From Halodesulfovibrio spirochaetisodalis (GTDB lineage Bacteria; Desulfobacterota; Desulfovibrionia; Desulfovibrionales; Desulfovibrionaceae), in NCBI RefSeq assembly GCF_001672295.1, contig NZ_JXMS01000011.1, positions 1 through 64,000 on the forward strand: 64,000 bases of DNA, in the 5' to 3' direction. Below are positions 1 through 64,000 of the stretch, piece after piece. The notes below the pieces were generated by a model. The model saw only the letters and a list, made by a program, of their open reading frames with translations, searched no databases and was not told the DNA's origin. Position numbers and translations under genes: made by a program. Each line of letters starts with the position of its first letter. Position 1 is the first letter of the stretch.

Positions 1-85
1 TGCAGGACAGCCCTTTTTTTATTCAAGTAGGTAGATAAAAAAACGTGAGATGGAATGCTTTAGTCAGGCTGAAAAAACGAGCTTG

Positions 86-1330
86 TTACAGTAAGCCCAG
101 ATCAGTAAGCCAGCCTTCATAGAGTGCTTGAAGCTGGTGTTCTTTTGCTTTTCTTGCCCAGTTTGCCAGTCCTGCTGCTTTTTTAGTCAGCGCGCTGATA
201 TCTTCCAGCTGCGTGTTAATATGTTCAAGCTTGTCATTAGCCATTTGCAGCAGGTTTGCGTTATTCGCTGCTTCGGCTACGGCGGCAAGTTTGCGGTAAC
301 GCGGTAACATCGGGAAGAAAAATGTTTGTAGCAGGCGAATGCCGCATGCTTCGTCAAATTTACCTGTGGACTCCAGATATGCGGCTAATTGTACATAACC
401 GGTTTGCCAGAGTGGCTCTTCAAGGATGAGAGCAAGACAGGTTGACGGGTCGGGCGACTGCATCATTCGCTCATTCAGTTCCTGTTCGCGTTCTGCGGTT
501 AAGGTCATATAGCTTTCGAGCCAAGGGGAGATGGTAAACTGATATCCTTCCTCAGTGGCGAAGAGATGTTTGTCCGGCCCGAAGCAGCCTTTGCAGCGGT
601 CGTTGAGACGCATGGTGTCAATGCTGAGATCGTCTTCAGTAACCGGCTTGCTGGTGTCGGGAGCGAGCAGTGTAGCTTGTGGTATAAGCTCAATAGTCTT
701 TTCGTCGTTGCGGACAGAGCAGCATAGATCGAGTATCTCCATGCCTGTTTTATATTTGGTATCGAGCTGATCGGCGCACTCAAAGGTTTCAGCGCGCATA
801 AGCATTCCGTTTGCAGGCACAGCTTGCAATGAACGTTGTTTTAAAACAGCAGGGTGTGTTGAAGGAAAAGATGCAAAAAGCGGCTGAGCCTGTAATGCAG
901 GCGTGAAGGTGGTGCCACAGCTTTGTACTCGACCGGATTCAGGGCAGATGATCAGCGGCGCGGCAATGCCTGCTGATGGTGTTTCAGCAAGATGGGTAAG
1001 AAGCGGTGTAATAGTTTCCGCAGTCAGTTGAGCGCCAGCTTCGAGAAAGAACAAAAATTCACTGTCAGCAGCGTCAGCAGCACAGTTGAAAGATTGTGCT
1101 GTGTTGATTGGTGCTGTAAGTTCAACAAGTTTGGGAGAAGCTGGAAGCTGTTTTGCTTTTTTAATGGACGCTGAGACCGCAGGCAGTACTTCACCGGATG
1201 CTGCGATAATGATCTCGCATTCAATATTGTGAGGCAGGTTGACGCATGAGGCGAGAGACAATGCGGCTGCTTCTGCACTTCCTGTGCATGAAATGAGAAT
1301 AGAGAGAGTTTTTGATGTCATAGTATGCAT
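86..1330 (-). CDS. GT2-like glycosyltransferase with helical C-terminal extension
   Basis: The N-terminal ~230 residues look like a family 2 glycosyltransferase fold: it begins SILISCTGS, followed by EIIIAASGE and the acceptor-side strand FLFFLEAGAQLT, where GT2 enzymes normally have a D-x-D-like motif. That acidic motif is weak here, so activity is uncertain. The last ~150 residues are Ala/Leu-rich helices resembling TPR or SEL1-type repeats, as in large GT2 proteins of surface glycan loci. No signal peptide is visible, so it is probably cytoplasmic. Two in-frame ATGs lie 9 bases apart (1330 and 1321) and neither has a good Shine-Dalgarno sequence. It stands alone on the minus strand, and the sugar donor cannot be told from the sequence. 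Confidence 0.6.
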   Translation of the reverse strand: MHTMTSKTLSILISCTGSAEAAALSLASCVNLPHNIECEIIIAASGEVLPAVSASIKKAKQLPASPKLVELTAPINTAQSFNCAADAADSEFLFFLEAGAQLTAETITPLLTHLAETPSAGIAAPLIICPESGRVQSCGTTFTPALQAQPLFASFPSTHPAVLKQRSLQAVPANGMLMRAETFECADQLDTKYKTGMEILDLCCSVRNDEKTIELIPQATLLAPDTSKPVTEDDLSIDTMRLNDRCKGCFGPDKHLFATEEGYQFTISPWLESYMTLTAEREQELNERMMQSPDPSTCLALILEEPLWQTGYVQLAAYLESTGKFDEACGIRLLQTFFFPMLPRYRKLAAVAEAANNANLLQMANDKLEHINTQLEDISALTKKAAGLANWARKAKEHQLQALYEGWLTDLGLL

Positions 1331-1897
1331 TCTGCGGTGTATTGAATTGAAGGTTGCTTGGACTTAATCAAGTCCTCGAGTCAGGTCGTATATAATGATA
1401 CTGTTTGGGTACCCAGTTTAGCAGGCTGTTTTGATATGACATACGCCAAACAGATTCCTGATTGTTGAAAAAGTGTTCTGAACTAGTAAACGTATCTGAG
1501 AAAACAGGCAACTGTCAGCGTGAAAGTGCTGTAACGAGATCGGCGAGATCTTATTTGGAAAGATCCGTGATACAGTTATTGAGATGATTGATACAGGTTG
1601 AGACGTGAAATGTGTCTCAGCTTGCTGCTATTTGCATCTTAATTCGGAGTCATATATATCGTGTTCATCTTAACAGCTGACACGGGTTTTTTATAAAAAG
1701 ATCTAGGAAAATCAATGGATAAGATTCGCTCCGTAAAACAGTATTCGAGCAGGTGGAAATCTGCTGAGTTTTGCTGCGGAGTTAGTGAAAGGGTACAGGG
1801 CAGATGCCTTGTTTTGTATCTGGCAATGTTATGCGGACGGAACGTGTAATCTAGCCGGATTTTTTATTTGTAGCTGCACGAAGCGTGCAGGAGAATC
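1331..1897. other. 567-bp intergenic region with possible structured leader
   Basis: No convincing gene is present between the divergent glycosyltransferase and RNA methyltransferase genes. Both promoters must lie here. The most structured part is 1729-1781, where CTCCG (1729-1733) can pair with CGGAG (1777-1781) around an inner AGCAG/CTGCT stem (1748-1752 with 1761-1765). This could be a leader RNA of the methyltransferase gene, but no known riboswitch class was recognised. Confidence 0.3.
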
Positions 1898-3073
1898 ATG
1901 AGTATTTTTAATCGTAAGTCAGAGGTGCTGATTACATGCCCGCGCGGTGCAGCACCTGTCTTGGCTGAAGAAATCAGACAACGTAATTTCCCAGTAAAAC
2001 ATGAGCGTATTGCCGCTGTAGAAACATTTACCACTATGGCTGGCTGCATGCGGCTGAACCTGCACTTGCGCACCGCGCACCGTGTGCAGTTCCAGTTAGC
2101 ATCATTCAGGGCATATAATGCCGACGATGTGTACAAGTACGTTCGGGAATATATCGACTGGGACGAAATTATTCGTCCTGACGGCTACCTTTCTATCTCT
2201 TCTTTTGTGCAGAACGAGTCTATTCGTGACTCCCGTTATGCCAACGTTCGCGTTAAAGATGCAATTTGTGACTTTATGCGTGATAAGCATGGTCGCAGAC
2301 CGGATTCAGGCCCTGAGCAAACAGGCATTGTTCTGTTTCTGCACTGGGTGAATAACCGTTGCAAATTATATCTTGATACTTCCGGCGAACCTCTCAACCG
2401 TCGTGGATACCGTAAACTTCCTTGGAAGGCACCTATGTCCGAGCCGCTTGGCGCAGCTTCATTGCTTGCCAGTGGGTGGGATGGAAAAAGTAATGTTGTA
2501 AACCCGATGTGCGGCAGTGGTACTCTTGCCATTGAAGCTGCATTGATCGGCTTGAACAGTGCTCCTGGGCTGATGCGTGATAACTACGGCTTTATGCACC
2601 TTCCAGATTTTGAACAGGCTCGATGGGATAGTCTCCTTGATGAAGCTGAAGCATCTGAGAACGGTGAACTTGATTTCAGAATTATTGCTACAGACAAAAG
2701 TGCTGAAGCTGTTGAAGCTGCTAAAAAGAACGCTGCTGCTGCGGGTGTTGATCGCTACATCGAATTTGATGTGTGTGATTTCCGTGACACGGAAGTTCCT
2801 GAAGGCGGCGGTATAGTGATTATGAACCCTGAATACGGCGAACGACTGGGTGATGTACGTTACCTTGGCGAAGTGTATCAGGCCATTGGTGATTTCTTTA
2901 AGCAGAAGTGCCAAGGGTATAACGGGTTTATTTTTACCGGTAACTTGGATTTGGCAAAACAGGTTGGTCTGCGAACCTTTAAGCGACTTACTTTCTTCAG
3001 TGCTAAAATTGAATGTAAGCTGCTCGGTTACCAGCTGTACTCCGGTTCTAAAAAATCCGGCAAGCAGGACTGA
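1898..3073 (+). CDS. THUMP-domain class I SAM-dependent RNA methyltransferase (RlmL N-terminal/UPF0020 type)
   Basis: A 391-residue cytoplasmic enzyme that probably methylates a guanine N2 in 23S rRNA (RlmL/YcbY N-terminal family). The THUMP-like RNA-binding region covers about residues 10-160. A Rossmann methyltransferase follows, with the UPF0020 signature NPMCGSGTLAIEAALIGL at about 200-220, an acidic SAM-binding strand IIATDKS near 260, and the catalytic-loop motif NPEYGERL near 310 (canonical form N-P-P-Y-G). It lacks the second RlmK methyltransferase domain that E. coli RlmL carries. The start is supported by AGGAG four bases before the ATG. The family is clear; the exact target base is inferred. 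Confidence 0.85.
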   Translation: MSIFNRKSEVLITCPRGAAPVLAEEIRQRNFPVKHERIAAVETFTTMAGCMRLNLHLRTAHRVQFQLASFRAYNADDVYKYVREYIDWDEIIRPDGYLSISSFVQNESIRDSRYANVRVKDAICDFMRDKHGRRPDSGPEQTGIVLFLHWVNNRCKLYLDTSGEPLNRRGYRKLPWKAPMSEPLGAASLLASGWDGKSNVVNPMCGSGTLAIEAALIGLNSAPGLMRDNYGFMHLPDFEQARWDSLLDEAEASENGELDFRIIATDKSAEAVEAAKKNAAAAGVDRYIEFDVCDFRDTEVPEGGGIVIMNPEYGERLGDVRYLGEVYQAIGDFFKQKCQGYNGFIFTGNLDLAKQVGLRTFKRLTFFSAKIECKLLGYQLYSGSKKSGKQD

Positions 3074-3097
3074 TTGTAGCTGACTTTTCTTTTGGGT

Positions 3098-3121
3098 GGT
3101 GAGGGGCTGCAGCCTCTCACC
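3098..3121. terminator. GC-rich hairpin after the RNA methyltransferase gene
   Basis: GGTGAGGGGCT pairs with AGCCTCTCACC (one G-T wobble) around a two-base centre, just after the methyltransferase stop. There is no U-run, so it may be a pause or processing hairpin rather than a strong intrinsic terminator. Confidence 0.4.
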
Positions 3122-3181
3122 ATCTGAATATACTGACGTTACCGTACTACTTCCACTTTAAATACATATTGGACAAATACC

Positions 3182-3670
3182 GTGGCTGACTCCAACCGCT
3201 ATTCAAAAGTTACTCCTGTCTCATGGGAGTTGTTGCAACGAGATGCCAAGCAGCTTGCTTGGGACTTGCTTAACAAAGGTACATGGAAAGGCATTTACGC
3301 GATCACGCGTGGAGGGCTTGTTCCTGCTGCAATTCTCGCAAGGGAAATGGAGATCTACCAGATAGAGACTATCTGCCTGAACAGCTACAGCTGGAAAAAT
3401 CAGGGTGAGATGAATGTCTTGAAGGAAGCAGAAGGGGACGGCGAAGGCTGGTTGATTGTAGACGATTTGGTTGACACTGGCGGAACTGCACGGGTGGTTC
3501 GTGAAATGCTGCCTAAGGCACATTTTGCAACGCTGTATGCAAAGCCTGAGGGCAGACCGCTGGTGGACACATTTATCAGAGAATACTCTCAGGATACATG
3601 GATCTTGTTTCCGTGGGATTCTGAGGTGCAGTTCACAGAGCCTCTCGCGAAGAGGGTAAGTGACAGCTAG
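3182..3670 (+). CDS. gpt: Xanthine-guanine phosphoribosyltransferase
   Basis: A 162-residue type I phosphoribosyltransferase that salvages xanthine and guanine with PRPP to make XMP and GMP in the cytoplasm. Diagnostic features are the N-terminal ITRGGLVPA loop at about residues 41-49, the PRPP-binding motif [13 protein letters not shown] at about 91-103, and WILFPWDSE near the C-terminus, which matches the purine-contacting end of Gpt. Length is normal for the family. The start is GTG with a weak upstream GGAC. It lies just upstream of a BMP-type ABC importer, which suggests coupled purine uptake and salvage. Identification as Gpt rather than Hpt rests on length and the C-terminal WILFPWD segment. 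Confidence 0.9.
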
Positions 3671-3746
3671 TTTGTATGTACTTGGAGGCTACTGTTTTTA
3701 GTGGCTCCTGTTTATGTTCGGCATTTGTGTTTCATGGGAGGAAACA

Positions 3747-4817
3747 ATGCGTAAATTGGTAGGTATTGCACTGCTCGCAGCAATGGTAGCTGTTGCTGGT
3801 TTCGGCACAACGGTAGCTCAGGCAAAAGATTTAAAAGTTGGCTTCGTATACGTATCTCCAATTGGAGATGCCGGATACTCATACGCACATGATCTTGGTC
3901 GTCAGTCTGTTGCCAAGATGGACGGTGTAAAAACTTTTTATGTTGAATCTGTGCCGGAAGGTGCTGACGCAACCCGTGTTGTTAATAACATGGCTCGTAA
4001 AGGGGACGATGTAATCTTTGGTACCAGCTTCGGTTACATGGACCCAATGCTCAAAGTGGCAAAGAAATTTCCTAATACTACCTTTATGCATTGTTCCGGT
4101 TACAAAACAGCACCGAACATGTCTGCATACTTCGGTCGTATGTATCAGGCTCGCTACCTCGCAGGCCTTGTTGCAGGTTCTATGACCAAGTCCAACATCA
4201 TCGGATACGCTGGTGCGTTCCCGATTCCGGAAGTAAAGCGTGGTATTAACGCATTTACTCTTGGTGTACGTGCTGTAAATCCTAAAGCAAAAGTACACGT
4301 TGTATGGACAAAAACATGGTATGACCCAGCAACAGAAAAAGAAGCTGCTAAGTCTCTCATCGATATCGGTGCAGACGTAATTGCACAGCATCAGGATTCT
4401 CCTGGTCCACAGGAAGCAGCGCAGGAAGCTGGTGTATACTCTATCGGCTACAACTCTGATATGTCTGCGTTTGCTCCTAAAGCACACCTTACTTCTGCAA
4501 TCTGGAACTGGAGCGCATTTTATCCGGTTGTGATTGAAAAAGTGAAGAAAGGCGAATGGAAAGCAGACAACTACTGGTGGGGACTCTCCGAAGGCGTAGT
4601 TGATCTTGCACCATTTGGCGACATGGTTCCAAAGAAGGTTCAGGACATGGTTAATGCTCGTAAAGCAGAGATCAAAAACGGTACCTTCAAGGTGTTTGCA
4701 GGCCCTATCAAAGATCAGTCCGGCAAGGTTCGCATTAAAAAAGGCGAAGTTGCTTCTGACAAAATGCTTACAGGCATGGACTGGTTTGTTGAAGGTGTTG
4801 AGGGCTCTAACCAGTAG
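3747..4817 (+). CDS. BMP-family ABC transporter substrate-binding protein (nucleoside/purine type)
   Basis: Periplasmic binding protein of the Bmp/PnrA-like family, which captures purine nucleosides. The start at 3747 is preferred over an upstream in-frame ATG at 3714, because GGGAGG sits seven bases before it and it opens directly into a signal peptide (MRKLVGIALLAAMVAVAGF...AQA). There is no lipobox cysteine, so it is probably soluble in the periplasm. Family marks include KVGFVYVSPIGDAGYSY at the mature N-terminus, the segment DVIFGTSFGYMDPML, and IGYAGAFPIPEVKRGINAF. It is first of four genes (SBP, two permeases, ATPase) in the same order as nucleoside importers such as B. subtilis YufN-NupOPQ. 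Confidence 0.9.
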   Translation: MRKLVGIALLAAMVAVAGFGTTVAQAKDLKVGFVYVSPIGDAGYSYAHDLGRQSVAKMDGVKTFYVESVPEGADATRVVNNMARKGDDVIFGTSFGYMDPMLKVAKKFPNTTFMHCSGYKTAPNMSAYFGRMYQARYLAGLVAGSMTKSNIIGYAGAFPIPEVKRGINAFTLGVRAVNPKAKVHVVWTKTWYDPATEKEAAKSLIDIGADVIAQHQDSPGPQEAAQEAGVYSIGYNSDMSAFAPKAHLTSAIWNWSAFYPVVIEKVKKGEWKADNYWWGLSEGVVDLAPFGDMVPKKVQDMVNARKAEIKNGTFKVFAGPIKDQSGKVRIKKGEVASDKMLTGMDWFVEGVEGSNQ

Positions 4818-4847
4818 CCTTAGGGCTCATCTGGAGTATCTTAGCTT

Positions 4848-5909
4848 ATGCTAGGTTTTACTATTGAAAAACGTCAGGAGCCCCTCAAGTGGGGCTCCTT
4901 TTTTATCTTTCTGGTTGCGTTGGTCTTTTCCCTCGGCGTAAGTGCGTTGCTGTTAGCTATTCAGGGGAAACCACCTTTTGAAGCCATGTATCTTTTATGG
5001 GACGGAGCGTTTGCGCATGATTGGGCGCTTGAGGATACCATCCTCAAAGCTATTCCGATTTTCCTCTGTTCTCTGGGAGTTGCCGTTTGTTTCAGAATGC
5101 AGATCTGGAATATTGGTGCAGAAGGGCAGTATGCACTGGGGGCAGTGGGTGCCACATGGGTTGTGCTGAGCATGCCGGAAGCACCGGTATGGGTGATTAT
5201 GCCGCTCATGTTTGTTGCGGCTGCTGCATTTGGTGCAATCTGGGCGATTATTCCTGCGTTGCTGCGTGAGAAAATGGGACTCAACGAAATTATTTCTACG
5301 CTTATGCTGAACTACATCGGCATTCTTTTTTTAGAATTTCTTGTGTACGGTGCGTGGAAAGACCCGGCAAGCTTTGGCTTTCCGATGACCATAATGTTCC
5401 CGGACACAGCTGTTATCGGTGAATTGTTTGGTCGTATCCATTGGGGAATTCTTGTCTGTGCAGGTGCAGGCATTGCCCTGACAATATTTTTAAAGCACAC
5501 CCGCCTTGGTTTTGAAATCATGGTGAGTGGTGAAAACCCTCGCGCAGCCCGTTATGCACGAATGCCGTACAGTGCCCTTGTTGTTCTTGTTATGGGCGTT
5601 TGTGGTGCGCTTGCTGGCTGGGCAGGGCTTATTGAAACATCCGCAACACTTAACCGCCTGCAGCCTACAGTTGTTGTGGGGTACGGTTTTACTGCGATTG
5701 TTGTTGCATGGCTTGCACGGCTGCGCATTACATCAATTGCAGGGTACTCCATTCTGCTTGCAGGTCTGCGCGTTGGTGTAGAAAACTTGCAGCTTGAATT
5801 GCAGGTTCCTGCTTCATTTACCGGAATTATGCAGGGACTTATCCTGTTAAGCGTGTTGGCTGGTCAGTTTTTTAACTGGTACTCATTCCAGAGAAGCAAG
5901 CGAGGATAA
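4848..5909 (+). CDS. ABC transporter permease, BMP/nucleoside importer (subunit 1)
   Basis: A 353-residue inner-membrane permease of the BPD_transp_2 (branched-chain/ribose type) family. Several hydrophobic segments run from about residue 18 to the C-terminus. The motif AEGQYALGAVGATWVVL at about 91-107 and LNEIISTLMLNYIGI near 150 are hallmark positions of YufP/NupP-like permeases. It follows the binding-protein gene by 30 bases and is separated by 2 bases from the second permease. It should form a heterodimer with the 5912-6832 product. Confidence 0.88.
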   Translation: MLGFTIEKRQEPLKWGSFFIFLVALVFSLGVSALLLAIQGKPPFEAMYLLWDGAFAHDWALEDTILKAIPIFLCSLGVAVCFRMQIWNIGAEGQYALGAVGATWVVLSMPEAPVWVIMPLMFVAAAAFGAIWAIIPALLREKMGLNEIISTLMLNYIGILFLEFLVYGAWKDPASFGFPMTIMFPDTAVIGELFGRIHWGILVCAGAGIALTIFLKHTRLGFEIMVSGENPRAARYARMPYSALVVLVMGVCGALAGWAGLIETSATLNRLQPTVVVGYGFTAIVVAWLARLRITSIAGYSILLAGLRVGVENLQLELQVPASFTGIMQGLILLSVLAGQFFNWYSFQRSKRG

Positions 5910-5911
5910 TC

Positions 5912-6832
5912 GTGGGCTTAGAACTTATTATTCCTATTCTGGCTGCGACAATTCAGTCCGGCACGCCTATTTTGTATGCAACTCTTGGTGAGATGCTTAC
6001 AGAACGTTCCGGTGTATTGAACCTCGGTGTTGAAGGCATGATGATCTTCGGCGCGTTTTTCGCTTTTCTAGTGTCCCATTACACAGGCAGCCCATGGCTT
6101 GCTTTTGCCTGTGCTGGAATTCTTGCAGGACTCTTCGGCCTTGCACATGCTGTTGTTTGTCTTGTTTTTCAAGGGAACCAGGTAGTTTCCGGCCTTGCTT
6201 TGACTATTCTTGGAGTTGGTCTGGCAGACTTTTTAGGCACCCCGTATGTAGGTCTGTCTGCTGACGGATTCTCTCCGTTCTCCGTCCCGCTGCTATCTTC
6301 ATTACCTGTACTGGGTGACATCTTCTTTAAACAGGACGCGCTGGTATATCTCTCCTACTTTTTGCCGTTTCTGTTCTGGTTCTTTATGAACCGCACCAAG
6401 TGGGGGCTGGCAGTTGGTGCAGCAGGAGAAAACCCAGCAGCATGTTTTGCCGCAGGTCTTAACCCAGTGAAATTACGCTGGGCAGGAATCTTCTTCGGTG
6501 GCGTTTTGTGTGGTCTTGGGGGAGCGTATCTTTCACTTGCGTACACCCATTTATGGACGAACAATATGACGGCCGGTCGTGGTTGGATTGCTGTTGCACT
6601 TGTTATTTTTGCATTCTGGCGTCCGGGGCGCGCAATGTTCGGTGCATATCTTTTTGGTGGTATTATGGCGTTTCAACTTCGCCTTCAGGCAGTAGGCGCA
6701 ACGCTTCCTTCTTCCTTGCTGCTTATGTTGCCGTATGCACTTACAATTATCGTTCTTCTCTTTTCATCAGCTCGAGGCAAGGGGCGTCAGGCTCCTGCGG
6801 CGCTCGGTGTGAATATTGAGCCGGGAGAATAG
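5912..6832 (+). CDS. ABC transporter permease, BMP/nucleoside importer (subunit 2)
   Basis: A 306-residue permease of the same family (YufQ/NupQ-like), starting at GTG two bases after the previous stop. The characteristic N-terminal run TPILYATLGEMLTERSGVLN followed by GVEGMMIFGAFFAF is visible at about residues 18-50, and the conserved cytoplasmic loop GLAVGAAGENPAACFAAGLN near 170 probably contacts the ATPase. It is the second half of the transmembrane channel, in an operon with the neighbouring binding protein, permease and ATPase. Confidence 0.88.
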   Translation: MGLELIIPILAATIQSGTPILYATLGEMLTERSGVLNLGVEGMMIFGAFFAFLVSHYTGSPWLAFACAGILAGLFGLAHAVVCLVFQGNQVVSGLALTILGVGLADFLGTPYVGLSADGFSPFSVPLLSSLPVLGDIFFKQDALVYLSYFLPFLFWFFMNRTKWGLAVGAAGENPAACFAAGLNPVKLRWAGIFFGGVLCGLGGAYLSLAYTHLWTNNMTAGRGWIAVALVIFAFWRPGRAMFGAYLFGGIMAFQLRLQAVGATLPSSLLLMLPYALTIIVLLFSSARGKGRQAPAALGVNIEPGE

Positions 6833-6834
6833 CC

Positions 6835-8370
6835 GTGGCAGAATATGTAAATAAGCGAACGAACCGTGGTGCATTTGCGGGACAGACTCCGTTTGTCCGG
6901 TTGCAGGGTATCAGCAAGCACTTTGGCAAAGTGCGGGCTAACCACGAAATTAATCTCGATATCCGCCCCGGGATGATCAAAGCCTTACTCGGGGAAAACG
7001 GCGCAGGCAAATCAACGCTCATGTCCATTCTTTCTGGAAGGTTTCAGCAGACTTCCGGTGATATTTATGTAGACGGTAATCTTACATCGTTTGCCTCTCC
7101 AAAAGATGCCATCAAAGCAGGTATCGGTATGGTGTACCAGCATTTCATGCTTGTAGAATCCATGACCGTTGCCCAGAATGTTCTTCTTGGGCAGGAAAAA
7201 GCCTTTTTAGTCAGCCCGAAAGAGCAGGAAAAAGAGGTTGCTGCGTTGGCAGAACAATATGGGTTGCCTATTGATCCGGCAGCAACTGTGTCTTCTCTCT
7301 CCATGGGGGAAAAGCAGCGCGTAGAGATTCTCAAACTGTTGTATCGTGACAGCCGTGTACTTATCCTTGATGAACCGACAGCTGTATTGACTCCAACTGA
7401 GACAGAGCAGCTTTTTGAGGCCATGTGGCGTATGGCTGATCAGGGTAAATCTTTGGTGTTTATTTCCCATAAACTTAAAGAGGTTATGGCAGTTGCGGAC
7501 GAGGTTGCCATTCTTCGAAAAGGGGAAATCGTAGACGAATTTAAAGAGTCAGATGTTCCAAACGAAACCGTGCTTGCCAACCGTATGGTTGGGCGTGATG
7601 TGGAACTTTCTCTCGACGCACAGCCTGTAGAGCCGGGTGCAACAGTTCTGGATGTGCAGGGACTGGATGGCGACGGACTTGAAGAAATCATGCTTTCTGT
7701 AAGAAAGGGTGAAATCGTCGCTATCGCCGGTGTCGCAGGTAACGGCCAAAAAGAGTTGGTGGAGGTTATCTGTGGTTTGCGTAAGCCGATCAAGGGTGAC
7801 GTATCCATTCTCGGTCTGGAGTGGCATGATTTTTATCCGCGTCCTCCAAGAAAAGGACGTTCTCTCGCCTACATTCCAGAAGATCGTCAGGGATTGGCAA
7901 CCTGTAAATTCGTCGATCTCGTAGATAACTTTTTGCTTACGACACGGCATTCTTTTACCACGGGACCGTTTTTGAACCGTAGTAAAGCCGTTGATACCAC
8001 CGTGGATATTGTGGAGCAGTTCAACGTGCAGCCGGGACATATAGACGCAGATGCCCGCTCTCTCTCCGGTGGCAACCTGCAAAAACTTGTTATCGGTCGT
8101 GAGTTTTATCGTCAGCCGGATATTATTGTTGCGGAAAACCCTACACAGGGGCTTGATATTTCTGCAACGGAGGAAGTATGGCAGCGTCTTCTCGAAGTAC
8201 GTAACCGTGCCGGTATCCTGCTTATCACATCTGAGTTGAACGAAGCACTGCAATTGGCTGACCGTATAGCCGTCATGTACCGCGGACGTATCATCGATCA
8301 ATTCCCGAAATCAGATACCAAAAAAGTAGACGCAATCGGTCTGATGATGGCAGGTGTTACTCCTGAGTAA
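6835..8370 (+). CDS. ABC transporter ATP-binding protein, BMP/nucleoside importer
   Basis: A 511-residue double-domain ATPase of the RbsA/YufO type. Domain 1 (about residues 20-240) has Walker A GENGAGKST, the signature LSMGEKQRVEI and Walker B VLILDEPTAVLTPTE. Domain 2 (about 265-500) has the degenerate Walker A GVAGNGQKEL, a signature LSGGNLQKLVIGRE and IIVAENPTQGLDISA. A degenerate second site is normal in this family. It starts at GTG two bases after the upstream permease stop, so translation is probably coupled. It powers the importer and is the last gene of the operon. Confidence 0.9.
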   Translation: MAEYVNKRTNRGAFAGQTPFVRLQGISKHFGKVRANHEINLDIRPGMIKALLGENGAGKSTLMSILSGRFQQTSGDIYVDGNLTSFASPKDAIKAGIGMVYQHFMLVESMTVAQNVLLGQEKAFLVSPKEQEKEVAALAEQYGLPIDPAATVSSLSMGEKQRVEILKLLYRDSRVLILDEPTAVLTPTETEQLFEAMWRMADQGKSLVFISHKLKEVMAVADEVAILRKGEIVDEFKESDVPNETVLANRMVGRDVELSLDAQPVEPGATVLDVQGLDGDGLEEIMLSVRKGEIVAIAGVAGNGQKELVEVICGLRKPIKGDVSILGLEWHDFYPRPPRKGRSLAYIPEDRQGLATCKFVDLVDNFLLTTRHSFTTGPFLNRSKAVDTTVDIVEQFNVQPGHIDADARSLSGGNLQKLVIGREFYRQPDIIVAENPTQGLDISATEEVWQRLLEVRNRAGILLITSELNEALQLADRIAVMYRGRIIDQFPKSDTKKVDAIGLMMAGVTPE

Positions 8371-8402
8371 TTAGCTTGTTAGACATATGTTGTGAGTGTT
8401 GT

Positions 8403-8460
8403 TGCCTCCGGCGGGCAAGGAGGCAGCCCCTTGCATCCCTGCGAGAGGGACGCCCTCTCG
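8403..8460. repeat. REP-like GC-rich intergenic hairpins
   Basis: TGCCTCC (8403-8409) can pair with GGAGGCA (8419-8425), and CGAGAGGG (8442-8449) with CCCTCTCG (8453-8460). This GC-rich phrase differs from the flanking composition and resembles the hairpin elements scattered through Desulfovibrio genomes. Related phrases occur in this window near 8595-8634 and 47793-47856. Confidence 0.5.
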
Positions 8461-8504
8461 ACTGCGAGATTGTACTCCCCGTATGCGTTACTACGTACAG
8501 CAAA

Positions 8505-8540
8505 AAAGCTCAGTCCTGATATCAGGGCTGAGCTTTATAT
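8505..8540 (+). terminator. Intrinsic terminator of the nucleoside ABC operon
   Basis: A 16-bp inverted repeat (AAAGCTCAGTCCTGAT with ATCAGGGCTGAGCTTT, one G-U wobble) with no loop spacer, followed by TATATTTT. It lies 135 bases after the ATPase stop. The A-rich 5' side means it may work on both strands. Confidence 0.75.
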
Positions 8541-8594
8541 TTTGTGAGGTAAGTCGTGAATGGCAATGTGCTTCAGAGAGTTCTCGCTAATAGG

Positions 8595-8634
8595 GGGTGC
8601 AGGGGGAATTATTTCCCCCTGCCCGTCGGAGACA
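8595..8634. repeat. REP-like hairpin element shared with 47812-47856
   Basis: A perfect 10-bp stem (GCAGGGGGAA 8599-8608 with TTCCCCCTGC 8613-8622) lies just beyond the stop of the minus-strand phosphoethanolamine transferase gene. The flanks GGGTGCAGGG (8595-8604) and CCGTCGGAGACA (8623-8634) recur exactly at 47812-47821 and 47845-47856, in front of the tail sheath gene. It may also act as a transcript-end hairpin. Confidence 0.55.
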
Positions 8635-8645
8635 AAAAAGAAGAA

Positions 8646-10178
8646 CTATTTTTCGAGCAGAGCTGGTAAGTCAGAATCTGGTAAAATAATTCCGCCAAGA
8701 TTTATTGTCCAAGGGAATAACACGTCATGTGAAAGTTCGCTGCCGACGTGCTTTTCGAGGGCTGCGATGGCGTTAGGCGAGTTCTCTTTGTATTTGTCTG
8801 AGTACCAGATGATGAACGGTACATTGCGCTGTTCAGGACGCTTTGCATTTCCGTGCATAAAGATACCTTCTTCACCCAGAGATTCACCGTGATCTGATGA
8901 ATATATCACAAGCGCGTTTTGTTCTTTAAGCATGGCGATGATGTCAGCAAGAAATCCATCTGTGGCAAGAATGCTGTTGTCATAGGCATTCACAATTTTT
9001 TCCAGATTATCAAACTCGTTACAGTTGTCTGGTGTGAATTTTCTATATTTTTTAGCGTACTTGGTAGAGTAGTTGAAATGGCTTCCGCGGGTGTGGATGA
9101 TGATCACCCTGTTACCACAAGAGGTGGAGAGTACCTCTTGCAGTACCGGAAGCATCATTTCATCTTTAAACGTTGAATAGTCTGCGGTTGTGAAATCGTT
9201 TCTAAAGAACGTGCGCTGGGCATTTCCCATAATCCGGGTTGTCGGCATGTCACTGCTGTATGCCACTTTGCTATTTGCAGATATCCATGCTGTCGAGAAC
9301 CCGTGTTTTACAAACAGGTCGATAAAAGAGTTTGTGACGATCTCAGGTTCATCAGAAGTTGCAGGTGTGAGCATGACAGGAACTGAAATGCGTGTGAGCG
9401 CAGCAAAAGAACGGATTGCCCCAAATGAAATTACGTTGGGTTCACGCATAAGGCGGGGAGTAGTTTCCCGTGTGTATCCGTTTAGTTGAAAATGGTCTGC
9501 CCGTGCAGATTCGCCGATGACAAAAACGAGGGTAAGAGGCTCATTGTTTTGAGGAGAAATTTGTTCAGATGCAAGCAGGGCAGAGCTTTTTGGCTCTGGA
9601 CGGGTTTTATATTGTACCCAGCGTATGGAAAAGTTTGCAAGAGAGTCTATGACACAGAAGGGGAACGCATACTTTGTGGCAATTGCAGGTCGAAGCTCTC
9701 GTGCAATAGGGTGCTTGTCCCATTTGGCAAGTGCAACATTAACGGGAATAAGGAGTACCAGTAACAGTATCGGGATGAGAGGGCGTTGAGGTGTGCTTTT
9801 ACGTATACCTATGTATGTCAGAAGAGCAAAGATGCAAGCAAGAAAAATTGAAGCAATAAATTTTGATGTAAGCGCTTCTCCAGATTCACCTTGCGTTGTT
9901 TCAAGAAGTAAAAAGAGTAAATTGTCGCTGATTTTGATGTTAAGGAAGTTGAAAAGATAAGCACAAATCGTACAAATAAAGATTAGAAAAGGGAGAAAAA
10001 CTATCGTAATCTTTTTAAGATACAAAGAAAGAGAAAATATACTGTAATGAAATAAAAAGAGATATGCTATTGAAATTATAAAATATGGAAATGATAATTC
10101 CATAATTGGCTTGTACATCATCAATGTGAGTAATGTCGAAAGAAGAAGAACAAAATAATTTCTTTGAATGAAATTCAT
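8646..10178 (-). CDS. Phosphoethanolamine transferase, EptA-like (alkaline phosphatase superfamily)
   Basis: A 510-residue inner-membrane enzyme. About five hydrophobic segments fill residues 8-165 and the rest is a periplasmic sulfatase-fold domain. Visible marks are VFVIGESARADHFQLNGY with TTPRL at about 218-245, a probable nucleophile Thr in the LTRISVPVML segment near 268, and the metal site IYSSDHGESLGEEGIFMHG near 430. The known family transfers phosphoethanolamine to lipid A or core sugars and lowers binding of cationic peptides. The start ATG has AGGA upstream. A second, divergent copy lies at 26379-27950. The acceptor is not determinable here. Confidence 0.85.
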   Translation of the reverse strand: MNFIQRNYFVLLLSTLLTLMMYKPIMELSFPYFIISIAYLFLFHYSIFSLSLYLKKITIVFLPFLIFICTICAYLFNFLNIKISDNLLFLLLETTQGESGEALTSKFIASIFLACIFALLTYIGIRKSTPQRPLIPILLLVLLIPVNVALAKWDKHPIARELRPAIATKYAFPFCVIDSLANFSIRWVQYKTRPEPKSSALLASEQISPQNNEPLTLVFVIGESARADHFQLNGYTRETTPRLMREPNVISFGAIRSFAALTRISVPVMLTPATSDEPEIVTNSFIDLFVKHGFSTAWISANSKVAYSSDMPTTRIMGNAQRTFFRNDFTTADYSTFKDEMMLPVLQEVLSTSCGNRVIIIHTRGSHFNYSTKYAKKYRKFTPDNCNEFDNLEKIVNAYDNSILATDGFLADIIAMLKEQNALVIYSSDHGESLGEEGIFMHGNAKRPEQRNVPFIIWYSDKYKENSPNAIAALEKHVGSELSHDVLFPWTINLGGIILPDSDLPALLEK

Positions 10179-10397
10179 TGTTGAATCCTGAAAATATATA
10201 AATAAGTTTTTCTTGAGCGAACTCCTTGTACAGATTAAAAGGTTAATGAAAGATTAAGTTGTGCTGTGGAGTGTAAAAAGTGTGAAAATGATATGTTGGT
10301 ACGCTGTATGGCTGTGCGGTAAACAACAAAGGCATAAATAAGACGAATTATCAGAATTCAGCCTTACTTATGCCTTTTCTGGTTACGGTAGAGTTAT

Positions 10398-10787
10398 TTA
10401 CTCAACTGTGATGATGCCTCGTTCAATAAAAACGTCTTTCACAGTGAACATGGCGTTTAATGCTGCAGGGAACCCCGCATACACTGCCAACTGTATGACT
10501 GTTTCAACTATCTCTTCAGGCTTGCACCCAACATTTAGTGCTCCATGTGTATGTACTCGTAATTGAGGCTGGCTGTGTCCAAGTGCAGTGAGCGCCGCAA
10601 CTGTTACAAGCTCACGTTGTTGCAGCGTCAGACCGTCACGTTGATAGATGTCACCGAAAGGGAATTCTATTGTGTATTTTGCGAGATCCGGAGCGATTGA
10701 TTGAAGGCTTTCAATGACCTTCTGTCCTGCTTCCCCGTCAATTTCATGCAGTTTTTTGAGACCATCAGTATAGCGTTGGCTTTTCAT
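10398..10787 (-). CDS. Carboxymuconolactone decarboxylase (CMD)/AhpD-fold protein
   Basis: A small cytoplasmic protein of about 129 residues. The start at 10787 is chosen over the longer frame to 10847 because AAGGAGAG precedes it and the extension runs through the promoter region. The CMD signature is clear: RELVTVAAL, then QLRVHTHGALNVGCKPEEI, then QLAVYAGFPAALNAMF. It has one Cys in the active region rather than the CxxC of AhpD, so it is not a classic AhpD. It lies 75 bases downstream of a MerR gene, with a MerR-type operator-promoter in that gap. The pairing resembles AdhR-YraC of Bacillus, which responds to aldehydes; a role in electrophile stress is inferred. Confidence 0.85.
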   Translation of the reverse strand: MKSQRYTDGLKKLHEIDGEAGQKVIESLQSIAPDLAKYTIEFPFGDIYQRDGLTLQQRELVTVAALTALGHSQPQLRVHTHGALNVGCKPEEIVETVIQLAVYAGFPAALNAMFTVKDVFIERGIITVE

Positions 10788-10826
10788 GGAACTCTCCTTG
10801 TGTCGATATAGTTTGGGTAAGACACA

Positions 10827-10857
10827 AGCGTACAAGTTAGAGTCCACTCTAAGTCAA
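10827..10857 (-). promoter_or_regulatory. MerR-type promoter with dyad operator in a 19-bp spacer
   Basis: On the minus strand, TTGACT (10857-10852) and TACGCT (10832-10827) are separated by 19 bases, the over-long spacer typical of MerR-activated promoters. Inside it is the palindrome TTAGAGT-GG-ACTCTAA (10852-10837). It points at the CMD gene, 40 bases from its start codon. Confidence 0.75.
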
Positions 10858-10862
10858 TTCTT

Positions 10863-11219
10863 TTATGAAGAGATGAGTGTTTTGTAATACGCTATTTTGT
10901 CATGCAATTTTTTAAGGTGCTGTGTTTCGAGTGCAAGTCGCGCCTCTAATGTGGCTGCGTGGTCTTCAAGTAAGAGCATCCGGTCAGTAGCAGTGTGGTC
11001 ACCTTGTTCGCGCAGCTCGGCATACTGTTGAATTTGTTTTAGTGGCATGCCCGTATCTTTCAACCGTGTGATAAACTCTACCCAGATGACATCAGCATGG
11101 GAAAAGATACGATGCCCGCTCTTGGTTCGCTCAATGTTTTTGAGCAAGCCTATTTTTTCGTAGTACCGGACAGTGTGAGATGTAAGTCCGGTAGTCAGAG
11201 AGAATTCCTTCATGTTCAT
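10863..11219 (-). CDS. MerR-family transcriptional regulator
   Basis: About 118 residues from the Met at 11219. The longer frame (to 11246) is rejected because it starts inside the terminator hairpin of the upstream gene. The N-terminal winged helix has the family pattern SLTTGLTSHTVRYYEKIGLL followed by GHRIFSHADV, then a C-terminal coiled coil (about 75-110) for dimerisation. It should twist the 19-bp-spacer promoter in front of the downstream CMD gene. There is no cysteine anywhere in the protein, so it cannot sense electrophiles by the thiol mechanism known for AdhR/NmlR; the signal is unknown. Confidence 0.85.
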   Translation of the reverse strand: MNMKEFSLTTGLTSHTVRYYEKIGLLKNIERTKSGHRIFSHADVIWVEFITRLKDTGMPLKQIQQYAELREQGDHTATDRMLLLEDHAATLEARLALETQHLKKLHDKIAYYKTLISS

Positions 11220-11238
11220 GGTGGTGTCCGCATACAAT

Positions 11239-11269
11239 AAGCCCATGCAATAAGGTCTTGCATGGGCTT
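11239..11269 (-). terminator. Terminator-like hairpin between VOC and MerR genes
   Basis: A perfect 12-bp inverted repeat (AAGCCCATGCAA and TTGCATGGGCTT, 7-base loop). On the minus strand it follows the VOC gene stop by about 20 bases and ends in TTATT. It separates the VOC transcript from merR. Confidence 0.65.
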
Positions 11270-11289
11270 TGTTATTGGCTGTTCAGCGA

Positions 11290-11694
11290 TTAGGAAGGGT
11301 TGACGGGGTGCAGTTCTTTGGAAAATTCCACAAGATGTCCAGTCGGGTCCTTCACCATAGCTGCTTCAAAATTCCATGGTTTAATTTCAGGTTTTGAAAT
11401 GGTGCTCGCACCATGCTCAAGCGCTTTTTTATAGGTCTCTGTTACGTTTTCAACATCAAAGCCTATTTGCATTCCCAGAGCTTCGTTGTCCGGATGCGCC
11501 TTCTGGTAGCCTTGCGGAACAAGCTGGGTAGCTAGCTCGTGGTGTGAGAATGACAGGACGGTGTCTCCTGTTTCCATTTCCGCGTACATGCCGCTTTCAT
11601 GCAGGAACCGCAGTTCAAGGCCAAGCACGTTTTGATAGAACTTGATAGCCGCTTGGATATCGTCAACATACAGCGTCACGTAAGCTAACTTCAT
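11290..11694 (-). CDS. VOC-superfamily (glyoxalase/bleomycin-resistance fold) protein
   Basis: A 134-residue cytoplasmic protein made of two beta-alpha-beta-beta-beta modules. It opens with KLAYVTLYVDDIQAAIKFYQ, the classic VOC start, and the second module ends VKDPTGHLVEFSKEL, where the Glu is the usual metal ligand. Substrate is unknown: VOC members include glyoxalase I, dioxygenases and antibiotic-binding proteins. GGAGGAG lies 8 bases before the ATG. It lies upstream of merR and CMD on the same strand, which suggests a shared role against reactive aldehydes or similar compounds. Confidence 0.8.
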   Translation of the reverse strand: MKLAYVTLYVDDIQAAIKFYQNVLGLELRFLHESGMYAEMETGDTVLSFSHHELATQLVPQGYQKAHPDNEALGMQIGFDVENVTETYKKALEHGASTISKPEIKPWNFEAAMVKDPTGHLVEFSKELHPVNPS

Positions 11695-12000
11695 GAGTGT
11701 TCTCCTCCGGAAAAGGTGCGTTAATTTATGTGGTTATCCTTATGTTCTGTTACCCTAATACCTTGTTCAAGAAAAGGGGAATAACAGGTTGGTACGAATA
11801 ATCATGGTGCGTTTCGTCTGCAGGTACCCATGATGTGTGCTGAATCTTATCTAGAAAAAACTAGCAAACTGCACTCAGTATATATTGATTGTGATGATTG
11901 ATGAACAGGGTTGAGGCTGCGGATGATGAGTTATCATAACGGGCGGGCAGCCAGCACGGTATTCTGAGGAGGTTACTAACATTACATTGGAGGGTTCAGC
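11695..12000. other. 306-bp divergent intergenic region
   Basis: No gene or strong hairpin was seen. It must hold the promoters of the VOC gene (minus) and of the DUF1269-permease pair (plus). Nothing more specific can be supported. Confidence 0.3.
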
Positions 12001-12486
12001 ATGGCTGACTTAGTGGTAATTGCTTACGATTCAGAGCAAAAAGCAGAAGAGGTGCGCACTGAATTATTGAAGATGGCTGGTGAATATCTTGTTGATATTG
12101 AAGATGCAGCAATTGCGATCCATAAGCAGGATGGAAAAGTGAAACTGCGTCAGGTTCATAATCTTGCAGCAGCAGGAGCCATCGGCGGAAGTTTCTGGGG
12201 CGTGCTTATCGGGTTATTGGTCCTGCAACCATTGCTTGGATTGGTTATCGGAGCTGGAGCCGGTGCAGCAGCTGGTGCATTAAGTGATGTAGGCATCAGT
12301 GATTCTTTTATGAAAGAGCTTGGAAGCAAGCTTACACCGGGAACATCCGCATTATTTGTACTGAGTTCAAAGCTTACTTCAGACCGTGTGCTGGAAAAAC
12401 TAAAAGGCAGCGGTGGTCATGTAATGCAGACTTCACTATCGCATGAAGATGAAGACAGATTACGTACAGCCATTGGTGACTCATAA
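12001..12486 (+). CDS. DUF1269 family membrane protein
   Basis: A 161-residue protein of the DUF1269 family, function unknown. The N-terminal ~50 residues form a small alpha/beta domain (LVVIAYDSEQKAEEVRTEL). A glycine/alanine-rich double hydrophobic stretch at about 57-95 (GAIGGSFWGVLIGLLVLQ, then GAGAGAAAGALSDVGI) is a membrane hairpin or glycine-zipper. The C-terminus ends with a soluble helix. GGAGGG lies upstream of the ATG. The permease gene starts 15 bases after the stop, so the two are co-transcribed. Confidence 0.75.
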   Translation: MADLVVIAYDSEQKAEEVRTELLKMAGEYLVDIEDAAIAIHKQDGKVKLRQVHNLAAAGAIGGSFWGVLIGLLVLQPLLGLVIGAGAGAAAGALSDVGISDSFMKELGSKLTPGTSALFVLSSKLTSDRVLEKLKGSGGHVMQTSLSHEDEDRLRTAIGDS

Positions 12487-12501
12487 TCGCGGAGCAGTAA
12501 T

Positions 12502-13557
12502 GTGATTATTCTTAAAGTGCTGTGGGCTTTTGCCTTACTAGTCTGGAGTATGCTGTGGCCAATTGCATTCGGTTTCATTCTTTCATCCATAGTGCGATCA
12601 TGGGTGCCTTCTGAAGTAGTTGTTAGGCATATAGGAAAGAATACGTTGTGGAGCGCAATATTGTCCGCACTCTTCGGTGTTGTTTCTTCAGTCTGTAATT
12701 ACGCGACAGCGGGAGTCGGTCATTCTTTGCGACTAAAAGGGGCAAGCTGGTCTAACACGCTCGTGTACATGCTGTGCAGTTCAAACATAGGCATAACAAT
12801 GCTGGTGGCTATCTATGGTTTCCTTGGTGGAGAGTTACTCGCTTTGGAGGTGACAACAGGATTGGTACTGGCTGCAACAGCATTTTATTTCGCCATGCTC
12901 TTCAGGCTTCCTGCACCGGAATCACAAGAGCAGAGCGCTGAAGAAGACGACGGTATGGAAATGGGTTTCTGGGAACAGTCTTGTACGTTCTTTTATAATG
13001 ATATCTCCATGACGCAACGTGATATTGGCATCGGCTTATTTGTAGCAGCAACGCTTGGAGTTGTTGTGCCAGCAGCATGGTGGCAGGATGTTTTTCTGCT
13101 CGGATATGGCTCAAATCCGCTTGTGTGGGGATGGAATGCCTTGGTGGGAACTGCCATTGCAGTGCTTACATTCGGATGTTCAATCGGTAATGTGGCTCTT
13201 GGGGCTGTCCTTTGGTGGAACGGCGTGACACCGGGAGGAGTTATGGCCTTTATGCTGGCAAGCCTGCTCACATTTCCCATGCTGAACATGTACAGAAAGT
13301 ACTATGGCCTGTGGGTTACTGTTAAGCTCGTTCTGGTGCTTACAGTCTCTGTGGTAGTAGCAAGCGTGATTGTCGATTTCGCAGTATGGTTGTTGAGTAT
13401 TCAATTCCAACGTGCCGGAAGCATTTTCGAGCATGCCAGCGAACAGAAGGTGTTGTTTACTGCGTTGATGAATTTGGTTTTTGGCGGATTGGGGGCATGG
13501 ATGTGGATTGTGGGTCGTAAACACTCTACAATGCATGCCGGAATGAAGGGAATGTAG
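12502..13557 (+). CDS. Predicted permease, UPF0718/DUF318 (YraQ/ArsP-like)
   Basis: A 351-residue protein with about eight membrane spans. The family-type segments SALFGVVSSVCNYATAGVG and LCSSNIGITMLV fall in the first half, and a repeat-like GCSIGNVALGAVLWWNG in the second. An acidic cytoplasmic loop lies at about 135-150. Some relatives export methylarsenite, others metal-thiol species; nothing here fixes the substrate. The start is GTG with GGAG upstream. The two conserved Cys-bearing half-repeats are consistent with an internal duplication. Confidence 0.7.
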   Translation: MIILKVLWAFALLVWSMLWPIAFGFILSSIVRSWVPSEVVVRHIGKNTLWSAILSALFGVVSSVCNYATAGVGHSLRLKGASWSNTLVYMLCSSNIGITMLVAIYGFLGGELLALEVTTGLVLAATAFYFAMLFRLPAPESQEQSAEEDDGMEMGFWEQSCTFFYNDISMTQRDIGIGLFVAATLGVVVPAAWWQDVFLLGYGSNPLVWGWNALVGTAIAVLTFGCSIGNVALGAVLWWNGVTPGGVMAFMLASLLTFPMLNMYRKYYGLWVTVKLVLVLTVSVVVASVIVDFAVWLLSIQFQRAGSIFEHASEQKVLFTALMNLVFGGLGAWMWIVGRKHSTMHAGMKGM

Positions 13558-13566
13558 TGACAGTAA

Positions 13567-13605
13567 AAAAGCAGGTATCCTGTGGGAGGATACCTGCTTT
13601 TCACT
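13567..13605 (+). terminator. Intrinsic terminator after the permease gene
   Basis: A 14-bp stem (AAAAGCAGGTATCC with GGATACCTGCTTTT) and 7-base loop start 10 bases after the permease stop. The U-run and A-run ends make it potentially bidirectional. Confidence 0.8.
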
Positions 13606-13788
13606 GATCTTAACTATAGAGGCATGCTGTGTGAAGGTAACTGCTTGTTGTTTTTTGTCTTTGTCTGGGTAAAAGGGAGCTTAACGCTGTTACTTATGAT
13701 GGTAAGGAAGCTTACCTAGCTGTGTGCATGTGGGGTTTTCTATAGTTAAGTACGGGGCACCCGAAGGTGCCCGCGTAAGAGGTTTCTA

Positions 13789-15132
13789 TTAAATTGGACC
13801 TGTGCTCATTACTGGGCTCAGCTCTTCAATTTTATTGTTTTTGATACGCCAGTTGTAGAGATCTTCCATATCTTTGTAGACCTGGAATACCTGGAAGAAT
13901 CCATGCCAGTGTGCGTAGTCAGGACCGTTCATAGCTGCACCATGACGGGCGCGACGACCACAATGGTGCCACAGGTAGTACATAAGTTCCTGATATGGAT
14001 CTTTCCACTTGTCTTTCTTGAGCAGGCCTTTTGCAGCAAGCTCTTTCTTCATTTTTACAGCGCCGTCCCAGTACTTGTTGTACAGAGCAACAGTGCTGTC
14101 GAGAAGCTGGCGTTGTACCTGAATGTGTGTTTCGCCGTGACAGCTTGCACAAACCTGACGCATTTTCTTGTCGCCTTCAATGCCGTCACCGCGTTCGCCG
14201 GTACGGATTTCAGAGCGTTTGTGTACGAGGTCCCACTTGAGACGGGAGGTTACGTTATGAGTAGACTCAAGCGTACCGATTCCGCTCATGTGACAAACAG
14301 CACAGGTAGGAGCAGTATAGTCGCCCGGTTGCCATGCGCCGGAAGCTGCTTCCCAGTTCCATTCTTCGCCATGCGCATTAAAGATCTGACCGTGCTTGGA
14401 TTCTTCGTAAATCTCAATGTGCGGATGGTCAGGGCCAAGGTGACATGAAGCACAAGCTTCTGGCTTACGAGCCTCTGCAACAGAGAACTGGTGACGGGTA
14501 TGGCAAACTGTGCAGTTGCCGATGCCGCCGTCAGGGTAGCGTGTACCAACGCCGCCCGGCCATGTCATGTTTACAGGCTTGTTGTCAGGGCCGAGTTCGA
14601 CTTGGGTACCGTGACATGCCTGACAGCCGCCAGCGCCTGATGCACGGTTAACCATGGTGCCTTCTTTTTCACCGAGGAAGTTAGCACCTTCAATTGCAAT
14701 AAGTTTTTTGAATTTTTCTGATTCGATAAGCGGTTTACCGGCAAGTTTTGCGTGAGCAGATTTAGAAAATTCTTCTGCTTCGTGCGGGTGACAACGCGCA
14801 CATGTTTTTGCGGAAACCATCGGGGAAATATATGTATTTGTGCCTTTCAGACCTTCACACTGGCTGGCCATCGGAGAATCTTTCTCTACAGCATGACAGT
14901 CATAACAGGAAATAGCAGCACTTCCCATACGTCCGTTTTTCCAGCTTTCGATGATGCCCGGTGTCTTCACAGAGTGACACTCGATACAAGACGCAGCTTC
15001 TTTGGTGTAGCCGCGTTTGATTACAAGTTTCTTTTCGCCAACTACGCCTGCATTGGCAGCAAGTGCAGTCATGATAACTCCACCTACTACAAAAATGCTT
15101 AACAGCGTAATTTTATGCAGAAATGTCCTCAC
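13789..15132 (-). CDS. Octahaem cytochrome c, hydroxylamine oxidoreductase (HAO)-like
   Basis: A 447-residue exported multihaem protein. The GTG start has AAGGAGG five bases upstream, and residues 1-30 form a signal peptide. Eight CxxCH motifs are present, with first cysteines at about 49, 76, 111, 170, 207, 227, 277 and 328. No CxxCK motif is seen, so it is not NrfA. The C-terminal segment [20 protein letters not shown] is the HAO-family histidine-rich end. The family includes ammonia-oxidiser HAO and the epsilonproteobacterial HaoA, thought to reduce nitrite or hydroxylamine. The NapC-type gene directly upstream fits the second, electron-accepting type. Whether a tyrosine crosslinks the catalytic haem cannot be decided by eye. 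Confidence 0.85.
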
Positions 15133-15174
15133 ACGTTCCTCCTTAAGAAATAGAATAATCAGTGTAATGCGTTG

Positions 15175-15741
15175 TTACTTTTTGGTAGCAAAGTACTCTT
15201 TAGTGTGAATTCGCATGTTTTTGTGACCTACATGCTCGTGGCAGCTTGCACACTTTTTACCGCTGTCGCCGCGTAAGTAGTCTCTGTGAGCAATAAGCCC
15301 GCCTTTTGAGATTTCCTTTGGCAACAAGTTAACGTGGCATTTGCGGCACGCATTATCATACGTGAACTTGGTACGGTTACGATCGGCAGCACCTGCCCAA
15401 TCATATGTGTACGGATCAATAAGCATGTTGTTGACTACGTCAGATACACCGGTGACTGCTTTTGCTGTGAGATATTCCACAAAGGAGCCATGCGGCAGGT
15501 GACAGTCGACGCATTGCGCCTGAAACCCTTTGGAGTTCATTCCGCCGTGTTTTGATTCCTTCCACGATGTCTGGAACGGCTTCATAACGTGGCAGCTCAC
15601 ACAGAACGTATCTGTATTGGTTGCTTCAACCATGTAGCCAGATGCAAGCACACTGACGACTGTCAGCAAAACACCCATCACAGCTCCGCTGAGCCATATG
15701 GAGCGTTTCGATTTTTTTCTTACATCTGCCTTCTCAGGCAT
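15175..15741 (-). CDS. NapC/NirT-type tetrahaem cytochrome c (HaoC/NrfH-like quinol dehydrogenase)
   Basis: A 188-residue membrane-anchored cytochrome. One transmembrane helix (about residues 14-38) is followed by a periplasmic domain with four CxxCH motifs, at about 47, 77, 132 and 164. The first haem segment CVSCHVMKPF matches NrfH/NapC proteins, in which the Met is an axial ligand. The known family takes electrons from menaquinol and passes them to a periplasmic reductase. It is transcribed first, with 42 bases before the octahaem gene, like haoC-haoA. GGGGGTG precedes the ATG. A sigma-54-type promoter lies about 100 bases upstream. Confidence 0.88.
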   Translation of the reverse strand: MPEKADVRKKSKRSIWLSGAVMGVLLTVVSVLASGYMVEATNTDTFCVSCHVMKPFQTSWKESKHGGMNSKGFQAQCVDCHLPHGSFVEYLTAKAVTGVSDVVNNMLIDPYTYDWAGAADRNRTKFTYDNACRKCHVNLLPKEISKGGLIAHRDYLRGDSGKKCASCHEHVGHKNMRIHTKEYFATKK

Positions 15742-15849
15742 TAAATCACCCCCTTAACAGTTAGTAGAGAGGGGTTCTCCGAAGAGAATTTGAGCGTACA
15801 ATTTGCACGCTACCCTCAGGTTTCTGAGTCATGTTGTTAGTGATATAAA

Positions 15850-15866
15850 TCCAAAAAACGTGCCAG
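15850..15866 (-). promoter_or_regulatory. Putative sigma-54 (-24/-12) promoter of the cytochrome operon
   Basis: Reading the minus strand, CTGGCACG-TTTT-TTGGA matches the RpoN consensus YTGGCACG-N4-TTGCW with one mismatch (TTGG for TTGC) and correct GG/GC spacing. It points to the HaoC-like gene and is 84-91 bases from the nearest of three regulator-type boxes upstream. The sigma-54 activator at 18471 is the natural partner. Confidence 0.65.
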
Positions 15867-15957
15867 CTCTTGTGAAGAAGAGAACGTAAGAAAATGGTGT
15901 TATATTTTATTATGTTATGATTTTACGAATAAAAGAAAGTGGTTGCTCCTATTGAAC

Positions 15958-16020
15958 TTGTCAGAAAAATCTGACAATAATTCAGGAAAATCTGAAAGTT
16001 TTGTCATATTTTTCTGAAGC
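15958..16020. promoter_or_regulatory. Three tandem palindromic boxes (candidate enhancer sites)
   Basis: Box 1 (15958-15977) is a perfect dyad, TTGTCAGA-AAAA-TCTGACAA. Box 2 (15979-15998) keeps TCAG, AAAA and TCTGA in the same register. Box 3 (16001-16020) keeps TTGTCA-N7-CTGA. Spacing of 21-22 bases puts them on one face of the helix. They sit upstream of the -24/-12 promoter and just before the kinase start, as expected for binding of the neighbouring NtrC-type regulator. Confidence 0.65.
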
Positions 16021-16030
16021 GGGTGGTGCG

Positions 16031-18478
16031 GTGAAAACAAAAATTCTCTTTTTTCCGGGGGTAGTTCTGCTGCTCTGGACAGGGCTGATTGTGGCCTTGT
16101 TCAGTTGGTTTGTTATGGGCGAACAGCAGCATATAGAACAGATTGCTCTGCGGCAGGCGAAAGCTTTTTTCAGTCAGGTGGTGACTGCAAGAGAGTGGAA
16201 TGCCATGCATGGCGGAGTGTATGTTGAAGTGACCAATACGGTTAAGCCGAACCCGTATCTGGAAACTGAGGACAGGGATATCATAACCGTGGATGGGAAA
16301 ATGTTCACAAAGATCAACCCTGCCTACATGACCCGCCAGCTTTCAGAAATTTTATCCATAAGTTCCGGTGTATCTTTCCATATAACCAGTCTTGATCCTA
16401 AGCGCGAAGGGAACTCTGCTGATGAATGGGAAAAGAATTCGCTACGTGCTTTTGAAAAAGGTGAGTCGGAACGGTTTGAATTTATCAATCAAGGTACAGA
16501 AAATGCCACGTACCGGTATATGGCTCCGTTGTATGCGACAGCATCCTGTGTTCAATGCCATCAGGAACCTGGTTCTTCTATCCGTGGTGACATTCGTGGT
16601 GGTATCAGTGTCTCGATAGCTGCTCATCCGTTATTGCTGCTTGCTGATGCTAATCTGGACAGGATGGGACTGGTTTTCCTCGTGGTAGGGATAATCGGCT
16701 TTGTTGGCTTCGGGTACAGTGCTGTTCAAATTATCCGTAAGCGCGACGAGGCTGAAACTGCAAGTCGAATAAAATCCATGTTTTTGGCGAATATGAGCCA
16801 TGATATGCGGACGCCGCTTACTGGTATCATTGGAATGTCCGAATTGTTGCGCATCAAACCAGAACCTCATGAACAGGAAGAATATGCTTCTCTTCTTCAG
16901 CTTTCTGCCAGTAATCTTCTGGAAATAGTAAACGACATTACAGACTTTTCCCGAATTGAGTCAGGGAGGATGGAGCTAAAAGAGCGTCCGTTTGTTCTGG
17001 ACAGTCTTGTTCAGCAAAGTCTGGATATGGTGCGCTTTGCCTGTTCCCGTAAAAATATAGTGCTGGAAAGCGTGATACAGGACGATGTTCCTGATCAGTT
17101 TATCGGGGATGAGTTCCGTATCAGGCAGATGCTCGGAAACTTGCTGGGTAACAGCGTGAAGTTTACTCAAAAGGGTTCCATTACGCTTACAATTCGTAAT
17201 GAAGGAATAGTAAATGGTGTTTGTACGTTGCGTTTTTCCGTGCGTGATACCGGAATAGGAATCAGGCAATCCCATCTGGCTACTATTTTTGACAGTTTTT
17301 CTCAGGGAGAAGCTGCTCTTGAAGATGGGCGTATGGGCACAGGGCTCGGGCTTTCCATTACCCGTCACCTGACTTCAATGATGAAGGGACGAATATGGGT
17401 AAAAAGTAAGTTTGGTGCAGGCTCCACATTCGCATTTGAAATACCGTTGGAGTTACCTGCAGAAGCTGACCGTATTCCAGATGACGGAAAGGTGTGCGTT
17501 TCCAGTGTGGAAGCGTCAGGTACTATGACTGGGCACACCATTCTCGCTGTGGATGATAATCCGTTAAATCGGGTGTACATCCAGAAAACACTGGAGGCGC
17601 ATGGGCATACAGTACTGCTTGCAGAAGATGGTGAAAAAGCCCTTTCAGTGCTGCAAACACGATGCGTAGACATAATCTTTATGGATGTGCAGATGCCGGT
17701 AATGAACGGTATTGAAGCCACGAAGCAGATACGCGGCCGTGGTGATCTTGCTGTTGCGGCGGATGTTCCTATTATTGCCATTACAGCGTTTACTGTTGAC
17801 GGTGATCGTGAGCGTTTCTTGCAGGCCGGTATGAGCCACTATGTGAGCAAGCCGTTGCAGGCGCAGGATATTTTGGACGTACTGGTGAGTGTACTTGGTG
17901 CACCACCAGCGTCTGTTGAGGATGCGCCTCAGGGGAATGATGAGGCGCAGAATGGTGAGGGATATGACGTTCTTCCGTGCGATGCAGAAAAGTCAATGCT
18001 ATATGGGGCAGAAGAAGTAGATGCAACAGCGGTCAGCTTACAGATTGAGGAGAATGCTATGGTGTTTTTAGATGTCAAAAAAGCAATGGAAGCCATGGCA
18101 GGTAATGCAAATTTGTTCGGTATATTGTGTTCCAGTTTTTTGCAGGAATCTGCTGAAAAAGAAGGTAGCTTACAGCGCGCGGTAGCAGAGCAGGATTGGC
18201 AGGCTGCTATGGTCGCGGCACACGCATTAAAAAATTCTGCGGGACTGCTGTGTGCAACAGCGTTGCAGGCCAGTGCTACACGGATTGAAGCCGACTGTAG
18301 AAAGATTGTTGAAACACATGGAGCTTCCATTGACTCTGTAGAGGGAAGTAGCGAGCAGTACGCTGCTGAGCCTGTAATCTGTGGGAGGATTGCTGCCGAT
18401 GTGGAAGAACTTAGTGTTGTACTGGTGCATACCCGTAATGCGATTACCAAAGTTATAGAGGAGACAGCACGTGGCTAA
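16031..18478 (+). CDS. Haem-binding hybrid histidine kinase (DUF3365 sensor, HisKA, HATPase, REC, HPt)
   Basis: About 815 residues from the GTG at 16031. That start is preferred over TTG at 16001, which lies inside the third regulatory box; GGGTGG precedes the GTG. An N-terminal membrane helix is followed by a periplasmic sensor of the DUF3365/Tll0287 type containing CVQCH (about 173), a single c-type haem site. After a second membrane helix come HisKA with MSHDMRTPL (His about 256), HATPase with NLLGNSVKFT, a receiver with phospho-Asp in FMDVQMP (about 551), and a C-terminal HPt with AHALKNSAG (about 729). The stop overlaps the start of the sigma-54 regulator by 8 bases. A haem sensor beside haem-based nitrogen-oxide enzymes suggests it senses a redox state or ligand such as NO. 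Confidence 0.88.
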   Translation: MKTKILFFPGVVLLLWTGLIVALFSWFVMGEQQHIEQIALRQAKAFFSQVVTAREWNAMHGGVYVEVTNTVKPNPYLETEDRDIITVDGKMFTKINPAYMTRQLSEILSISSGVSFHITSLDPKREGNSADEWEKNSLRAFEKGESERFEFINQGTENATYRYMAPLYATASCVQCHQEPGSSIRGDIRGGISVSIAAHPLLLLADANLDRMGLVFLVVGIIGFVGFGYSAVQIIRKRDEAETASRIKSMFLANMSHDMRTPLTGIIGMSELLRIKPEPHEQEEYASLLQLSASNLLEIVNDITDFSRIESGRMELKERPFVLDSLVQQSLDMVRFACSRKNIVLESVIQDDVPDQFIGDEFRIRQMLGNLLGNSVKFTQKGSITLTIRNEGIVNGVCTLRFSVRDTGIGIRQSHLATIFDSFSQGEAALEDGRMGTGLGLSITRHLTSMMKGRIWVKSKFGAGSTFAFEIPLELPAEADRIPDDGKVCVSSVEASGTMTGHTILAVDDNPLNRVYIQKTLEAHGHTVLLAEDGEKALSVLQTRCVDIIFMDVQMPVMNGIEATKQIRGRGDLAVAADVPIIAITAFTVDGDRERFLQAGMSHYVSKPLQAQDILDVLVSVLGAPPASVEDAPQGNDEAQNGEGYDVLPCDAEKSMLYGAEEVDATAVSLQIEENAMVFLDVKKAMEAMAGNANLFGILCSSFLQESAEKEGSLQRAVAEQDWQAAMVAAHALKNSAGLLCATALQASATRIEADCRKIVETHGASIDSVEGSSEQYAAEPVICGRIAADVEELSVVLVHTRNAITKVIEETARG

Positions 18479-19916
18479 AATCCTTGTTGTTGATGATGAA
18501 CTGCTGATTCGCACTATGCTGTCAGAGGTTATTACCTCGTTGGGACATGAAGTCATTGCAAAAGAGAACCTTACACAGGGGTTAGCTGCTGCAAAAGAAA
18601 TCTGTTTTGATGTTATCTACTTAGATGTGCTGCTGCCAGACGGTAATGGTCTGGAGTCTATTAATGAGATCAGACAGGTATCTTCCTGTCCCGAACTGAT
18701 TGTCATGACAGGGCATGCAACTCCAGATGACGCTGAAATGGCGGTACGCCACGGTGTATGGGAGTATCTCCATAAACCTTTTACTGTTGAGCATATTGTC
18801 CGTTCTCTTACTCGTGTGATCGCGTTTCGGGAGCAAAAGCGTCAGCAGATGAAGTCTGCTTTGAAGAGGGATGATATTGTCGGGAGCAGTCCTGCACTGA
18901 TGCAGGCTCTTGACCTTGTGGCGCAGGCAGCGTCTACCTCGGTAAATACGTTGGTGCAGGGAAAAACCGGTACAGGCAAAGAGCTGTTCAGTCGCGCTAT
19001 CCATGACAACAGCAGCCGTTCAAATAAGCCGTTTGTGGCGCTGGACTGTGCTTCGTTTACAGAGACGCTGCTGGAAAGCCATTTGTTCGGGCATAAAAAG
19101 GGTGCGTTTACAGGGGCAACAGCAGACCGCGAAGGTGTATTGCAGGCCGCAGATGGTGGCACACTGTTTCTTGATGAAATAGGCGAGTTGCCAATGCAGC
19201 AGCAAAGTGCTTTTTTACGTGTGCTTGAAACTAAGCGTTTTCGACCTATTGGCTCGACGAAAGAAATAACCAGCGATTTTAGGCTGGTTGCAGCGACAAA
19301 TAAAGATTTGCGCGAGATGGTTCGGTTAGGTCTGTTCCGTGAAGATCTACTGTACCGCTTGCGTGGATTGTCCATTATCTTGCCGCCGTTGCGGGAGCGT
19401 AAAGAAGATTTGCCGGAACTGGTAACATGGTGGTTGAAGAAACGGTGCGAATCACATGACCTGCGATCAAAAGTGGTGTCGGACGATTTTATGGAAACCA
19501 TCATGGCCTATGATTGGCCGGGTAATGTCCGTGAATTTATTCATAGTATGGATAGAGCTTGCACGACCGTGGGGCAGGAGTCCGTATTATACAGCACGCA
19601 TTTACCTGTGGAGTTACGTGTGAGCGTTGCCAGAGCGGCTACAGGAGAGCAACTGGGGCAAAGTCTGGTTGATCCTGTTGCCCAAGAAACAGCGTATATA
19701 GCTTCGACCCCAACCATAAATTCTGCTGTTTCCCTAACAGAACCGAATGTTTTTCTTCCGCAGTCATTGAAAGAGCATAGGCTTACAAAAGAAAAAGAAT
19801 ATATTGAAGGACTGCTTGCCTATACACAGGGTGATATTAAGCAGGCACACATACTTGCCGGAGTCTCACGTGGCCATCTTTATGAGCTTATGAAAAAACA
19901 TAACTGTAGTAAGTAA
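18471..19916 (+). CDS. Sigma-54-dependent response regulator (NtrC family)
   Basis: A 481-residue cytoplasmic activator starting at GTG with GAGGAG upstream, overlapping the kinase stop. The receiver domain (1-120) has the acidic pair VVDDE and phospho-Asp in YLDVLLPDG. The AAA+ domain (about 140-370) has Walker A GKTGTGKE, the sigma-54 contact loop GAFTGA and Walker B GGTLFLDEIGELP. The C-terminal Fis-type helix-turn-helix is AHILAGVSRGHLYELMKKH. It is the obvious target of the adjacent hybrid kinase, and the -24/-12 promoter and three boxes upstream of the cytochrome operon make that operon its likely target. Confidence 0.92.
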   Translation: MAKILVVDDELLIRTMLSEVITSLGHEVIAKENLTQGLAAAKEICFDVIYLDVLLPDGNGLESINEIRQVSSCPELIVMTGHATPDDAEMAVRHGVWEYLHKPFTVEHIVRSLTRVIAFREQKRQQMKSALKRDDIVGSSPALMQALDLVAQAASTSVNTLVQGKTGTGKELFSRAIHDNSSRSNKPFVALDCASFTETLLESHLFGHKKGAFTGATADREGVLQAADGGTLFLDEIGELPMQQQSAFLRVLETKRFRPIGSTKEITSDFRLVAATNKDLREMVRLGLFREDLLYRLRGLSIILPPLRERKEDLPELVTWWLKKRCESHDLRSKVVSDDFMETIMAYDWPGNVREFIHSMDRACTTVGQESVLYSTHLPVELRVSVARAATGEQLGQSLVDPVAQETAYIASTPTINSAVSLTEPNVFLPQSLKEHRLTKEKEYIEGLLAYTQGDIKQAHILAGVSRGHLYELMKKHNCSK

Positions 19917-19935
19917 CATCATTGTAGAATGATGT
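19916..19935. repeat. Inverted repeat downstream of the sigma-54 regulator gene
   Basis: ACATCATT-GTAG-AATGATGT begins at the last base of the regulator stop codon. No U-run follows. It could be a weak transcript-end hairpin or a binding site for a regulator of the P460-like gene. Confidence 0.35.
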
Positions 19936-20059
19936 AATAAATCAGCAGAGTAACCGGTATATCTTTCTATATACTTGAACGACAAGTGCTTACGGGACGA
20001 TACTCTATATGTTCAATGCTGGCGGTATGTTGTCGTCAGGGGATATATAGGGGGAGTCC

Positions 20060-20650
20060 ATGCAGAGGATTCGGTTTATTCTGACACTGACGTGTGTAGC
20101 TTTTTTTCTGGCATCTCCGGTGCGTTCCGTAACGTTTGAAGGAGAGTGCACTGCAACGCAGGAAGAGTGGGAAAAAGCATTTAAAGAGTGGGACAGTGCA
20201 AGACAGGTTTGGCATGAGCCGAAGCAGGCTCCAAACAAAATGCCATTTCCTGATAGCTATAGAGATTGGAATTTATTCAGTATATCCTACCGTGAGGATA
20301 CGCAGACATTGCATGCCATTATGGGAAACGATGTTGCAATGCTTGCCGCACGGAATAAATATTTTCCTCCCTGGCCGGAAGGAACTATCCTTGTGAAAGT
20401 TGCCTGGCGTCAGCGCAGACTTCCGGAATGGCCTGAAGCATGGGTTCCGGCTGACCTCCTTGCTATCGGCATGATGTATAAGAATAAGGAACAGTATGCG
20501 GATACGCTGGGTTGGGGATTTTCTATCTGGAAAAAAGAGAAGCGTAAGCTTCCAGAAAATTTTGGTGCCACCGTACAGGAGTGTGTAGCGTGTCATGCTC
20601 CGTTGGAAAAAAAGGATTATGTCTTTACCATGCCTGCAATTCTTCCATAG
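20060..20650 (+). CDS. Cytochrome P460-like protein with C-terminal haem motif
   Basis: A 196-residue secreted protein with a signal peptide (about residues 1-23) and GGGGGAG three bases before the ATG. The segment PDSYRDWNLFSISYREDTQTLHAIMGND, followed by WPEGTILVKVAWRQR, matches the cytochrome P460 beta-sheet fold, and CVACH at about 177 is its single c-haem motif near the C-terminus. True P460s oxidise hydroxylamine and bind NO with a Lys- or Tyr-crosslinked haem. Relatives without the crosslink (cytochrome c'-beta) bind or trap NO. The crosslinking residue is not identifiable by eye. It lies between two two-component systems and across from HAO-like genes, so a nitrogen-oxide detoxification role is likely. 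Confidence 0.75.
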   Translation: MQRIRFILTLTCVAFFLASPVRSVTFEGECTATQEEWEKAFKEWDSARQVWHEPKQAPNKMPFPDSYRDWNLFSISYREDTQTLHAIMGNDVAMLAARNKYFPPWPEGTILVKVAWRQRRLPEWPEAWVPADLLAIGMMYKNKEQYADTLGWGFSIWKKEKRKLPENFGATVQECVACHAPLEKKDYVFTMPAILP

Positions 20651-20871
20651 CAGGTTGTGAGTAAGAGATAGCCAGATGACGAAGCATAGACTTCGTACAG
20701 ATCGAGATATTGAAGGGGAAGAGAGCAGTTATTTTACTGGATTGTGACAGTGTGCCATGCTGTTGCTGCCGGTGAGTATCTGCTCTTTTTTTTGTCTTTG
20801 ATTCGGGATATGCATTATACACAGTGTCTGCATTCCCTGCGTGCACTGTCCACTGCGTAAGGGAGCATAGT

Positions 20872-22206
20872 TTGAAGCGTATTGATAATAACCGTTCCGC
20901 ATCAGTTGAAATTTGCTGCTTTGTCGGCATAGCAGCTTGCATAGGGCTTGCTGTAGCCGGAAGTATGCCTGCACCTTTTGCTCAAGGATGGATTCGATTT
21001 TTGCAGTTGGTTGTGCCAGTCGTTGTTCTCGGTTTTGTTTGTGTACTGCACCGGAGATGGCGCGAATCGGTTTCAGCTCAAAATAGAAGCGTGCTGCTTG
21101 AACTGGCTGATACTAAGTTAGCTTTACATAAATTGCAGCGAAATAAAGCGTTGATGCAATCGATTTTTCACGCATCACAAAATATGTACTATGTGTTCGA
21201 TGAGTTTTGTGTGTGCAGGAATGTCATAACATCCAGAGAAGACTTGCTTGAGTTGTGCCATGTAGCAGAGCCGTGCGGTAAGAAACTGAATGAACTTTTT
21301 GATGCGGATGTAGCCAAAGTTGTCCAGCGATCTTTGTTGAAAAGCCTTGATTGCAAGCGGCTGCAAGTTATTGAATACCGTGTCGAACATGAAGGAAAAG
21401 AATACTGGCTTGAAGGGCGCGCTCTTGCATTGCCGCAGAATGGATGCGGTGCACGCCAGGTCGTTTGGATTGCACGGGATATTACTGAAGAAAAACGCAA
21501 TAGAGAAGCTGTACGGCTTTTGTCTACGCAGCTGGCCCTGTCGGAAGAACAGCAGCGTCGTAAAATTGCAGTCGAGTTGCATGATAGCCTCGGACAGATT
21601 TTGGCTATTGTCAAAATGCGTCTTAATTTGCTGCGCCGTTGTCTGCGTGATGGTGATGAACTTGCGTTGCTTGATGCCAGCATGGAACAGCTTGGAAGCG
21701 GTATTGAGCTGACACGGACACTCGTATGGGAATTAAGCCCGCCAACATTGTATGCACTCGGGCTTGTTTCTGCTGTTGAGTGGCTTGGTGAAAAGTACGC
21801 TGGAGAGCATGACATAGAGTTTACAGTGGAAGACGAAATGCAATGCTGTATATGGGACAGCGATTTCAAGATCATGCTGTTCCGTATAGTTCGAGAGCTT
21901 ATGGCAAACGTTGTAAAGCATGCTGATGCATCAGCTTGTGCCATTGCATTTTTCAGCCGGATGGAAGGTCTCGTTGTTACGGTACATGACAATGGCAAGG
22001 GCTTTCCAGAAGGAACAGACCGGACTGGGTTCAGAAAGGGGTTCGGGCTGTTGACGATTCAGGAGTCTGTACGGCATCTGGGAGGTGATGTGCACTATAC
22101 ATCAGATGGTGTCGGCGGGTATGTTCGTATTTTTATTCCTTTCAAACAGACCGCACCGTCTCTCGGGGAACCGATAGGTGCAGCCACAGGAACGTTCAAT
22201 GGATAA
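20872..22206 (+). CDS. NarX/DegS-type sensor histidine kinase with PAS-like domain
   Basis: About 444 residues from the TTG at 20872 (GGGAG nine bases upstream); a GTG further upstream at 20824 has no ribosome site. Two hydrophobic segments fall in the first 60 residues with almost no periplasmic loop, followed by a coiled coil and a PAS-like region ending VWIARDITEEKRNREA. The HisKA_3 box is EEQQRRKIAVELHDSLGQILA, and the ATPase has MANVVKHADASA and NGKGFPEG with GFGLLTIQESV. Its start region follows the P460-like gene by 220 bases. The signal is unknown and probably sensed in the membrane or cytoplasm. Confidence 0.85.
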   Translation: MKRIDNNRSASVEICCFVGIAACIGLAVAGSMPAPFAQGWIRFLQLVVPVVVLGFVCVLHRRWRESVSAQNRSVLLELADTKLALHKLQRNKALMQSIFHASQNMYYVFDEFCVCRNVITSREDLLELCHVAEPCGKKLNELFDADVAKVVQRSLLKSLDCKRLQVIEYRVEHEGKEYWLEGRALALPQNGCGARQVVWIARDITEEKRNREAVRLLSTQLALSEEQQRRKIAVELHDSLGQILAIVKMRLNLLRRCLRDGDELALLDASMEQLGSGIELTRTLVWELSPPTLYALGLVSAVEWLGEKYAGEHDIEFTVEDEMQCCIWDSDFKIMLFRIVRELMANVVKHADASACAIAFFSRMEGLVVTVHDNGKGFPEGTDRTGFRKGFGLLTIQESVRHLGGDVHYTSDGVGGYVRIFIPFKQTAPSLGEPIGAATGTFNG

Positions 22207-22849
22207 CACTATCCGCGTAGTTATTGCAGATGACCATAAGGTTTTTTTAGAAGGGCTTTGCTCGCTTGTAAAAGATGAAGAAGATATCGAGGTAATAGGT
22301 AAGGCTGCAAACGGAGTAGAGCTGCTTGAACTGGTCGAAGAGTTGCGTCCTGATGTTGTTATCTCAGACATCAGCATGCCGGATATGAACGGTATCACCG
22401 CTGCACAGAAGATTACTCAGGAATTCCCTGATACGCGAATCATTGCATTGTCCATGCACAAGGATACTCAGTTCGTGCGGGAAATTCTTAAGACAAATGC
22501 GTATGGTTTTCTTCTTAAAGATTGTTGTTTCGATGAGTTGGCGCATGCTGTGCGCTCTGCAATGAATGGAGAAATTTGTCTGAGTCAACCTCTCAGAGAT
22601 TCTGTGGTGCTGGACTATATAGGTACCTTGCGGAATCCGCAGGATGAAGAAGTTGCGCTCTCTGCGCGGGAAAGCGAGGTGCTTAAGCTGATTGCAGAAG
22701 GACTCAGCACGAAAGAAGTGGCAGAGCAGTTGTGCATTAGCGTCAAAACTGTTGAGACGCACCGCAGGCAGATTATGCAGAAAACAAAATACACAAGTGT
22801 GGCAGAGCTCACAAAGTATGCAATTCGTTGTGGATTGACGACTGTTTAA
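22199..22849 (+). CDS. NarL/FixJ-family response regulator
   Basis: A 216-residue regulator. The ATG at 22199 is chosen because it overlaps the kinase stop by 8 bases, indicating translational coupling, and has AGGAAC upstream. The receiver (about 4-120) has IADDHK and phospho-Asp in VVISDISMPDMNG. The LuxR-type helix-turn-helix at about 150-210 has LSARESEVLKLIAEGLSTKEVAEQLCISVKTVETH. It is the partner of the 20872-22206 kinase. Targets are unknown; the AOR gene 160 bases downstream and the P460-like gene upstream are candidates. Confidence 0.9.
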   Translation: MDNTIRVVIADDHKVFLEGLCSLVKDEEDIEVIGKAANGVELLELVEELRPDVVISDISMPDMNGITAAQKITQEFPDTRIIALSMHKDTQFVREILKTNAYGFLLKDCCFDELAHAVRSAMNGEICLSQPLRDSVVLDYIGTLRNPQDEEVALSARESEVLKLIAEGLSTKEVAEQLCISVKTVETHRRQIMQKTKYTSVAELTKYAIRCGLTTV

Positions 22850-23007
22850 ACGCTCAATCAATGTCTAGCTATTTTAGCACGTTAAGGGAATGCCTTAGTT
22901 GTTTTCTACTTTTCCCTGATTGAGGGAACTATGTGTACGGCGTATACAGGAACTCCTATAAGGATTTATACACCGGTGTTATCCGGAGCAATACAAGGAG
23001 TTATTTA

Positions 23008-24732
23008 ATGAGAATTCTTAGAATTAATACTCGTACTCAGGAATATGCATTCGAAGAGCTTGGCGAATATGCAGGACTTGGCGGACGCGCTTTAACATCC
23101 CGCGTTGTTAACAAAGAAGTACCGGCTGACTGTCACGCGCTTTCTGCAGAAAACAAACTTGTTTTTGCATCCGGCGTTCTTGCTTGCACAAACGCTGCTA
23201 ACTCTGGTCGCGTATCTGTAGGTGCTAAATCTCCACTCACCGGTGGTATTAAAGAAAGTAACTCCGGTGGTCAGTTTGCTAACCAGATGGGTAAAATGGA
23301 TCTTCAGGCTATCATCCTTGAGGATAAGCCGGAAGATGAAGCTGGCTTCACTAATATTTTCATTTCCAAAGACACGGTAACGTTTTCTGCTGCTGACGAA
23401 ATTGTTGGTATGCACAACTACCCTGCACAGGAAAAACTGCAGGAAAAGTTTGGTAAAAAAGCAGTAACCTGTCTCTGTGGCCCTGCTGGCGAACATTGCA
23501 TGCAGGCTGCAACTATCCAGTTCTCCGACCCTGAAGGTCTCCCTACACGTTCAGCTGGTCGTGGAGGCATGGGTGCGGTTCTTGGTTCCAAAAAAGTTAA
23601 GTCCGTCATTCTTGACCCTGAAGTAAAAGGGAAAGTTGTGATGGGTGATGAAGAAGGCTTTAAAGCTGCTCGTAAAGAGTGGACAGATATTCTGCGCGGT
23701 CATCCGGTAACCAGTGAAGGTCTTCCAGCGTTCGGTACTGCAGTTCTCGTTAACATCATTAACGAAGCAGGCGCATTGCCGACTCAGAACTTCCGTAATG
23801 GCCGTTTTGACAATGCAGAGAAAATTTCCGGTGAAACTCTTGCAGACACCATCACCAAGCGTGACGGTAAAGTATCTCACGGTTGTCATACCGGTTGTAT
23901 TATCCAGTGCTCTCAGGTGTACAACGATAAAAACGGCAAAATGCTCACAACCGGTTTTGAATATGAAACTATCTGGGGCTTTGGTGCACATCTTCTTATC
24001 GATGATCTTGATATCATTGCTACCATGGACCGCACCTGTGACGAAATCGGCATGGATACCATTGAAATGGCAAGCTCTCTTGCAATGGCAATGGAAGGCG
24101 GCCTTATTGCTTGGGGCGATGCTCCGGCTGCACTTGAGTACCTCAGAAAAGTAGGTACTGGCGATCCTGTAGGCCGTATTCTTGGTAACGGTGCAGGCTT
24201 TACTGCAGCAGCATTCGGCGTAGACCGTATCCCGACTGTGAAAAACCAGGCATTGCCAGCGTATGACCCTCGTGCTGTAAAAGGCGTTGGTGTTACCTAC
24301 GCAACAACTCCTATGGGTGCTGACCATACTGCTGGTTACGGCGTATGTCAGAACGTTCTGAAATGTGGCGGTGACGTTGATGGTCACGGTAAAGACGGCA
24401 ACATTGAAGTTTCCAAGAACCTTCAGATTGCAACAGCAGCTGTAGACTCCCTTGGTCTTTGTCTCTTCGTAGCCTTTGCTGTTCTCGATGACGAGCGTGG
24501 TGTGCCATGTATGGCTAAACTCGTATCCGGTCTCCTTGGTTCTGAGTACAGCGTAGATGACGTTGTAAACCTTGGTGTGGGTGCACTTAAAGACGAGCTC
24601 GACTTTAACCGTCGCGCAGGCTTCACTGAAAAAGACGACCAGCTTCCACGTTGGTTCACTGAAGAAGCACTGCCACCACATAACGTTAAGTGGGACTTTA
24701 CTGCTGAAGAGCTTCAGGAAGCAAAAGTGTAA
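23008..24732 (+). CDS. aor: Aldehyde:ferredoxin oxidoreductase, tungsten type
   Basis: A 574-residue cytoplasmic enzyme that oxidises aldehydes to acids with ferredoxin, or the reverse, using a W-bispyranopterin and a [4Fe-4S] cluster. AAGGAG nine bases before the ATG at 23008 fixes the start over the longer frame from 22933. Family marks are RILRINTRTQEYAFEEL at the N-terminus, GLGGRALTSR, GRGGMGAVLGSKKVK at about 195-210, and the cluster cysteines CHTGCIIQC at about 294-302, with a fourth in GLCLFVAF near 490. Length is a little under Pyrococcus AOR. Such enzymes are common in sulfate reducers. It is a single-gene unit followed by a strong terminator. Confidence 0.9.
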   Translation: MRILRINTRTQEYAFEELGEYAGLGGRALTSRVVNKEVPADCHALSAENKLVFASGVLACTNAANSGRVSVGAKSPLTGGIKESNSGGQFANQMGKMDLQAIILEDKPEDEAGFTNIFISKDTVTFSAADEIVGMHNYPAQEKLQEKFGKKAVTCLCGPAGEHCMQAATIQFSDPEGLPTRSAGRGGMGAVLGSKKVKSVILDPEVKGKVVMGDEEGFKAARKEWTDILRGHPVTSEGLPAFGTAVLVNIINEAGALPTQNFRNGRFDNAEKISGETLADTITKRDGKVSHGCHTGCIIQCSQVYNDKNGKMLTTGFEYETIWGFGAHLLIDDLDIIATMDRTCDEIGMDTIEMASSLAMAMEGGLIAWGDAPAALEYLRKVGTGDPVGRILGNGAGFTAAAFGVDRIPTVKNQALPAYDPRAVKGVGVTYATTPMGADHTAGYGVCQNVLKCGGDVDGHGKDGNIEVSKNLQIATAAVDSLGLCLFVAFAVLDDERGVPCMAKLVSGLLGSEYSVDDVVNLGVGALKDELDFNRRAGFTEKDDQLPRWFTEEALPPHNVKWDFTAEELQEAKV

Positions 24733-24756
24733 TTCTGATTGAAATAGAGAGTATAA

Positions 24757-24785
24757 AACGCCGGAGGAAACTCCGGCGTTTTTTT
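24757..24785 (+). terminator. Intrinsic terminator of the AOR gene
   Basis: A perfect 10-bp stem AACGCCGGAG / CTCCGGCGTT with a GAAA loop, followed by TTTTT. It lies 24 bases after the AOR stop codon. Confidence 0.9.
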
Positions 24786-24838
24786 ATGGTGAAATTGTAT
24801 ATGTAACAGCTTTTAACCCAGCTGCCTGACGATCAAAT

Positions 24839-26239
24839 TTAGGAGTGGTTAAACGACGCGCGCTGCTTATCTTTTCCACATGGCGGTGTTTGAGTCAGTT
24901 CTTCAATGACTTCCTTAAAGTCTTTCAGCAGCAGGTAGAGCAGGTCTACACTTGTTCCGTGCCGTACAACAATGCGCTGCACAGGGATTTCTTCACAGTT
25001 TGGAGGAAGTGTGTAGGTTGGGATAAGCCATCCACGCTCACGTAACGCATCAGAGAGCTGGTAGAGGCTGAAGGGAGGCTTGCTATCGTCCTTGAACTTC
25101 CAGCAGACCAACGGCAACCCTTTCGAACTGTTATTGAGAAACTCAAAGAGCCCGAACTGATCAAGTCCTGCTGCAAAGTATTCTGCAGCTGCAAAACAGG
25201 CTTCCTGAACCTTCACATATCCTTCGTGTCCCAGACGGAGGAGGTTGTAATACTGGGCGATAACTTCACCACCCGGGCGGGAGAAGTTTAAAGCAAATGT
25301 TGGCATTTGGCCGCCAAGGTAATTGACGCGGAAGATAAGATCTTCAGGGAGGTCATCTTCTGTAGCCCAGACAACCCAGCCGCACCCCAGCGGAGCAAGG
25401 CCGAATTTATGACCGGATGAGTTAATGGATTTTACACGGGGTAAACGGAAGTCCCATTTTATTTCAGGCTGCATGAACGGTGCAACAAATCCACCGCTCG
25501 CAGCATCAATATGCATAGGAATGTTCAGGCCGGTTTCCTGCTGCAGTTTATCAAGAGCAGCATGTACTTCTTCAATAGGTTCGTAGTGGCCGGTAAATGT
25601 TGTACCGAGAGTCTGGACAACTCCAATAGTGTTTTCATCGCAATGTGCAATAACATCTTCAGGTGAGGACATGTAGTTGCCTTCGTGCATAGGTAATTCA
25701 CGAAGCTCTATGTCCCAGTAACGCGCAAACTTATGCCAGCATACTTGCACAGGGCCGCAGACAAGGTTTGGCTTGTCAGATGGCTTACCTGCTGCTTTTT
25801 GGCGTGCCCGCCAGTTCCATTTGAGTGCCATTCCACCAAGCATGGCAGCTTCGCTGGAGCCGGTGGTAGAGCAACCTATAGCAGGCTTGCAAGTGCCATT
25901 TTCAGAACCGGGGCATTCTTTGGCATTCCATAAATTTGCGAGCATGGATACACAGCGTGCTTCAATTTCTGCTGTTTGAGGATATTCATCCTTGTCGATC
26001 ATGTTTTTATCCATGCACTCTTGCATTAAGTCCTGAACTTCCCGTTCAAGCCAAGTAGAGCAGAAAGTTGCCATGTTTTGACGGGAGTTGCCATCCAGTA
26101 ACAGTTCATCATGAATCATCTGATAGACCGCTTCAGGGTTTCGCTCTTTACGGGATATGCGATGCACATTCAGTGGCTTAGTCATGGATTCTACAGTAAA
26201 CAGATCATCTAGATTCGCTTTATGATTATGAAGGGGCAT
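24839..26239 (-). CDS. gadB: Glutamate decarboxylase (PLP-dependent)
   Basis: A 466-residue cytoplasmic enzyme converting glutamate to GABA and CO2 while consuming a proton. The PLP lysine is in [18 protein letters not shown] at about 270, and [13 protein letters not shown], just before it, carries the PLP-ring-stacking and Asp contacts. The N-terminus ([16 protein letters not shown], then [32 protein letters not shown]) matches bacterial GadB closely. GAGAGG precedes the ATG. No glutamate/GABA antiporter (GadC) is next to it, so an acid-resistance role is less certain than a metabolic one. Confidence 0.92.
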
Positions 26240-26339
26240 ATATTCCTCTCTACGGTTATTAATAAATTTTTATCTAATAAGTACAGTAAAATACTTTTGA
26301 TGTGAAGAAAGTATAAGTTGTGTAGAGAATGGAACAAAA

Positions 26340-26374
26340 AAAGCTGCATGAAGCGTATGCTTCGATGCAGCTTT
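26340..26374 (-). terminator. Terminator of the second phosphoethanolamine transferase gene
   Basis: AAAGCTGCAT-g-AAGC pairs with GCTT-c-g-ATGCAGCTTT around GTAT, with an A-run on the plus side giving U's on the minus transcript. It lies 5 bases beyond the stop at 26379, between this gene and gadB. Confidence 0.8.
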
Positions 26375-26378
26375 TATA

Positions 26379-27950
26379 TTACTTAGTGTGAGCCAGATTT
26401 AGTGAAGGTTCAATAACGGGAGAGCTGATTCCTCCTAAGGAGATAATCGTGTGGAAGAGGTTGTCATGCGAGACTGTATTGGCAGGAACAGCGTGTAGTG
26501 CAGTAGTAATTTCCGGATGTTTTTTGCGGTAGGTATCACTTAGCCAGATCATAAATGGAACCTGACTTTGCTCCGGTGAAGTTCCTCCGTGGAACATGAC
26601 TCCGTTTTCTCCAAGACTTTCTCCATGATCTGACGTGTAGATTACTACCGCATTCGTATTTTTGAGAAGGTCAATGGTCTCGGCAATCATCCAGTCTACT
26701 TTGCGGACAGTATTGTCGTATGCGTTGATAAATGGGGTTATGTCTGTTTTGTGGTCTTCGTTTTCATATTGATCAGGCATGAAGAAACGGAATTCTTCTG
26801 TATAGTTTTTATTGTATGAAAAGTGCGAACCGGTAGTGTGCAACAAGATAAGTTTATTTTCTGCGGTAAGAGCGACTGTGTCCTTTAACAGGGAAAGCAG
26901 GTACGGGTCTTGCCCTTTGTGGTATACGACAGTGTCTGACATGGAAATAAGAGTGTCGGTTAAGTGACCACTGCGCCCCAGTTTGTTTTGCAATGAGTAA
27001 AAGTAGGTTCTGTATCCGTGTTTTTTAAAAAAGGATACAAAGGAACCGACGGTAGGAGTGCGTGAAGAGCGTGTAGCGTTTGTAAGCATGCCTACAAGTG
27101 ATACTCGGGTGGACGTAGCAAACGATTGTGCAGTGCCGAAGTTGATCAGTCCATTCGTTATTTCAAGCCGCGGTGTGGTAGTGCGGGGGTATCCGTTAAG
27201 CGAAAGATGATCTGCACGGGTGCTTTCACCAATAATGAAGACAATGACTGGCTTTTCATTTTGGGGAAAGAGGAGCGTAGATGAAAGTGTGTCCGCTTGA
27301 GGTAATGAATTAAGTTTTCGGGATTTATTTTCTTCTTTAACATACATCTGTAATCCTTTGATGACAGATGTCGGAGCACACTTTGACATAGAGATTGTGG
27401 CAGTAAGCTGGTTTTGATTAAAAGCTTTAAAAATAGCTGCGTTGAATTGGTATATGCCAATGCTGAGTAACAGAAGACAGAGAACAACTCTGGCTCTCCT
27501 GCCGTATGGAGCTTGAAGCAAAGGGCGGGCAAGGTACGCATGGACTACTCCCAGCAAGGCGCCTGCAAAGAGAAACAACATGAATTTTGTTGAAATGTAG
27601 CTTGTGATTTCTGCTTCACTGGCTTCAAGAACCCAGCTGATACTTTTGTAACGTAGCGGAATGTTAAATGTACAATAAAAATACTGTGCAGCAGCACACG
27701 CAATATTGATAACAGGAAAAATTACATAGCTGAATTTTGAAAATAAGGTGACAGCAGAGAACACACCTATATTTAAAACAACGACGGTGCTTACTGATAA
27801 TGCTGCGTGTGACAGTGAATTATTGAATATGTATGTATTATATAGAATAGTTACAAAAGCAGTGTATACAAAAAATAAATACGAATTTGTGCAAAGCAAG
27901 ATATCGCTGGAGAGTGTTTTTTTATTGTAAAGCTGTGAAGAAATATTCAA
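26379..27950 (-). CDS. Phosphoethanolamine transferase, EptA-like (second copy)
   Basis: A 523-residue paralogue of the 8646-10178 protein with the same layout: about five membrane helices in residues 25-180, then a periplasmic sulfatase-fold domain. Motifs are VFIIGESTRADHLSLNGY with TTPRL, the nucleophile region SFATSTRVSLVGMLT, and VIYTSDHGESLGENGVMFHGG. The N-terminal halves of the two copies differ strongly, so this is not a recent duplication. The only plausible start is TTG at 27950, without a strong ribosome site. Two enzymes may modify different sites (lipid A and core) or respond to different signals. Confidence 0.83.
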   Translation of the reverse strand: MNISSQLYNKKTLSSDILLCTNSYLFFVYTAFVTILYNTYIFNNSLSHAALSVSTVVVLNIGVFSAVTLFSKFSYVIFPVINIACAAAQYFYCTFNIPLRYKSISWVLEASEAEITSYISTKFMLFLFAGALLGVVHAYLARPLLQAPYGRRARVVLCLLLLSIGIYQFNAAIFKAFNQNQLTATISMSKCAPTSVIKGLQMYVKEENKSRKLNSLPQADTLSSTLLFPQNEKPVIVFIIGESTRADHLSLNGYPRTTTPRLEITNGLINFGTAQSFATSTRVSLVGMLTNATRSSRTPTVGSFVSFFKKHGYRTYFYSLQNKLGRSGHLTDTLISMSDTVVYHKGQDPYLLSLLKDTVALTAENKLILLHTTGSHFSYNKNYTEEFRFFMPDQYENEDHKTDITPFINAYDNTVRKVDWMIAETIDLLKNTNAVVIYTSDHGESLGENGVMFHGGTSPEQSQVPFMIWLSDTYRKKHPEITTALHAVPANTVSHDNLFHTIISLGGISSPVIEPSLNLAHTK

Positions 27951-28290
27951 GTTGTGCTCGATAGTTAGCAGTGTTTACGTAGATAAGTCTTTTGCGGATG
28001 CTCTCTATTAAAAAAATATATGTGCTTGCGTGGAATGAATGAGTACAAAGCACAGCGTAATGGTAACAGTATGTATTTTGCCAAGTTGATGGTTTTCAAA
28101 AGGTAAAGGTGTATTATTGCGCTTTGAGTTTTGTAATTAAATAAATATTCGGTTGTAGAAAAACGAGGAATGCCCTCCACAAAATGAATTGTGGAGGGCA
28201 TTGTACGCTGGGGGCAGTACAGTTCTTGTTGAGAACATTGCTAGTCGTTAATGGTGAACTGTATGTTGTCTGAGATTATACAGGGGCTGG
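27951..28290. other. Intergenic region with a perfect 14-bp hairpin
   Basis: AT-rich DNA between two minus-strand genes. The only strong structure is AATGCCCTCCACAA (28169-28182) with TTGTGGAGGGCATT (28189-28202), loop of 6. It lies 90-120 bases beyond the lipoprotein gene stop and is probably its transcript end, although the U-run is displaced. A 78-residue frame overlapping it is not convincing. Confidence 0.5.
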
Positions 28291-28782
28291 CTAACGTCTG
28301 CCACCTGCACGGCCACCTCTGCCTCCTCTGCTTCCGCCGCCTCTTGGAATACGCATGCGCGGTGTTCCTCTGCTGCGGCTCACATTGCGAGAGTAGCTTC
28401 GGTTGTTGTAGTTGCGTCTACCACTCCGATAGGATGCTCTACGCGGGGCGTTGTAGCCCGGAGGACGTCCACCACGATAATATGTTGCGCGGCGCGGGGC
28501 TCTGTAGGCAGGTGGGCGTTTGCCTCTGTAATACGGAGGCCGTTTCCCTCTATAATATGGTGGGCGATTGTAGCGTCGGTGGTTATAATGGTTGTGGTAA
28601 TGTCTTCGACTCCAGTTGGGCGAATTATACCAGTATGGGGCATAGGTTACGTTGTAATAGTTAGTGTATCCGTAGTCATACCCGTAGTTATATCCATACC
28701 CTCCAGAAACGGTTGCAGTGCAGCCTGTCAGGTAGGCAAGCGCAATGGTACAACCGACCAGTAATATCAATCTCTTTGCCAT
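28291..28782 (-). CDS. Arg/Gly/Tyr-rich repeat lipoprotein
   Basis: A 163-residue protein. The start at 28782 has AAGGAG upstream and opens into a lipoprotein signal (MAKRLILLVGCTIALAYLTGC), cleaved before Cys21. The mature part is low complexity: GYGYNYGYDYGYTNYYN first, then repeated units of the form YYRGKRPP and Y-x-APRRA-x-Y, and finally an Arg-Gly tail with several GGR/RGG steps. It is very basic and disordered. No enzyme domain is present. It may coat the envelope or bind polyanions such as LPS, nucleic acid or extracellular polymer; this is inference only. The ORF is intact with no frameshift. Confidence 0.7.
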   Translation of the reverse strand: MAKRLILLVGCTIALAYLTGCTATVSGGYGYNYGYDYGYTNYYNVTYAPYWYNSPNWSRRHYHNHYNHRRYNRPPYYRGKRPPYYRGKRPPAYRAPRRATYYRGGRPPGYNAPRRASYRSGRRNYNNRSYSRNVSRSRGTPRMRIPRGGGSRGGRGGRAGGRR

Positions 28783-29090
28783 GCGTGTCTCCTTGGCAGC
28801 GCTGCCGGAATGCGGCGAAAAGTGCGTAAAAGCGCTGCTGCTATGTGTGTCTAGAAGGATAATAGCAGAGGGCATTGGCTTGATTTGAGTATTATTACCC
28901 TGCTGGAATGAGGGGAACAGGCAGGTGGTAGAATACTTATGTGCCAGTCAGGCTGGCTATCTAGCGGGGAGGATTATCTAATGAATTGTGCGGCACTAAA
29001 AAATGTCAAAGCAGCAAGACTATATTTTGCCTTGCCGGCTTTGACATTTCTAAAAAGTAGCATTGGACTAGCTAAGTTAAGACCGAATTA
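28783..29090. other. 308-bp intergenic region, lipoprotein promoter side
   Basis: It contains the promoter of the lipoprotein gene on the minus strand and, at 28999-29049, the terminator of the upstream LarA-N/TRAP operon. No gene was recognised. Confidence 0.4.
28999..29049 (-). terminator. Terminator of the TRAP/LarA-N operon
   Basis: AAATGTCAAAGC...GCAAG pairs with CTTGC...GGCTTTGACATTT around an AT-rich loop. The plus-strand A-run before it gives a U-run on the minus transcript. It lies 42 bases beyond the LarA-N stop. Confidence 0.75.
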
Positions 29091-30320
29091 TTAACACGTT
29101 TCGAAAGGCATGAGGGTGCCTGTGCTATCAAATGTGAGCGTGTTTGTTTTGTCGGGATGTACTGTGGCTCCAGCAGTTTTCAAATCAGAAAAAACAGCCT
29201 CAGTTGCCCAGAAATGTTGTAAGGACAGTGTGTTTGTGATGCGTACTGCTCGGAGTGTGGTTGGCGCTTTGGCAAGAGCGGCATCAATAACCGCTTTGTC
29301 AGTAGCGAGTGTTATAGGCATACGGCCGCTGGCCCATACTCCTGTAGTCAGAGAGTTCGCATAGGTTGCGGCAGGGTCAATGCTGTCTGCAAGGCGTTTG
29401 GGAATAAGATCGGCCATGCCTATGCCGTGAGCATTTCCTTGAGACTGCGGTGTCAGGTTGAGAACAACAAGTGTTTTGTACTCGGGCTTACGTTCTCCAG
29501 CCATACGGCGCCATGCACCGATGACATTCGTATCCATGCCCGTCCCACTGATATTTTTTCCCATTTCATCAATAATGAGCAGATCAAGAGTCTCTACTGG
29601 AATTCGAGGTAAAATAGCTGCTGAAATAGAAAGCAGGGAAGAGTCCGTACTGACGACCTCGTTGCTGGTGCATAATTTTAGTGTGTGGAGTTTTTCAACA
29701 GCATTTTCCACAACAGCAAGACCGGCGAGTAAATTGATATGTTCAAGAATACGCAGCGCTGCTGGTTTAATGACCTTCTCAAGGGGGAAGTTGTGGAGAT
29801 TATCAGCTCCTCGAGGTTTCCCAAGACCTATGGCAAGCATTTTACATAGACCGGACTCTACCTCTCCGTGGAACAGTGTATGCGGTTTTACACGATTCAT
29901 CACAAAGACGTAGTCTGCTTCCAGAGCGTCTTTTGCTACAAACACTTCAGCGCCTTCATCAAGAAGGCCGAGGCTGACTGTTTCAACAGAGGATACGATA
30001 GGGCAGCCTGCTGACTCTTCTGTGATGCCTAGTTTGGCAAGAATAGCGGTTTGACCTTCAGCCGTGGAGCCTCCATGAGATCCCATTGACGGGATAATGA
30101 AAGGACGCAGTCCGATAGACTTCAAGTTTCGTACAACAGCATGCAGCAACGGAACAATACGATCGATTCCGCGTGAGCCGACAGTGATGCCTACAGTGGC
30201 TTCAGGTTTTACTGTGCTACTGTCAAAAGAGGCAAAGGCCGTGTCCACGGCCTTTGCTATATTATCAATTCGGGACGTCTCAAAAGTTTGCTCAACGTCG
30301 TAGAAAGTAGGGTATGTCAT
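29091..30320 (-). CDS. LarA N-terminal-domain (DUF2088) protein
   Basis: A 409-residue cytoplasmic protein related to the N-terminal part of the nickel-pincer lactate racemase LarA. Visible segments are VGITVGSRGIDRIVPLL, IIPSMGSHGGSTAEGQ near 77-93, MNRVKPHTLFHGEVESGLCKMLAIGLGK near 140-168, and IIDEMGKNISGTGMDTNVIG near 250. It may racemise or epimerise a 2-hydroxy acid, but the nickel-pincer histidines of LarA cannot be assigned with confidence. The TRAP permease stop lies 10 bases upstream, so it is the last gene of the TAXI-TRAP operon and likely acts on the imported acid. Confidence 0.75.
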   Translation of the reverse strand: MTYPTFYDVEQTFETSRIDNIAKAVDTAFASFDSSTVKPEATVGITVGSRGIDRIVPLLHAVVRNLKSIGLRPFIIPSMGSHGGSTAEGQTAILAKLGITEESAGCPIVSSVETVSLGLLDEGAEVFVAKDALEADYVFVMNRVKPHTLFHGEVESGLCKMLAIGLGKPRGADNLHNFPLEKVIKPAALRILEHINLLAGLAVVENAVEKLHTLKLCTSNEVVSTDSSLLSISAAILPRIPVETLDLLIIDEMGKNISGTGMDTNVIGAWRRMAGERKPEYKTLVVLNLTPQSQGNAHGIGMADLIPKRLADSIDPAATYANSLTTGVWASGRMPITLATDKAVIDAALAKAPTTLRAVRITNTLSLQHFWATEAVFSDLKTAGATVHPDKTNTLTFDSTGTLMPFETC

Positions 30321-30330
30321 TATTGTCCTG

Positions 30331-32424
30331 CTATGCTGCTTCAGTCAGTGCTGCTTCTTCTGCCTCTTTTTCAAGATCAAATGCACTTGTATATTTGAGT
30401 ATTACGGTGAGGATAGCAAAAATGCCTGCTCCTATCCAGCACTGCAGTTCTGGCAGTGCATACAGGAGTACTGCGTTACATCCGAACAGAATACGAAGTA
30501 GCGGATGTAGCCTGCGGATATAGACACCTTCCAGCGAGACTGCAGTACAGAAAAGTGCCAGAAGGATAACGGCTATAGTCAGGATCGTCTGCCATAAAGG
30601 CCCAAGGAACAGAATCGCAGGTTCATATACAAACATAATCGGGATAATGAACAGTCCGCTCGCCAGCTTGAATGCATGGATTCCTGTCTGGAACGGGTCG
30701 GATTTCGCAATGCCGGCAGCTGTATATGCCGCAAGGCAGACAGGTGGTGTTACGTTGGCAGACTGTGAGTACCAGAAGATAAGCAAATGTGCTGCGAGCA
30801 GAAATACTGTGGCATGTTCCGGCGGAACTTGCGTGTTTATTATCGCAAACAGGGCTCCAGCTGCGGTGGGGTCTGTAATCATATCCAGACTCATTCCCAT
30901 AGACTCAATGAAGCCCGGATTTACTGCCATTACATACCGCAGCTTAATCAGGTTAACCAGAAACGGTGCACTCAGCGTTGCAAGGATGATGTAGGATGCC
31001 GTTACTGGCAGACCCATACCTAAAATAAGCGATGCGACTCCCACCAGCCCGATTGTTACAAGCAGGCTGGAGCCTGCAACCGTGGAAATAAGCATGGAAA
31101 ACTTAACCCCGAGACTTACCAGCAGAACAATACCGATAACGACTCCTGAACAAAGAAGGATGATGGCCGTGGCTACCATGTTTTTTCCGCCAAGAGCCAG
31201 AGCATCAACAATATCCATAAGTCCCATGCGGTGATTTTTTGTCAGCCAGCTGGCACCGACAATGGCACCAATAGCCCAGCATGCTGCATAGGTCGGTGTG
31301 TAGCCGATGCTCATAAGTGTGATCAGTACACCGATTGGGATAAAGAATGGCCATCCTTCTTTGAGGACATCAAAAAAGCGAGGGATATCTTCTTCCGCTG
31401 TCGGTTGCAGACCTTCACTACGGGCGCGTGAATGAACAAAAAAGATTACGCCGATGAAGTAAAGGATGGCGGGAATAAACGAAATGGCAACAATGTGGAG
31501 GTAAGAAATCTGTGTCCACTGCGCCATAACAAAAGCGCCTGCACCCATAATTGGCGGCATGATCTGACCACCGGTACTTGCGGCAGCTTCAACCGCTGCA
31601 GCAAATTTGGGGCTGAATCCGGTTCTTTTCATCATTGGAATGGTAATAGAGCCGGTGCTTACGGTGTTTGCTACGGCACTGCCGGAGACAGACCCCATAA
31701 GACCGCTGGAGAAGACAGCCATTTTTGCTGGGCCACCGACACTTCTGCCAACGATAGATATTGCGAGCTTAATGATAAAATCACCAGCACCGGATTTAAC
31801 AAGAAAAGATCCAAATAGTACAAACAGGAATACATATGATGCTGAAATAGTAGCAATGCTTCCGAAAATTCCATCCGGTGCAAAATACATGCGGTAAAGA
31901 ACGCGTGTAATGGTAACTCCGGGGAAGTTCCAGTTGCCAGAAAGGAACTGTCCCCAGTACAGGGCGTAGCTTAGGAAGAAGACGGCAAGCAAAGGAATAA
32001 TTTTACCGGCTGCGCGACGCGCAATCTCCAACATAAGCAGCAAGGTTATCCCTGCAAATACCATATCAAGAGGCACCATTTGCTCGTTACGGGCATGCAG
32101 CGCATCTTCAAAAAATACTAAATATAATCCGCATACAACGCTCAGTGTCGCAAGAAACCAGTCAACGTATGGTTTTTTATCCAGACTTTTTGCATTGAAT
32201 GGATAAATCATAAATGCCAGAGGCACAAAAAAAGCGTAGTGAAGAGCGTTGCGTTGGATTTCCGGCATAAGCCAGACAGTGTTTGTCAGTACGTGAAATA
32301 CGCTCGCAGCAATGCATAAACAGTAGAATACTGTGGCAGTGCGACCGGTAAGCTCACGTGTGCTGACCATTACTTCGCCTGAATCTTCCGTTGCTTCCAC
32401 TGGTTTCTTAGTGAACAAACCCAT
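30331..32424 (-). CDS. TRAP transporter fused permease (4TM/12TM, TAXI type)
   Basis: A 697-residue inner-membrane protein in which the small (DctQ) and large (DctM) subunits are fused, as is usual for TAXI-type TRAP systems. The DctM core signature GSVSGSAVANTVSTGSITIPMMKR at about 238-262 and EAAASTGGQIMPPIMGAGAFVM just after are diagnostic, and SLILGMGLPVTASYIILATL marks the second half. Uptake is driven by an ion gradient with the periplasmic receptor encoded upstream at 32657. The substrate is an unknown organic acid. Confidence 0.9.
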   Translation of the reverse strand: MGLFTKKPVEATEDSGEVMVSTRELTGRTATVFYCLCIAASVFHVLTNTVWLMPEIQRNALHYAFFVPLAFMIYPFNAKSLDKKPYVDWFLATLSVVCGLYLVFFEDALHARNEQMVPLDMVFAGITLLLMLEIARRAAGKIIPLLAVFFLSYALYWGQFLSGNWNFPGVTITRVLYRMYFAPDGIFGSIATISASYVFLFVLFGSFLVKSGAGDFIIKLAISIVGRSVGGPAKMAVFSSGLMGSVSGSAVANTVSTGSITIPMMKRTGFSPKFAAAVEAAASTGGQIMPPIMGAGAFVMAQWTQISYLHIVAISFIPAILYFIGVIFFVHSRARSEGLQPTAEEDIPRFFDVLKEGWPFFIPIGVLITLMSIGYTPTYAACWAIGAIVGASWLTKNHRMGLMDIVDALALGGKNMVATAIILLCSGVVIGIVLLVSLGVKFSMLISTVAGSSLLVTIGLVGVASLILGMGLPVTASYIILATLSAPFLVNLIKLRYVMAVNPGFIESMGMSLDMITDPTAAGALFAIINTQVPPEHATVFLLAAHLLIFWYSQSANVTPPVCLAAYTAAGIAKSDPFQTGIHAFKLASGLFIIPIMFVYEPAILFLGPLWQTILTIAVILLALFCTAVSLEGVYIRRLHPLLRILFGCNAVLLYALPELQCWIGAGIFAILTVILKYTSAFDLEKEAEEAALTEAA

Positions 32425-32625
32425 ATGTGAACCCTATGTAATTATTCAAAGTTTCTTAGTATATTTCCCGATAGCATCACCGGAAAATGAAAAGAACAAG
32501 CCTCAGCGCGCTATTCTCAAGAGTCATCTCTGGAGCGTTGCGCCTGAAGCGGCTGTTTGTGGCAGTTAAGACAGCACTGCTTTTTTAAGAAAATTCATAA
32601 AGTTGCAGTTACTATTGGATGGTCT

Positions 32626-32648
32626 CGCCGGAGGCAGAGCCTCCGGCG
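32626..32648 (-). terminator. Strong hairpin between TAXI receptor and permease genes
   Basis: A perfect 10-bp GC-rich stem CGCCGGAGGC / GCCTCCGGCG with AGA loop begins 9 bases beyond the receptor stop. There is no U-run, so it more likely stabilises the receptor transcript or attenuates, giving more receptor than permease. Confidence 0.55.
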
Positions 32649-32656
32649 GAGTCTAA

Positions 32657-33655
32657 CTATTTTGCAATAAGGCGTTCTGGGATTTCAATGCCCACTTCGC
32701 GGTAGTACTTGGCTGCGCCCGGATGCAGCGCAACAGGTAGACCGGAAAGCGCTGAGTCAAGACTCATATTCTTTGTTGCAGAGTGGATTGTGCCTAGGAA
32801 GTTGAGATTTTCGTAGATAGTTTTGGTAACCTTGTAGACTACGTCCTCAGGCATGTCTGCACGTACTGCAAGAAAGTTAGGCTGTGCAATTGTACGGATA
32901 TCTTTGGCTTGTCCCGGGTAGGTGTTCGCAGGAATTACGTAGCGGTACCAGATTGGGAAGTTTTTTTGGATAGTAGTAAGCTGCTCATCAGAAAAGTCGA
33001 GAACAGTGGCTTTGCCGTGGCTCATAGCAAACAGTTGTGTAATGGCTGCAGCAGGTACACCGGCAGGGATGTTTGCGCCGGCAATTCTGTTGTCGAGCAT
33101 GGCCTGTGTGGATGGTGTGTATCCGAGAAACTCGAGTTTGAGATCGTTTGCGTTGATATTGAGCGCCTTCAGCAAAGCACGGCCGGAGCCTTCTGTACCG
33201 CTGCCACGTTTACCAATGGAAAAACGGTCAGAGAGTGCACCAATATCTGCTACGGTGCCAGTCTTTGCATACTTACTCATGATGGCGAAGTGCTCGACGT
33301 TAGGCCACAGCATGGTAATGGAGCGGAAGGAATCTACAGGTTTTCCTTCATAGAATCCCATCCCGCGGGATGCCTGAAGGCCGAACAGTGACTGGAGAAT
33401 CGCAAAGTGCGCTTCTTTGTTTTTGAGCATCTCAATGTTTTCGCCGGAACCAGCTGAGTTAATGGCTGTCGCTGTAATACCATCTTTTTTAGCAAGCTTC
33501 AGGCTTACCAGTGTGCCGATTCCAACGCCAACAGGGTAGTATGTTCCCCCTGTAGTAGCAGTGGCAATAATAAGTCGCTTGTTATCTTGTGCCATGGCAG
33601 GGAAGCTCATGGTCAGTAATGCAGCAATAACGATGAGGGAACAAAGTCTACGCAC
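32657..33655 (-). CDS. TAXI-family TRAP transporter solute receptor
   Basis: About 332 residues. The GTG at 33655 is chosen because AAGGAG lies 7 bases before it; a GTG at 33661 would be only one base from that site. Signal peptide MRRLCSLIVIAALLTMSFPAMA, then a type II periplasmic binding fold with the TAXI marks ATATTGGTYYPVGVGIGTL at the mature N-terminus, GSGENIEML, and RGSGTEGSGRALL near 155. It delivers solute to the 30331-32424 permease. It is the first gene of the operon and divergent from a GntR regulator. The ligand is unknown; family members bind dicarboxylates, aromatic acids and others. Confidence 0.9.
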   Translation of the reverse strand: MRRLCSLIVIAALLTMSFPAMAQDNKRLIIATATTGGTYYPVGVGIGTLVSLKLAKKDGITATAINSAGSGENIEMLKNKEAHFAILQSLFGLQASRGMGFYEGKPVDSFRSITMLWPNVEHFAIMSKYAKTGTVADIGALSDRFSIGKRGSGTEGSGRALLKALNINANDLKLEFLGYTPSTQAMLDNRIAGANIPAGVPAAAITQLFAMSHGKATVLDFSDEQLTTIQKNFPIWYRYVIPANTYPGQAKDIRTIAQPNFLAVRADMPEDVVYKVTKTIYENLNFLGTIHSATKNMSLDSALSGLPVALHPGAAKYYREVGIEIPERLIAK

Positions 33656-33717
33656 GATCACACTCCTTGTCGCAATAAAATTTTAAACATCAATTGGTAA
33701 GAAGTATGTGTCAGCGC

Positions 33718-33757
33718 TTGACAAGATTGTCAACAATTTTGTTGTATGACTTGTCAC
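33718..33757. promoter_or_regulatory. Candidate GntR/FadR-type operators of the TAXI-TRAP operon
   Basis: A perfect dyad TTGACAA-GA-TTGTCAA (33718-33733) and a partial copy TTG-N6-TTGTCA (33742-33757) lie 24 bases apart in the divergent promoter region. Read on the minus strand the dyad also supplies a TTGACA -35 element facing the TAXI receptor gene, so regulator binding would block that promoter. Confidence 0.6.
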
Positions 33758-33891
33758 CCATCATGTTTTCAATACTGGACATAGAAGGATAGATATTTTA
33801 CTCAGCGGCTTCCCTTTTGTGGAAACTTGCGTATTATCCAGACCGCCTTTCGAGGTAGTTATCAATAAGTCAGTGATAGTAGGAATTTGGT

Positions 33892-34575
33892 ATGAAGGAA
33901 TTTCCACCTTGCCAGCAGGTGGCAGATCACTTGGAAGATCTTATTTTATCCGGCCAGCTGTTACCAAGGGAACGCCTTGGCGAAACAGACATGGCAGAGC
34001 GTTTTTGTGTTAAGCGCCATGTAATTCGTGATGCATTTAAGATTCTTGAGGGCAAAGGGCTTCTTGAAATCAAGCGTTACAAAGGTGCCCGTGTTGTAAG
34101 CCTCTCCGTTAAAGAGATTAGCGACGTGTTTGACATTCGCATTAATTTGGAACGGTTTGCATATAACCTTGCTTTGACCAATATGCGTGAAGAAGACTTT
34201 GCCGACTTGGAAAGAATTGCGCATAAGTTTCTTGATAGTGTAGATACGGCAAGTATTGAGGAATTAAGCAAGCTTAACACAGAATTCCACAATATTATCT
34301 ATAAGCGCGCAGACAATATTCCGTTGCTTGAAATTATTAACGATCTGCACATTAAGTTGTACATCACCCGTTTTGCAGCATGGGATAAAAGAGAAAACAT
34401 TATTCAGTCTGGTAAGGAACATCTTGAGTTTATAGATGCCTTACGAAAGAAGGACTTGGATGTGTTGAATGATCTTGCCCACAGGCATATATACAATTCA
34501 AAGACTGCGTATGAAAAACGAGTGTCAAAAATTACCCCGCTTGCCTTATGTGAAAAAGAAGTAGGGCTTGAGTAA
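33892..34575 (+). CDS. GntR-family (FadR subfamily) transcriptional regulator
   Basis: A 227-residue regulator. The N-terminal winged helix (about 8-70) has DHLEDLILSGQLLPRERLGETDMAERFCVKRHVIRDAFKILEGKGLL. The all-helical FCD ligand-binding domain (about 80-215) has DVFDIRINLERFA, EFHNIIYKRADN and HLEFIDALRKKD with a metal-binding His at HRHIYN, as in FadR/LldR-type sensors of organic acids. It is divergent from the TAXI-TRAP operon and probably represses it until its transported or metabolised acid is present. AGGAATTTGGT precedes the ATG. Confidence 0.9.
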   Translation: MKEFPPCQQVADHLEDLILSGQLLPRERLGETDMAERFCVKRHVIRDAFKILEGKGLLEIKRYKGARVVSLSVKEISDVFDIRINLERFAYNLALTNMREEDFADLERIAHKFLDSVDTASIEELSKLNTEFHNIIYKRADNIPLLEIINDLHIKLYITRFAAWDKRENIIQSGKEHLEFIDALRKKDLDVLNDLAHRHIYNSKTAYEKRVSKITPLALCEKEVGLE

Positions 34576-34581
34576 ATAAGG

Positions 34582-34615
34582 AATCGAATGTTCTGAAAGG
34601 AATATTCGATTTTTT
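34582..34615 (+). terminator. Terminator of the GntR gene
   Basis: AATCGAAT (34582-34589) pairs with ATTCGATT (34604-34611), followed by TTTT, 7 bases after the regulator stop. Confidence 0.65.
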
Positions 34616-34664
34616 ATTACCCTTGTGGCAGCGAGATGGAAAAATTGTTGTTTGAGCTTGTAAG

Positions 34665-35681
34665 CTAAGAACGAAGAGAAATAATGTCTCGGGTAATATC
34701 AGCAACACGTTTGTTACGCTGCAGCCAATCCCATAACCCCACTTCGGATTTCCATACATATCCCAAAAAGGCCGGATTCTTTGTGATAACCCATTCATAC
34801 ATGGACATGGAATGAGCAGATGACGGCTTAATTATTCCAGCTTTCTTTGCCCATGCTTCTACATAGGTGTGCCACGGGGAACTACTCAGGTAGTGGAGCA
34901 GTGCCTCTTGTTCTAAAAGCGAAGCATATTCACATTGCATAAGGCCGTTACTCAAGAGCCAGCGTATATCATGTAGCCGCTCTCTCTCCCTTTCAAAAAT
35001 AGCTGTGCGTATTTCATGCGGACAGATGGTATGGGTTTGCCGCGCCCATTCCAGAGTGTAGAATGTTGCATGCATTTTGGTGGCTATTTCAGCCAGAGCA
35101 TCCGGGGACGTGAATTGGAGAAAGTGATGCAGAATCTCTGCGCCATACACGATTTCTTGTTCAATAATACATGGCCGTAAATTGAGTGCATTCTTGCGCC
35201 ATCCTTGTTCCTCCAGACTGCTTGCAAATGTTCCGCATATGGAGTGCTCAAGTGTCGTTAAGGCTGTGATTGCATATTTTATTGCTGTAATCGCATCACG
35301 CCGTGCTACTTCAGCAGGTAACGAGTTTGCAGAGTCAGCTTGAGCGTTTGTATCAGCAATACTGTTGTAATATTCTCCAACGCCTTCCATCCCCTTGTGT
35401 CGAAGTTCTCTTGCGAGCAATGATCCAATTTTTCCTGTGCCGATTACTTTGATGTGCACTTTAAGGGCATCAGTGATTTCTCTGTACCAGAGGTTCTCCT
35501 CTGCATTTTCAGTACAATCCACTAAAATGATTGCTTTCACGTCCTCCCGTATATGTCGCCACACATCTCCTTGTGTGGCAGGAGGGTTGAGAATGAACTG
35601 GCGTAGATGATTCGGGAAAATTTTTGCAATATTTTGATGAGAAATGGTGTTTTCGCAAAAGACGACAATACGTTTAGGCAT
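34665..35681 (-). CDS. TfuA-like protein with C-terminal extension (orphan, no YcaO nearby)
   Basis: A 338-residue cytoplasmic protein. Residues about 30-110 align by eye with the TfuA core: NPPATQGDVWR (TfuA: PP-x-x-x-GD), KAIILVDCTE (A-I-x-L-I-D), then LWYREITDALKVHIKVIGTGKIGSLLARELRHKGMEGVGEYY, matching W-[HY]-[KR]-E-I-x-x-A-L and the G-x-x-S-x-G-A-L-R-A-x-E / GM-x-GVG pattern, with several core substitutions (KIG for SMG). The remaining ~225 residues are helical and unrecognised. Known TfuA proteins work with YcaO enzymes to make thioamides, in methanogen McrA and in peptides; no YcaO is in this window. AAGGAC precedes the ATG. It follows a small membrane-protein gene by 24 bases. Confidence 0.6.
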   Translation of the reverse strand: MPKRIVVFCENTISHQNIAKIFPNHLRQFILNPPATQGDVWRHIREDVKAIILVDCTENAEENLWYREITDALKVHIKVIGTGKIGSLLARELRHKGMEGVGEYYNSIADTNAQADSANSLPAEVARRDAITAIKYAITALTTLEHSICGTFASSLEEQGWRKNALNLRPCIIEQEIVYGAEILHHFLQFTSPDALAEIATKMHATFYTLEWARQTHTICPHEIRTAIFERERERLHDIRWLLSNGLMQCEYASLLEQEALLHYLSSSPWHTYVEAWAKKAGIIKPSSAHSMSMYEWVITKNPAFLGYVWKSEVGLWDWLQRNKRVADITRDIISLRS

Positions 35682-35705
35682 GAAAGTCCTTCATGAATGA
35701 ACTCG

Positions 35706-36020
35706 TTACTTGTTGGAAATGGCTGCAAGTAGTCCGGTAAGTCCTATAATCAGGAGGATGGGAATGTAGATGACGCCCCATAATGGTTTGTAAAAGAAGG
35801 CGATAAAGATGGTTATTAAAATGAGTGTGGCTTGTATGAGGAGAAGTGCGGTACGGCGTTGAGAAGCCCAGGCACTAAAGGATTTCCAGATAAGCAAAGC
35901 TATCGGGATAATCAGAATGAGTGCCCACCAGTTAATGTCTGGAAAAATCAGGCGAACGATAAGTGCAAGTGCAATAATGATAATGGCAACATAACTTATG
36001 ACAGAGCCTCGATTCTTCAT
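35706..36020 (-). CDS. Small multi-span membrane protein
   Basis: 104 residues from the ATG at 36020, which has AGAGGTT upstream; the longer frame to 36143 has no ribosome site. Four hydrophobic helices cover about residues 8-28, 30-46, 57-77 and 80-100. No known family was recognised. It is not an SMR exporter: the conserved Glu of helix 1 is absent. It precedes the TfuA-like gene by 24 bases and is probably co-transcribed. Confidence 0.55.
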   Translation of the reverse strand: MKNRGSVISYVAIIIIALALIVRLIFPDINWWALILIIPIALLIWKSFSAWASQRRTALLLIQATLILITIFIAFFYKPLWGVIYIPILLIIGLTGLLAAISNK

Positions 36021-36481
36021 GGGAACCTCTTTTACAAGGGCAGTTGGGTGTTGGGTTAATACTACATAGGTTTTCAGGTTGGTTCGTTTATTATTACATT
36101 CATCATGGTTTGATGCTGCAGGGCTGAACGAAAGGTGTGACATGCCTCTAACGTGGGCGAGTAGCTTTTTGAGTGCCCCTAACGTGGGCGCTTTTGGGGT
36201 AAAGGATTTCTCTTGTTTTTAGGCGGGGTGGAGGTGTTGAAGATTATGAGGATGTTTTTTTTAGTGCTATCTATTTGAAAAAACAATTTTAAATCTAATT
36301 CTCTGCTCATTGTGTGTGCGTTTGTATTTGAGTTGGCACTCTTTCTGCTACTAGAACATTGTGTCAGCGGAACTGTTTGCAAGTGTTTTATAGGGAACGC
36401 TGAAAGTTTCGGTTGCTGATGCAATACTCCCGAGCTGGTCAGTATACAGTTGATATCGAAAATACTGATAAGGAATTGTGA
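36021..36481. other. 461-bp intergenic region with tandem mini-hairpins
   Basis: It separates the divergent membrane-protein and small winged-helix genes. It contains two copies of a 15-mer hairpin at 36144-36189 (see that entry). A 142-residue minus-strand frame here overlaps the plus-strand gene and has no ribosome site or recognisable domain. Confidence 0.4.
36144..36189 (-). repeat. Tandem 15-bp hairpin repeats
   Basis: On the minus strand the 15-mers GCCCACGTTAGGGGC (36189-36175) and GCCCACGTTAGAGGC (36158-36144) are separated by 16 bases. Each forms a 4-bp stem with an identical ACGTTAG loop. They lie about 125-170 bases upstream of the small membrane-protein gene on the same strand, so they would be in its leader RNA. 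Function unknown. Confidence 0.45.
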
Positions 36482-36784
36482 ATGTTTATTGATCGCAAGC
36501 TTGATTGCCGAATTTTGGCTTGTGCGAAAACGTATCCTGAGAATGGGGTGCAGGTAGATGCAGCCCGAGAAATTATTGCTACCAAACGTCCTGAGACGTT
36601 GGGGCATGAGTTTTTAGAGCATTTAAAGCGGCTACGAGAGCTGGAGTACGTAGAGTATCCAGATTTTGAGCAGTGTGATGTATCGTCAGAAACAGACGAA
36701 CATGGCACAATGCGATATACAATCACCTCTAAAGGTGAAGAATACCTACAGGCAATGCTTAACAGCGATTTGTTTGATTTCTGA
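36482..36784 (+). CDS. Small winged-helix-like protein of unknown function
   Basis: 100 residues with AAGGA seven bases before the ATG. The pattern is that of a short winged helix: LDCRILACAKTYPENGVQVDAA, then HEFLEHLKRLRELEYVEYPD, then MRYTITSKGEEYLQAML, where a beta wing (RYTITSKGEEYL) follows the recognition helix. This resembles DUF2513 or phage-type regulators, but no family is certain. It stands alone on the plus strand. Confidence 0.55.
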   Translation: MFIDRKLDCRILACAKTYPENGVQVDAAREIIATKRPETLGHEFLEHLKRLRELEYVEYPDFEQCDVSSETDEHGTMRYTITSKGEEYLQAMLNSDLFDF

Positions 36785-36998
36785 TAGAATAGTTTGCATC
36801 TTGTGCGTGCAGTAACTTGGTATGTGGAACCCCATGTGGCGTAAGTGGGAAAACCGTAATGTTAGTTTATACTCTTGCAAACAATGTGGGCATAATGGCG
36901 AAGAATGATGGAGTGCCCAGTTGTTATTGTAAGAGCATATGTCGCGCATCTCTTTGCTATAACTCGTTGATTAAAATAATGTGACCTATTCTATATGT

Positions 36999-37031
36999 AA
37001 AAAGGCGGTATCAGTTTGATACCGCCTTTTT
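36999..37031. terminator. Bidirectional terminator
   Basis: A 14-bp perfect stem AAAAAGGCGGTATC / GATACCGCCTTTTT with a 5-base loop and U-runs in both directions. It lies 14 bases beyond the stop of the minus-strand HU-like gene. Confidence 0.85.
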
Positions 37032-37044
37032 CGTGCAATGGACA

Positions 37045-37395
37045 TTATTCGTCGATCGCTGCCTCTAAACTTGGCGCTGCATGGAATGTTACAGTACGCT
37101 TGCCGTTTACAGTATCGACCTTAAACTTGCCAAGTCCGCCCAGATCAATTGTCTGGCCGTTTTTCAATCCCATAACAATTGCTGCTTTTACAACATCGAA
37201 AGCAAGATACGCTTCGTATTCATCAGCAAACTTGTCACTCATCGCAGTTGTCAGGTTGTTTACGATATTTTGCGTATACCCTGTGATCGGGTCATGTTTA
37301 ACGCGTTCACGAACTGCTTCTATATCGGGTGCAACTACTTGGCATTCGCTGGTAGTGCAGGACATGCATACGCCGGGATAATCTTGGTTAGCCAT
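37045..37395 (-). CDS. HU/IHF-like DNA-binding domain protein with cysteine-rich N-terminus
   Basis: 116 residues, GAAAGGAG before the ATG. The middle and C-terminal part (AYLAFDVVKAAIVMGLKNGQTIDLGGLGKFKVDTVNGKRTVTFHAAPSLEAAI) resembles the HU/IHF core: a helix pair, the G-x-x-x-x-L-x-G-x-G-x-F strand turn, then a shortened arm. The usual R-x-G-R-N-P arm tip is missing. The N-terminal ~20 residues hold three cysteines (GVCMSCTTSEC), possibly a metal site. It may be a divergent nucleoid protein or a phage-type CCDC81/HU-like protein. DNA binding is inferred. Confidence 0.5.
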   Translation of the reverse strand: MANQDYPGVCMSCTTSECQVVAPDIEAVRERVKHDPITGYTQNIVNNLTTAMSDKFADEYEAYLAFDVVKAAIVMGLKNGQTIDLGGLGKFKVDTVNGKRTVTFHAAPSLEAAIDE

Positions 37396-37845
37396 GAAAT
37401 GCTCCTTTCTCTACATGTGTTGCGCAAGAATACCACGTCACATTTGTTCAGGTCTATTTGATAGCCTGTAGAAACTTTCATGACTAAGAGGGAAGCGGCA
37501 GAGAGAGTGTTGTTCGTAATCAGTAGGTCAACGTCTTTGTGTGGTCGAAACATAAGGAGGACCCCAGGATTCCTAACTTACTTGCTGAAGTGTTTTTAGC
37601 GTTGCTGATTAAAATTTGAGAGTTCGAAATGAGCTGTGGAGAATTGGGGAAAGGCTGCTTTCAACTTGCTTTTATATTTTTTTGAAAGATTACCTTCTGT
37701 CGTTGCGGGCTTTTTTTTAGATCAATACTTGATGTGGCCGTTAGTAGTCCACCTGCTGATTGCAGAATTGAGTGATGATGCTACTATGAGCAGAACCAGT
37801 TTGGGAGCCTTATCGCTTCCTGATTGTACTTAAGGAGGGCTATCA
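37396..37845. other. 450-bp intergenic region
   Basis: Divergent region between the HU-like gene (minus) and the 37846 gene (plus). A 65-residue frame at 37636-37833 has a hydrophobic stretch but no ribosome site or family match and is not called. No strong hairpin was seen. Confidence 0.3.
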
Positions 37846-38157
37846 ATGACTATGTATATTTGTCACTTTACCTGTAACCCCGCGATGTGGCCTGTAGAAC
37901 ATGAGGATCAGATCAGGGTTTGGAGAAGTATGGTTAAGGATGCTGATATGCTGGTTGAGGGCGAAGGGCCTGTTAAATTTACCGGCTGGATCAGCAATAC
38001 GGAAGGGTATGCGCTACTTGAAGCAAAATCTAAAAATGAAGTGATTCAATTGTGCGCGCGCTTCTGGCCTTATTTTTACAACGACATTAGAGAAATAGTG
38101 CCTACACATGAGGCAGGTGATGCTATTCTGGCAGGCGCAAAAGAAGGTTGGGAATAG
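37846..38157 (+). CDS. Small DUF3303-like protein
   Basis: 103 residues with AAGGAGGG six bases before the ATG. The sequence MYICHFTCNPAMWPVEHEDQIRVW, GWISNTEGYALLEAKSKNEVIQLCARFWPYFYNDIREIVPTHEAGDAI has the alternating beta-alpha-beta pattern of a dimeric ferredoxin-like barrel, as in DUF3303 proteins. No catalytic residues are known for that family. It is a single-gene unit with its own terminator. Confidence 0.6.
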   Translation: MTMYICHFTCNPAMWPVEHEDQIRVWRSMVKDADMLVEGEGPVKFTGWISNTEGYALLEAKSKNEVIQLCARFWPYFYNDIREIVPTHEAGDAILAGAKEGWE

Positions 38158-38205
38158 CTGATTTTCTTAGGGCGTTAGCCTGATGTAGTAATAAAATTCG
38201 TAAAG

Positions 38206-38242
38206 CGTCTCTGATTTCTTAGGGTGTCAGAGACGTTTTTTT
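38206..38242 (+). terminator. Intrinsic terminator after the DUF3303-like gene
   Basis: CGTCTCTGA (38206-38214) pairs with TCAGAGACG (38227-38235) followed by TTTTTTT. It lies about 48 bases after the stop. Confidence 0.85.
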
Positions 38243-38323
38243 ATGCTGCGGTGGTGCAATTTTTGCTTGTTTTTTAGAGCGGTTAATAGATGGGCTGTTT
38301 TAAAAAAATAAGGGGTGATACCT

Positions 38324-38749
38324 GTGGCAGGTTTCAAGTTAGTTAAGCCTGAACTATGTGGATGTTTATTAAACTTGTTTGTTGTTTTTCCCATTACAAC
38401 TTTGGTTTCATATAATGCTTTGGCAGATGTGTACGCTATCTATACCGAACAGGAGGTTGTCACTTATAACCTTGCAACGTGCCTTTGGGCTGTGGTTGCT
38501 TTTATGTGTGCTCCGATAGCTGCTGGATCGTTGTGGTATGTAGTCACTCGACAGGAGTGCTCTGTGGCATTTCATAACGTTATAACCCGTGTGTTTGTCA
38601 TCTTTTTCAGCGTTGGATTAGTGTCATCGGTTGTGTTTAACTTTTGGGTTACAGACTATCTGGAAGAAAAGGGATACATGCACTGCGAAAAACGTATTAC
38701 TGGACCCAGCATGAAAAAATATGTGAAATATGAGTATCTTTGCCGTTGA
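38324..38749 (+). CDS. Small membrane protein of unknown function
   Basis: About 141 residues from the GTG at 38324, chosen because AAGGGG lies eight bases upstream, too close to an earlier GTG at 38315. Three hydrophobic segments are seen at about residues 12-30, 50-72 and 85-108, and the C-terminal ~30 residues are soluble with two cysteines (MHCEKRITGPS...EYLCR). No family was recognised; it faintly resembles DUF1240-type proteins. It sits next to the tail-cluster repressor but on the other strand and is probably not part of that cluster. Confidence 0.45.
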   Translation: MAGFKLVKPELCGCLLNLFVVFPITTLVSYNALADVYAIYTEQEVVTYNLATCLWAVVAFMCAPIAAGSLWYVVTRQECSVAFHNVITRVFVIFFSVGLVSSVVFNFWVTDYLEEKGYMHCEKRITGPSMKKYVKYEYLCR

Positions 38750-38811
38750 GAAGAGTTTTTCAGATCCTAGATTTTTCTGACTAGTAAGTAACTTTTTATA
38801 AAAGCAACAGG

Positions 38812-39306
38812 TTATCTGTGCTGTGCTGCTTGTTTTTCAGCTTTTTTAAACAGCACGGTAGCTCCTACCTCAACTGTATTGCAAAAGCGGTGTAGCAACT
38901 CTCCGGTGAGTGGTGCTGTGCCAGCAAGAATTGCTTCAATGTGTGCTTGCGATATGCCGATTTGATCAACAAGATTTTGTATCGAAAGTTCGGCTTCGTG
39001 AGCGCATTCTTTAAGAACGCGGCCTAGTGCTTTGTCAAATTCCGTAAGTGGGTTGGCAGGTTGCGTGACTGGCAGGTTGACAAGCTTTTCGAACGGGATG
39101 TTTAGTGCTTTTGCATAGCGTATCATATCGCCAAACGTTGTGCGGTCACCTCCTCGTTCTTCGCTGAGCCAGCGGCTTACCGCAACTTTAGTTACCCCCA
39201 TTTTTTGGGCAATAGAGAGTTGGGTTTGCCCTGCGGCATATTCTTGCCGGATTCTATCCATAATTACTGCCCATGCCTGAGCATTTTCTGTGGTATGTGT
39301 TGTCAT
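38812..39306 (-). CDS. XRE-family helix-turn-helix repressor of the tail cluster
   Basis: About 164 residues from the ATG at 39306; a TTG at 39342 is possible but falls inside a palindromic operator. The N-terminal helix-turn-helix (about 12-65) has QTQLSIAQKMGVTKVAVSRWLSEERGG followed by MIRYAKALNIPFEKLV. A second helical region (SIQNLVDQIGISQAHIEAILAGTAPLT) resembles another HTH. It is divergent from the tail cluster and positioned like a prophage CI/C repressor. No RecA-cleavage peptidase domain is present, so release from repression needs a different mechanism. Confidence 0.75.
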   Translation of the reverse strand: MTTHTTENAQAWAVIMDRIRQEYAAGQTQLSIAQKMGVTKVAVSRWLSEERGGDRTTFGDMIRYAKALNIPFEKLVNLPVTQPANPLTEFDKALGRVLKECAHEAELSIQNLVDQIGISQAHIEAILAGTAPLTGELLHRFCNTVEVGATVLFKKAEKQAAQHR

Positions 39307-39317
39307 GCAGGAACTAT

Positions 39318-39340
39318 GTGTCACAAAGTTACCTTGTGTC
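39318..39340. promoter_or_regulatory. Near-palindromic operator at the repressor promoter
   Basis: TGTCACAAaGT-t-ACcTTGTGtCA lies immediately upstream of the repressor start. The minus-strand arm includes TTGACA, a -35-like element for the repressor gene, so autorepression is likely. A smaller 6-bp inverted repeat (TGCGGT / ACCGCA) follows at about 39350-39371. Confidence 0.5.
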
Positions 39341-39440
39341 AACTTTTTATTGCGGTAAAGAGTAACCGCATGGTATCTGTTCGTTTGGATGTCTACTTCA
39401 GGTAGCAGTGAATTTCAGTAAATTATGCTAGGAGAATAGA

Positions 39441-39629
39441 ATGTTATGTCCAAAGTGCGGTGGCAAAACACATGTCCCAAGATCTAATGTAGCAGATGAA
39501 GAGTATGTTGTTCGGCAGCGTGTTTGCAAGCAATGTGGAAACAAAGCTGTCTCAGTAGAGGTGTTTTTATCTTCTATGCAAAATGGATTAGAGTATATTA
39601 CAAAGGAAAAATTGTCTGATTTAATATAA
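39441..39629 (+). CDS. Ogr/Delta-like zinc-finger transcription activator
   Basis: 62 residues with AGGAG before the ATG. It has C-P-K-C at residues 3-6 and C-K-Q-C at 29-32, that is C-x2-C-x22-C-x2-C. P2 Ogr has the very similar C-x2-C-x22-C-x4-C. P2 Ogr turns on late tail and head promoters by binding TGT-N12-ACA sites, and such sites occur in this cluster (39645, 41922). It lies first on the plus strand of the tail cluster and is followed by its own terminator. Confidence 0.6.
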   Translation: MLCPKCGGKTHVPRSNVADEEYVVRQRVCKQCGNKAVSVEVFLSSMQNGLEYITKEKLSDLI

Positions 39630-39639
39630 AAAATTAAAA

Positions 39640-39667
39640 TTATGTGTATCCAAGTGTATACACATAA
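39640..39667. promoter_or_regulatory. Inverted repeat containing a TGT-N12-ACA core
   Basis: TTATGTGTA (39640-39648) and TACACATAA (39659-39667) are perfect 9-bp arms. Inside is TGT (39645-39647)-N12-ACA (39660-39662), the P2 Ogr spacing. It lies just upstream of the first structural transcription unit of the tail cluster. Confidence 0.45.
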
Positions 39668-39692
39668 CACTTTTTATAAACCTCGTACTGTG

Positions 39693-39723
39693 AGCACATG
39701 CTTTTATGCATGTGCTTTTTTGT
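39693..39723 (+). terminator. Terminator after the Ogr-like gene
   Basis: AGCACATGC pairs with GCATGTGCT around TTTTAT, followed by seven T's. Confidence 0.85.
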
Positions 39724-39848
39724 TTTTAAAATATAGGTGCGAGGATGTATGAAGAATCATTTATGCATTTTTAGGGTTAATGCGTTCATTGTTACTACTT
39801 TTATGCATTTTCTTCAGCAGCGTCCACAGAGTGAAGGAGATTGCTAGA

Positions 39849-40130
39849 ATGAAGGTGCATGTTCAGGAAACAGTAGATCTGGTTTCAGCAGGATTGCGAC
39901 TTGGGGTTAAAGCGTATGAATCTGCCCTCAGACTTGAGTCTGCCGGACATAATGTTCCCGGGTTGGATGAGTTTCTTCGTCGAATGACTCAGGTTCACAG
40001 AGTGGCAGATGATTCAGGAAATAGTTCTGGAGGGTCAGGAACACCTGCTTCCCTTGAAAAGCATCCAGTGTGTTTTGCAACAGTTGCTTCCGATGGAAGT
40101 ACTCCTGTGCAGTTGAAGCAAAGGAGGTAG
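39849..40130 (+). CDS. Small helical protein, tail cluster, unknown function
   Basis: 93 residues from the ATG at 39849 (AAGGAG nine bases upstream); the longer frame from 39780 lacks a site. The first ~50 residues are amphipathic helices (VQETVDLVSAGLRLGVKAYESALRLESAG), and the C-terminus is a Gly/Ser-rich linker. It lies five bases before the Mor-like gene and is presumably an early regulatory-unit protein. No family is recognised. Confidence 0.5.
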   Translation: MKVHVQETVDLVSAGLRLGVKAYESALRLESAGHNVPGLDEFLRRMTQVHRVADDSGNSSGGSGTPASLEKHPVCFATVASDGSTPVQLKQRR

Positions 40131-40135
40131 CAGCG

Positions 40136-40519
40136 ATGCAGTCTGAAATTGTACAGCTACCACCCACTGCTCAGGAAATTGCCAGTGTCATTGGTGTGGA
40201 AAAAACACTGCAGCTTGTGCGCGGTAAACAGAAAGAAAAAAGCCGCAGCCTTTATGTGCCGAGTCCGGCACGAATGCATTCATCGCACTGGCTTGTAAAA
40301 ACTATCGGAGAAGACGCTGCACTGGAACTGGCACAGGAGTATGCAGGTGAGCCTTTAACAATTCCGCGCTGCTCAAGCTTTACAAAGCTTGAGCGTAATT
40401 CACGCATAATTCGGATGCGGCAGCAGGGACTGCGGTATCAGGAAATAGCGGATGCCTTGGGCATGGGGATATCAGCAGTGAAGATGGTCTATAGCCGTTG
40501 GGTGAAGAGTCAGGAGTAG
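40136..40519 (+). CDS. Mor-family transcription activator
   Basis: 127 residues from the ATG at 40136, which has AAAGGAGG upstream. The layout matches Mu Mor/C: a dimerisation region SVIGVEKTLQLVRGKQKEKSRSLYVPS, then LVKTIGEDAALELAQEYAGEPLTIPRCSSF, then a helix-turn-helix IIRMRQQGLRYQEIADALGMGISAVKMVYSRW. Known Mor/C proteins activate middle and late promoters by distorting the spacer. Finding a Mor-type activator next to an Ogr-type one ahead of P2-like tail genes is unusual. It is five bases after the preceding gene. Confidence 0.8.
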   Translation: MQSEIVQLPPTAQEIASVIGVEKTLQLVRGKQKEKSRSLYVPSPARMHSSHWLVKTIGEDAALELAQEYAGEPLTIPRCSSFTKLERNSRIIRMRQQGLRYQEIADALGMGISAVKMVYSRWVKSQE

Positions 40520-40576
40520 ATGGAATGCGGTCTGGATACAATGCACAGATCTTACAGCAATAAGTGTGGAGTTACT

Positions 40577-41161
40577 ATGGCAGATACAGAATTACAGTCG
40601 GCAGGTGCAGGGACGGAGAGTTCCCATACAGTAACCATTGAGAACATCCATCAAGCAGTACTTGATACGGTTGCAAAAGCTTTTCCACTTTTTAAAACAG
40701 TTGCAGAAGATGCACCCCTTGTCACAGATACGGGTGATGCTATGGGGAAACTACCTTATGCGGCTCCTGCCTGCATTGTTTCTATGCCGCTGTTTGAGAG
40801 CAAGAAGCGTGAATGCGCTGACTTGCTGCCTGTTGACCTGCATTTCGAGTTGAGAATTGTTGGCGCATATAGTGGTGAAGGAGCAGATCGAAAAACAAGG
40901 CAGCTGGCTGGAGCGTTAGCGCAATGCATCGAAGGAAATAGATTTGGCTTACCAATGCGTGGGGCAGAGTTTGTTCGTGCGAAGGCTGATACCACATTGC
41001 CAGCGCTGCATCATCTTTGTCCGTGGCTGATTGAGTTTACACTTTCGGTCTATCTCGGGACAGAAGAAGGGGATGATTTCACAATGCCGGAGAAGGCATA
41101 CGTGTCCATGGCACCGGAGGTTGGGTTGGCACATATCGATAAATACAAGTTGTTAGGGTGA
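40577..41161 (+). CDS. Tail completion/terminator-like protein (DUF1834/gp37-like)
   Basis: 194 residues from the ATG at 40577 (GGAG upstream). It starts IENIHQAVLDTVAKAFPLFKTVAED and contains FELRIVGAYSGEGADRKTRQLAGALAQCIEGNRFGLP, then LCPWLIEFTLSVYLG. This alpha/beta pattern, and the position directly before gene V, match tail terminator or gp37-type proteins of Mu- and P2-like tails, which cap the tube. Assignment rests on position and general pattern. Confidence 0.55.
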   Translation: MADTELQSAGAGTESSHTVTIENIHQAVLDTVAKAFPLFKTVAEDAPLVTDTGDAMGKLPYAAPACIVSMPLFESKKRECADLLPVDLHFELRIVGAYSGEGADRKTRQLAGALAQCIEGNRFGLPMRGAEFVRAKADTTLPALHHLCPWLIEFTLSVYLGTEEGDDFTMPEKAYVSMAPEVGLAHIDKYKLLG

Positions 41162-41171
41162 GGAGTGCATA

Positions 41172-41900
41172 ATGAATTTTCAATTGGCTGAACTGCAACG
41201 GCAGTTTCATACCATGGTTCGCATAGGCACAGTACATTCTGTTGATTACGAAAAAAATTGTGCGCGTGTGGAGTTTGGAACCGTGGTTACAGACTATCTG
41301 CCGTGGATTGCTGCAAGGGCAGCGGGGAATCGTACGTACGATGCCCTTGAGGTGGGCGAGCAGGTGCTGGTGATTACTCCAGCTGGTCATGCGTTGGGGG
41401 TGATTGTGGGGACATTGAACCAGACAGCATATCCCGCACCGGAACATAGTCCTGATATTCAAAAAACAATCTATAAAGATGGCTCCGTCATCATGTACGA
41501 CAGGAGCAGCCATGTTTTGACTGCAGATATCAAAGGCGATGTTACGGTTAAGGCAGAAGGTGCCGTGTCAGTAGATGCAGGTAGCAATATATCCTGCAAA
41601 GCCGGAGGCAACATCCTTGCTCAGGCTGAGGCGGATGTAACAGTCAAAGCTGCAGGTGCTGTTTCTATCACAGCAGGTTCCTCTGCAACAATTGAAGCTC
41701 CTCAGATATCTCTTAATGGTGTGACCTCAATAAACGGTGCACTTACACAAGGTGGCGGCTCCGGTGGAGGGAATGCGAGCTTTAAAGGAAGCCTGCATGC
41801 GTCAGAAACCATCTCAACTGATGCTGATGTTGTTGCTGGGGTTTCGCTGAACAGCCATACCCATTCGTGCAAAGAAGGCGGAACAGGTTCACCCTCATAG
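41172..41900 (+). CDS. Baseplate assembly protein V (tail spike)
   Basis: 242 residues, GAGGAG before the ATG. The N-terminal OB-like domain has MVRIGTVHSVDYEKNCARVEFG and GEQVLVITPAG. A repetitive beta-helix follows at about 100-190 (VTVKAEGAVSVDAGSNISCKAGGNI and related units). The tip ends VSLNSHTHSCKEGG, where the H-T-H pair matches the iron-binding HxH of the P2/phi92 membrane-piercing spike. The trimer would form the needle tip of the contractile tail. Confidence 0.88.
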   Translation: MNFQLAELQRQFHTMVRIGTVHSVDYEKNCARVEFGTVVTDYLPWIAARAAGNRTYDALEVGEQVLVITPAGHALGVIVGTLNQTAYPAPEHSPDIQKTIYKDGSVIMYDRSSHVLTADIKGDVTVKAEGAVSVDAGSNISCKAGGNILAQAEADVTVKAAGAVSITAGSSATIEAPQISLNGVTSINGALTQGGGSGGGNASFKGSLHASETISTDADVVAGVSLNSHTHSCKEGGTGSPS

Positions 41901-42154
41901 CGAACAGTTCCTCGTGAGGTTTGTGATTTGAACCCGACACATGATCTATCGTATGTATTGTTTGTTTTTATGTAACTTGTTTTGTGTTGTGGGAAAAGGT
42001 GTCGTTACATTCATCGTTATGTCATGTATCGATACCTTATTTGATAGTTTATGTATGTTACGAGGATGCTACGCTTAAAGAAAAAAATACATATTTTACG
42101 CAATAGTCACAAACTGCATTGGAATAGTTTGTCGCACACTGCTAATTTGCACTC
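41901..42154. other. 254-bp noncoding gap between V and W
   Basis: AT-rich and without an ORF, although V and W abut in P2. It contains TGT (41922-41924)-N12-ACA (41937-41939), extended on the right to ACACAT, like the site at 39645-39665. A promoter here would start the W-J-I-H-G transcript. No Shine-Dalgarno sequence precedes the W start codon. Confidence 0.45.
41922..41942 (+). promoter_or_regulatory. Candidate Ogr-type activator site
   Basis: TGT-GATTTGAACCCG-ACACAT keeps the P2 Ogr spacing (TGT-N12-ACA). About 40 bases downstream lies an AT-rich TATGTAACT stretch that could serve as a -10, in keeping with the -55 position of Ogr sites. Confidence 0.4.
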
Positions 42155-42493
42155 ATGAACGGTATTAATAAACACACCGGAGAGAGACTCTCCGGCATAG
42201 CGCATTTACGGCAGTCCATTGCTGACATTCTTTCAACCCGAATTGGTACACGGGTGTTGAATCGAGAGTACGGTTCGCGATTGCCAAGTCTCATTGATGC
42301 GCCGGTTAATGCAGACACTTCTTTGGAGTTTTATGCAGCGACAGCGGAAGCCCTGCATCGTTGGGAGCCGAGGTTTACGTTGAAAAATGTTCGCATTGCA
42401 TCATTAACAGACGGTGTGCTGGCTCTGAATCTGACAGGTGAATACCTGCCGGACGGTAAGCAGATCACACTTGAAGGAGTGGAGGTAACATGA
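42155..42493 (+). CDS. Baseplate wedge protein W (gp25-like)
   Basis: 112 residues. MNGINKHTGERLSGIAHLRQSIADIL followed by STRIGTRVLNREYGSRLPSLID is characteristic of P2 gpW / T4 gp25. It forms the inner wedge and contacts the sheath. The start is fixed by family alignment, yet there is no ribosome site upstream. It overlaps the J start by ATGA. Confidence 0.9.
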   Translation: MNGINKHTGERLSGIAHLRQSIADILSTRIGTRVLNREYGSRLPSLIDAPVNADTSLEFYAATAEALHRWEPRFTLKNVRIASLTDGVLALNLTGEYLPDGKQITLEGVEVT

Positions 42494-43377
42494 GCGCGTT
42501 CAATGCAATTGATCTTTCACGTCTCGTGCCACCTGAGATTATTGAATCTTTAAGCGTAGAGCAAATTCTTCAGGAACTTATTGCATATCACAAGGAAATT
42601 GATCCGGATTTTACAGCGCCGGTTCCTTCTGACCCAGCATACAAGATTTTTGAAGCAAACGCGTACAGGGAGCTGTTGCTGCGACAGCGTATTAATGAAG
42701 CAGTAAAAGCAGTGCTTGTGGCCTATGCCACAGGTGCAGATCTTGATCACTTAGCGGCATCAATTCCGCTGGAAAGAAAGCTTCTCGACGCAGGCGATCC
42801 GGATGCATATCCACCAAGACCGCCAGTGTATGAGGAATGCGATGACTTTCGAAAACGCATTGTGATGGCACCGGAAGGTTTCAGTACTGCAGGGCCAGAG
42901 GGAGCGTACATTTTTCATGCACTATCTGTTGTAGGAGTGAAGGATGCGTACCCATCTTCAACAGAACCAGTGCACGTGCAGCTGTACGTACTCGGCAAGG
43001 CAGGTACTGGCGTTCCGGAAAAGGCTGTTCTTGATGCAGTAAAAGCTGTGTTTTCTAAGGATACCAGACCGTTTACGGACTATCTGGAAGTGCTGCCCGC
43101 AGTTATTAAAGAGTACGAAGTTGAGGCAGCTGTACATATCCTGCCGGGGCCGTCATCGGAAAATGTTTTGCGCGAAGCGCGTACCAATTTGGAAAAGTAT
43201 GTTGCAGACAGCCATAAGCTGGGAACCTGCATCGCACGTTCAGGCATTAACGCGGCGTTGCATATTGCAGGTGTGTCCCGTGTGGAGATTACCTCTCCGG
43301 CTCAGGACATTCTTACACAGCAGAGCGAAGCTGCATACTGCACCAATATTACGTTGACACAAGGGGGAAGTGAATGA
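42490..43377 (+). CDS. Baseplate wedge protein J
   Basis: 295 residues with the Baseplate_J pattern: an N-terminal LVPPEIIESLSVEQILQELIAYHKEI, a LLLRQRINEAVKAVLVAYATGADLDHLAA helix at about 60-90, and FRKRIVMAPEGFSTAGPEGAYIFHALSV near 115-140. It is the wedge component between W and I. The gene starts within the W stop (ATGA) and ends over the I start (ATGA), so translation of W-J-I is coupled. Confidence 0.92.
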   Translation: MSAFNAIDLSRLVPPEIIESLSVEQILQELIAYHKEIDPDFTAPVPSDPAYKIFEANAYRELLLRQRINEAVKAVLVAYATGADLDHLAASIPLERKLLDAGDPDAYPPRPPVYEECDDFRKRIVMAPEGFSTAGPEGAYIFHALSVVGVKDAYPSSTEPVHVQLYVLGKAGTGVPEKAVLDAVKAVFSKDTRPFTDYLEVLPAVIKEYEVEAAVHILPGPSSENVLREARTNLEKYVADSHKLGTCIARSGINAALHIAGVSRVEITSPAQDILTQQSEAAYCTNITLTQGGSE

Positions 43378-44150
43378 CGCTGCTTCCCTCAAATGCCACA
43401 AAATATGAACGGGCGTTAGAGAAGACCTGTGCACGTTCTTTTTCACTTCCTGTGCTCATTAACACGCTCAGGAATCCGGCTGAATGTCCTATGCAGACGT
43501 TGCCTTGGCTTGCATACGAATGGTCAGTTGATGAGTGGAATGAAGAGTGGAGCGAAGAGCAAAAAAGGCAGACGGTGGCACGTTCCATTGCCGTGCATAA
43601 AAAAAAGGGTACTCGCGGTGCGGTTGAGGATGCTTTAGGGGCGCTTGGGGTTGAAGTAACAGCCCGCGAATGGTGGGAAGAAACACCCAAAAAGCAGGCG
43701 GGAACCTATTCGCTGGAAGTTAAAGGTGCGCTTGGGAGCAGCGAGGCTTTTCAAGAAATCCTTACTGTTGTGAACTCCGCAAAAAATACCCGCTCGCATT
43801 TAACCGCCATTTCAGTTCCGCAGGATGTTGAAGGGGAAGTCGGTATTGCAGCCGTAGCGCAGCTTGGGTTGAGCGCATCCGGTGGGCTCCCGAATGATTT
43901 GGCAGTGGATACGGCCATTGTCCCAGTGGGGGGCATGGGTATGTCATGCACCTCTGTTAACGGATTCCTGCCGACATTTCAAAAATACGATGCTGACCAC
44001 ACCATTGCAGAGATCGGGGTCGGCCAAATAAGCGTGCCATGCTATGTGCGCCCGTATTGTGCGGCAGAGGTTGAGACAGAGACTACATATCACTCCGGTG
44101 GCATTACGCAAATGTATGTACCGGTAATAGCAAGAGTAGAGGGTAATTAA
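43374..44150 (+). CDS. Tail protein I (baseplate-fibre adaptor)
   Basis: 258 residues. The N-terminal half has the gpI signature: LLPSNATKYERALEKTCARSF, NPAECPMQTLPWLAYEWSVDEWNEEW, and AVHKKKGTRGAVEDALGALG. The C-terminal ~130 residues form an extra domain of low-complexity beta type not found in the short P2 gpI, perhaps a larger fibre-docking region. The stop overlaps the next start (TAATG). Confidence 0.88.
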   Translation: MTLLPSNATKYERALEKTCARSFSLPVLINTLRNPAECPMQTLPWLAYEWSVDEWNEEWSEEQKRQTVARSIAVHKKKGTRGAVEDALGALGVEVTAREWWEETPKKQAGTYSLEVKGALGSSEAFQEILTVVNSAKNTRSHLTAISVPQDVEGEVGIAAVAQLGLSASGGLPNDLAVDTAIVPVGGMGMSCTSVNGFLPTFQKYDADHTIAEIGVGQISVPCYVRPYCAAEVETETTYHSGGITQMYVPVIARVEGN

Positions 44151-46147
44151 TGAGTTTATTCAAACGCATGAGATTGACGGATGCAGGTGTGGATCTGCTT
44201 CGCATGGTGCACGAGGGACAGCCTCTCGAACTGTTAAGCATCCACGTGGGTAACGGCATGTGGAGCGAGGAAGAGCGTACAGGCACACCACCTGCGGCGT
44301 TGAAAACATCTAAACGTGCAGTGGCAATTACAGAGTACGAAAAGCAGGGCGGAGCAGTAGTACTCAACGGTGTGCTTTCAAACACCGGCCTGACCGAAGG
44401 CTTTATGATGACAGAAATGGGTGTAACTGCCCGTCATCCTGAAAATGGTGAACTGCTGTACATGGCAGACTTTGTACCGCCGGAACTGGCAAGTTATCTG
44501 CCGCCAGCAAGCGACGCTCCTGTCGAGATGCCTCTGCGCGTGATTGTAAAAGCAGGCACAGGTGCAGAGGTGGTTGTTGAGATTGAAGATCGCTTTGTGA
44601 GTGCGTCAAAAAAAGATTTAGATACTGAATTAAGTGCGCATAAACATGCGGCAGATCCGCATCCAGACATGCGTGTGGCTGCGCCTTCTCTCAAGTTACC
44701 TAATGGCTATGTAGATCGTGTAAACGAGGGCGAAGCAATCGGATTTAAAGTTACCGGTGTGCCGGAAAATACCCTGTGGGAAACAGAGGTAAAATTGCAG
44801 ATTCTCAATGCTGCAAAAGAGGATGTAACCAGTGATTTTGCACCGCAGGTGACAAAAGAATCCGTTACCCTCACTGCACCGCAGGTTCCTGCTGATTCTG
44901 TATTCAGTGCTCGTTTCCAGACCTGGCAGCACGGCGGCTTAGCTAGCCTGTGGAGTGCACCAGTTGAGTTTACCGTGGTGGATGTGCCCGTAGATGCACC
45001 AGCATTCACTTCTCCGGCTAACCATGCGACCGGAATTGGTGAAACTCCAACGCTGACTATTACCGCAGGGTCTTCTGACGACACAACCAAGCATCATGAA
45101 CATACAGAGTTTGTCATCAGTACAGATCTGTTACGCACAGCTGTGGTTGTAGAGTCTGGTGAACTTGGTGCCGTAACCAGTTGGAAAGTACCAGCTGAAA
45201 AATTGCAGACTGGCAGTCACTTGTACCTTCATGCTCGCACCAAATGGGGCGATACATGGAGCGGCTGGACAACAATTGATGTGTTCACCACAGATCTGTT
45301 TCAGTTCATTGAAGCACCTACCATTCTTGCACCGCAGGAAGGTAGCGAGGTTATGTGGACTGGTTTGAAAGCTGTGATTGCAACGCCTGTTATTGAGGAA
45401 GGCGGCACGCTGCAGCAGGATAAAATTGAAGCAGAAATTAGCAAGAACGGTGAAGTGATTCATACAGAAACTGTAAACGTGGGACAGAAGTTTGTAGATT
45501 TACCAACGCAGGAACGGAATACAGCCTTAACCATGCGCGTGCGTGTGCATGATGCTGTACGCGGTTGGTCTGCATGGTCTGAGGTACGAGCGTTTCGGAC
45601 TAAAACCGTTGGGAATGGTGCACGGTTTGACGGGGGGATAGCGATCTCTCATACATTTGCTAATGGTCAGCAAGGCTATCTCATCGTTGCCCCAGCGTCT
45701 AAGCGTATTCAGAGACAGTGGGGACTTAGAGGAACGAATACAAGTCTAACAGACATTACATCCGCATCAATAAAAGATCCTAGGACTGGGGCTCAGAATA
45801 CCGCCATCCTGTGTTCAAGCCCATATAACAGTATGAACGATGCATACGGTTCCTTTGGCGCTCCTGCTGCTGAGTATTGTGACAATCTTGTTTTTGAAGG
45901 CTGTAACGATTTCTTTCTGCCCAATAAAGATGAGTTAGCCAGAATTATTGAGCAGAAAGCTGTCATTGATGCCGCTGACGAAACAAGTGGTAGTAAATTT
46001 AATGAGATTGGCACAAATAGTATTTGGAGCTCTTCAGAGTATCGAGATGCAAGTGCTTGGATACAGCCTCCCATCGATGGCGGTCTGGTTTATGGCATTA
46101 GGTCTAATCCGAATTGGGTAGTGCCATGCCGGATGTTTATCCCTTAA
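44150..46147 (+). CDS. Tail fibre protein H with DUF1566-like receptor-binding end
   Basis: 665 residues. The first ~170 residues match the P2 gpH N-terminus that binds the baseplate (FKRMRLTDAGVDLL, GLTEGFMMTEMGVTARHPENGELLYMADF). Residues ~200-490 contain two or more FN3-like beta repeats (FQTWQHGGLASLWSAPVEF; HARTKWGDTWSGWTTIDVF). The last ~150 residues resemble a DUF1566/Lcl domain (FFLPNKDELARII, SIWSSSEYRDASAWIQPP, VVPCRMFIP), a C-type-lectin-like fold, and should recognise the target cell surface. No reverse transcriptase or template repeat is seen, so it is not a DGR target here. Confidence 0.82.
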   Translation: MSLFKRMRLTDAGVDLLRMVHEGQPLELLSIHVGNGMWSEEERTGTPPAALKTSKRAVAITEYEKQGGAVVLNGVLSNTGLTEGFMMTEMGVTARHPENGELLYMADFVPPELASYLPPASDAPVEMPLRVIVKAGTGAEVVVEIEDRFVSASKKDLDTELSAHKHAADPHPDMRVAAPSLKLPNGYVDRVNEGEAIGFKVTGVPENTLWETEVKLQILNAAKEDVTSDFAPQVTKESVTLTAPQVPADSVFSARFQTWQHGGLASLWSAPVEFTVVDVPVDAPAFTSPANHATGIGETPTLTITAGSSDDTTKHHEHTEFVISTDLLRTAVVVESGELGAVTSWKVPAEKLQTGSHLYLHARTKWGDTWSGWTTIDVFTTDLFQFIEAPTILAPQEGSEVMWTGLKAVIATPVIEEGGTLQQDKIEAEISKNGEVIHTETVNVGQKFVDLPTQERNTALTMRVRVHDAVRGWSAWSEVRAFRTKTVGNGARFDGGIAISHTFANGQQGYLIVAPASKRIQRQWGLRGTNTSLTDITSASIKDPRTGAQNTAILCSSPYNSMNDAYGSFGAPAAEYCDNLVFEGCNDFFLPNKDELARIIEQKAVIDAADETSGSKFNEIGTNSIWSSSEYRDASAWIQPPIDGGLVYGIRSNPNWVVPCRMFIP

Positions 46148-46198
46148 CTTTGGGACTGTCTTTTTTGGGAGTTGATCCTCTGTGAAATGGAGTAAATA

Positions 46199-46813
46199 AT
46201 GCAATACTACGAACCAGCCACCGAAACACAATATACAGCATTCCAGCTTACTAGCCGTGGCTTGCTGCATGACGACATCGACTTAGCAACGCTTGATATC
46301 TACCCTCTTACGGAAGAACAGCCGCAGTACAATGCAAAGAACCAGCAGCTTACAAATGAACGTGTAGAAGGCGATACAGAAAACGGTTTCCAGCTTATGT
46401 GGGATGTTGAATACTTGTCACTTGAGCAAGTGAAACTTGCCAAGCAAAGCGAGATCACAACAGCGCATGATGCCTTTTTAAAAGAGCGTAGTGCTGAATA
46501 TTCCGACATGGAACGCCAGACATGGGATATGCAGCGAGTAGAAGCAGAGGCACTCATTGCAGATGCAAAAGCATCCGCGCGGCTTGTGCGCGCCATTGCT
46601 GCCACACGCGGCATGGATGTGCTTGAGCTTGCAAAACGTATTGATGCCAATGCAAAGAATTGGACTGCAATTGCAGGCAATGTGACAGGGCAGCGCCTAG
46701 CCCTGCAGGACAGAGTAACAGCAGCCAAAACACCGGAAGAGGTAGTTGCCATTAAGGTTGTTTTTGCTGTTCCAGAAGCTGTTGAAGCTGCAGAAAAGAC
46801 GGAAGCAAGTTAG
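46199..46813 (+). CDS. Tail fibre assembly protein (G-like)
   Basis: 204 residues, GGAG before the ATG, in the position of P2 gene G, right after the fibre gene. An N-terminal ~60-residue segment (MQYYEPATETQYTAFQLTSRGL) is followed by a helical domain resembling DUF4376 (EITTAHDAFLKERSAEYSDMERQTW, ARLVRAIAATRGMDVLELAKRI). It probably acts as a chaperone for fibre trimerisation. Confidence 0.7.
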   Translation: MQYYEPATETQYTAFQLTSRGLLHDDIDLATLDIYPLTEEQPQYNAKNQQLTNERVEGDTENGFQLMWDVEYLSLEQVKLAKQSEITTAHDAFLKERSAEYSDMERQTWDMQRVEAEALIADAKASARLVRAIAATRGMDVLELAKRIDANAKNWTAIAGNVTGQRLALQDRVTAAKTPEEVVAIKVVFAVPEAVEAAEKTEAS

Positions 46814-47426
46814 CCGGTAACGTTTACTGTTCTGTTAGGGCGTACAAAGTCCCAAGCATGATTTTGCCACGCTCCCGCGGGGGGACGGGATATGCTAGCG
46901 CAGATACCCCTTTCCATTCCCCCTGCGCCTTGCGCGTGAAACCATGCGTCATCCCTTGGCAGCTATTTGCGGTATATCGTTCCCGAACTCCAACACATCA
47001 CGATCAAGTGAACTTGGGCACGAAAAACAAGGCCGCAAATACCCACCAAGGTGCAGCGTTTGGAATCGGCGGAAGTTATCGATGTTGGTGAAACAGCGAC
47101 CAAATGTTGTGGCTTACGAGCAGCTACTAATGCCAACTGGATAGATTTGTGGGGCTAGTTGTGTGAATTCTGTCTGATTGGTGTAGCTTCGGAGTTCTGG
47201 TTCGCTAGTTTTGAGTGCTAATAACTTAACTGTTGTTTGATTAAAAGGCACAGCTTGTTGCAGCTGACGCTATAGAGATTACGTAACACGTCTTACCTTG
47301 ATAGTTCTTTGCGGTCGATATTTCCCGAACCGCGTCATACCCGACAGAGATAATCGGCAGTAAAAAAATGCCGTAATTGACTATCAGGATAGTACGATAA
47401 AATTATATCAGGAAGTATTTACAGAC
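46814..47426. pseudogene. 613-bp region with possible decayed fibre fragment
   Basis: No intact gene is supported. A short open frame at 46858-47091 carries RSRGGTGYASADTP near its start and GAAFGIGGS near its end, phrases reminiscent of side-tail-fibre repeats (GGTG...GAFGLGG), but the 50 residues between do not fit. The first ~150 bases are more GC-rich than the neighbours. The segment 46978-46998 (CGT-N12-ACACAT) is one base off the TGT-N12-ACACAT sites upstream and could serve the second half of the tail operon. This gap corresponds to the F promoter position of P2. Confidence 0.25.
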
Positions 47427-47762
47427 ATGAAGCTTCTTGCATCAAAAACATACCTTGAGGCCTCGCAGGAATTAAAGAATCGAGTCTGCAATGGCTGTGG
47501 GCCTGAAGGGTTGATTGGCAAAATTGTGCCGGACAATTTGGTAGGGGCAGATATTTCGGAAGCCTGCAATATCCATGATTGGATGTATCAGGAAGGGGAG
47601 GACAAATTGAGGGCAGACCTCTATTTCCTCGCTAATATGATCTATCTGTGCACGAAAAAGAGCAGGCTGCTTTTGCCTGCGCGGGCATTAATGGCAGTCC
47701 ACTACTTTTTAGCCGTTCACTATGGTGGGGAAGAATACTTTGTAGCTGAAAATGCAGGGTAG
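47427..47762 (+). CDS. Phospholipase A2-like protein within the tail cluster
   Basis: 111 residues. The arrangement NGCGPEGLIGKIVPDNL...EACNIHDWMYQEGEDKLRADLYFLANM matches a PLA2 core: a glycine-rich calcium loop (CNGCGPEG, about 21-28), the catalytic ACNIHD (His about 50, Asp about 51), and a downstream Asp in ADLYF. It lacks a signal peptide and most of the disulfide cysteines of secreted PLA2s. It is placed between fibre-assembly and sheath genes, where P2 has nothing. It might hydrolyse host lipids for release or act as a particle-borne toxin; both are inference. Confidence 0.6.
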   Translation: MKLLASKTYLEASQELKNRVCNGCGPEGLIGKIVPDNLVGADISEACNIHDWMYQEGEDKLRADLYFLANMIYLCTKKSRLLLPARALMAVHYFLAVHYGGEEYFVAENAG

Positions 47763-47792
47763 GTAACGAAGTAACCAATCTCCTAAACGGGT

Positions 47793-47856
47793 CAAGGGGC
47801 AAGCCCCTTGTGGGTGCAGGGCAAAGCCCTTGCCCCTCGGAGAGCCGTCGGAGACA
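47793..47856. repeat. REP-like hairpin element before the sheath gene
   Basis: CAAGGGGC-AA-GCCCCTTG (47793-47810) is followed by GGGTGCAGGG (47812-47821) and CCGTCGGAGACA (47845-47856); the latter two phrases are identical to those at 8595-8634. The same chromosome-type repeat thus lies inside the tail operon, arguing that the cluster is long resident. Confidence 0.55.
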
Positions 47857-47874
47857 TACTAAAAAGGGTAAATG

Positions 47875-49077
47875 ATGAGTACAGATTTTTTGCATGGTGT
47901 GGAATTTGTAGAGATTGATGAGGGCGGTCGTCCGGTCAAGGTGGTGCGTTCTTCAGTGATCGGTATTGTGGGTACTGCTCCGGACGCGGATGAGACAGCG
48001 TTTCCGCTCGATACACCGGTATTGATCTATGGCAGTCCGCGTAAAGCTGCGTTGCTGGATACCAAAGGTAATGCTGTTGGTACACTGCCGAATGCTATGG
48101 ATGCTATTTTCGACCAGCACCACGGTCTGGTTGTGGTTGTGCGTGTTGCAGAGGGGGATAACGAAGCTGCAACTATGACCAATGTTGTCGGCGGCACTTC
48201 TAATGATGGCCTGAAGGGTGTGCACGCTCTGCTTGGTGCGAAATCCAAGTGCGCTGTTAAACCTAAAATTCTGATTGCTCCGGGCTTTACGCATCAGCGT
48301 GTTGAAGATCCGGATAATTCTGGTCAGTTCTTGAAAAATGCTGTTGCTGCTGAACTGGAAACTATTGCTGAAAAGCTGAACGCGATTGCCATTAAGGACG
48401 GTTGCAACACCAACTCTGAAGCTGCAATGCAGGATGCAAAACTGTTCGGCTCTGCCCGAACCTACATTGTTGATCCGTTTGTCACTGTGTTCCGAAAGGG
48501 TGCGTACGTGGACGAGCCTGCTTCTGCCCGCGTTGCTGGTGTTATTGCCCGCACAGATGCGGAAAAAGGATTCTGGTGGTCTCCTTCTAACAAACAGATT
48601 CTCGGCATCTCCGGTGTTGCGCGTCCAATTCCGTTTGAAATGGGCGATACTGCAAGCGAAGCGAATGTGCTGAACGAGAACAAGATTGCAACCATTATTT
48701 GCGAAGATGGTTACAGACTTTGGGGTAACCGTACAACTTCCGGTGATGCCCGTTGGGCGTTCCTTGTTGTACGTCGTATCGCGGACATGATTAACGAATC
48801 CATCCAGCAGGCGCACCTGTGGGCAGTGGATAGACCTGTTGGTCGTATCTACTTTGAAGCTGTGCAGGAATCAGTAAATCAGTTCCTGCGCACATTGGAA
48901 CAGAAAGGTGCGATTCTGGGCGGTAAGTGCTGGGTTGATGAAGAAATCAACAGTTCCAGCGAGATTGAGCAGGGGCATACCTACTTTGATTTCGATTTTA
49001 CACCGGCATACACCGCAGAACGAGTAACATTCCGCAGCCGTATGACAAATGGCTACGTGCAGGAGGTTTTTAAATAA
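47875..49077 (+). CDS. Tail sheath protein (FI)
   Basis: About 400 residues. The second of two adjacent ATGs is preferred on ribosome-site spacing (AAGGG). MSTDFLHGVEFVEIDEGGRPVKVVRSSVIGIVGTAPDADETAFPLDTPVLI is the P2 FI-type N-terminus; the C-terminus has LWGNRTTSGDARWAFLVVRRIADMI and FDFDFTPAYTAERVTFRSRMTNGYV, typical of contractile sheaths. It polymerises around the tube and contracts on target binding. The stop overlaps the tube gene start by one base. Confidence 0.94.
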   Translation: MSTDFLHGVEFVEIDEGGRPVKVVRSSVIGIVGTAPDADETAFPLDTPVLIYGSPRKAALLDTKGNAVGTLPNAMDAIFDQHHGLVVVVRVAEGDNEAATMTNVVGGTSNDGLKGVHALLGAKSKCAVKPKILIAPGFTHQRVEDPDNSGQFLKNAVAAELETIAEKLNAIAIKDGCNTNSEAAMQDAKLFGSARTYIVDPFVTVFRKGAYVDEPASARVAGVIARTDAEKGFWWSPSNKQILGISGVARPIPFEMGDTASEANVLNENKIATIICEDGYRLWGNRTTSGDARWAFLVVRRIADMINESIQQAHLWAVDRPVGRIYFEAVQESVNQFLRTLEQKGAILGGKCWVDEEINSSSEIEQGHTYFDFDFTPAYTAERVTFRSRMTNGYVQEVFK

Positions 49078-49586
49078 TGTTAGTTGCAGAAAACGTTTTA
49101 AAAAGTGCTAACCTGTTTGTGGATGGTCATGGCTTTGCGGGTAATCTTAAAGAAGTAAAACTTCCTGATCTGAGCCTTAAGCTTGAACAGTTCCGCGTTG
49201 GCGGTATGGATGCTCCTATTTCTATTGATAAGGGCATGGAAGAGCTTGTGGCCACGTTCACTACAACAAAAAATTGTACTGAAACACTGAGCTTGTTCGG
49301 TGTGAATAAAGCAGGTGGGGTTCAGCTTACAATTAAGGCTAGTCTTGAAAGTTACAATGGAACTGTGACTCCGGTTGTTGTGACTATGTTCGGTCGCATT
49401 ACCAAGATTGCACCTACTGCATGGACAGCTGGTGGTGAATCTTCCACAGCGTACACAGTTAATCTTGAATACTACAAATACACTCAGGACGGCATTGTTG
49501 TGCACGAGATTGATGTGCTGAATATGAAGCGCATCATCAACGGCAAAGATCAGCTTGCACAGCACCGCGCTAACCTTGGTCTGTAG
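49077..49586 (+). CDS. Major tail tube protein (FII)
   Basis: 169 residues of the Phage_tube family: LKSANLFVDGHGFAGNLKEVKLPDLSLKLEQFRVGGMDAPISIDKGMEEL at the N-terminus and EYYKYTQDGIVVHEIDVLNMKRIINGKDQLAQHRANLGL at the C-terminus. It stacks as hexameric rings inside the sheath. Normal length. Start overlaps the sheath stop (TAATG). Confidence 0.93.
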   Translation: MLVAENVLKSANLFVDGHGFAGNLKEVKLPDLSLKLEQFRVGGMDAPISIDKGMEELVATFTTTKNCTETLSLFGVNKAGGVQLTIKASLESYNGTVTPVVVTMFGRITKIAPTAWTAGGESSTAYTVNLEYYKYTQDGIVVHEIDVLNMKRIINGKDQLAQHRANLGL

Positions 49587-49773
49587 CATGTCGGCATAGA
49601 TGCTGCCGGAGTTTATGTATTCGGTAGCAGGGTAAAAGTATCGGTTCCCGTTGGGTCAAGGTTGGCGGGAACCGGATACACACTATGAAAGTCAGGTGCA
49701 GACGCATACATGTGCTGCCCTGACTTTTTTCATGAGTAGAATTGCTCAGCAAGAAAGAAAAAAGGAATTACCA

Positions 49774-50016
49774 ATGCGTACTGTTGATATTGAATTGAAA
49801 TACCCGGTTACCGTGGATGGACATGAATACAAAAAACTTTCCATGCGTGCCCCTAAAGTGCGTGATCAGATCGTGGCGCAAAAGGCATCCGGTAAGGAGG
49901 AGATGGAACTGACTCTGTTTGCTAACCTGTGTGAAATTACACCGGATGTGCTCGAGGAGCTTGAGTTAGCGGATTACAGCCAGCTTCACAGTGCGTACCA
50001 CGATTTTTTATCCTAA
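49774..50016 (+). CDS. Tail assembly chaperone E (zero-frame product)
   Basis: 80 residues from the ATG at 49774 (AAAGGA upstream). The sequence KYPVTVDGHEYKKLSMRAPKVRDQIVAQKASGK, then ANLCEITPDVLEELELADYSQLHSAYHDFL, matches P2 gpE/Mu gp41-type chaperones that coat the tape measure. The final codons contain a slippery heptamer, and the frame continues as E' after a -1 shift. Confidence 0.85.
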   Translation: MRTVDIELKYPVTVDGHEYKKLSMRAPKVRDQIVAQKASGKEEMELTLFANLCEITPDVLEELELADYSQLHSAYHDFLS

Positions 50017-50153
50017 CGCCAGAACTGGCGCGTAACTACGTGTTGTATCTGTCCAGTCATACAGGTTGGGGATACAGCGAGTTGATGGAGATGTCATGTG
50101 AGGAGCTTGCCATGTGGGTGCAGGAGCTAGGGAGGCTGAATGGCAGAGAATAA
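49774..50153 (+). CDS. Tail assembly chaperone E+E' by -1 ribosomal frameshift
   Basis: The heptamer T-TTT-TTA at 50004-50010 is in the zero frame, six bases before the E stop at 50014-50016. A -1 shift opens a frame from 50010 to the TAA at 50151-50153, with product TPELARNYVLYLSSHTGWGYSELMEMSCEELAMWVQELGRL, which resembles P2 E'. E' has no start codon of its own and ends 14 bases inside the tape measure gene. This conserves the P2-type E/E' arrangement. Confidence 0.75.
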
Positions 50154-52011
50154 AGAAACAGTAATGGTTGAGGTTGGTGGGGCAATTGCCCCGGCACTCA
50201 ATGCCGTAACGCAGGCTGTGGAAAAAGAGTACATTAAGATTGGCGACTCTCTTCGAGATTTGAAAAATAAGCAAAATATGCTTGAGAAGTTTGATCCTCA
50301 GCAGGTGCGTAAAGCGGGGCGTGAGTATCGTACCCTGAAACGTGAGGCGGATAAGCTGGAGCGTGCTGTCGCTCGTGTACCTAAGCCTTCAAAGGAAATG
50401 ACGCAGTCTATGCACGCTGCCCGCAAGGCAGCAAACGAAGCAAAATCGTCATATGTGCAGCAACGCAGCAGATTAAAAGAGCTTGGGGATTCGTTGCGTG
50501 CAGCAGGCGTCGATACAAAAAGATGTAGCCTTGAACAGGACAGACTGTCCAAAGCCATTGGTAAAACAGAAGTTCGTATGAGTAAAATGCGAGCTGGCAA
50601 AGGTGGCATTGTAAAGATTGGCAAGGCATTTGAGACAACAGCAAGGTTTGCAGGCTACCTAGGCATTGGGATTGGTAAGGCTGTAGATTTCACTAAAAAA
50701 ATGTCAGCGGTGAATGCGCAGACAGCACAGCAGGAAAAGCTGGCTCAATCGCTGGGTGTTTCTGGTAAGGCATTTGGTGCATGGAGTGCTTTGGCGGCAG
50801 ACGCTGGATTGAAGTCTGACTCTGCAAGCAAAATGATTCAGAATATGAACACCAAGTTCGGTGAAGCAAAGAAGTCTGGTGATGTAAAGCCGATGACTGA
50901 ATCATTAAAGATGCTTGGATTATCATTTAAGGATCTGGAAAAGCTATCTCCTGAACAGCAGTTTGAAACTATAGCAACTGCCATTAAAGGTGCTGGCGAT
51001 GCGCAGGTTGCCCAGTCTGCAGCAAAAAAATTGTTTGGTGGTGATGCAACAGTTTTCTTTGGGCACTTAAGAACGATGAAAGGTGGTTTGAAGGATATCT
51101 ATGCCGAACAGGCTAAATATAATGTGCTGTCTGAAGAAGGACGCTCTGGAGCTGTGAAGTATGCTTCGGCAATGGGAAATGTCGGGAGCGTGGTGTCTTC
51201 TGCTTCTGCGGAATTCTTTGGGCTCATCGGTGGCGCGCTGGCTCCGTTTATAGAGGAGATTGGTCCGAAAATTGGTGCATTATTTAATGAACACAGAGAT
51301 TCTATTAAAGCATTTGGAGCAATGATTGGCGAGGTATTACCGAAGGTAGTTGATGTTGCTTTTTCATTGCTGGATACCGTGGTTAGTGTTTCAGATGCGC
51401 TCGGTGGATTTGGAAATGTTGCTGCCGTGGTAGGAAGCGTGTTGGGCATGAAATTTGTGTATTCCGGCTACCAGATGGTGAAAACACTGTTTGGTGTGGG
51501 ACAAGCTGTTGCTCCGCTCCTTTCCGGTGTGTTCCCTGCGTTGATTGGCGGCATTAAAGCCGTCGGGCTGGCTTTTATGTCGAACCCTATCGGGTTGGCG
51601 ATTAGTGTAGCTGTATTGGCAGTCGGCAGACTAATCTCTACCTGGGATAAGTTGAAGGCAGCATTTAACGCAGGTGGCATTGGCAGTGCGATAGCAACCT
51701 TCTTTGGCATGGGAGGGGACTCTGAAGAAGAAAAAAAAGCTGAAGAAAGTAAAAAGCCAGTCATTGGTGCAGTTCCAGGCGAGTACACTCCCTCATTACA
51801 GGCAAATGCTTCAATTGCAGGTGGTACGCCAAGAAAAGAACTACTGCCTGTGTCGGTAACCCAGTCTCAAGCCTCAAGTAATCAGGTAACAGACAACCGC
51901 ACTGTGACGATCAATGTCTATGCAGCAGAAGGGCAAGCTCCTAAGGCTGTTGCAGAGGCTGTGCACGATTGTTTTACTGGTGAAAGCGGAGCATTATATG
52001 ATTGCGCATAA
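50140..52011 (+). CDS. Tail tape measure protein (T)
   Basis: 623 residues. The N-terminal coiled coil (about 20-130) has DLKNKQNMLEKFDPQQ and EADKLERAVARVPKPSKEM. The P2/TP901-type core at about 170-320 has AQQEKLAQSLGVSGKAFGAWSALAADAGLKSDSASKMIQNM and ALKMLGLSF-like repeats. Several hydrophobic helices at about 365-505 (VAAVVGSVLGMKFVYSG; SNPIGLAISVAVLAVGRLISTWDKL) would insert in the target membrane. At about 0.15 nm per residue it suggests a tail near 90 nm, shorter than many P2-like tails. Confidence 0.9.
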   Translation: MAENKETVMVEVGGAIAPALNAVTQAVEKEYIKIGDSLRDLKNKQNMLEKFDPQQVRKAGREYRTLKREADKLERAVARVPKPSKEMTQSMHAARKAANEAKSSYVQQRSRLKELGDSLRAAGVDTKRCSLEQDRLSKAIGKTEVRMSKMRAGKGGIVKIGKAFETTARFAGYLGIGIGKAVDFTKKMSAVNAQTAQQEKLAQSLGVSGKAFGAWSALAADAGLKSDSASKMIQNMNTKFGEAKKSGDVKPMTESLKMLGLSFKDLEKLSPEQQFETIATAIKGAGDAQVAQSAAKKLFGGDATVFFGHLRTMKGGLKDIYAEQAKYNVLSEEGRSGAVKYASAMGNVGSVVSSASAEFFGLIGGALAPFIEEIGPKIGALFNEHRDSIKAFGAMIGEVLPKVVDVAFSLLDTVVSVSDALGGFGNVAAVVGSVLGMKFVYSGYQMVKTLFGVGQAVAPLLSGVFPALIGGIKAVGLAFMSNPIGLAISVAVLAVGRLISTWDKLKAAFNAGGIGSAIATFFGMGGDSEEEKKAEESKKPVIGAVPGEYTPSLQANASIAGGTPRKELLPVSVTQSQASSNQVTDNRTVTINVYAAEGQAPKAVAEAVHDCFTGESGALYDCA

Positions 52012-52026
52012 TGTTATGGAGGGCAC

Positions 52027-52443
52027 ATGGAAGTAAGACCGGCTATTGCTGAACCGAAAGCTATGATGAAGCTCGGAGACTATACCTTCTCGTTGAAAAA
52101 TGCTGCGTATACAAGTTCCAGTCGTTCCAGTTCATATAAATGGGCAGAGCAGGCGCGTATTGGTAGTAATCCGCATCTGCAATTTACGGGAGTAGGCGCA
52201 GACACATTAAGTCTGCAGGGAGTTGTGCTGCCAACTTATAGAGGGGGGCTTGAACAAGTTGTAACCATGCGGGCGGACGCAGGGAACGGAAAGCCGCTAG
52301 CGTTGACTGATAGCTACGGGGACTTGCACGGTTTCTGGTGCATTACTGCAATTACCGAAAAGGGCAGTGACTTTTTGCCGGGCGGATTTCCGCAGAAAAT
52401 TGAATTCACATTAGAGCTCAAATATGCCGGTGAGAAGATATGA
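52027..52443 (+). CDS. Tail protein U
   Basis: 138 residues. MKLGDYTFSLKNAAYTSSSRSSSYKWAEQARIGSNPHLQFTGVG, then FWCITAITEKGSDFLPGGFPQKIEFTLELKYAGEKI, is characteristic of P2 gpU. It belongs to the tail-tip/tube end assembly. The start is 15 bases after T, and the stop overlaps X (ATGA). Confidence 0.92.
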   Translation: MEVRPAIAEPKAMMKLGDYTFSLKNAAYTSSSRSSSYKWAEQARIGSNPHLQFTGVGADTLSLQGVVLPTYRGGLEQVVTMRADAGNGKPLALTDSYGDLHGFWCITAITEKGSDFLPGGFPQKIEFTLELKYAGEKI

Positions 52444-52646
52444 GCGTAGTATACAGAACAAAGCAAGGTGATGTGCTGGATGCGATTGTGTGTAAGCAGT
52501 ATAACGGTCAATCCGGCGCTCTGGAACAGGTGCTTGAGGCAAATAAGGGGCTTGCAGCCCAAGGTGCTGTTTTGCCTATGGGTGTTCTTGTCACTCTTCC
52601 TGATTTGCCGAAACCGCAAGCTGTTGAGAGTGTACACTTATGGTAG
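52440..52646 (+). CDS. Tail protein X (LysM-like)
   Basis: 68 residues with a LysM-like fold: YRTKQGDVLDAIVCKQYNGQSGALEQVLEANKGLAAQGAVLPMGVLVTLPDL. In P2 and Mu this small protein links the hub. It overlaps both U (4 bases) and D (7 bases). Confidence 0.93.
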   Translation: MSVVYRTKQGDVLDAIVCKQYNGQSGALEQVLEANKGLAAQGAVLPMGVLVTLPDLPKPQAVESVHLW

Positions 52647-53626
52647 CGTATGCACTTGATTACCGGATTGAAGCCAATGGGAAAGACATTACAGAGTTGC
52701 TGCGTGGACAAGTTTCTCAGCTGACTATTACGGATGAGGCTGGATACAAGTCTGATAAATTAAGCCTCACTCTTGCAGATTCAGGCATTGCTTTGCCGGA
52801 GCCGGGTGCAGAATTGACGGCGTACGTTGGCTACAGGAATGAGTTGCGGCTCATGGGGAAGTACATTGTTGATACAGTAACATTAAATTTCCCGCCGGAC
52901 AGCATGGCTATTTCAGCAAATGCAGCACCATTTAAGCAAAGTAAAAACGGGATGACGCCGTTACAATCTCAAAAGTCCCGATCCTTTCCAGCAGGAACGA
53001 TATATGACCTTGTGATGACTATTGCTAATGATCATAACCTTGCGCCGGCATTGGATGCAGGACTGGCAAAGGTTCAGCTATCGCACATTGATCAGAGTGA
53101 CGAGTCTGATATGAACCTGCTGACACGCATTGCCAAACAGTACGATGCAATAGCCAAGGCTAATGGTGGCAGGCTGTTGTTTGTTAAGCGCGGTGAAGGG
53201 AAGAGTACAACGGGGGCAGCAATGCCCAAAATCCATATTACTAAAGAGCAGGTTACAAGCGGCTCTGTTAAAATATCCCAGTGCAGGGCATTTAAGCAGG
53301 TTGTTGCAACATATCGGGACACTGCTGGAGCGATGAATGTTGAGGTGGCAGCTGGGAAAGGCGAACCAGTACACCGTATTAAAGGCGTTTTTTCAGACAG
53401 CGTTCAAGCGTCATCAGCTGCGCAAAAACAACTTAAGGTGTTTGAACGAGGGAAGAGAACTCTTTCATTATCAATCCCCTTTGCTCCGGACTTAGTGGCG
53501 GAATCCCGCATTATCTTAAAAGATTTTCGATCAGGAATTGATGGCGAATGGGGCGTTACCAGAGCCACACATACAATAAACTCCAGTGGGGGTATTACAG
53601 CCATTGAAGCGGAGTTTGTGGTGTGA
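52640..53626 (+). CDS. Baseplate hub protein D (late control D)
   Basis: 328 residues of the Phage_GPD family: YRIEANGKDITELLRGQVSQLTITDEAGYKSDKLSLTLAD at the N-terminus, SDESDMNLLTRIAKQYDAIAKANGGRLLFVKRG near 150-180, and a C-terminal WGVTRATHTINSSGGITAIEAEFVV. It forms the central hub that carries the V spike. It is the last conserved gene of the P2 tail order. Confidence 0.93.
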   Translation: MVAYALDYRIEANGKDITELLRGQVSQLTITDEAGYKSDKLSLTLADSGIALPEPGAELTAYVGYRNELRLMGKYIVDTVTLNFPPDSMAISANAAPFKQSKNGMTPLQSQKSRSFPAGTIYDLVMTIANDHNLAPALDAGLAKVQLSHIDQSDESDMNLLTRIAKQYDAIAKANGGRLLFVKRGEGKSTTGAAMPKIHITKEQVTSGSVKISQCRAFKQVVATYRDTAGAMNVEVAAGKGEPVHRIKGVFSDSVQASSAAQKQLKVFERGKRTLSLSIPFAPDLVAESRIILKDFRSGIDGEWGVTRATHTINSSGGITAIEAEFVV

Positions 53627-53756
53627 ACGGATAAAACAGTCTGAACAGAATGTGCACGAGTTGCGCTTTGTACAAAAAATGTATTGTGAATGTAGTGTAT
53701 TCAAGTAGAATGCGTCCTTCTATAGTTATTATATTATGATACTTGAAGAGGTACAT

Positions 53757-53945
53757 ATGAACACAGAAGCAGCAACACCTAATATTCTGTTCAAAGCTAT
53801 AACTTGTATTCATCAGATGGAAAATATGCTTGGGTATCTCATACAGCATATGAACGATGATGATGAAACGAAAGATGTACTTATAGTTACAAAGCAATTT
53901 GCAAAAAGTTATGTTGAAGAAATAGAACGAGAATTGCAGAAGTAG
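53757..53945 (+). CDS. Small acidic helical protein at the end of the tail cluster
   Basis: 62 residues from the ATG at 53757 (GAGG upstream; an earlier ATG at 53736 has none). It has an amphipathic helix, FKAITCIHQMENMLGYLIQHMNDDDETKDVLIVTKQFAKSYVEEIERELQK. No family match. It is 130 bases after D, before a bidirectional terminator, so it may be part of the last tail transcript. Confidence 0.45.
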   Translation: MNTEAATPNILFKAITCIHQMENMLGYLIQHMNDDDETKDVLIVTKQFAKSYVEEIERELQK

Positions 53946-53958
53946 AGTAGTACATGTG

Positions 53959-53990
53959 AAAAGGAAGCTGAAAAAACAGCTTCCTTTTTT
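53959..53990. terminator. Bidirectional terminator ending the tail cluster
   Basis: AAAAGGAAGCTG pairs with CAGCTTCCTTTT around AAAAAA, followed by TT; it serves the plus-strand cluster and the minus-strand gene ending at 54017. Confidence 0.85.
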
Positions 53991-54016
53991 ATGGTGTAGA
54001 GAATGAATTGCTACAT

Positions 54017-54880
54017 TTATTTTTTGTAAAAGAAGCCTCGGTAATTACCATCAGGTAATTTTTGGGGTAACGAATATTTTTTTGTGGTTAACAGTTTGTA
54101 CAGTGCGGGATCATGTCTTTCTATATATTCTTTTTTGTAGAGTCTCCATTCATCATCAATTTCATGAGCACGCTTGGACTGGGCGCCAAGGATTGAGGTC
54201 ATACCCCAATAAATATATTCAACAGCCATTCCTTCATAATTACATGTGTCATCGTAGTACGTGAACCATGCTGTGTCTGGGTAGCGTGAAGGAACTGACG
54301 TAAAATGACCTCCGCGTGCCTTATCCATTGCGCGTGTTAATGCGCTCTCATCTTCTATTCCAAATATTTCAGGATAGGCTTCTGCATAGCCGGCACTTGT
54401 AATAAGGTGCCAAATTTCTTCAATGGAAGCATCAAAACGGCCTGTGTGTTGTTGGGCGTGCCATTCTGGTCGTGTTTCATCATTCCCAAGATCTTGCCCG
54501 TACCCCTTCAGTAGCGACTGTTCATGGGCTTCCATCATTTGCTCTAACCGTTCTTCACTGCTCCACATAACTAGAAACGCGTCGTTTTTGTGCATGGCTT
54601 CGAGAATAAGTGGATTGTCAACGTTTCCGTCTTCGTCGTTGTCGAGGTATTGTGCGAAGATATTTGCTGCATGCAGCAATCTTCTTTTTGAAATGCCTGA
54701 ATCAGCGTAGATCGGGATGCCGAACACCTCTATCTGGCGATCAAAAAGTGGCAACAGATCAGCTGCAGGTTGTGTAATCTCAAATGTTGGTGGCGTGCTT
54801 GCGACGTCTGCTGAGGCATGTGCCTTGCCGATGACGATCAAGGAAAAGATGAGTAGAATGGATATCTTGATTCGAGACAT
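54017..54880 (-). CDS. Secreted protein with EF-hand-like loop, paralogue A
   Basis: 287 residues with a signal peptide (about 1-23, ending KAHASA). A DNDEDGNVDNP loop at about 80-90 resembles a calcium EF-hand (D-x-D-x-D-G). The conserved core is EEIWHLITSAGYAEAYPEIFG, AMDKARGGHF, then EGMAVEYIYWGMTSILGAQ and a C-terminal KLPDGNYRGF. The E-x-x-H-x-x-x-x-x-G-Y and H-rich spacing hint at a metal-dependent hydrolase, but no named family was recognised. A close relative lies just upstream at 55189-56052. Confidence 0.55.
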   Translation of the reverse strand: MSRIKISILLIFSLIVIGKAHASADVASTPPTFEITQPAADLLPLFDRQIEVFGIPIYADSGISKRRLLHAANIFAQYLDNDEDGNVDNPLILEAMHKNDAFLVMWSSEERLEQMMEAHEQSLLKGYGQDLGNDETRPEWHAQQHTGRFDASIEEIWHLITSAGYAEAYPEIFGIEDESALTRAMDKARGGHFTSVPSRYPDTAWFTYYDDTCNYEGMAVEYIYWGMTSILGAQSKRAHEIDDEWRLYKKEYIERHDPALYKLLTTKKYSLPQKLPDGNYRGFFYKK

Positions 54881-55188
54881 ATAAGCTCCCTTATGAAAAG
54901 TAACGATTCGTATAAGGCCAAACGATATGTAAGCTTGGTCTTACGTATCTCTATTGAGGATATATGTCGTAAGATATGTCTTGTTGGGTAGAGGGAGGGT
55001 TAAGTTCTAGCGTGCTAACATTTTAATTTAATAAAATATTTATAGGATAAGAAGTCGTTGCCCTGCATAAGTGCTAAAAAAAGAGTGCACATAAAATGTG
55101 GCTGCAAGATTTTATCCTGCAGCCACTGAGAGCAAGCGGTGCCTTATTAGGATGCAATGTCTGATAAGGTTAGCTTGATTGTGGAAAC
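54881..55188. other. 308-bp spacer between the two secreted paralogues
   Basis: It holds the hairpin GTGGCTGCA / TGCAGCCAC (55098-55126) with AT-rich ends on the minus side, a likely terminator for paralogue B, and the promoter region of paralogue A. The two paralogues are therefore probably separate transcripts. Confidence 0.5.
55098..55126 (-). terminator. Terminator after secreted paralogue B
   Basis: 9-bp stem GTGGCTGCA with TGCAGCCAC; on the minus strand it is followed by ATTTTAT. It lies about 62 bases beyond the stop. Confidence 0.6.
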
Positions 55189-56052
55189 TTATTTTTTGTG
55201 AATGAATCCACGGTAATTTCCGTCAGGCAATTTTTTTGGAAACACGTACTTCTCTGTTGTGAGCAGGTCGAAGAGCGTTGGATCTTGCTTTTGAACATCC
55301 GTTTTTTTGTAAAGCTTCCATTCAGCAGTAATTTCGCCAGCGCGCTTTGCTTGCGCACCCAGAATTGATGACATACCCCAGTATATGTATTCAATAGCCA
55401 TGCAATTGTAGTCACATGTTGTATCATCATATGTATACCATGCACTGGCTGGGTAGCCAGAAGGAATTTCAGTGAAATGTCCGCCTCGTGCTCTGTCCAT
55501 TGCTTTCGTCAGTGTACTTCCAGATCCTTCACTAAATGCTTCAGGGTACGCTATTGAGTAACCTGCACCTGTAATTAGATGCCATATTTCTTCAAGTGCA
55601 GCATCAAATTCACCTAAATGACCACTTGTGTGCCATTCTGGCTTTGTTTCGTTACTTCCTAAGTCTTGTGCCTTTAGTTTTACCGACGACTTTTCTAAAG
55701 CGGTTGTGGTTTTTTTAATGATGTCTTCATTACTCCACATGAATAAAAATGCTTTTGATTCATGCATTGCTTCAATAACAAAAGGATTATCTATTTTTCC
55801 ATCTTCGTTGTTGTCCAGATATTGTGCCATTACGTTTGCGGCATGGAGTAATTTATCATCTGGAACTTGTGGGTCTGCAAAAATGGGAATGCCGAATACT
55901 TCTACCTGACGATCAAAAAAAGGAAACTCACCAATTATGCATGGTTCAATTGAAAAAGTAGGAGGCCTATACATCTCTTCGTCTGAGGCGTAGGCATTGC
56001 AGGCAAAAATAAATGTAACCATAATTAACAATACTATTTTTAATCTAGACAT
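55189..56052 (-). CDS. Secreted protein with EF-hand-like loop, paralogue B
   Basis: 287 residues, same length as paralogue A, and about 60% identical by eye. It has a signal peptide (about 1-22), an equivalent loop DNNEDGKIDNP in which the third Asp is Asn, the core EEIWHLITGAGYSIAYPEAF, AMDRARGGHF and CMAIEYIYWGMSSILGAQ, and the end KLPDGNYRGF. Two cysteines in CDYNC are extra relative to A (CNYEG). This is a tandem duplication with divergence in metal-loop and cysteine residues. Function unknown. Confidence 0.55.
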   Translation of the reverse strand: MSRLKIVLLIMVTFIFACNAYASDEEMYRPPTFSIEPCIIGEFPFFDRQVEVFGIPIFADPQVPDDKLLHAANVMAQYLDNNEDGKIDNPFVIEAMHESKAFLFMWSNEDIIKKTTTALEKSSVKLKAQDLGSNETKPEWHTSGHLGEFDAALEEIWHLITGAGYSIAYPEAFSEGSGSTLTKAMDRARGGHFTEIPSGYPASAWYTYDDTTCDYNCMAIEYIYWGMSSILGAQAKRAGEITAEWKLYKKTDVQKQDPTLFDLLTTEKYVFPKKLPDGNYRGFIHKK

Positions 56053-56245
56053 AGAACCTCCGTAATAGTGTATAAAAAGAAAAACACCTGAACCAATCCT
56101 ATTGCATAAGCAGTTTTAAGGAGAGATATGTCGAGATATACAGTTAAAAAGGTTGAGAAAAGGTTAAGTTTGTATACGTTTACTTTTTGTTTATATATGT
56201 GATGTCCTAATAGGATAACGCTTTTTCATGGTGTTGTTATAAAAA

Positions 56246-56287
56246 AACGGACTACAGTAGCAGCTATGCAGCCCTGAAGTCCGTTAA
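56246..56287 (-). terminator. Terminator of the Ugp-like operon
   Basis: AACGGACT...CAG pairs with CTG...AGTCCGTT. The plus-strand A-run at its left gives a U-run in the minus transcript. It lies about 20 bases beyond the acetyltransferase stop. Confidence 0.7.
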
Positions 56288-56304
56288 TGGTAATAGAGTA
56301 TGTG

Positions 56305-56925
56305 CTATGAATGTTTTTCAATAAATTCCTCAACTGATAATTGCTGGAAATCTCGTAACGCAGCCTGAAGTCTCAAGTGATCCCAATCCCACCATGCTAT
56401 TTCAAACAGTTTTTCTTGTACTGAGTGTGAAAAGCGGTAGCGGAGATGTGTTGCAGGGTTGCCGACAACAATTGAGTACGGTTGTATATCTTTTGTAACG
56501 ATTGCACCTGCACCGACGATAGCACCGGTTCCAACAGTATTCCCTGGAAGTATGACGGCACCGTGTCCTAGCCATACATCGTGTCCTATGGTGACTGCAT
56601 TTTCACGTCGCCATTCGAAGAGTTGTTCATCATTTTTTCCCATATGATAGAACGATGCCCGATAGGTGAAGTGATGTTGGGAAGCACGCCAATATGGATG
56701 GTTGCTGGGGTTGACTCGAACGTGTGATGCTATGGAACAGAATTTTCCTACTCGGGTGTAGATGAGGTCACAGTCATTCATCACATAGGAATAGTCATCA
56801 ATGATACATTCCATCAGCTTTGTCCGTGCTGCAATATCTGTCCACTTTCCAAGAGTACAGTCTACTATGGAGGCTTCCGGATGGATGAGCGGAGCGGAAG
56901 AGCTTTGTTCTACTGTTGCATTCAT
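56305..56925 (-). CDS. Hexapeptide-repeat acetyltransferase, phosphonate-operon type
   Basis: 206 residues of left-handed beta helix. HPEASIVDCTLGKWTDIAARTKLMECIIDDYSYVMNDCDLIY, then VGKFCSIASHVRVNPSNHPYWRASQHHFTYR, and the coenzyme-A end IGHDVWLGHGAVILPGNTVGTGAIVGAGAIVTKDIQPYSIVVGNPA, match the xenobiotic acetyltransferase family, including the subgroup found in phosphonate (phn) operons. His in NHPYW is the probable catalytic base. It is the last gene of the minus-strand Ugp-like operon, 51 bases after the binding protein. Confidence 0.8.
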   Translation of the reverse strand: MNATVEQSSSAPLIHPEASIVDCTLGKWTDIAARTKLMECIIDDYSYVMNDCDLIYTRVGKFCSIASHVRVNPSNHPYWRASQHHFTYRASFYHMGKNDEQLFEWRRENAVTIGHDVWLGHGAVILPGNTVGTGAIVGAGAIVTKDIQPYSIVVGNPATHLRYRFSHSVQEKLFEIAWWDWDHLRLQAALRDFQQLSVEEFIEKHS

Positions 56926-56976
56926 GTTGACCCTTTTTATGAATTGAAAGAGGAAAGCAACGTGTTGTGTAACGCG

Positions 56977-58239
56977 TTAATTAGCAAGGCGCTGGACACG
57001 CTTGTTCAGCTCTTCAATAGTTGCATCAACGTTGGCATTGGTTGTAACAATCTTTTCCATGCCGCTGTATAATACTTCAGTAATTTTGAGACCGTTTTTC
57101 CCCGGGAACGCATACCAGCCAGTCATGTAAGGCTGATGTTTGTAAACTGTAAGAGCATTGGGGTTTTTCTCAAACTGGTCGCGGAGGGCAGCAACAGCCA
57201 ATTTGTTTGGAGCCATATAGCCCGTGTTTGTGGCAACTACTTTTGCTCCTTCAATGCCGCACCAGAATTTCAAGAACTTCCAGACTGCTTTTTGCTTTTC
57301 AGGGTCTTTGGTCAGCATAACAGCAGCGTTGCCCCCTACAGGAAGTTTGCTGCCTTTGTGGAGCTGCGGGAAAAAGCTTGTTTTGATAGTAAACCGGTCG
57401 CCAATTGCATCTTGGGCATTGTTAAGGATAGATGAAGAAGCGATGAGAAGGCCAAGCTTGCCGGAGTAGAAGTCCATCTTTGCAGAACTCCAGTCATAGT
57501 CCTTGCGCATATTACCTTTGGTTACCATTTCACGCAGTCGAGCGAATGCCTGTTTGCCTTTGGGTGAGGTGAGCAGAACGTTTTTTTCACCAGAATCCAT
57601 AAAGCTGCCGCCTTCAGCAAACAGCAATGCCTGCAATTGCCAGAATCCAGTTTCACCCCAATAGTAGAAAAAGCCGTTCGCGTTGGAAGCTCCTTCCACT
57701 TTATGAGCAAACTCGTACACATCTGCCCATGTTTTGGGCAGGTTTTTCTCTGTGTATCCGGCTTTGCGCGCTAACTCCATGTTGTAAAAAGCAATTGGCT
57801 GGGAAACAGCAAATGGCAATCCGTAAACCTTGTTATTGAACCTGCATGTCTGAAACATGGCATCGTAAAATCCTGCAGCACTGAACCCCGCCTCATTGTT
57901 AATAAACCGATCAATAGGCTGAGCAATGCCTTTTTCTACCAACACGCGGACACGGGATATGCCTTGAAAGCTTACATCCGGCAGACTGTTTGTCATGGCT
58001 GCGCGTAATACTTTTTTAGTACCGTCTTCATAGCTTTGGTATTTAGTACGGACCTTGACTTCGATGTCCGGTTCTATTTTGTTAAATTGATCAATAAGTT
58101 TTGGGTGCACTTTATCGAACAGGTTAGGGTATGGGTATTCAATAATAATTTGTGTTTTGGCAGCAGCAGTCATGCACATGGCAAAGACCATGATGAGCGC
58201 AAGTAGCAGGGGAAATTTTTTATTGTCGGGGACACGCAT
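56977..58239 (-). CDS. ABC transporter periplasmic binding protein (UgpB-like)
   Basis: About 420 residues. The ATG at 58239 is chosen because TGGAGTG lies six bases before it. Signal peptide ...LLLALIMVFAMCMTAAA, then KTQIIIEYPYPNLFDKVHPKLIDQFNKIEPDIEVKVRTKYQSYEDG. It is a type I binding protein with GVNAAVMLTK-like hinge and W-rich ligand cleft (KPFLKFWCG, HQPYMTGWYAFPGKNG). The relatives are UgpB/carbohydrate receptors, and the phosphonate-type neighbours suggest glycerophosphodiesters or related phospho-compounds. Confidence 0.85.
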   Translation of the reverse strand: MRVPDNKKFPLLLALIMVFAMCMTAAAKTQIIIEYPYPNLFDKVHPKLIDQFNKIEPDIEVKVRTKYQSYEDGTKKVLRAAMTNSLPDVSFQGISRVRVLVEKGIAQPIDRFINNEAGFSAAGFYDAMFQTCRFNNKVYGLPFAVSQPIAFYNMELARKAGYTEKNLPKTWADVYEFAHKVEGASNANGFFYYWGETGFWQLQALLFAEGGSFMDSGEKNVLLTSPKGKQAFARLREMVTKGNMRKDYDWSSAKMDFYSGKLGLLIASSSILNNAQDAIGDRFTIKTSFFPQLHKGSKLPVGGNAAVMLTKDPEKQKAVWKFLKFWCGIEGAKVVATNTGYMAPNKLAVAALRDQFEKNPNALTVYKHQPYMTGWYAFPGKNGLKITEVLYSGMEKIVTTNANVDATIEELNKRVQRLAN

Positions 58240-58266
58240 GGGAAACACTCCATTGCAGGTTACAAG

Positions 58267-59091
58267 TTATTTGACGCCGGCTTGAACGGAGACGCCTTGG
58301 ATAAATTTGTCTCGGGCAGCAAGAAAGACCACTAGCAGCGGTATGGTAATTACGCAGGCAGCAGCCATAAGGGGGCCGTATTTTATTCCGGCATCATCTG
58401 TTTTGAAGTAGGCGATACCAAGAGGGGGAGTGAAATATTGGACGTCTTGAAGACAGATGAGAGGCCAGAAAAAATCGTTCCAGTGAGCAATAAAAGAGAG
58501 AATGCCGAATGCAGTTAACGCAGGGACAGCCATGGGCAGCATGATACGGATAAGAATTGATATTTCACCCATGCCGTCCATTCGCGCTGCGTCCATAATG
58601 TCATCGGGTATTGCCATGAAGAATTGGCGCATAAGGAAAATTCCCAATACAGAAATAGTCCATGGCAGGATGAGAGCAGAGTATGAGTTTAGAAGTCCTA
58701 GGGAGTGCAGCTCAAGAAAGACTGGAATAGCAACTGCTTGAGGCGGGATAAGCAATGACCATAGGACGCAGTTAAAGAGTATGTTTCTTCCTTTAAAGTC
58801 AAACTTAGCAAGGGCATATGCGCAAGGTACAGCAACGAGCACTTGAATGCAGAAAATGGTTGCGGTTACGAGTGCTCCGTTAAGCATGAACTGTATAATT
58901 GGTAGACTGGTGAATACTTCCCCGAAATTTCCTGAGGCAGCCCACTGTTCAGGAATGATGGAAAAGGATCCGGAGAAGATATTCGCCTGACTCTTAAGAG
59001 CAGTACTGAGCATGACAATAAACGGAGTAGCCATGAATAAGGCACCTGCTGCCAGTAGAGCGTGACGGAGAAAATAGCTGAAGTGTCTCAT
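58267..59091 (-). CDS. ABC transporter permease (UgpE-like)
   Basis: About 274 residues from the ATG at 59091, which overlaps the UgpA-like stop (ATGA), so translation is coupled. Six membrane helices; the EAA loop AARMDGMGEISILIRIMLPMAVPAL is clear at about 180-205. It partners the UgpA-like permease. Confidence 0.88.
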   Translation of the reverse strand: MRHFSYFLRHALLAAGALFMATPFIVMLSTALKSQANIFSGSFSIIPEQWAASGNFGEVFTSLPIIQFMLNGALVTATIFCIQVLVAVPCAYALAKFDFKGRNILFNCVLWSLLIPPQAVAIPVFLELHSLGLLNSYSALILPWTISVLGIFLMRQFFMAIPDDIMDAARMDGMGEISILIRIMLPMAVPALTAFGILSFIAHWNDFFWPLICLQDVQYFTPPLGIAYFKTDDAGIKYGPLMAAACVITIPLLVVFLAARDKFIQGVSVQAGVK

Positions 59092-59972
59092 TGATAGTGT
59101 ACCTTCTTTTCCAGCCATGCAGCTTTAATAAGCACAAGCGCGCCAACGCCTGTTAGAAATACAACGGTAATTGCGGAAGCAATATTGGTGCGGAAATAGT
59201 CAAATCCTTCTTTGTACATGGTGTAGGTGAGCACCTCTGTGGCGTCGTTGGGGCCGCCTTTGGTCAGTACTGCCACGCTTTCAAATATTTGGAAGGAATG
59301 AACCGTAAGCAGTATGAAAACAAAGAATGTTACATGGCTTATGAGCGGCCATGTGATGAGAGAAAACTTGGAGAAGACCCCGTCAGCACCGTCCAGTGCT
59401 CCAGCCTCGTACATTTCTTCAGGGATCCCTGAGAGACCCGCCATAAAAAGAACAATAGCGAAGCCTACATTTTGCCAGATGCTGATAAGTGCAAGAATGG
59501 GGAGCGCAGTGTGTTCATTACGCAGAAGATTGACTGGATCGAGATTGAACCATTGGGCAATCATTCCCCATACACCGATGGTCGGGTGCAATACAAACTC
59601 CCAGACAATAAGCATGGCAACAGCTGTTCCCATAAAGGGCAAAAAGTAGATTGTCTGGTAGAGCTTACGCATTGCGCCGCTTTGCAGGATGAGCATGGCG
59701 CCCACCAGCCCGAAAATGAGCGTGGTGGGCACCGTCATAACTATATAGAACGCTGTGTTACGCATGGAGCGTAAGAAAAGCTCGTCGCTGAACAGGGTCA
59801 GGTAGTTTTCAAGTCCCGTAATTCTGAAGGCGGTTTCACCCAGTTGCCAGTCCGTAAAAGAAAGAAACAGGACTGCCATAATTGGTCCGATCAGAAAGAG
59901 AAACATCAGCACTAATGCAGGCGCACTAAGCAGATAAGGAAGCAGTCTATTATACAGCGGACGCAAGTGCAT
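59088..59972 (-). CDS. ABC transporter permease (UgpA-like)
   Basis: 294 residues from the ATG at 59972 (AAGGAAC upstream); the longer frame to 60152 overlaps the ATPase gene. Six membrane helices and the EAA loop EAGALDGADGVFSKFSLITWPLI at about 205-228. The start overlaps the end of the ATPase gene by 23 bases, so the operon order is ATPase, UgpA, UgpE, UgpB. Confidence 0.88.
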   Translation of the reverse strand: MHLRPLYNRLLPYLLSAPALVLMFLFLIGPIMAVLFLSFTDWQLGETAFRITGLENYLTLFSDELFLRSMRNTAFYIVMTVPTTLIFGLVGAMLILQSGAMRKLYQTIYFLPFMGTAVAMLIVWEFVLHPTIGVWGMIAQWFNLDPVNLLRNEHTALPILALISIWQNVGFAIVLFMAGLSGIPEEMYEAGALDGADGVFSKFSLITWPLISHVTFFVFILLTVHSFQIFESVAVLTKGGPNDATEVLTYTMYKEGFDYFRTNIASAITVVFLTGVGALVLIKAAWLEKKVHYQ

Positions 59973-61173
59973 ATTCTTTTGTTCCTTGAGCGTGATCAGC
60001 GTTGGAGTCGGCTGGTGGTGTGGTAGAGAACGCGTGCAGGGTGTCTGAATCAAGGTGTGGATGACAGGCGTGGTTCCAACCGTTGGCATCAAAGAACATG
60101 GCGCAATCTGCCTGCGGAGCCAGATGAATGTTCGCCCCTCGTTCAGGAACAACGGAGCGGCTGTCTATGCGGCTGATTGTTCGTGTCCCGTCGCTAAGCT
60201 CGCAGTGGAGCAAGAAACTGGATCCCATATCTTCAACAGTAATGACCTGTGCCTGCCATGTTCCTGATGATTCAGGAGCTGGCTGGAGTCGACTTGGACG
60301 AATCCCTAGTGAGGCATTTGCCTGCAATTCTCCGGGAACAGCAGTTCGTACTCCGCATACCTCCATAACTCCGCGTTCAACAATTGCACCGGAAAGGATG
60401 TTGATTTTCGGGGCACCGATAAATTCTGCAACACTTTTGTGCACAGGCTTACGATATATTTCTCGGGGTGTTGCGACCTGCATGAGTTGCCCGTTCATCA
60501 TCAGTGCGACGCGGTCGGACATGGTCATGGCTTCTTCCTGATCGTGGGTAACATACACAAATGTTGAGCCGAGTTTTTGGTGAATTTCTGCCAGTTCTGT
60601 GCGCATATGGGCACGCATTTTTGTATCGAGGTTGGATAGCGGTTCATCCATTAGGAAGACTTCGGGGTCGCGTACCATGGCGCGTCCTAAAGCGACCCTT
60701 TGACGTTGCCCTCCTGAAAGCTGGGAGGGGTTGCGATCCAACAGATGATGAATGTCGAGGCTTTCGGCAAGAGCAAGCACCTTTGCACGGATTTCTTTGC
60801 GAATGGAGCGTGCGCTGCCAATGTATTTTCCCAGAACAGGGAAACGCTGTGTGCGGCTCATAGTGCGCATAATAAGCGGCACTGCCATGTTTTCAAAAAC
60901 GGTCAAATGGGGATAGAGCGCGTATGACTGGAATACCATGGAGACGCTGCGTTGTTTTGGGGGCACGTTGGTCATGTCCTTTCCGCCAATATGCAGTGTG
61001 CCGCTTGTCTGTTGCTCAAGGCCGGAAATTATTCGCAACAGGGTAGATTTTCCGCAGCCGGATGAACCTAATAGTGATATGAATTCCCCGTCTTTAATCT
61101 CTAAGGAAATATTTTTTAAGACATCAACAGGTCCATAGGATTTACGGATGGTATTCATTGTGATGGAAGCCAT
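59950..61173 (-). CDS. ABC transporter ATP-binding protein (UgpC/MalK-like)
   Basis: 407 residues from the ATG at 61173 (AAGGAGC upstream). Walker A GSSGCGKST, signature LSGGQRQRVALGRAM, Walker B VFLMDEPLSNLDTK, and the switch TFVYVTHDQEEAMTM are all present. The C-terminal ~130 residues form a TOBE/OB regulatory domain (GIRPSRLQ), as in UgpC and MalK. A ~25-residue insertion between Walker A and signature (RTMSRTQRFPVLGKYIGSA) is longer than usual. Confidence 0.9.
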   Translation of the reverse strand: MASITMNTIRKSYGPVDVLKNISLEIKDGEFISLLGSSGCGKSTLLRIISGLEQQTSGTLHIGGKDMTNVPPKQRSVSMVFQSYALYPHLTVFENMAVPLIMRTMSRTQRFPVLGKYIGSARSIRKEIRAKVLALAESLDIHHLLDRNPSQLSGGQRQRVALGRAMVRDPEVFLMDEPLSNLDTKMRAHMRTELAEIHQKLGSTFVYVTHDQEEAMTMSDRVALMMNGQLMQVATPREIYRKPVHKSVAEFIGAPKINILSGAIVERGVMEVCGVRTAVPGELQANASLGIRPSRLQPAPESSGTWQAQVITVEDMGSSFLLHCELSDGTRTISRIDSRSVVPERGANIHLAPQADCAMFFDANGWNHACHPHLDSDTLHAFSTTPPADSNADHAQGTKEYALASAV

Positions 61174-61243
61174 ATGTGTGCTCCTTTGCAAAAATGCGTG
61201 AGACAAAATTGTATTGACTCTGCCTAATTCAATGTAGGGACAG

Positions 61244-62170
61244 TTACAGGAAAAACGGTTGACTCCACGCTTGCTGTCCCAAGTTCCCCTGTACATACAA
61301 GCGGACGTACGGGCTTGTGCAAGCAGAGCAGTCAAACTGCAAAGTAGAATCCACAGTGCAGGCCAACTGTTTACTATTCTTTCCAATTACGCTGATCTGT
61401 GCTTTCTCAGGCAACTCAATAAAGACAGTATCTTTCTCTTTTCCAATGTTGTTCAGCACAACTCCGGTAGAGCAGTAAAAACAACCAGATGTTATTGCAT
61501 GAAAAAGAGCTTCAGGTGTCGGCTCCTGTGCGTAAACCATGATCCATGCGCGACCGGTGTCGGTTGCACAGTGTGCATCATCGCTTGCAAAACCAAGTAT
61601 CCTGTGCCCTGCACTCAGCAGCCTGTCCCATTCTTGTGTTGCGTATGCTGATCCTTCTTCCTCCTCGACTAAAGCGTTGTATATTTCTATGCCGCCAGCT
61701 TTTCCTGCAATGCTGTGCAGGGTTGCGGGGTCATAATGTGCTGGTTCAAGCCAGTTGGGGTGATTGATAATATAAAACGGAGGGTTGGTGCTTGCTGCGG
61801 CAAAAAGCTCTTCAGTTGTTCTAAAACGAACTGCTTTTTTGAGAGTTTCTGCTTCGAGAGAATAAATGCCTAAGTGATGCTGATAGCTGACTGATGAGTC
61901 CGGCATGAATCCTATTCTGGAATTCCACTCAAGTCCTGGGAGCAGAGTTAGCTCTGTGGACTCAGCAGATGTGTAATGCAGGTGGTCTGAAACGGAGATA
62001 AAATCATATTGTTGCTTGCTGTATGCAGAAATTAAGTCTTCAGCAGAAATTGAAGCACAAGGGCTGGCAGGAGAGCAATGAGCGTGAAGATTTCCTTTAT
62101 ACCAGCGGGATGTTGATGGGTAAGCAAGTGCATACGGGTTGTTCCAATTCACAGGCATCGAATTACTCAC
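61244..62170 (-). CDS. PHP-domain metal-dependent phosphoesterase
   Basis: 308 residues. The PHP metal ligands are all visible: GNLHAHC (H-x-H), ISVSDHLH, LPGLEWN, IINHPNW and GFASDDAHC. Such proteins hydrolyse phosphodiesters or phosphomonoesters with a trinuclear metal site. It starts at GTG 62170 or ATG 62158, both without a good ribosome site. It is the first gene of the minus-strand operon, 70 bases before the ATPase gene, and probably handles the imported phosphodiester or a cyclic phosphate intermediate. Confidence 0.85.
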   Translation of the reverse strand: MSNSMPVNWNNPYALAYPSTSRWYKGNLHAHCSPASPCASISAEDLISAYSKQQYDFISVSDHLHYTSAESTELTLLPGLEWNSRIGFMPDSSVSYQHHLGIYSLEAETLKKAVRFRTTEELFAAASTNPPFYIINHPNWLEPAHYDPATLHSIAGKAGGIEIYNALVEEEEGSAYATQEWDRLLSAGHRILGFASDDAHCATDTGRAWIMVYAQEPTPEALFHAITSGCFYCSTGVVLNNIGKEKDTVFIELPEKAQISVIGKNSKQLACTVDSTLQFDCSACTSPYVRLYVQGNLGQQAWSQPFFL

Positions 62171-62830
62171 AAGTTACTGGTTAGCAGAATTAGTTGGTGT
62201 GTCGTGCGGTCATACCAAATCCGTTCAGTTTTTTAGTTCTATGTAATAACGAGTAGATAGGGTGAAAATACGCTCTGTCTTTTACAACCATATGACTTCA
62301 ATGTGCCAAAGAAGGGGCGGAGAAAGTTCTCGATTTAATTAAGAATATAGGAGGAAGGTTGTCGGGGCGTAGGAGGAAAGTGGCAAAACACTCATAACAG
62401 TTGGAGTGTGTAAACCAGTAAGTACGGTAGTAAGTATGAAAAAGTATTGTAGTAGATAGCATTGCTTGCTATTTTTTACGTAGTAAGCACGTACATACCA
62501 AATTTGATAATGTATAAAATACATCTTGCATCAAAAGTTATTGCTAATTGCCTTGTTGAAACAAGAGATGCTTTGCTGTCAAAGCAAATTGCTAGCTATT
62601 CAATGTAAGTGCCTGTTTATTTATGGTATGCTCGAGAAACTACCATTACTAGATTTCATGAGAGTTTGTGTGGCTAATTAATGATAACAACTTGAAGTTA
62701 AAAATAATTTTTTACTTGGTTATTAGAATGAATTCTTTAGGTTGCGTTGGAGTACTGACCTGTTTGGGAAATAGACTAGGGAAGGTGTCCATTTATTTGG
62801 CGTTAGAACATTCCGAAAATATTAACGAAA

Positions 62831-62875
62831 TGTTGACAATGAAAATTGATTTCAATATCAAGACGTCGAAGACAC
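62831..62875 (+). promoter_or_regulatory. Promoter copy 1 with Fur-box-like overlap
   Basis: TTGACA (62833-62838), 17-bp spacer, TATCAA (62856-62861). GAAAATTGATTTCAATATC (62841-62859) agrees with the 19-bp Fur consensus at 12 positions. It is nearly identical to copy 2, 77 bases downstream. Confidence 0.55.
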
Positions 62876-62908
62876 AGCCCATAAAAAAGAATGAACTGAT
62901 ATGACGGT

Positions 62909-62952
62909 GTTGACAGTGATAATCGATTTCAATATCAACGAGTCGTAACACA
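62909..62952 (+). promoter_or_regulatory. Promoter copy 2 with Fur-box-like overlap
   Basis: TTGACA (62910-62915), 17-bp spacer, TATCAA (62933-62938). GATAATCGATTTCAATATC (62918-62936) matches the Fur consensus at 13 of 19 positions. It would give a ~180-base leader before siaB. Confidence 0.6.
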
Positions 62953-63065
62953 TCTTATTTTCTACCAGTTCGTTTGGGGGCGTAGTGGTGATACGTAGCG
63001 GGGGACGTCAGTCACATCAGAATATGACGTTCAATTCTAGTATACAATATGTTTGCACAAATCTG

Positions 63066-63097
63066 ACGTGACAGAAAAATAATGTAACTTGTCACGT
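63066..63097. repeat. Inverted repeat in the siaB leader
   Basis: ACGTGACA (63066-63073) and TGTCACGT (63090-63097) are perfect 8-bp arms with a 16-base spacer, ending 26 bases before the siaB start. It may be an operator or a leader hairpin. Confidence 0.4.
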
Positions 63098-63123
63098 TCC
63101 AATAATGTTTTTTGGAGGGTGCG

Positions 63124-63669
63124 GTGGATTTTTGTAGTCAAAAACAGCAGTTTTTACAGGATAACGGTGTTGTCTTTTACTTCAACGGCCCTGTTTCACA
63201 GGAAGTAGTTGAAGGAATTGGTGATGCTGTTCGCACAAAACTGAAGCATGAAGATGCTGGTCTGAGCATGATTCAGCGAGTGTTTACCATACTAGTTGAG
63301 CAAATGCAGAATATTATTCGCTACTCAACAGATAGACTTGCAGATGCAGAAGACGGTGCTGAAACCGCGCTTGGGCAAATTATTCTGGGAGTTGATGATG
63401 AGGGTGGGTATTTTGTTTCCTGCGGTAATAAGATCAACTCTGCTGATACTGATAAGCTGCAGAAAAAGATCGAGCAGGTGCAGCACATGGACTCGGATGA
63501 GCTTAAAAAGTTTTATAAGGAAATGCGGAGAAAGGACCCTGATGCAGATTCAAAAGGTGCAGGGCTTGGTTTTATAGAGATGGCTCGCAAGGCTAGCGCA
63601 CCACTCAGTTTTTCTATTGAGCCGCTCGATGAGAGCAGTTCATTTTTTGCCATGAAAGTAAAGGCATAG
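63124..63669 (+). CDS. siaB: SiaB-family protein kinase
   Basis: 181 residues from the GTG at 63124; GGAGGG lies before it, whereas the upstream TTG at 63112 overlaps that site. It has a GHKL-like core: VFTILVEQMQNIIRYSTDR (N-box-like), GYFVSCGNKI and DADSKGAGLGFIEMARKA (G-box). This matches SiaB/DUF6272, which phosphorylates SiaC and controls diguanylate cyclase activity and aggregation in Pseudomonas. siaC follows after 10 bases. Confidence 0.82.
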   Translation: MDFCSQKQQFLQDNGVVFYFNGPVSQEVVEGIGDAVRTKLKHEDAGLSMIQRVFTILVEQMQNIIRYSTDRLADAEDGAETALGQIILGVDDEGGYFVSCGNKINSADTDKLQKKIEQVQHMDSDELKKFYKEMRRKDPDADSKGAGLGFIEMARKASAPLSFSIEPLDESSSFFAMKVKA

Positions 63670-63679
63670 GAGGTCTATA

Positions 63680-64000
63680 ATGGATAAATTCGTAGTAGAA
63701 GCAACTAAATCTACACCAAAAATATGCTTGAACCCTGTTACTCATATGCATGAGATTTCCGGCGAATCGTATCCGGAAAATTGCTCTACTTTTTACGGAC
63801 CGGTATTCAACTGGTTTAAAGAGTATCTTGTGAGCGCAAAGGGAAGTGCTATTAAATTTTCTATAGATATTTTGTACTTTAACAGCTCAAGTTCCAAAGC
63901 TTTTATGGAATTGTTTGAAATGCTTGATACAGCTGCAAGTTCTGGAACTAAAATTGCCGTGGACTGGCGTTATCATGAAGATAACGAGGTAGCTTTGGAG
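63680..64000 (+). CDS. siaC: SiaC-family regulatory phosphoprotein (cut by the window end)
   Basis: The first 107 residues are visible; the gene continues past the window. AGGAGG precedes the ATG. VEATKSTPKICLNPVTHMHEISGESYPENCSTFYGPVFNWFKEYL, then SIDILYFNSSSSKAFMELFEML, match DUF1987/SiaC. The Ser/Thr in the YFNSSSSK segment is the probable phosphorylation site, by analogy with SiaC Thr68. It is the substrate of the SiaB kinase encoded 10 bases upstream. Confidence 0.88.
   Translation, partial: MDKFVVEATKSTPKICLNPVTHMHEISGESYPENCSTFYGPVFNWFKEYLVSAKGSAIKFSIDILYFNSSSSKAFMELFEMLDTAASSGTKIAVDWRYHEDNEVALE

Follow-up and report, generated by a model that had tools for sequence, protein, structure and literature searches.

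The stretch of DNA analysed here, hereafter the window, comprises 64,000 nucleotides of the genome of Halodesulfovibrio spirochaetisodalis, an organism that we take to be a relative of Desulfovibrio. It contains a small island formed from a TfuA-like gene, a small membrane gene and a divergent gene for a 100-aa protein (Table 1). The membrane gene lies directly upstream of the TfuA-like gene, its stop codon 24 bp from the TfuA start. Its ATG is preceded by a GAGGT motif, and a longer version of the reading frame would begin at 36143. Family matches for the 100-aa protein are weak and all below threshold. The island is flanked by a GntR/FCD regulator, which has homologues at E ≤ 1e-40 in six of the ten genomes of the genus, and by a 116-aa protein that is presumably HU/IHF-like.

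Both edges of the island carry terminator-like elements. A stem-loop comparable to that behind the window's GntR gene is found after the same gene in the congener G001 and in three of the four congeners with an empty site (see below); it is not clear in G005. The right edge consists of an inverted repeat that adjoins the 116-aa gene. In addition to the two direct repeats TGCCYCTAACGTGGGCG listed in the table, whose starts are 31 bp apart, a third copy that is 82% alike lies at 37060-37076. On the GntR side, positions 29091-34575 encode, together with the regulator itself, a TAXI TRAP transporter and a nickel-pincer isomerase of the LarA type that passes the cut-off of NCBIfam group 22; this set probably serves hydroxy acid uptake and isomerisation. 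On the other side, the reading frames from 39780-43377 onward resemble what we take to be a Mu-type prophage with baseplate-like proteins. Anti-phage defence was also considered as a reading and rejected, as a PADLOC scan of six proteins (E ≤ 0.1) returned one weak match, for the 108-aa protein of G001 (E 0.024), and its models gave no support.

Table 1. Features of the island, its flanks and the loci compared with it
Feature	Position	Strand	Basis or remark
GntR/FCD regulator, left neighbour of the island	33892-34575	plus	family match
89-bp stretch between the GntR and TfuA stop codons	34576-34664		G001 has a 1143-bp YcaO gene here
Stem-loop and T run behind the GntR gene, left island edge	34582-34611	plus	read from the sequence
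TfuA-like gene, 338 aa	34665-35681	minus	ORF list; PF07812; profile match to PDB 6xp8
C-terminal part of TfuA, about 228 residues (111-338)	34668-35351	minus	relatives found only within the window/G001 pair
Small membrane protein, 104 aa	35706-36020	minus	four hydrophobic segments by eye; ortholog in G001
Two 17-bp direct repeats, upstream of the membrane gene	36143-36190		repeat scan
100-aa protein, divergent from the membrane-TfuA pair	36482-36784	plus	47% identity to the G001 counterpart
Perfect 15-bp inverted repeat, terminator-like, right edge	36999-37031		repeat scan
116-aa protein, right neighbour of the island	37045-37395	minus	tblastn to five congeners
570-aa YcaO with a long N-terminal part	L008:6077-7789 (G000:C1)		sole YcaO of the window's genome
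Orphan TfuA and helix-turn-helix loci	L055:3453-4726; also L067, L068, L069, L070, L076		Sinorhizobium plasmids

The TfuA-like protein and its membrane partner

The initial annotation described the larger gene product as a TfuA-like protein, and comparison with the family bears this out. The reading frame runs through 338 codons with no internal stop. Pfam PF07812 (TfuA) matches residues 61-124 at 40.2 bits (E 3.5e-10), above the curated cut-off of 30, and a two-row profile of the window and G001 proteins matches the solved TfuA structure 6xp8 over positions 4-114 (E 4.4e-13). The TfuA core thus occupies approximately residues 4-114, and the protein is a genuine TfuA. Membership of the McrA-glycine thioamidation equivalog was rejected, the window protein scoring 64 bits in NF033432, far below the cut-off of 235.2. 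A fold prediction from the single sequence (mean pLDDT 41.6) was too poor for use.

The long C-terminal part, noted previously as some 225 unknown residues, is indeed unlike known families: beyond approximately residue 125 no Pfam or NCBIfam family scores over its cut-off. Alignment by hhalign to the C-termini of other long TfuA proteins gave a short collinear similarity at just 1-2% probability, and kinship with these was dropped when shuffled sequences outscored the C-terminal part on a seven-row HMM. Between the window and G001, identity is 50% over the first 120 residues and 44% over residues 121-170, and rises to 73% over residues 171-338. The C-terminal part and the membrane protein, which is 76% identical in the two genomes, are therefore better conserved than the TfuA core.

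Proteins of this type are scarce. Among 98 other genomes only G001 encodes a full-length relative, with 59% identity over 338 residues, and in a full-length protein search G039 gave a weak match to the TfuA core only (E 3e-8). Genome-contig scans, from which records near the window's genome may have been omitted, and a scan of viral contigs returned no further relatives. Across 395 genomes of the phylum the two-row profile matches the window's own genome only, with the same outcome for PF07812; among 348 genomes of the class any TfuA occurs in four, the window's own included, and in the genus in two of ten. The membrane protein, which scores under every Pfam cut-off, is encoded in two of 99 genomes (own included), exactly the two with a full-length TfuA of the window type. 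The genes adjoin in both, and the proposed pairing of TfuA and membrane gene is thus real, if seen in just these two genomes. No reading frame of at least 15 aa between the genes is common to the window and G001 islands, once frames that overlap the genes, and short matches of a few residues such as chance would give, are set aside. A precursor peptide is therefore not evident at the locus, and it is possible that the target is encoded elsewhere.

The sister locus and the missing YcaO

No YcaO was found near the window TfuA by tblastn of five YcaO proteins against positions 28001-44000 (1e-5), in agreement with the initial annotation. A PF02624 search of the genome for a distant YcaO, a check that it suggested, gives one, the 570-aa protein of Table 1; this gene is unlinked, on another contig. 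The genome is 99% complete and the TfuA locus lies in the interior of one contig.

The G001 island has the same two neighbours as that of the window, the GntR gene on one side and the 116-aa gene on the other. In G001 the membrane gene, TfuA and a 380-aa YcaO follow one another in one direction, with 9 bp from the TfuA stop to the YcaO start. The 89 bp in the corresponding position of the window contain no recognisable YcaO remnant, the sole alignment to G001 being 18 bp of the GntR terminator. In four further congeners (G002, G005, G008 and G009) the GntR and 116-aa genes stand side by side and no island gene was matched; this comparison covers the congeners with a GntR match at 1e-40, which G003, G004, G006 and G007 did not give. 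Five flanking genes are 84-92% identical between the window and G001. A tree of two flanking proteins groups the window's genome (G000) weakly with G001 (67/89), the G000 branch being the longer (0.078 versus 0.033).

The G001 YcaO scores 172 bits in the Pfam YcaO family and passes the general YcaO domain model TIGR00702 (120 versus 75.65 bits). Its best NCBIfam model is the YcaO of McrA-glycine thioamidation (163 bits, below the cut-off of 365) and its best PDB match is MJ1094. These family and structural matches place the TfuA-YcaO pair closer to thioamide formers than to azoline formers. The protein departs at eight of 38 positions on which 11 or all of the 12 other YcaOs compared agree, and the G001 pair may therefore itself be inactive. 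G001 also carries, on contig C14 (L051:5311-14570), four YcaO genes flanked by methyltransferase-like genes; two further reading frames there we take to be E1/ThiF-like and nitroreductase-like, respectively, and as a whole these genes have the look of a cluster for an azol(in)e peptide. G039 contains two similar sets (L009:7152-12287 and L010:7127-12539) with a YcaO, a TfuA (459 and 464 aa) and a 670-727-aa protein. Each presumably also includes a small glyoxalase-like protein, and the L010 set lies near what we take to be an FlhA/HrcV-like export gene.

YcaO and TfuA are neighbours at 20 of the 21 further TfuA loci that were tested, a hand-picked sample from hit lists in which some rows already showed a YcaO, so that it leans toward YcaO; all four other TfuA loci found in the class adjoin one. 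Because the G001 island ends in a YcaO directly after TfuA, the absence of this gene from the window is best read as a loss. The simplest history is that a four-gene island was gained before the split of G000 and G001 and that YcaO was then lost in G000. It is probable, and we hold it with good confidence, that the window retains the remainder of a thioamidation locus. We infer the direction of this change from one sister genome, while the synteny, the empty sites, the missing YcaO and the intact reading frames are direct observations. The window does not have the adjacent YcaO by which a YcaO-TfuA thioamidated RiPP cluster is recognised; its G001 counterpart does.

TfuA genes without a neighbouring YcaO

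If YcaO has been lost, the state of the TfuA gene that remains can be assessed in several ways. Against all seven outgroups, which are mutually non-independent, the window branch of the TfuA core has accumulated more changes (11-19) than that of G001 (6-11). The relative-rate chi-squared values are 3.86, 4.48 and 4.48 for the three outgroups that exceed 3.84, 3.57 for one and lower for three. The flanking controls have equal counts (6:6 for GntR and 4:4 for the 116-aa protein), although the tree described above gives G000 the longer branch in these two proteins. Relaxed constraint on the core after the loss of YcaO would produce this faster change in the window. Of 38 shared core positions 22 are kept in the window and 25 in G001, and the G001 protein reaches 60.1 bits in PF07812, compared with the lower score of the window protein given above. 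On its sequence the window TfuA is nevertheless not plainly decayed, given the absence of a stop and the core positions retained. Over both branches combined, pN is 0.25 and pS 0.74; the exact dN/dS is unobtainable as synonymous sites are near saturation. Judged from these proportions, amino-acid change in TfuA is held back between the two genomes. Of the 3042 possible single changes in the TfuA frame 140 create a stop, so that, without constraint, a disrupted frame becomes probable at about 0.064-0.072 changes per site. The intact frame thus requires either a recent loss of YcaO (under about 0.07 neutral changes per site) or ongoing selection.

A second case is found on Sinorhizobium plasmids. 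The one locus of the 21 that has no adjacent YcaO is the TfuA on pSymB of S. meliloti. Close relatives of this TfuA occur on 115 plasmid records, from which 11 loci were examined. Five (S. mexicanum, Ensifer adhaerens, E. canadensis, Neorhizobium galegae and Rhizobium sp. CC1099) have the order helix-turn-helix gene, YcaO, TfuA. In the other six (S. meliloti Rm41 and 2011, S. medicae, Sinorhizobium sp. CCBAU 05631, S. sojae and S. americanum) the helix-turn-helix gene adjoins TfuA in a stretch without YcaO. The spacer between these two genes is too diverged for proof of one deletion. For five of the six, all but S. americanum, the whole plasmid record was searched and no YcaO was found; these searches covered plasmids only. 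The S. americanum TfuA frame is broken (94 aa), while the other five are intact at 236-243 aa; the single stop scored at L070 and at L073 reflects matches that reach or pass the end of the reading frame. Comparison between the four species whose genes are intact gives a dN/dS of 0.145-0.222 at dS 0.81-1.63, similar to the 0.20-0.31 of three YcaO-linked TfuA pairs of the same group. Between S. meliloti and S. medicae, the value for TfuA is 0.200, compared with 0.063 for the neighbouring helix-turn-helix gene and 0.046 for ANTAR, and this tighter constraint on the neighbours counts against a strong role for the orphan TfuA. In the S. medicae strain other YcaOs occur on a different plasmid, and YcaOs with about 33-36% identity to that of E. 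adhaerens are present on certain S. meliloti plasmids, so that a partner acting in trans is possible in Sinorhizobium.

Such a partner can also be considered for the window, where the 570-aa YcaO is present with an intact frame and thioamidation could continue in trans even after loss of the linked gene. This protein falls under the cut-off of every NCBIfam model that it matches. Proteins with its match pattern occur in nine of the ten genus genomes, seven of them without TfuA, which indicates that this YcaO has no need of TfuA. With its last 325 residues aligned, it also departs from 12 of 38 positions that TfuA-linked YcaOs have in common, although six of the 12 are gaps, and we regard the trans arrangement as improbable. 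The initial annotation had suggested instead that the gene may define a separate TfuA branch with a different substrate. A different substrate is possible. For the branch to be by nature free of YcaO, TfuA and the membrane protein would be the original unit and G001 would have gained its YcaO later, which would accord with the higher conservation of the C-terminal part and membrane protein over the first 120 residues and with the off-consensus G001 YcaO. The proposal is left unsupported by the sister locus, which still has a YcaO, in the same island, directly behind TfuA. A loss is more likely than the arrival of a YcaO at that very place and in the same orientation, and the near-constant presence of YcaO at other TfuA loci, including all those in the class, points the same way; a YcaO-free origin is very improbable.

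Within the preferred reading, loss of the linked YcaO, what remains may be a functionless leftover, a sub-case whose likelihood overlaps with that of the loss itself. The lower PF07812 score, the slightly smaller share of core positions and the excess of changes against every outgroup speak for this. Against it stand the two intact reading frames and a pN far below pS, a value that covers both branches and may include time before the loss. On balance a functionless leftover is a serious possibility, falling somewhat short of an even chance. The other course is that TfuA has a role without a neighbouring YcaO and was kept by selection at least twice, here and in several Sinorhizobium species, which we put forward tentatively as possible rather than likely. 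Such a role may be, for example, the release of sulfide from a carrier protein or the binding of a membrane target. A YcaO-independent or trans-acting role of TfuA in the window and in Sinorhizobium is plausible but unproven. The converse, YcaO without TfuA, is known from some methanogens according to PMC5589413 and PMC6511847. TfuA kept after YcaO loss was not found in the literature searched, a scope outside which most subscription journals lie. Selection acting on TfuA alone would mean that the protein does more than assist YcaO. If there is no such selection, the window locus clearly illustrates how a thioamidation system decays step by step, and it cautions against predicting thioamides from a TfuA match alone.

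Proposed function and relation to known systems

The known pathway begins with the ATP-dependent activation of the peptide backbone by YcaO, followed by attack of sulfide. By analogy, in the intact island of G001, which consists of the 100-aa protein, the membrane protein, TfuA with its private C-terminal part and YcaO, the YcaO would use ATP in activating an amide in the backbone of its target, a peptide or a protein, whose oxygen would then be exchanged for sulfide. Delivery or placement of this sulfide would fall to TfuA. The extra part of TfuA and the membrane protein probably hold the target or anchor the complex; this is our guess, and it would fit their stronger conservation. Deprived of its YcaO gene, the window locus is no longer able to support the original chemistry, and the TfuA-membrane pair would be either a recently orphaned leftover or retained for another role. 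An allosteric action of TfuA was put forward as a hypothesis in PMC8120280. In PMC13063428, with reference to Liu et al. (2021), the sulfide is supplied from a thiocarboxylated carrier of the ThiS type by TfuA acting as a hydrolase. The latter source also states that certain thioamide-forming YcaOs stem from high-sulfide organisms. In a Desulfovibrio relative, as we take the window's organism to be, sulfide supply by TfuA might be dispensable.

The window shares its TfuA core with the YcaO-TfuA thioamidation pairs of thioviridamide (TvaH/TvaI) and of the methanogen McrA thioglycine, and the adjacent YcaO of G001 is nearest to the McrA type. The window differs from these pairs in having no YcaO, in its extra C-terminal part and membrane gene, and in that no precursor was seen. 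The likeness to 6xp8 covers the core; that protein has 217 aa compared with 338, and the last approximately 225 residues of the window TfuA are unmatched in it. The orphan TfuAs of Sinorhizobium are shorter (236-243 aa), have the usual core motif and different neighbours, and are not accompanied by a membrane gene. They nevertheless resemble the window locus in that TfuA persists after the loss of a neighbouring YcaO that related plasmids have.
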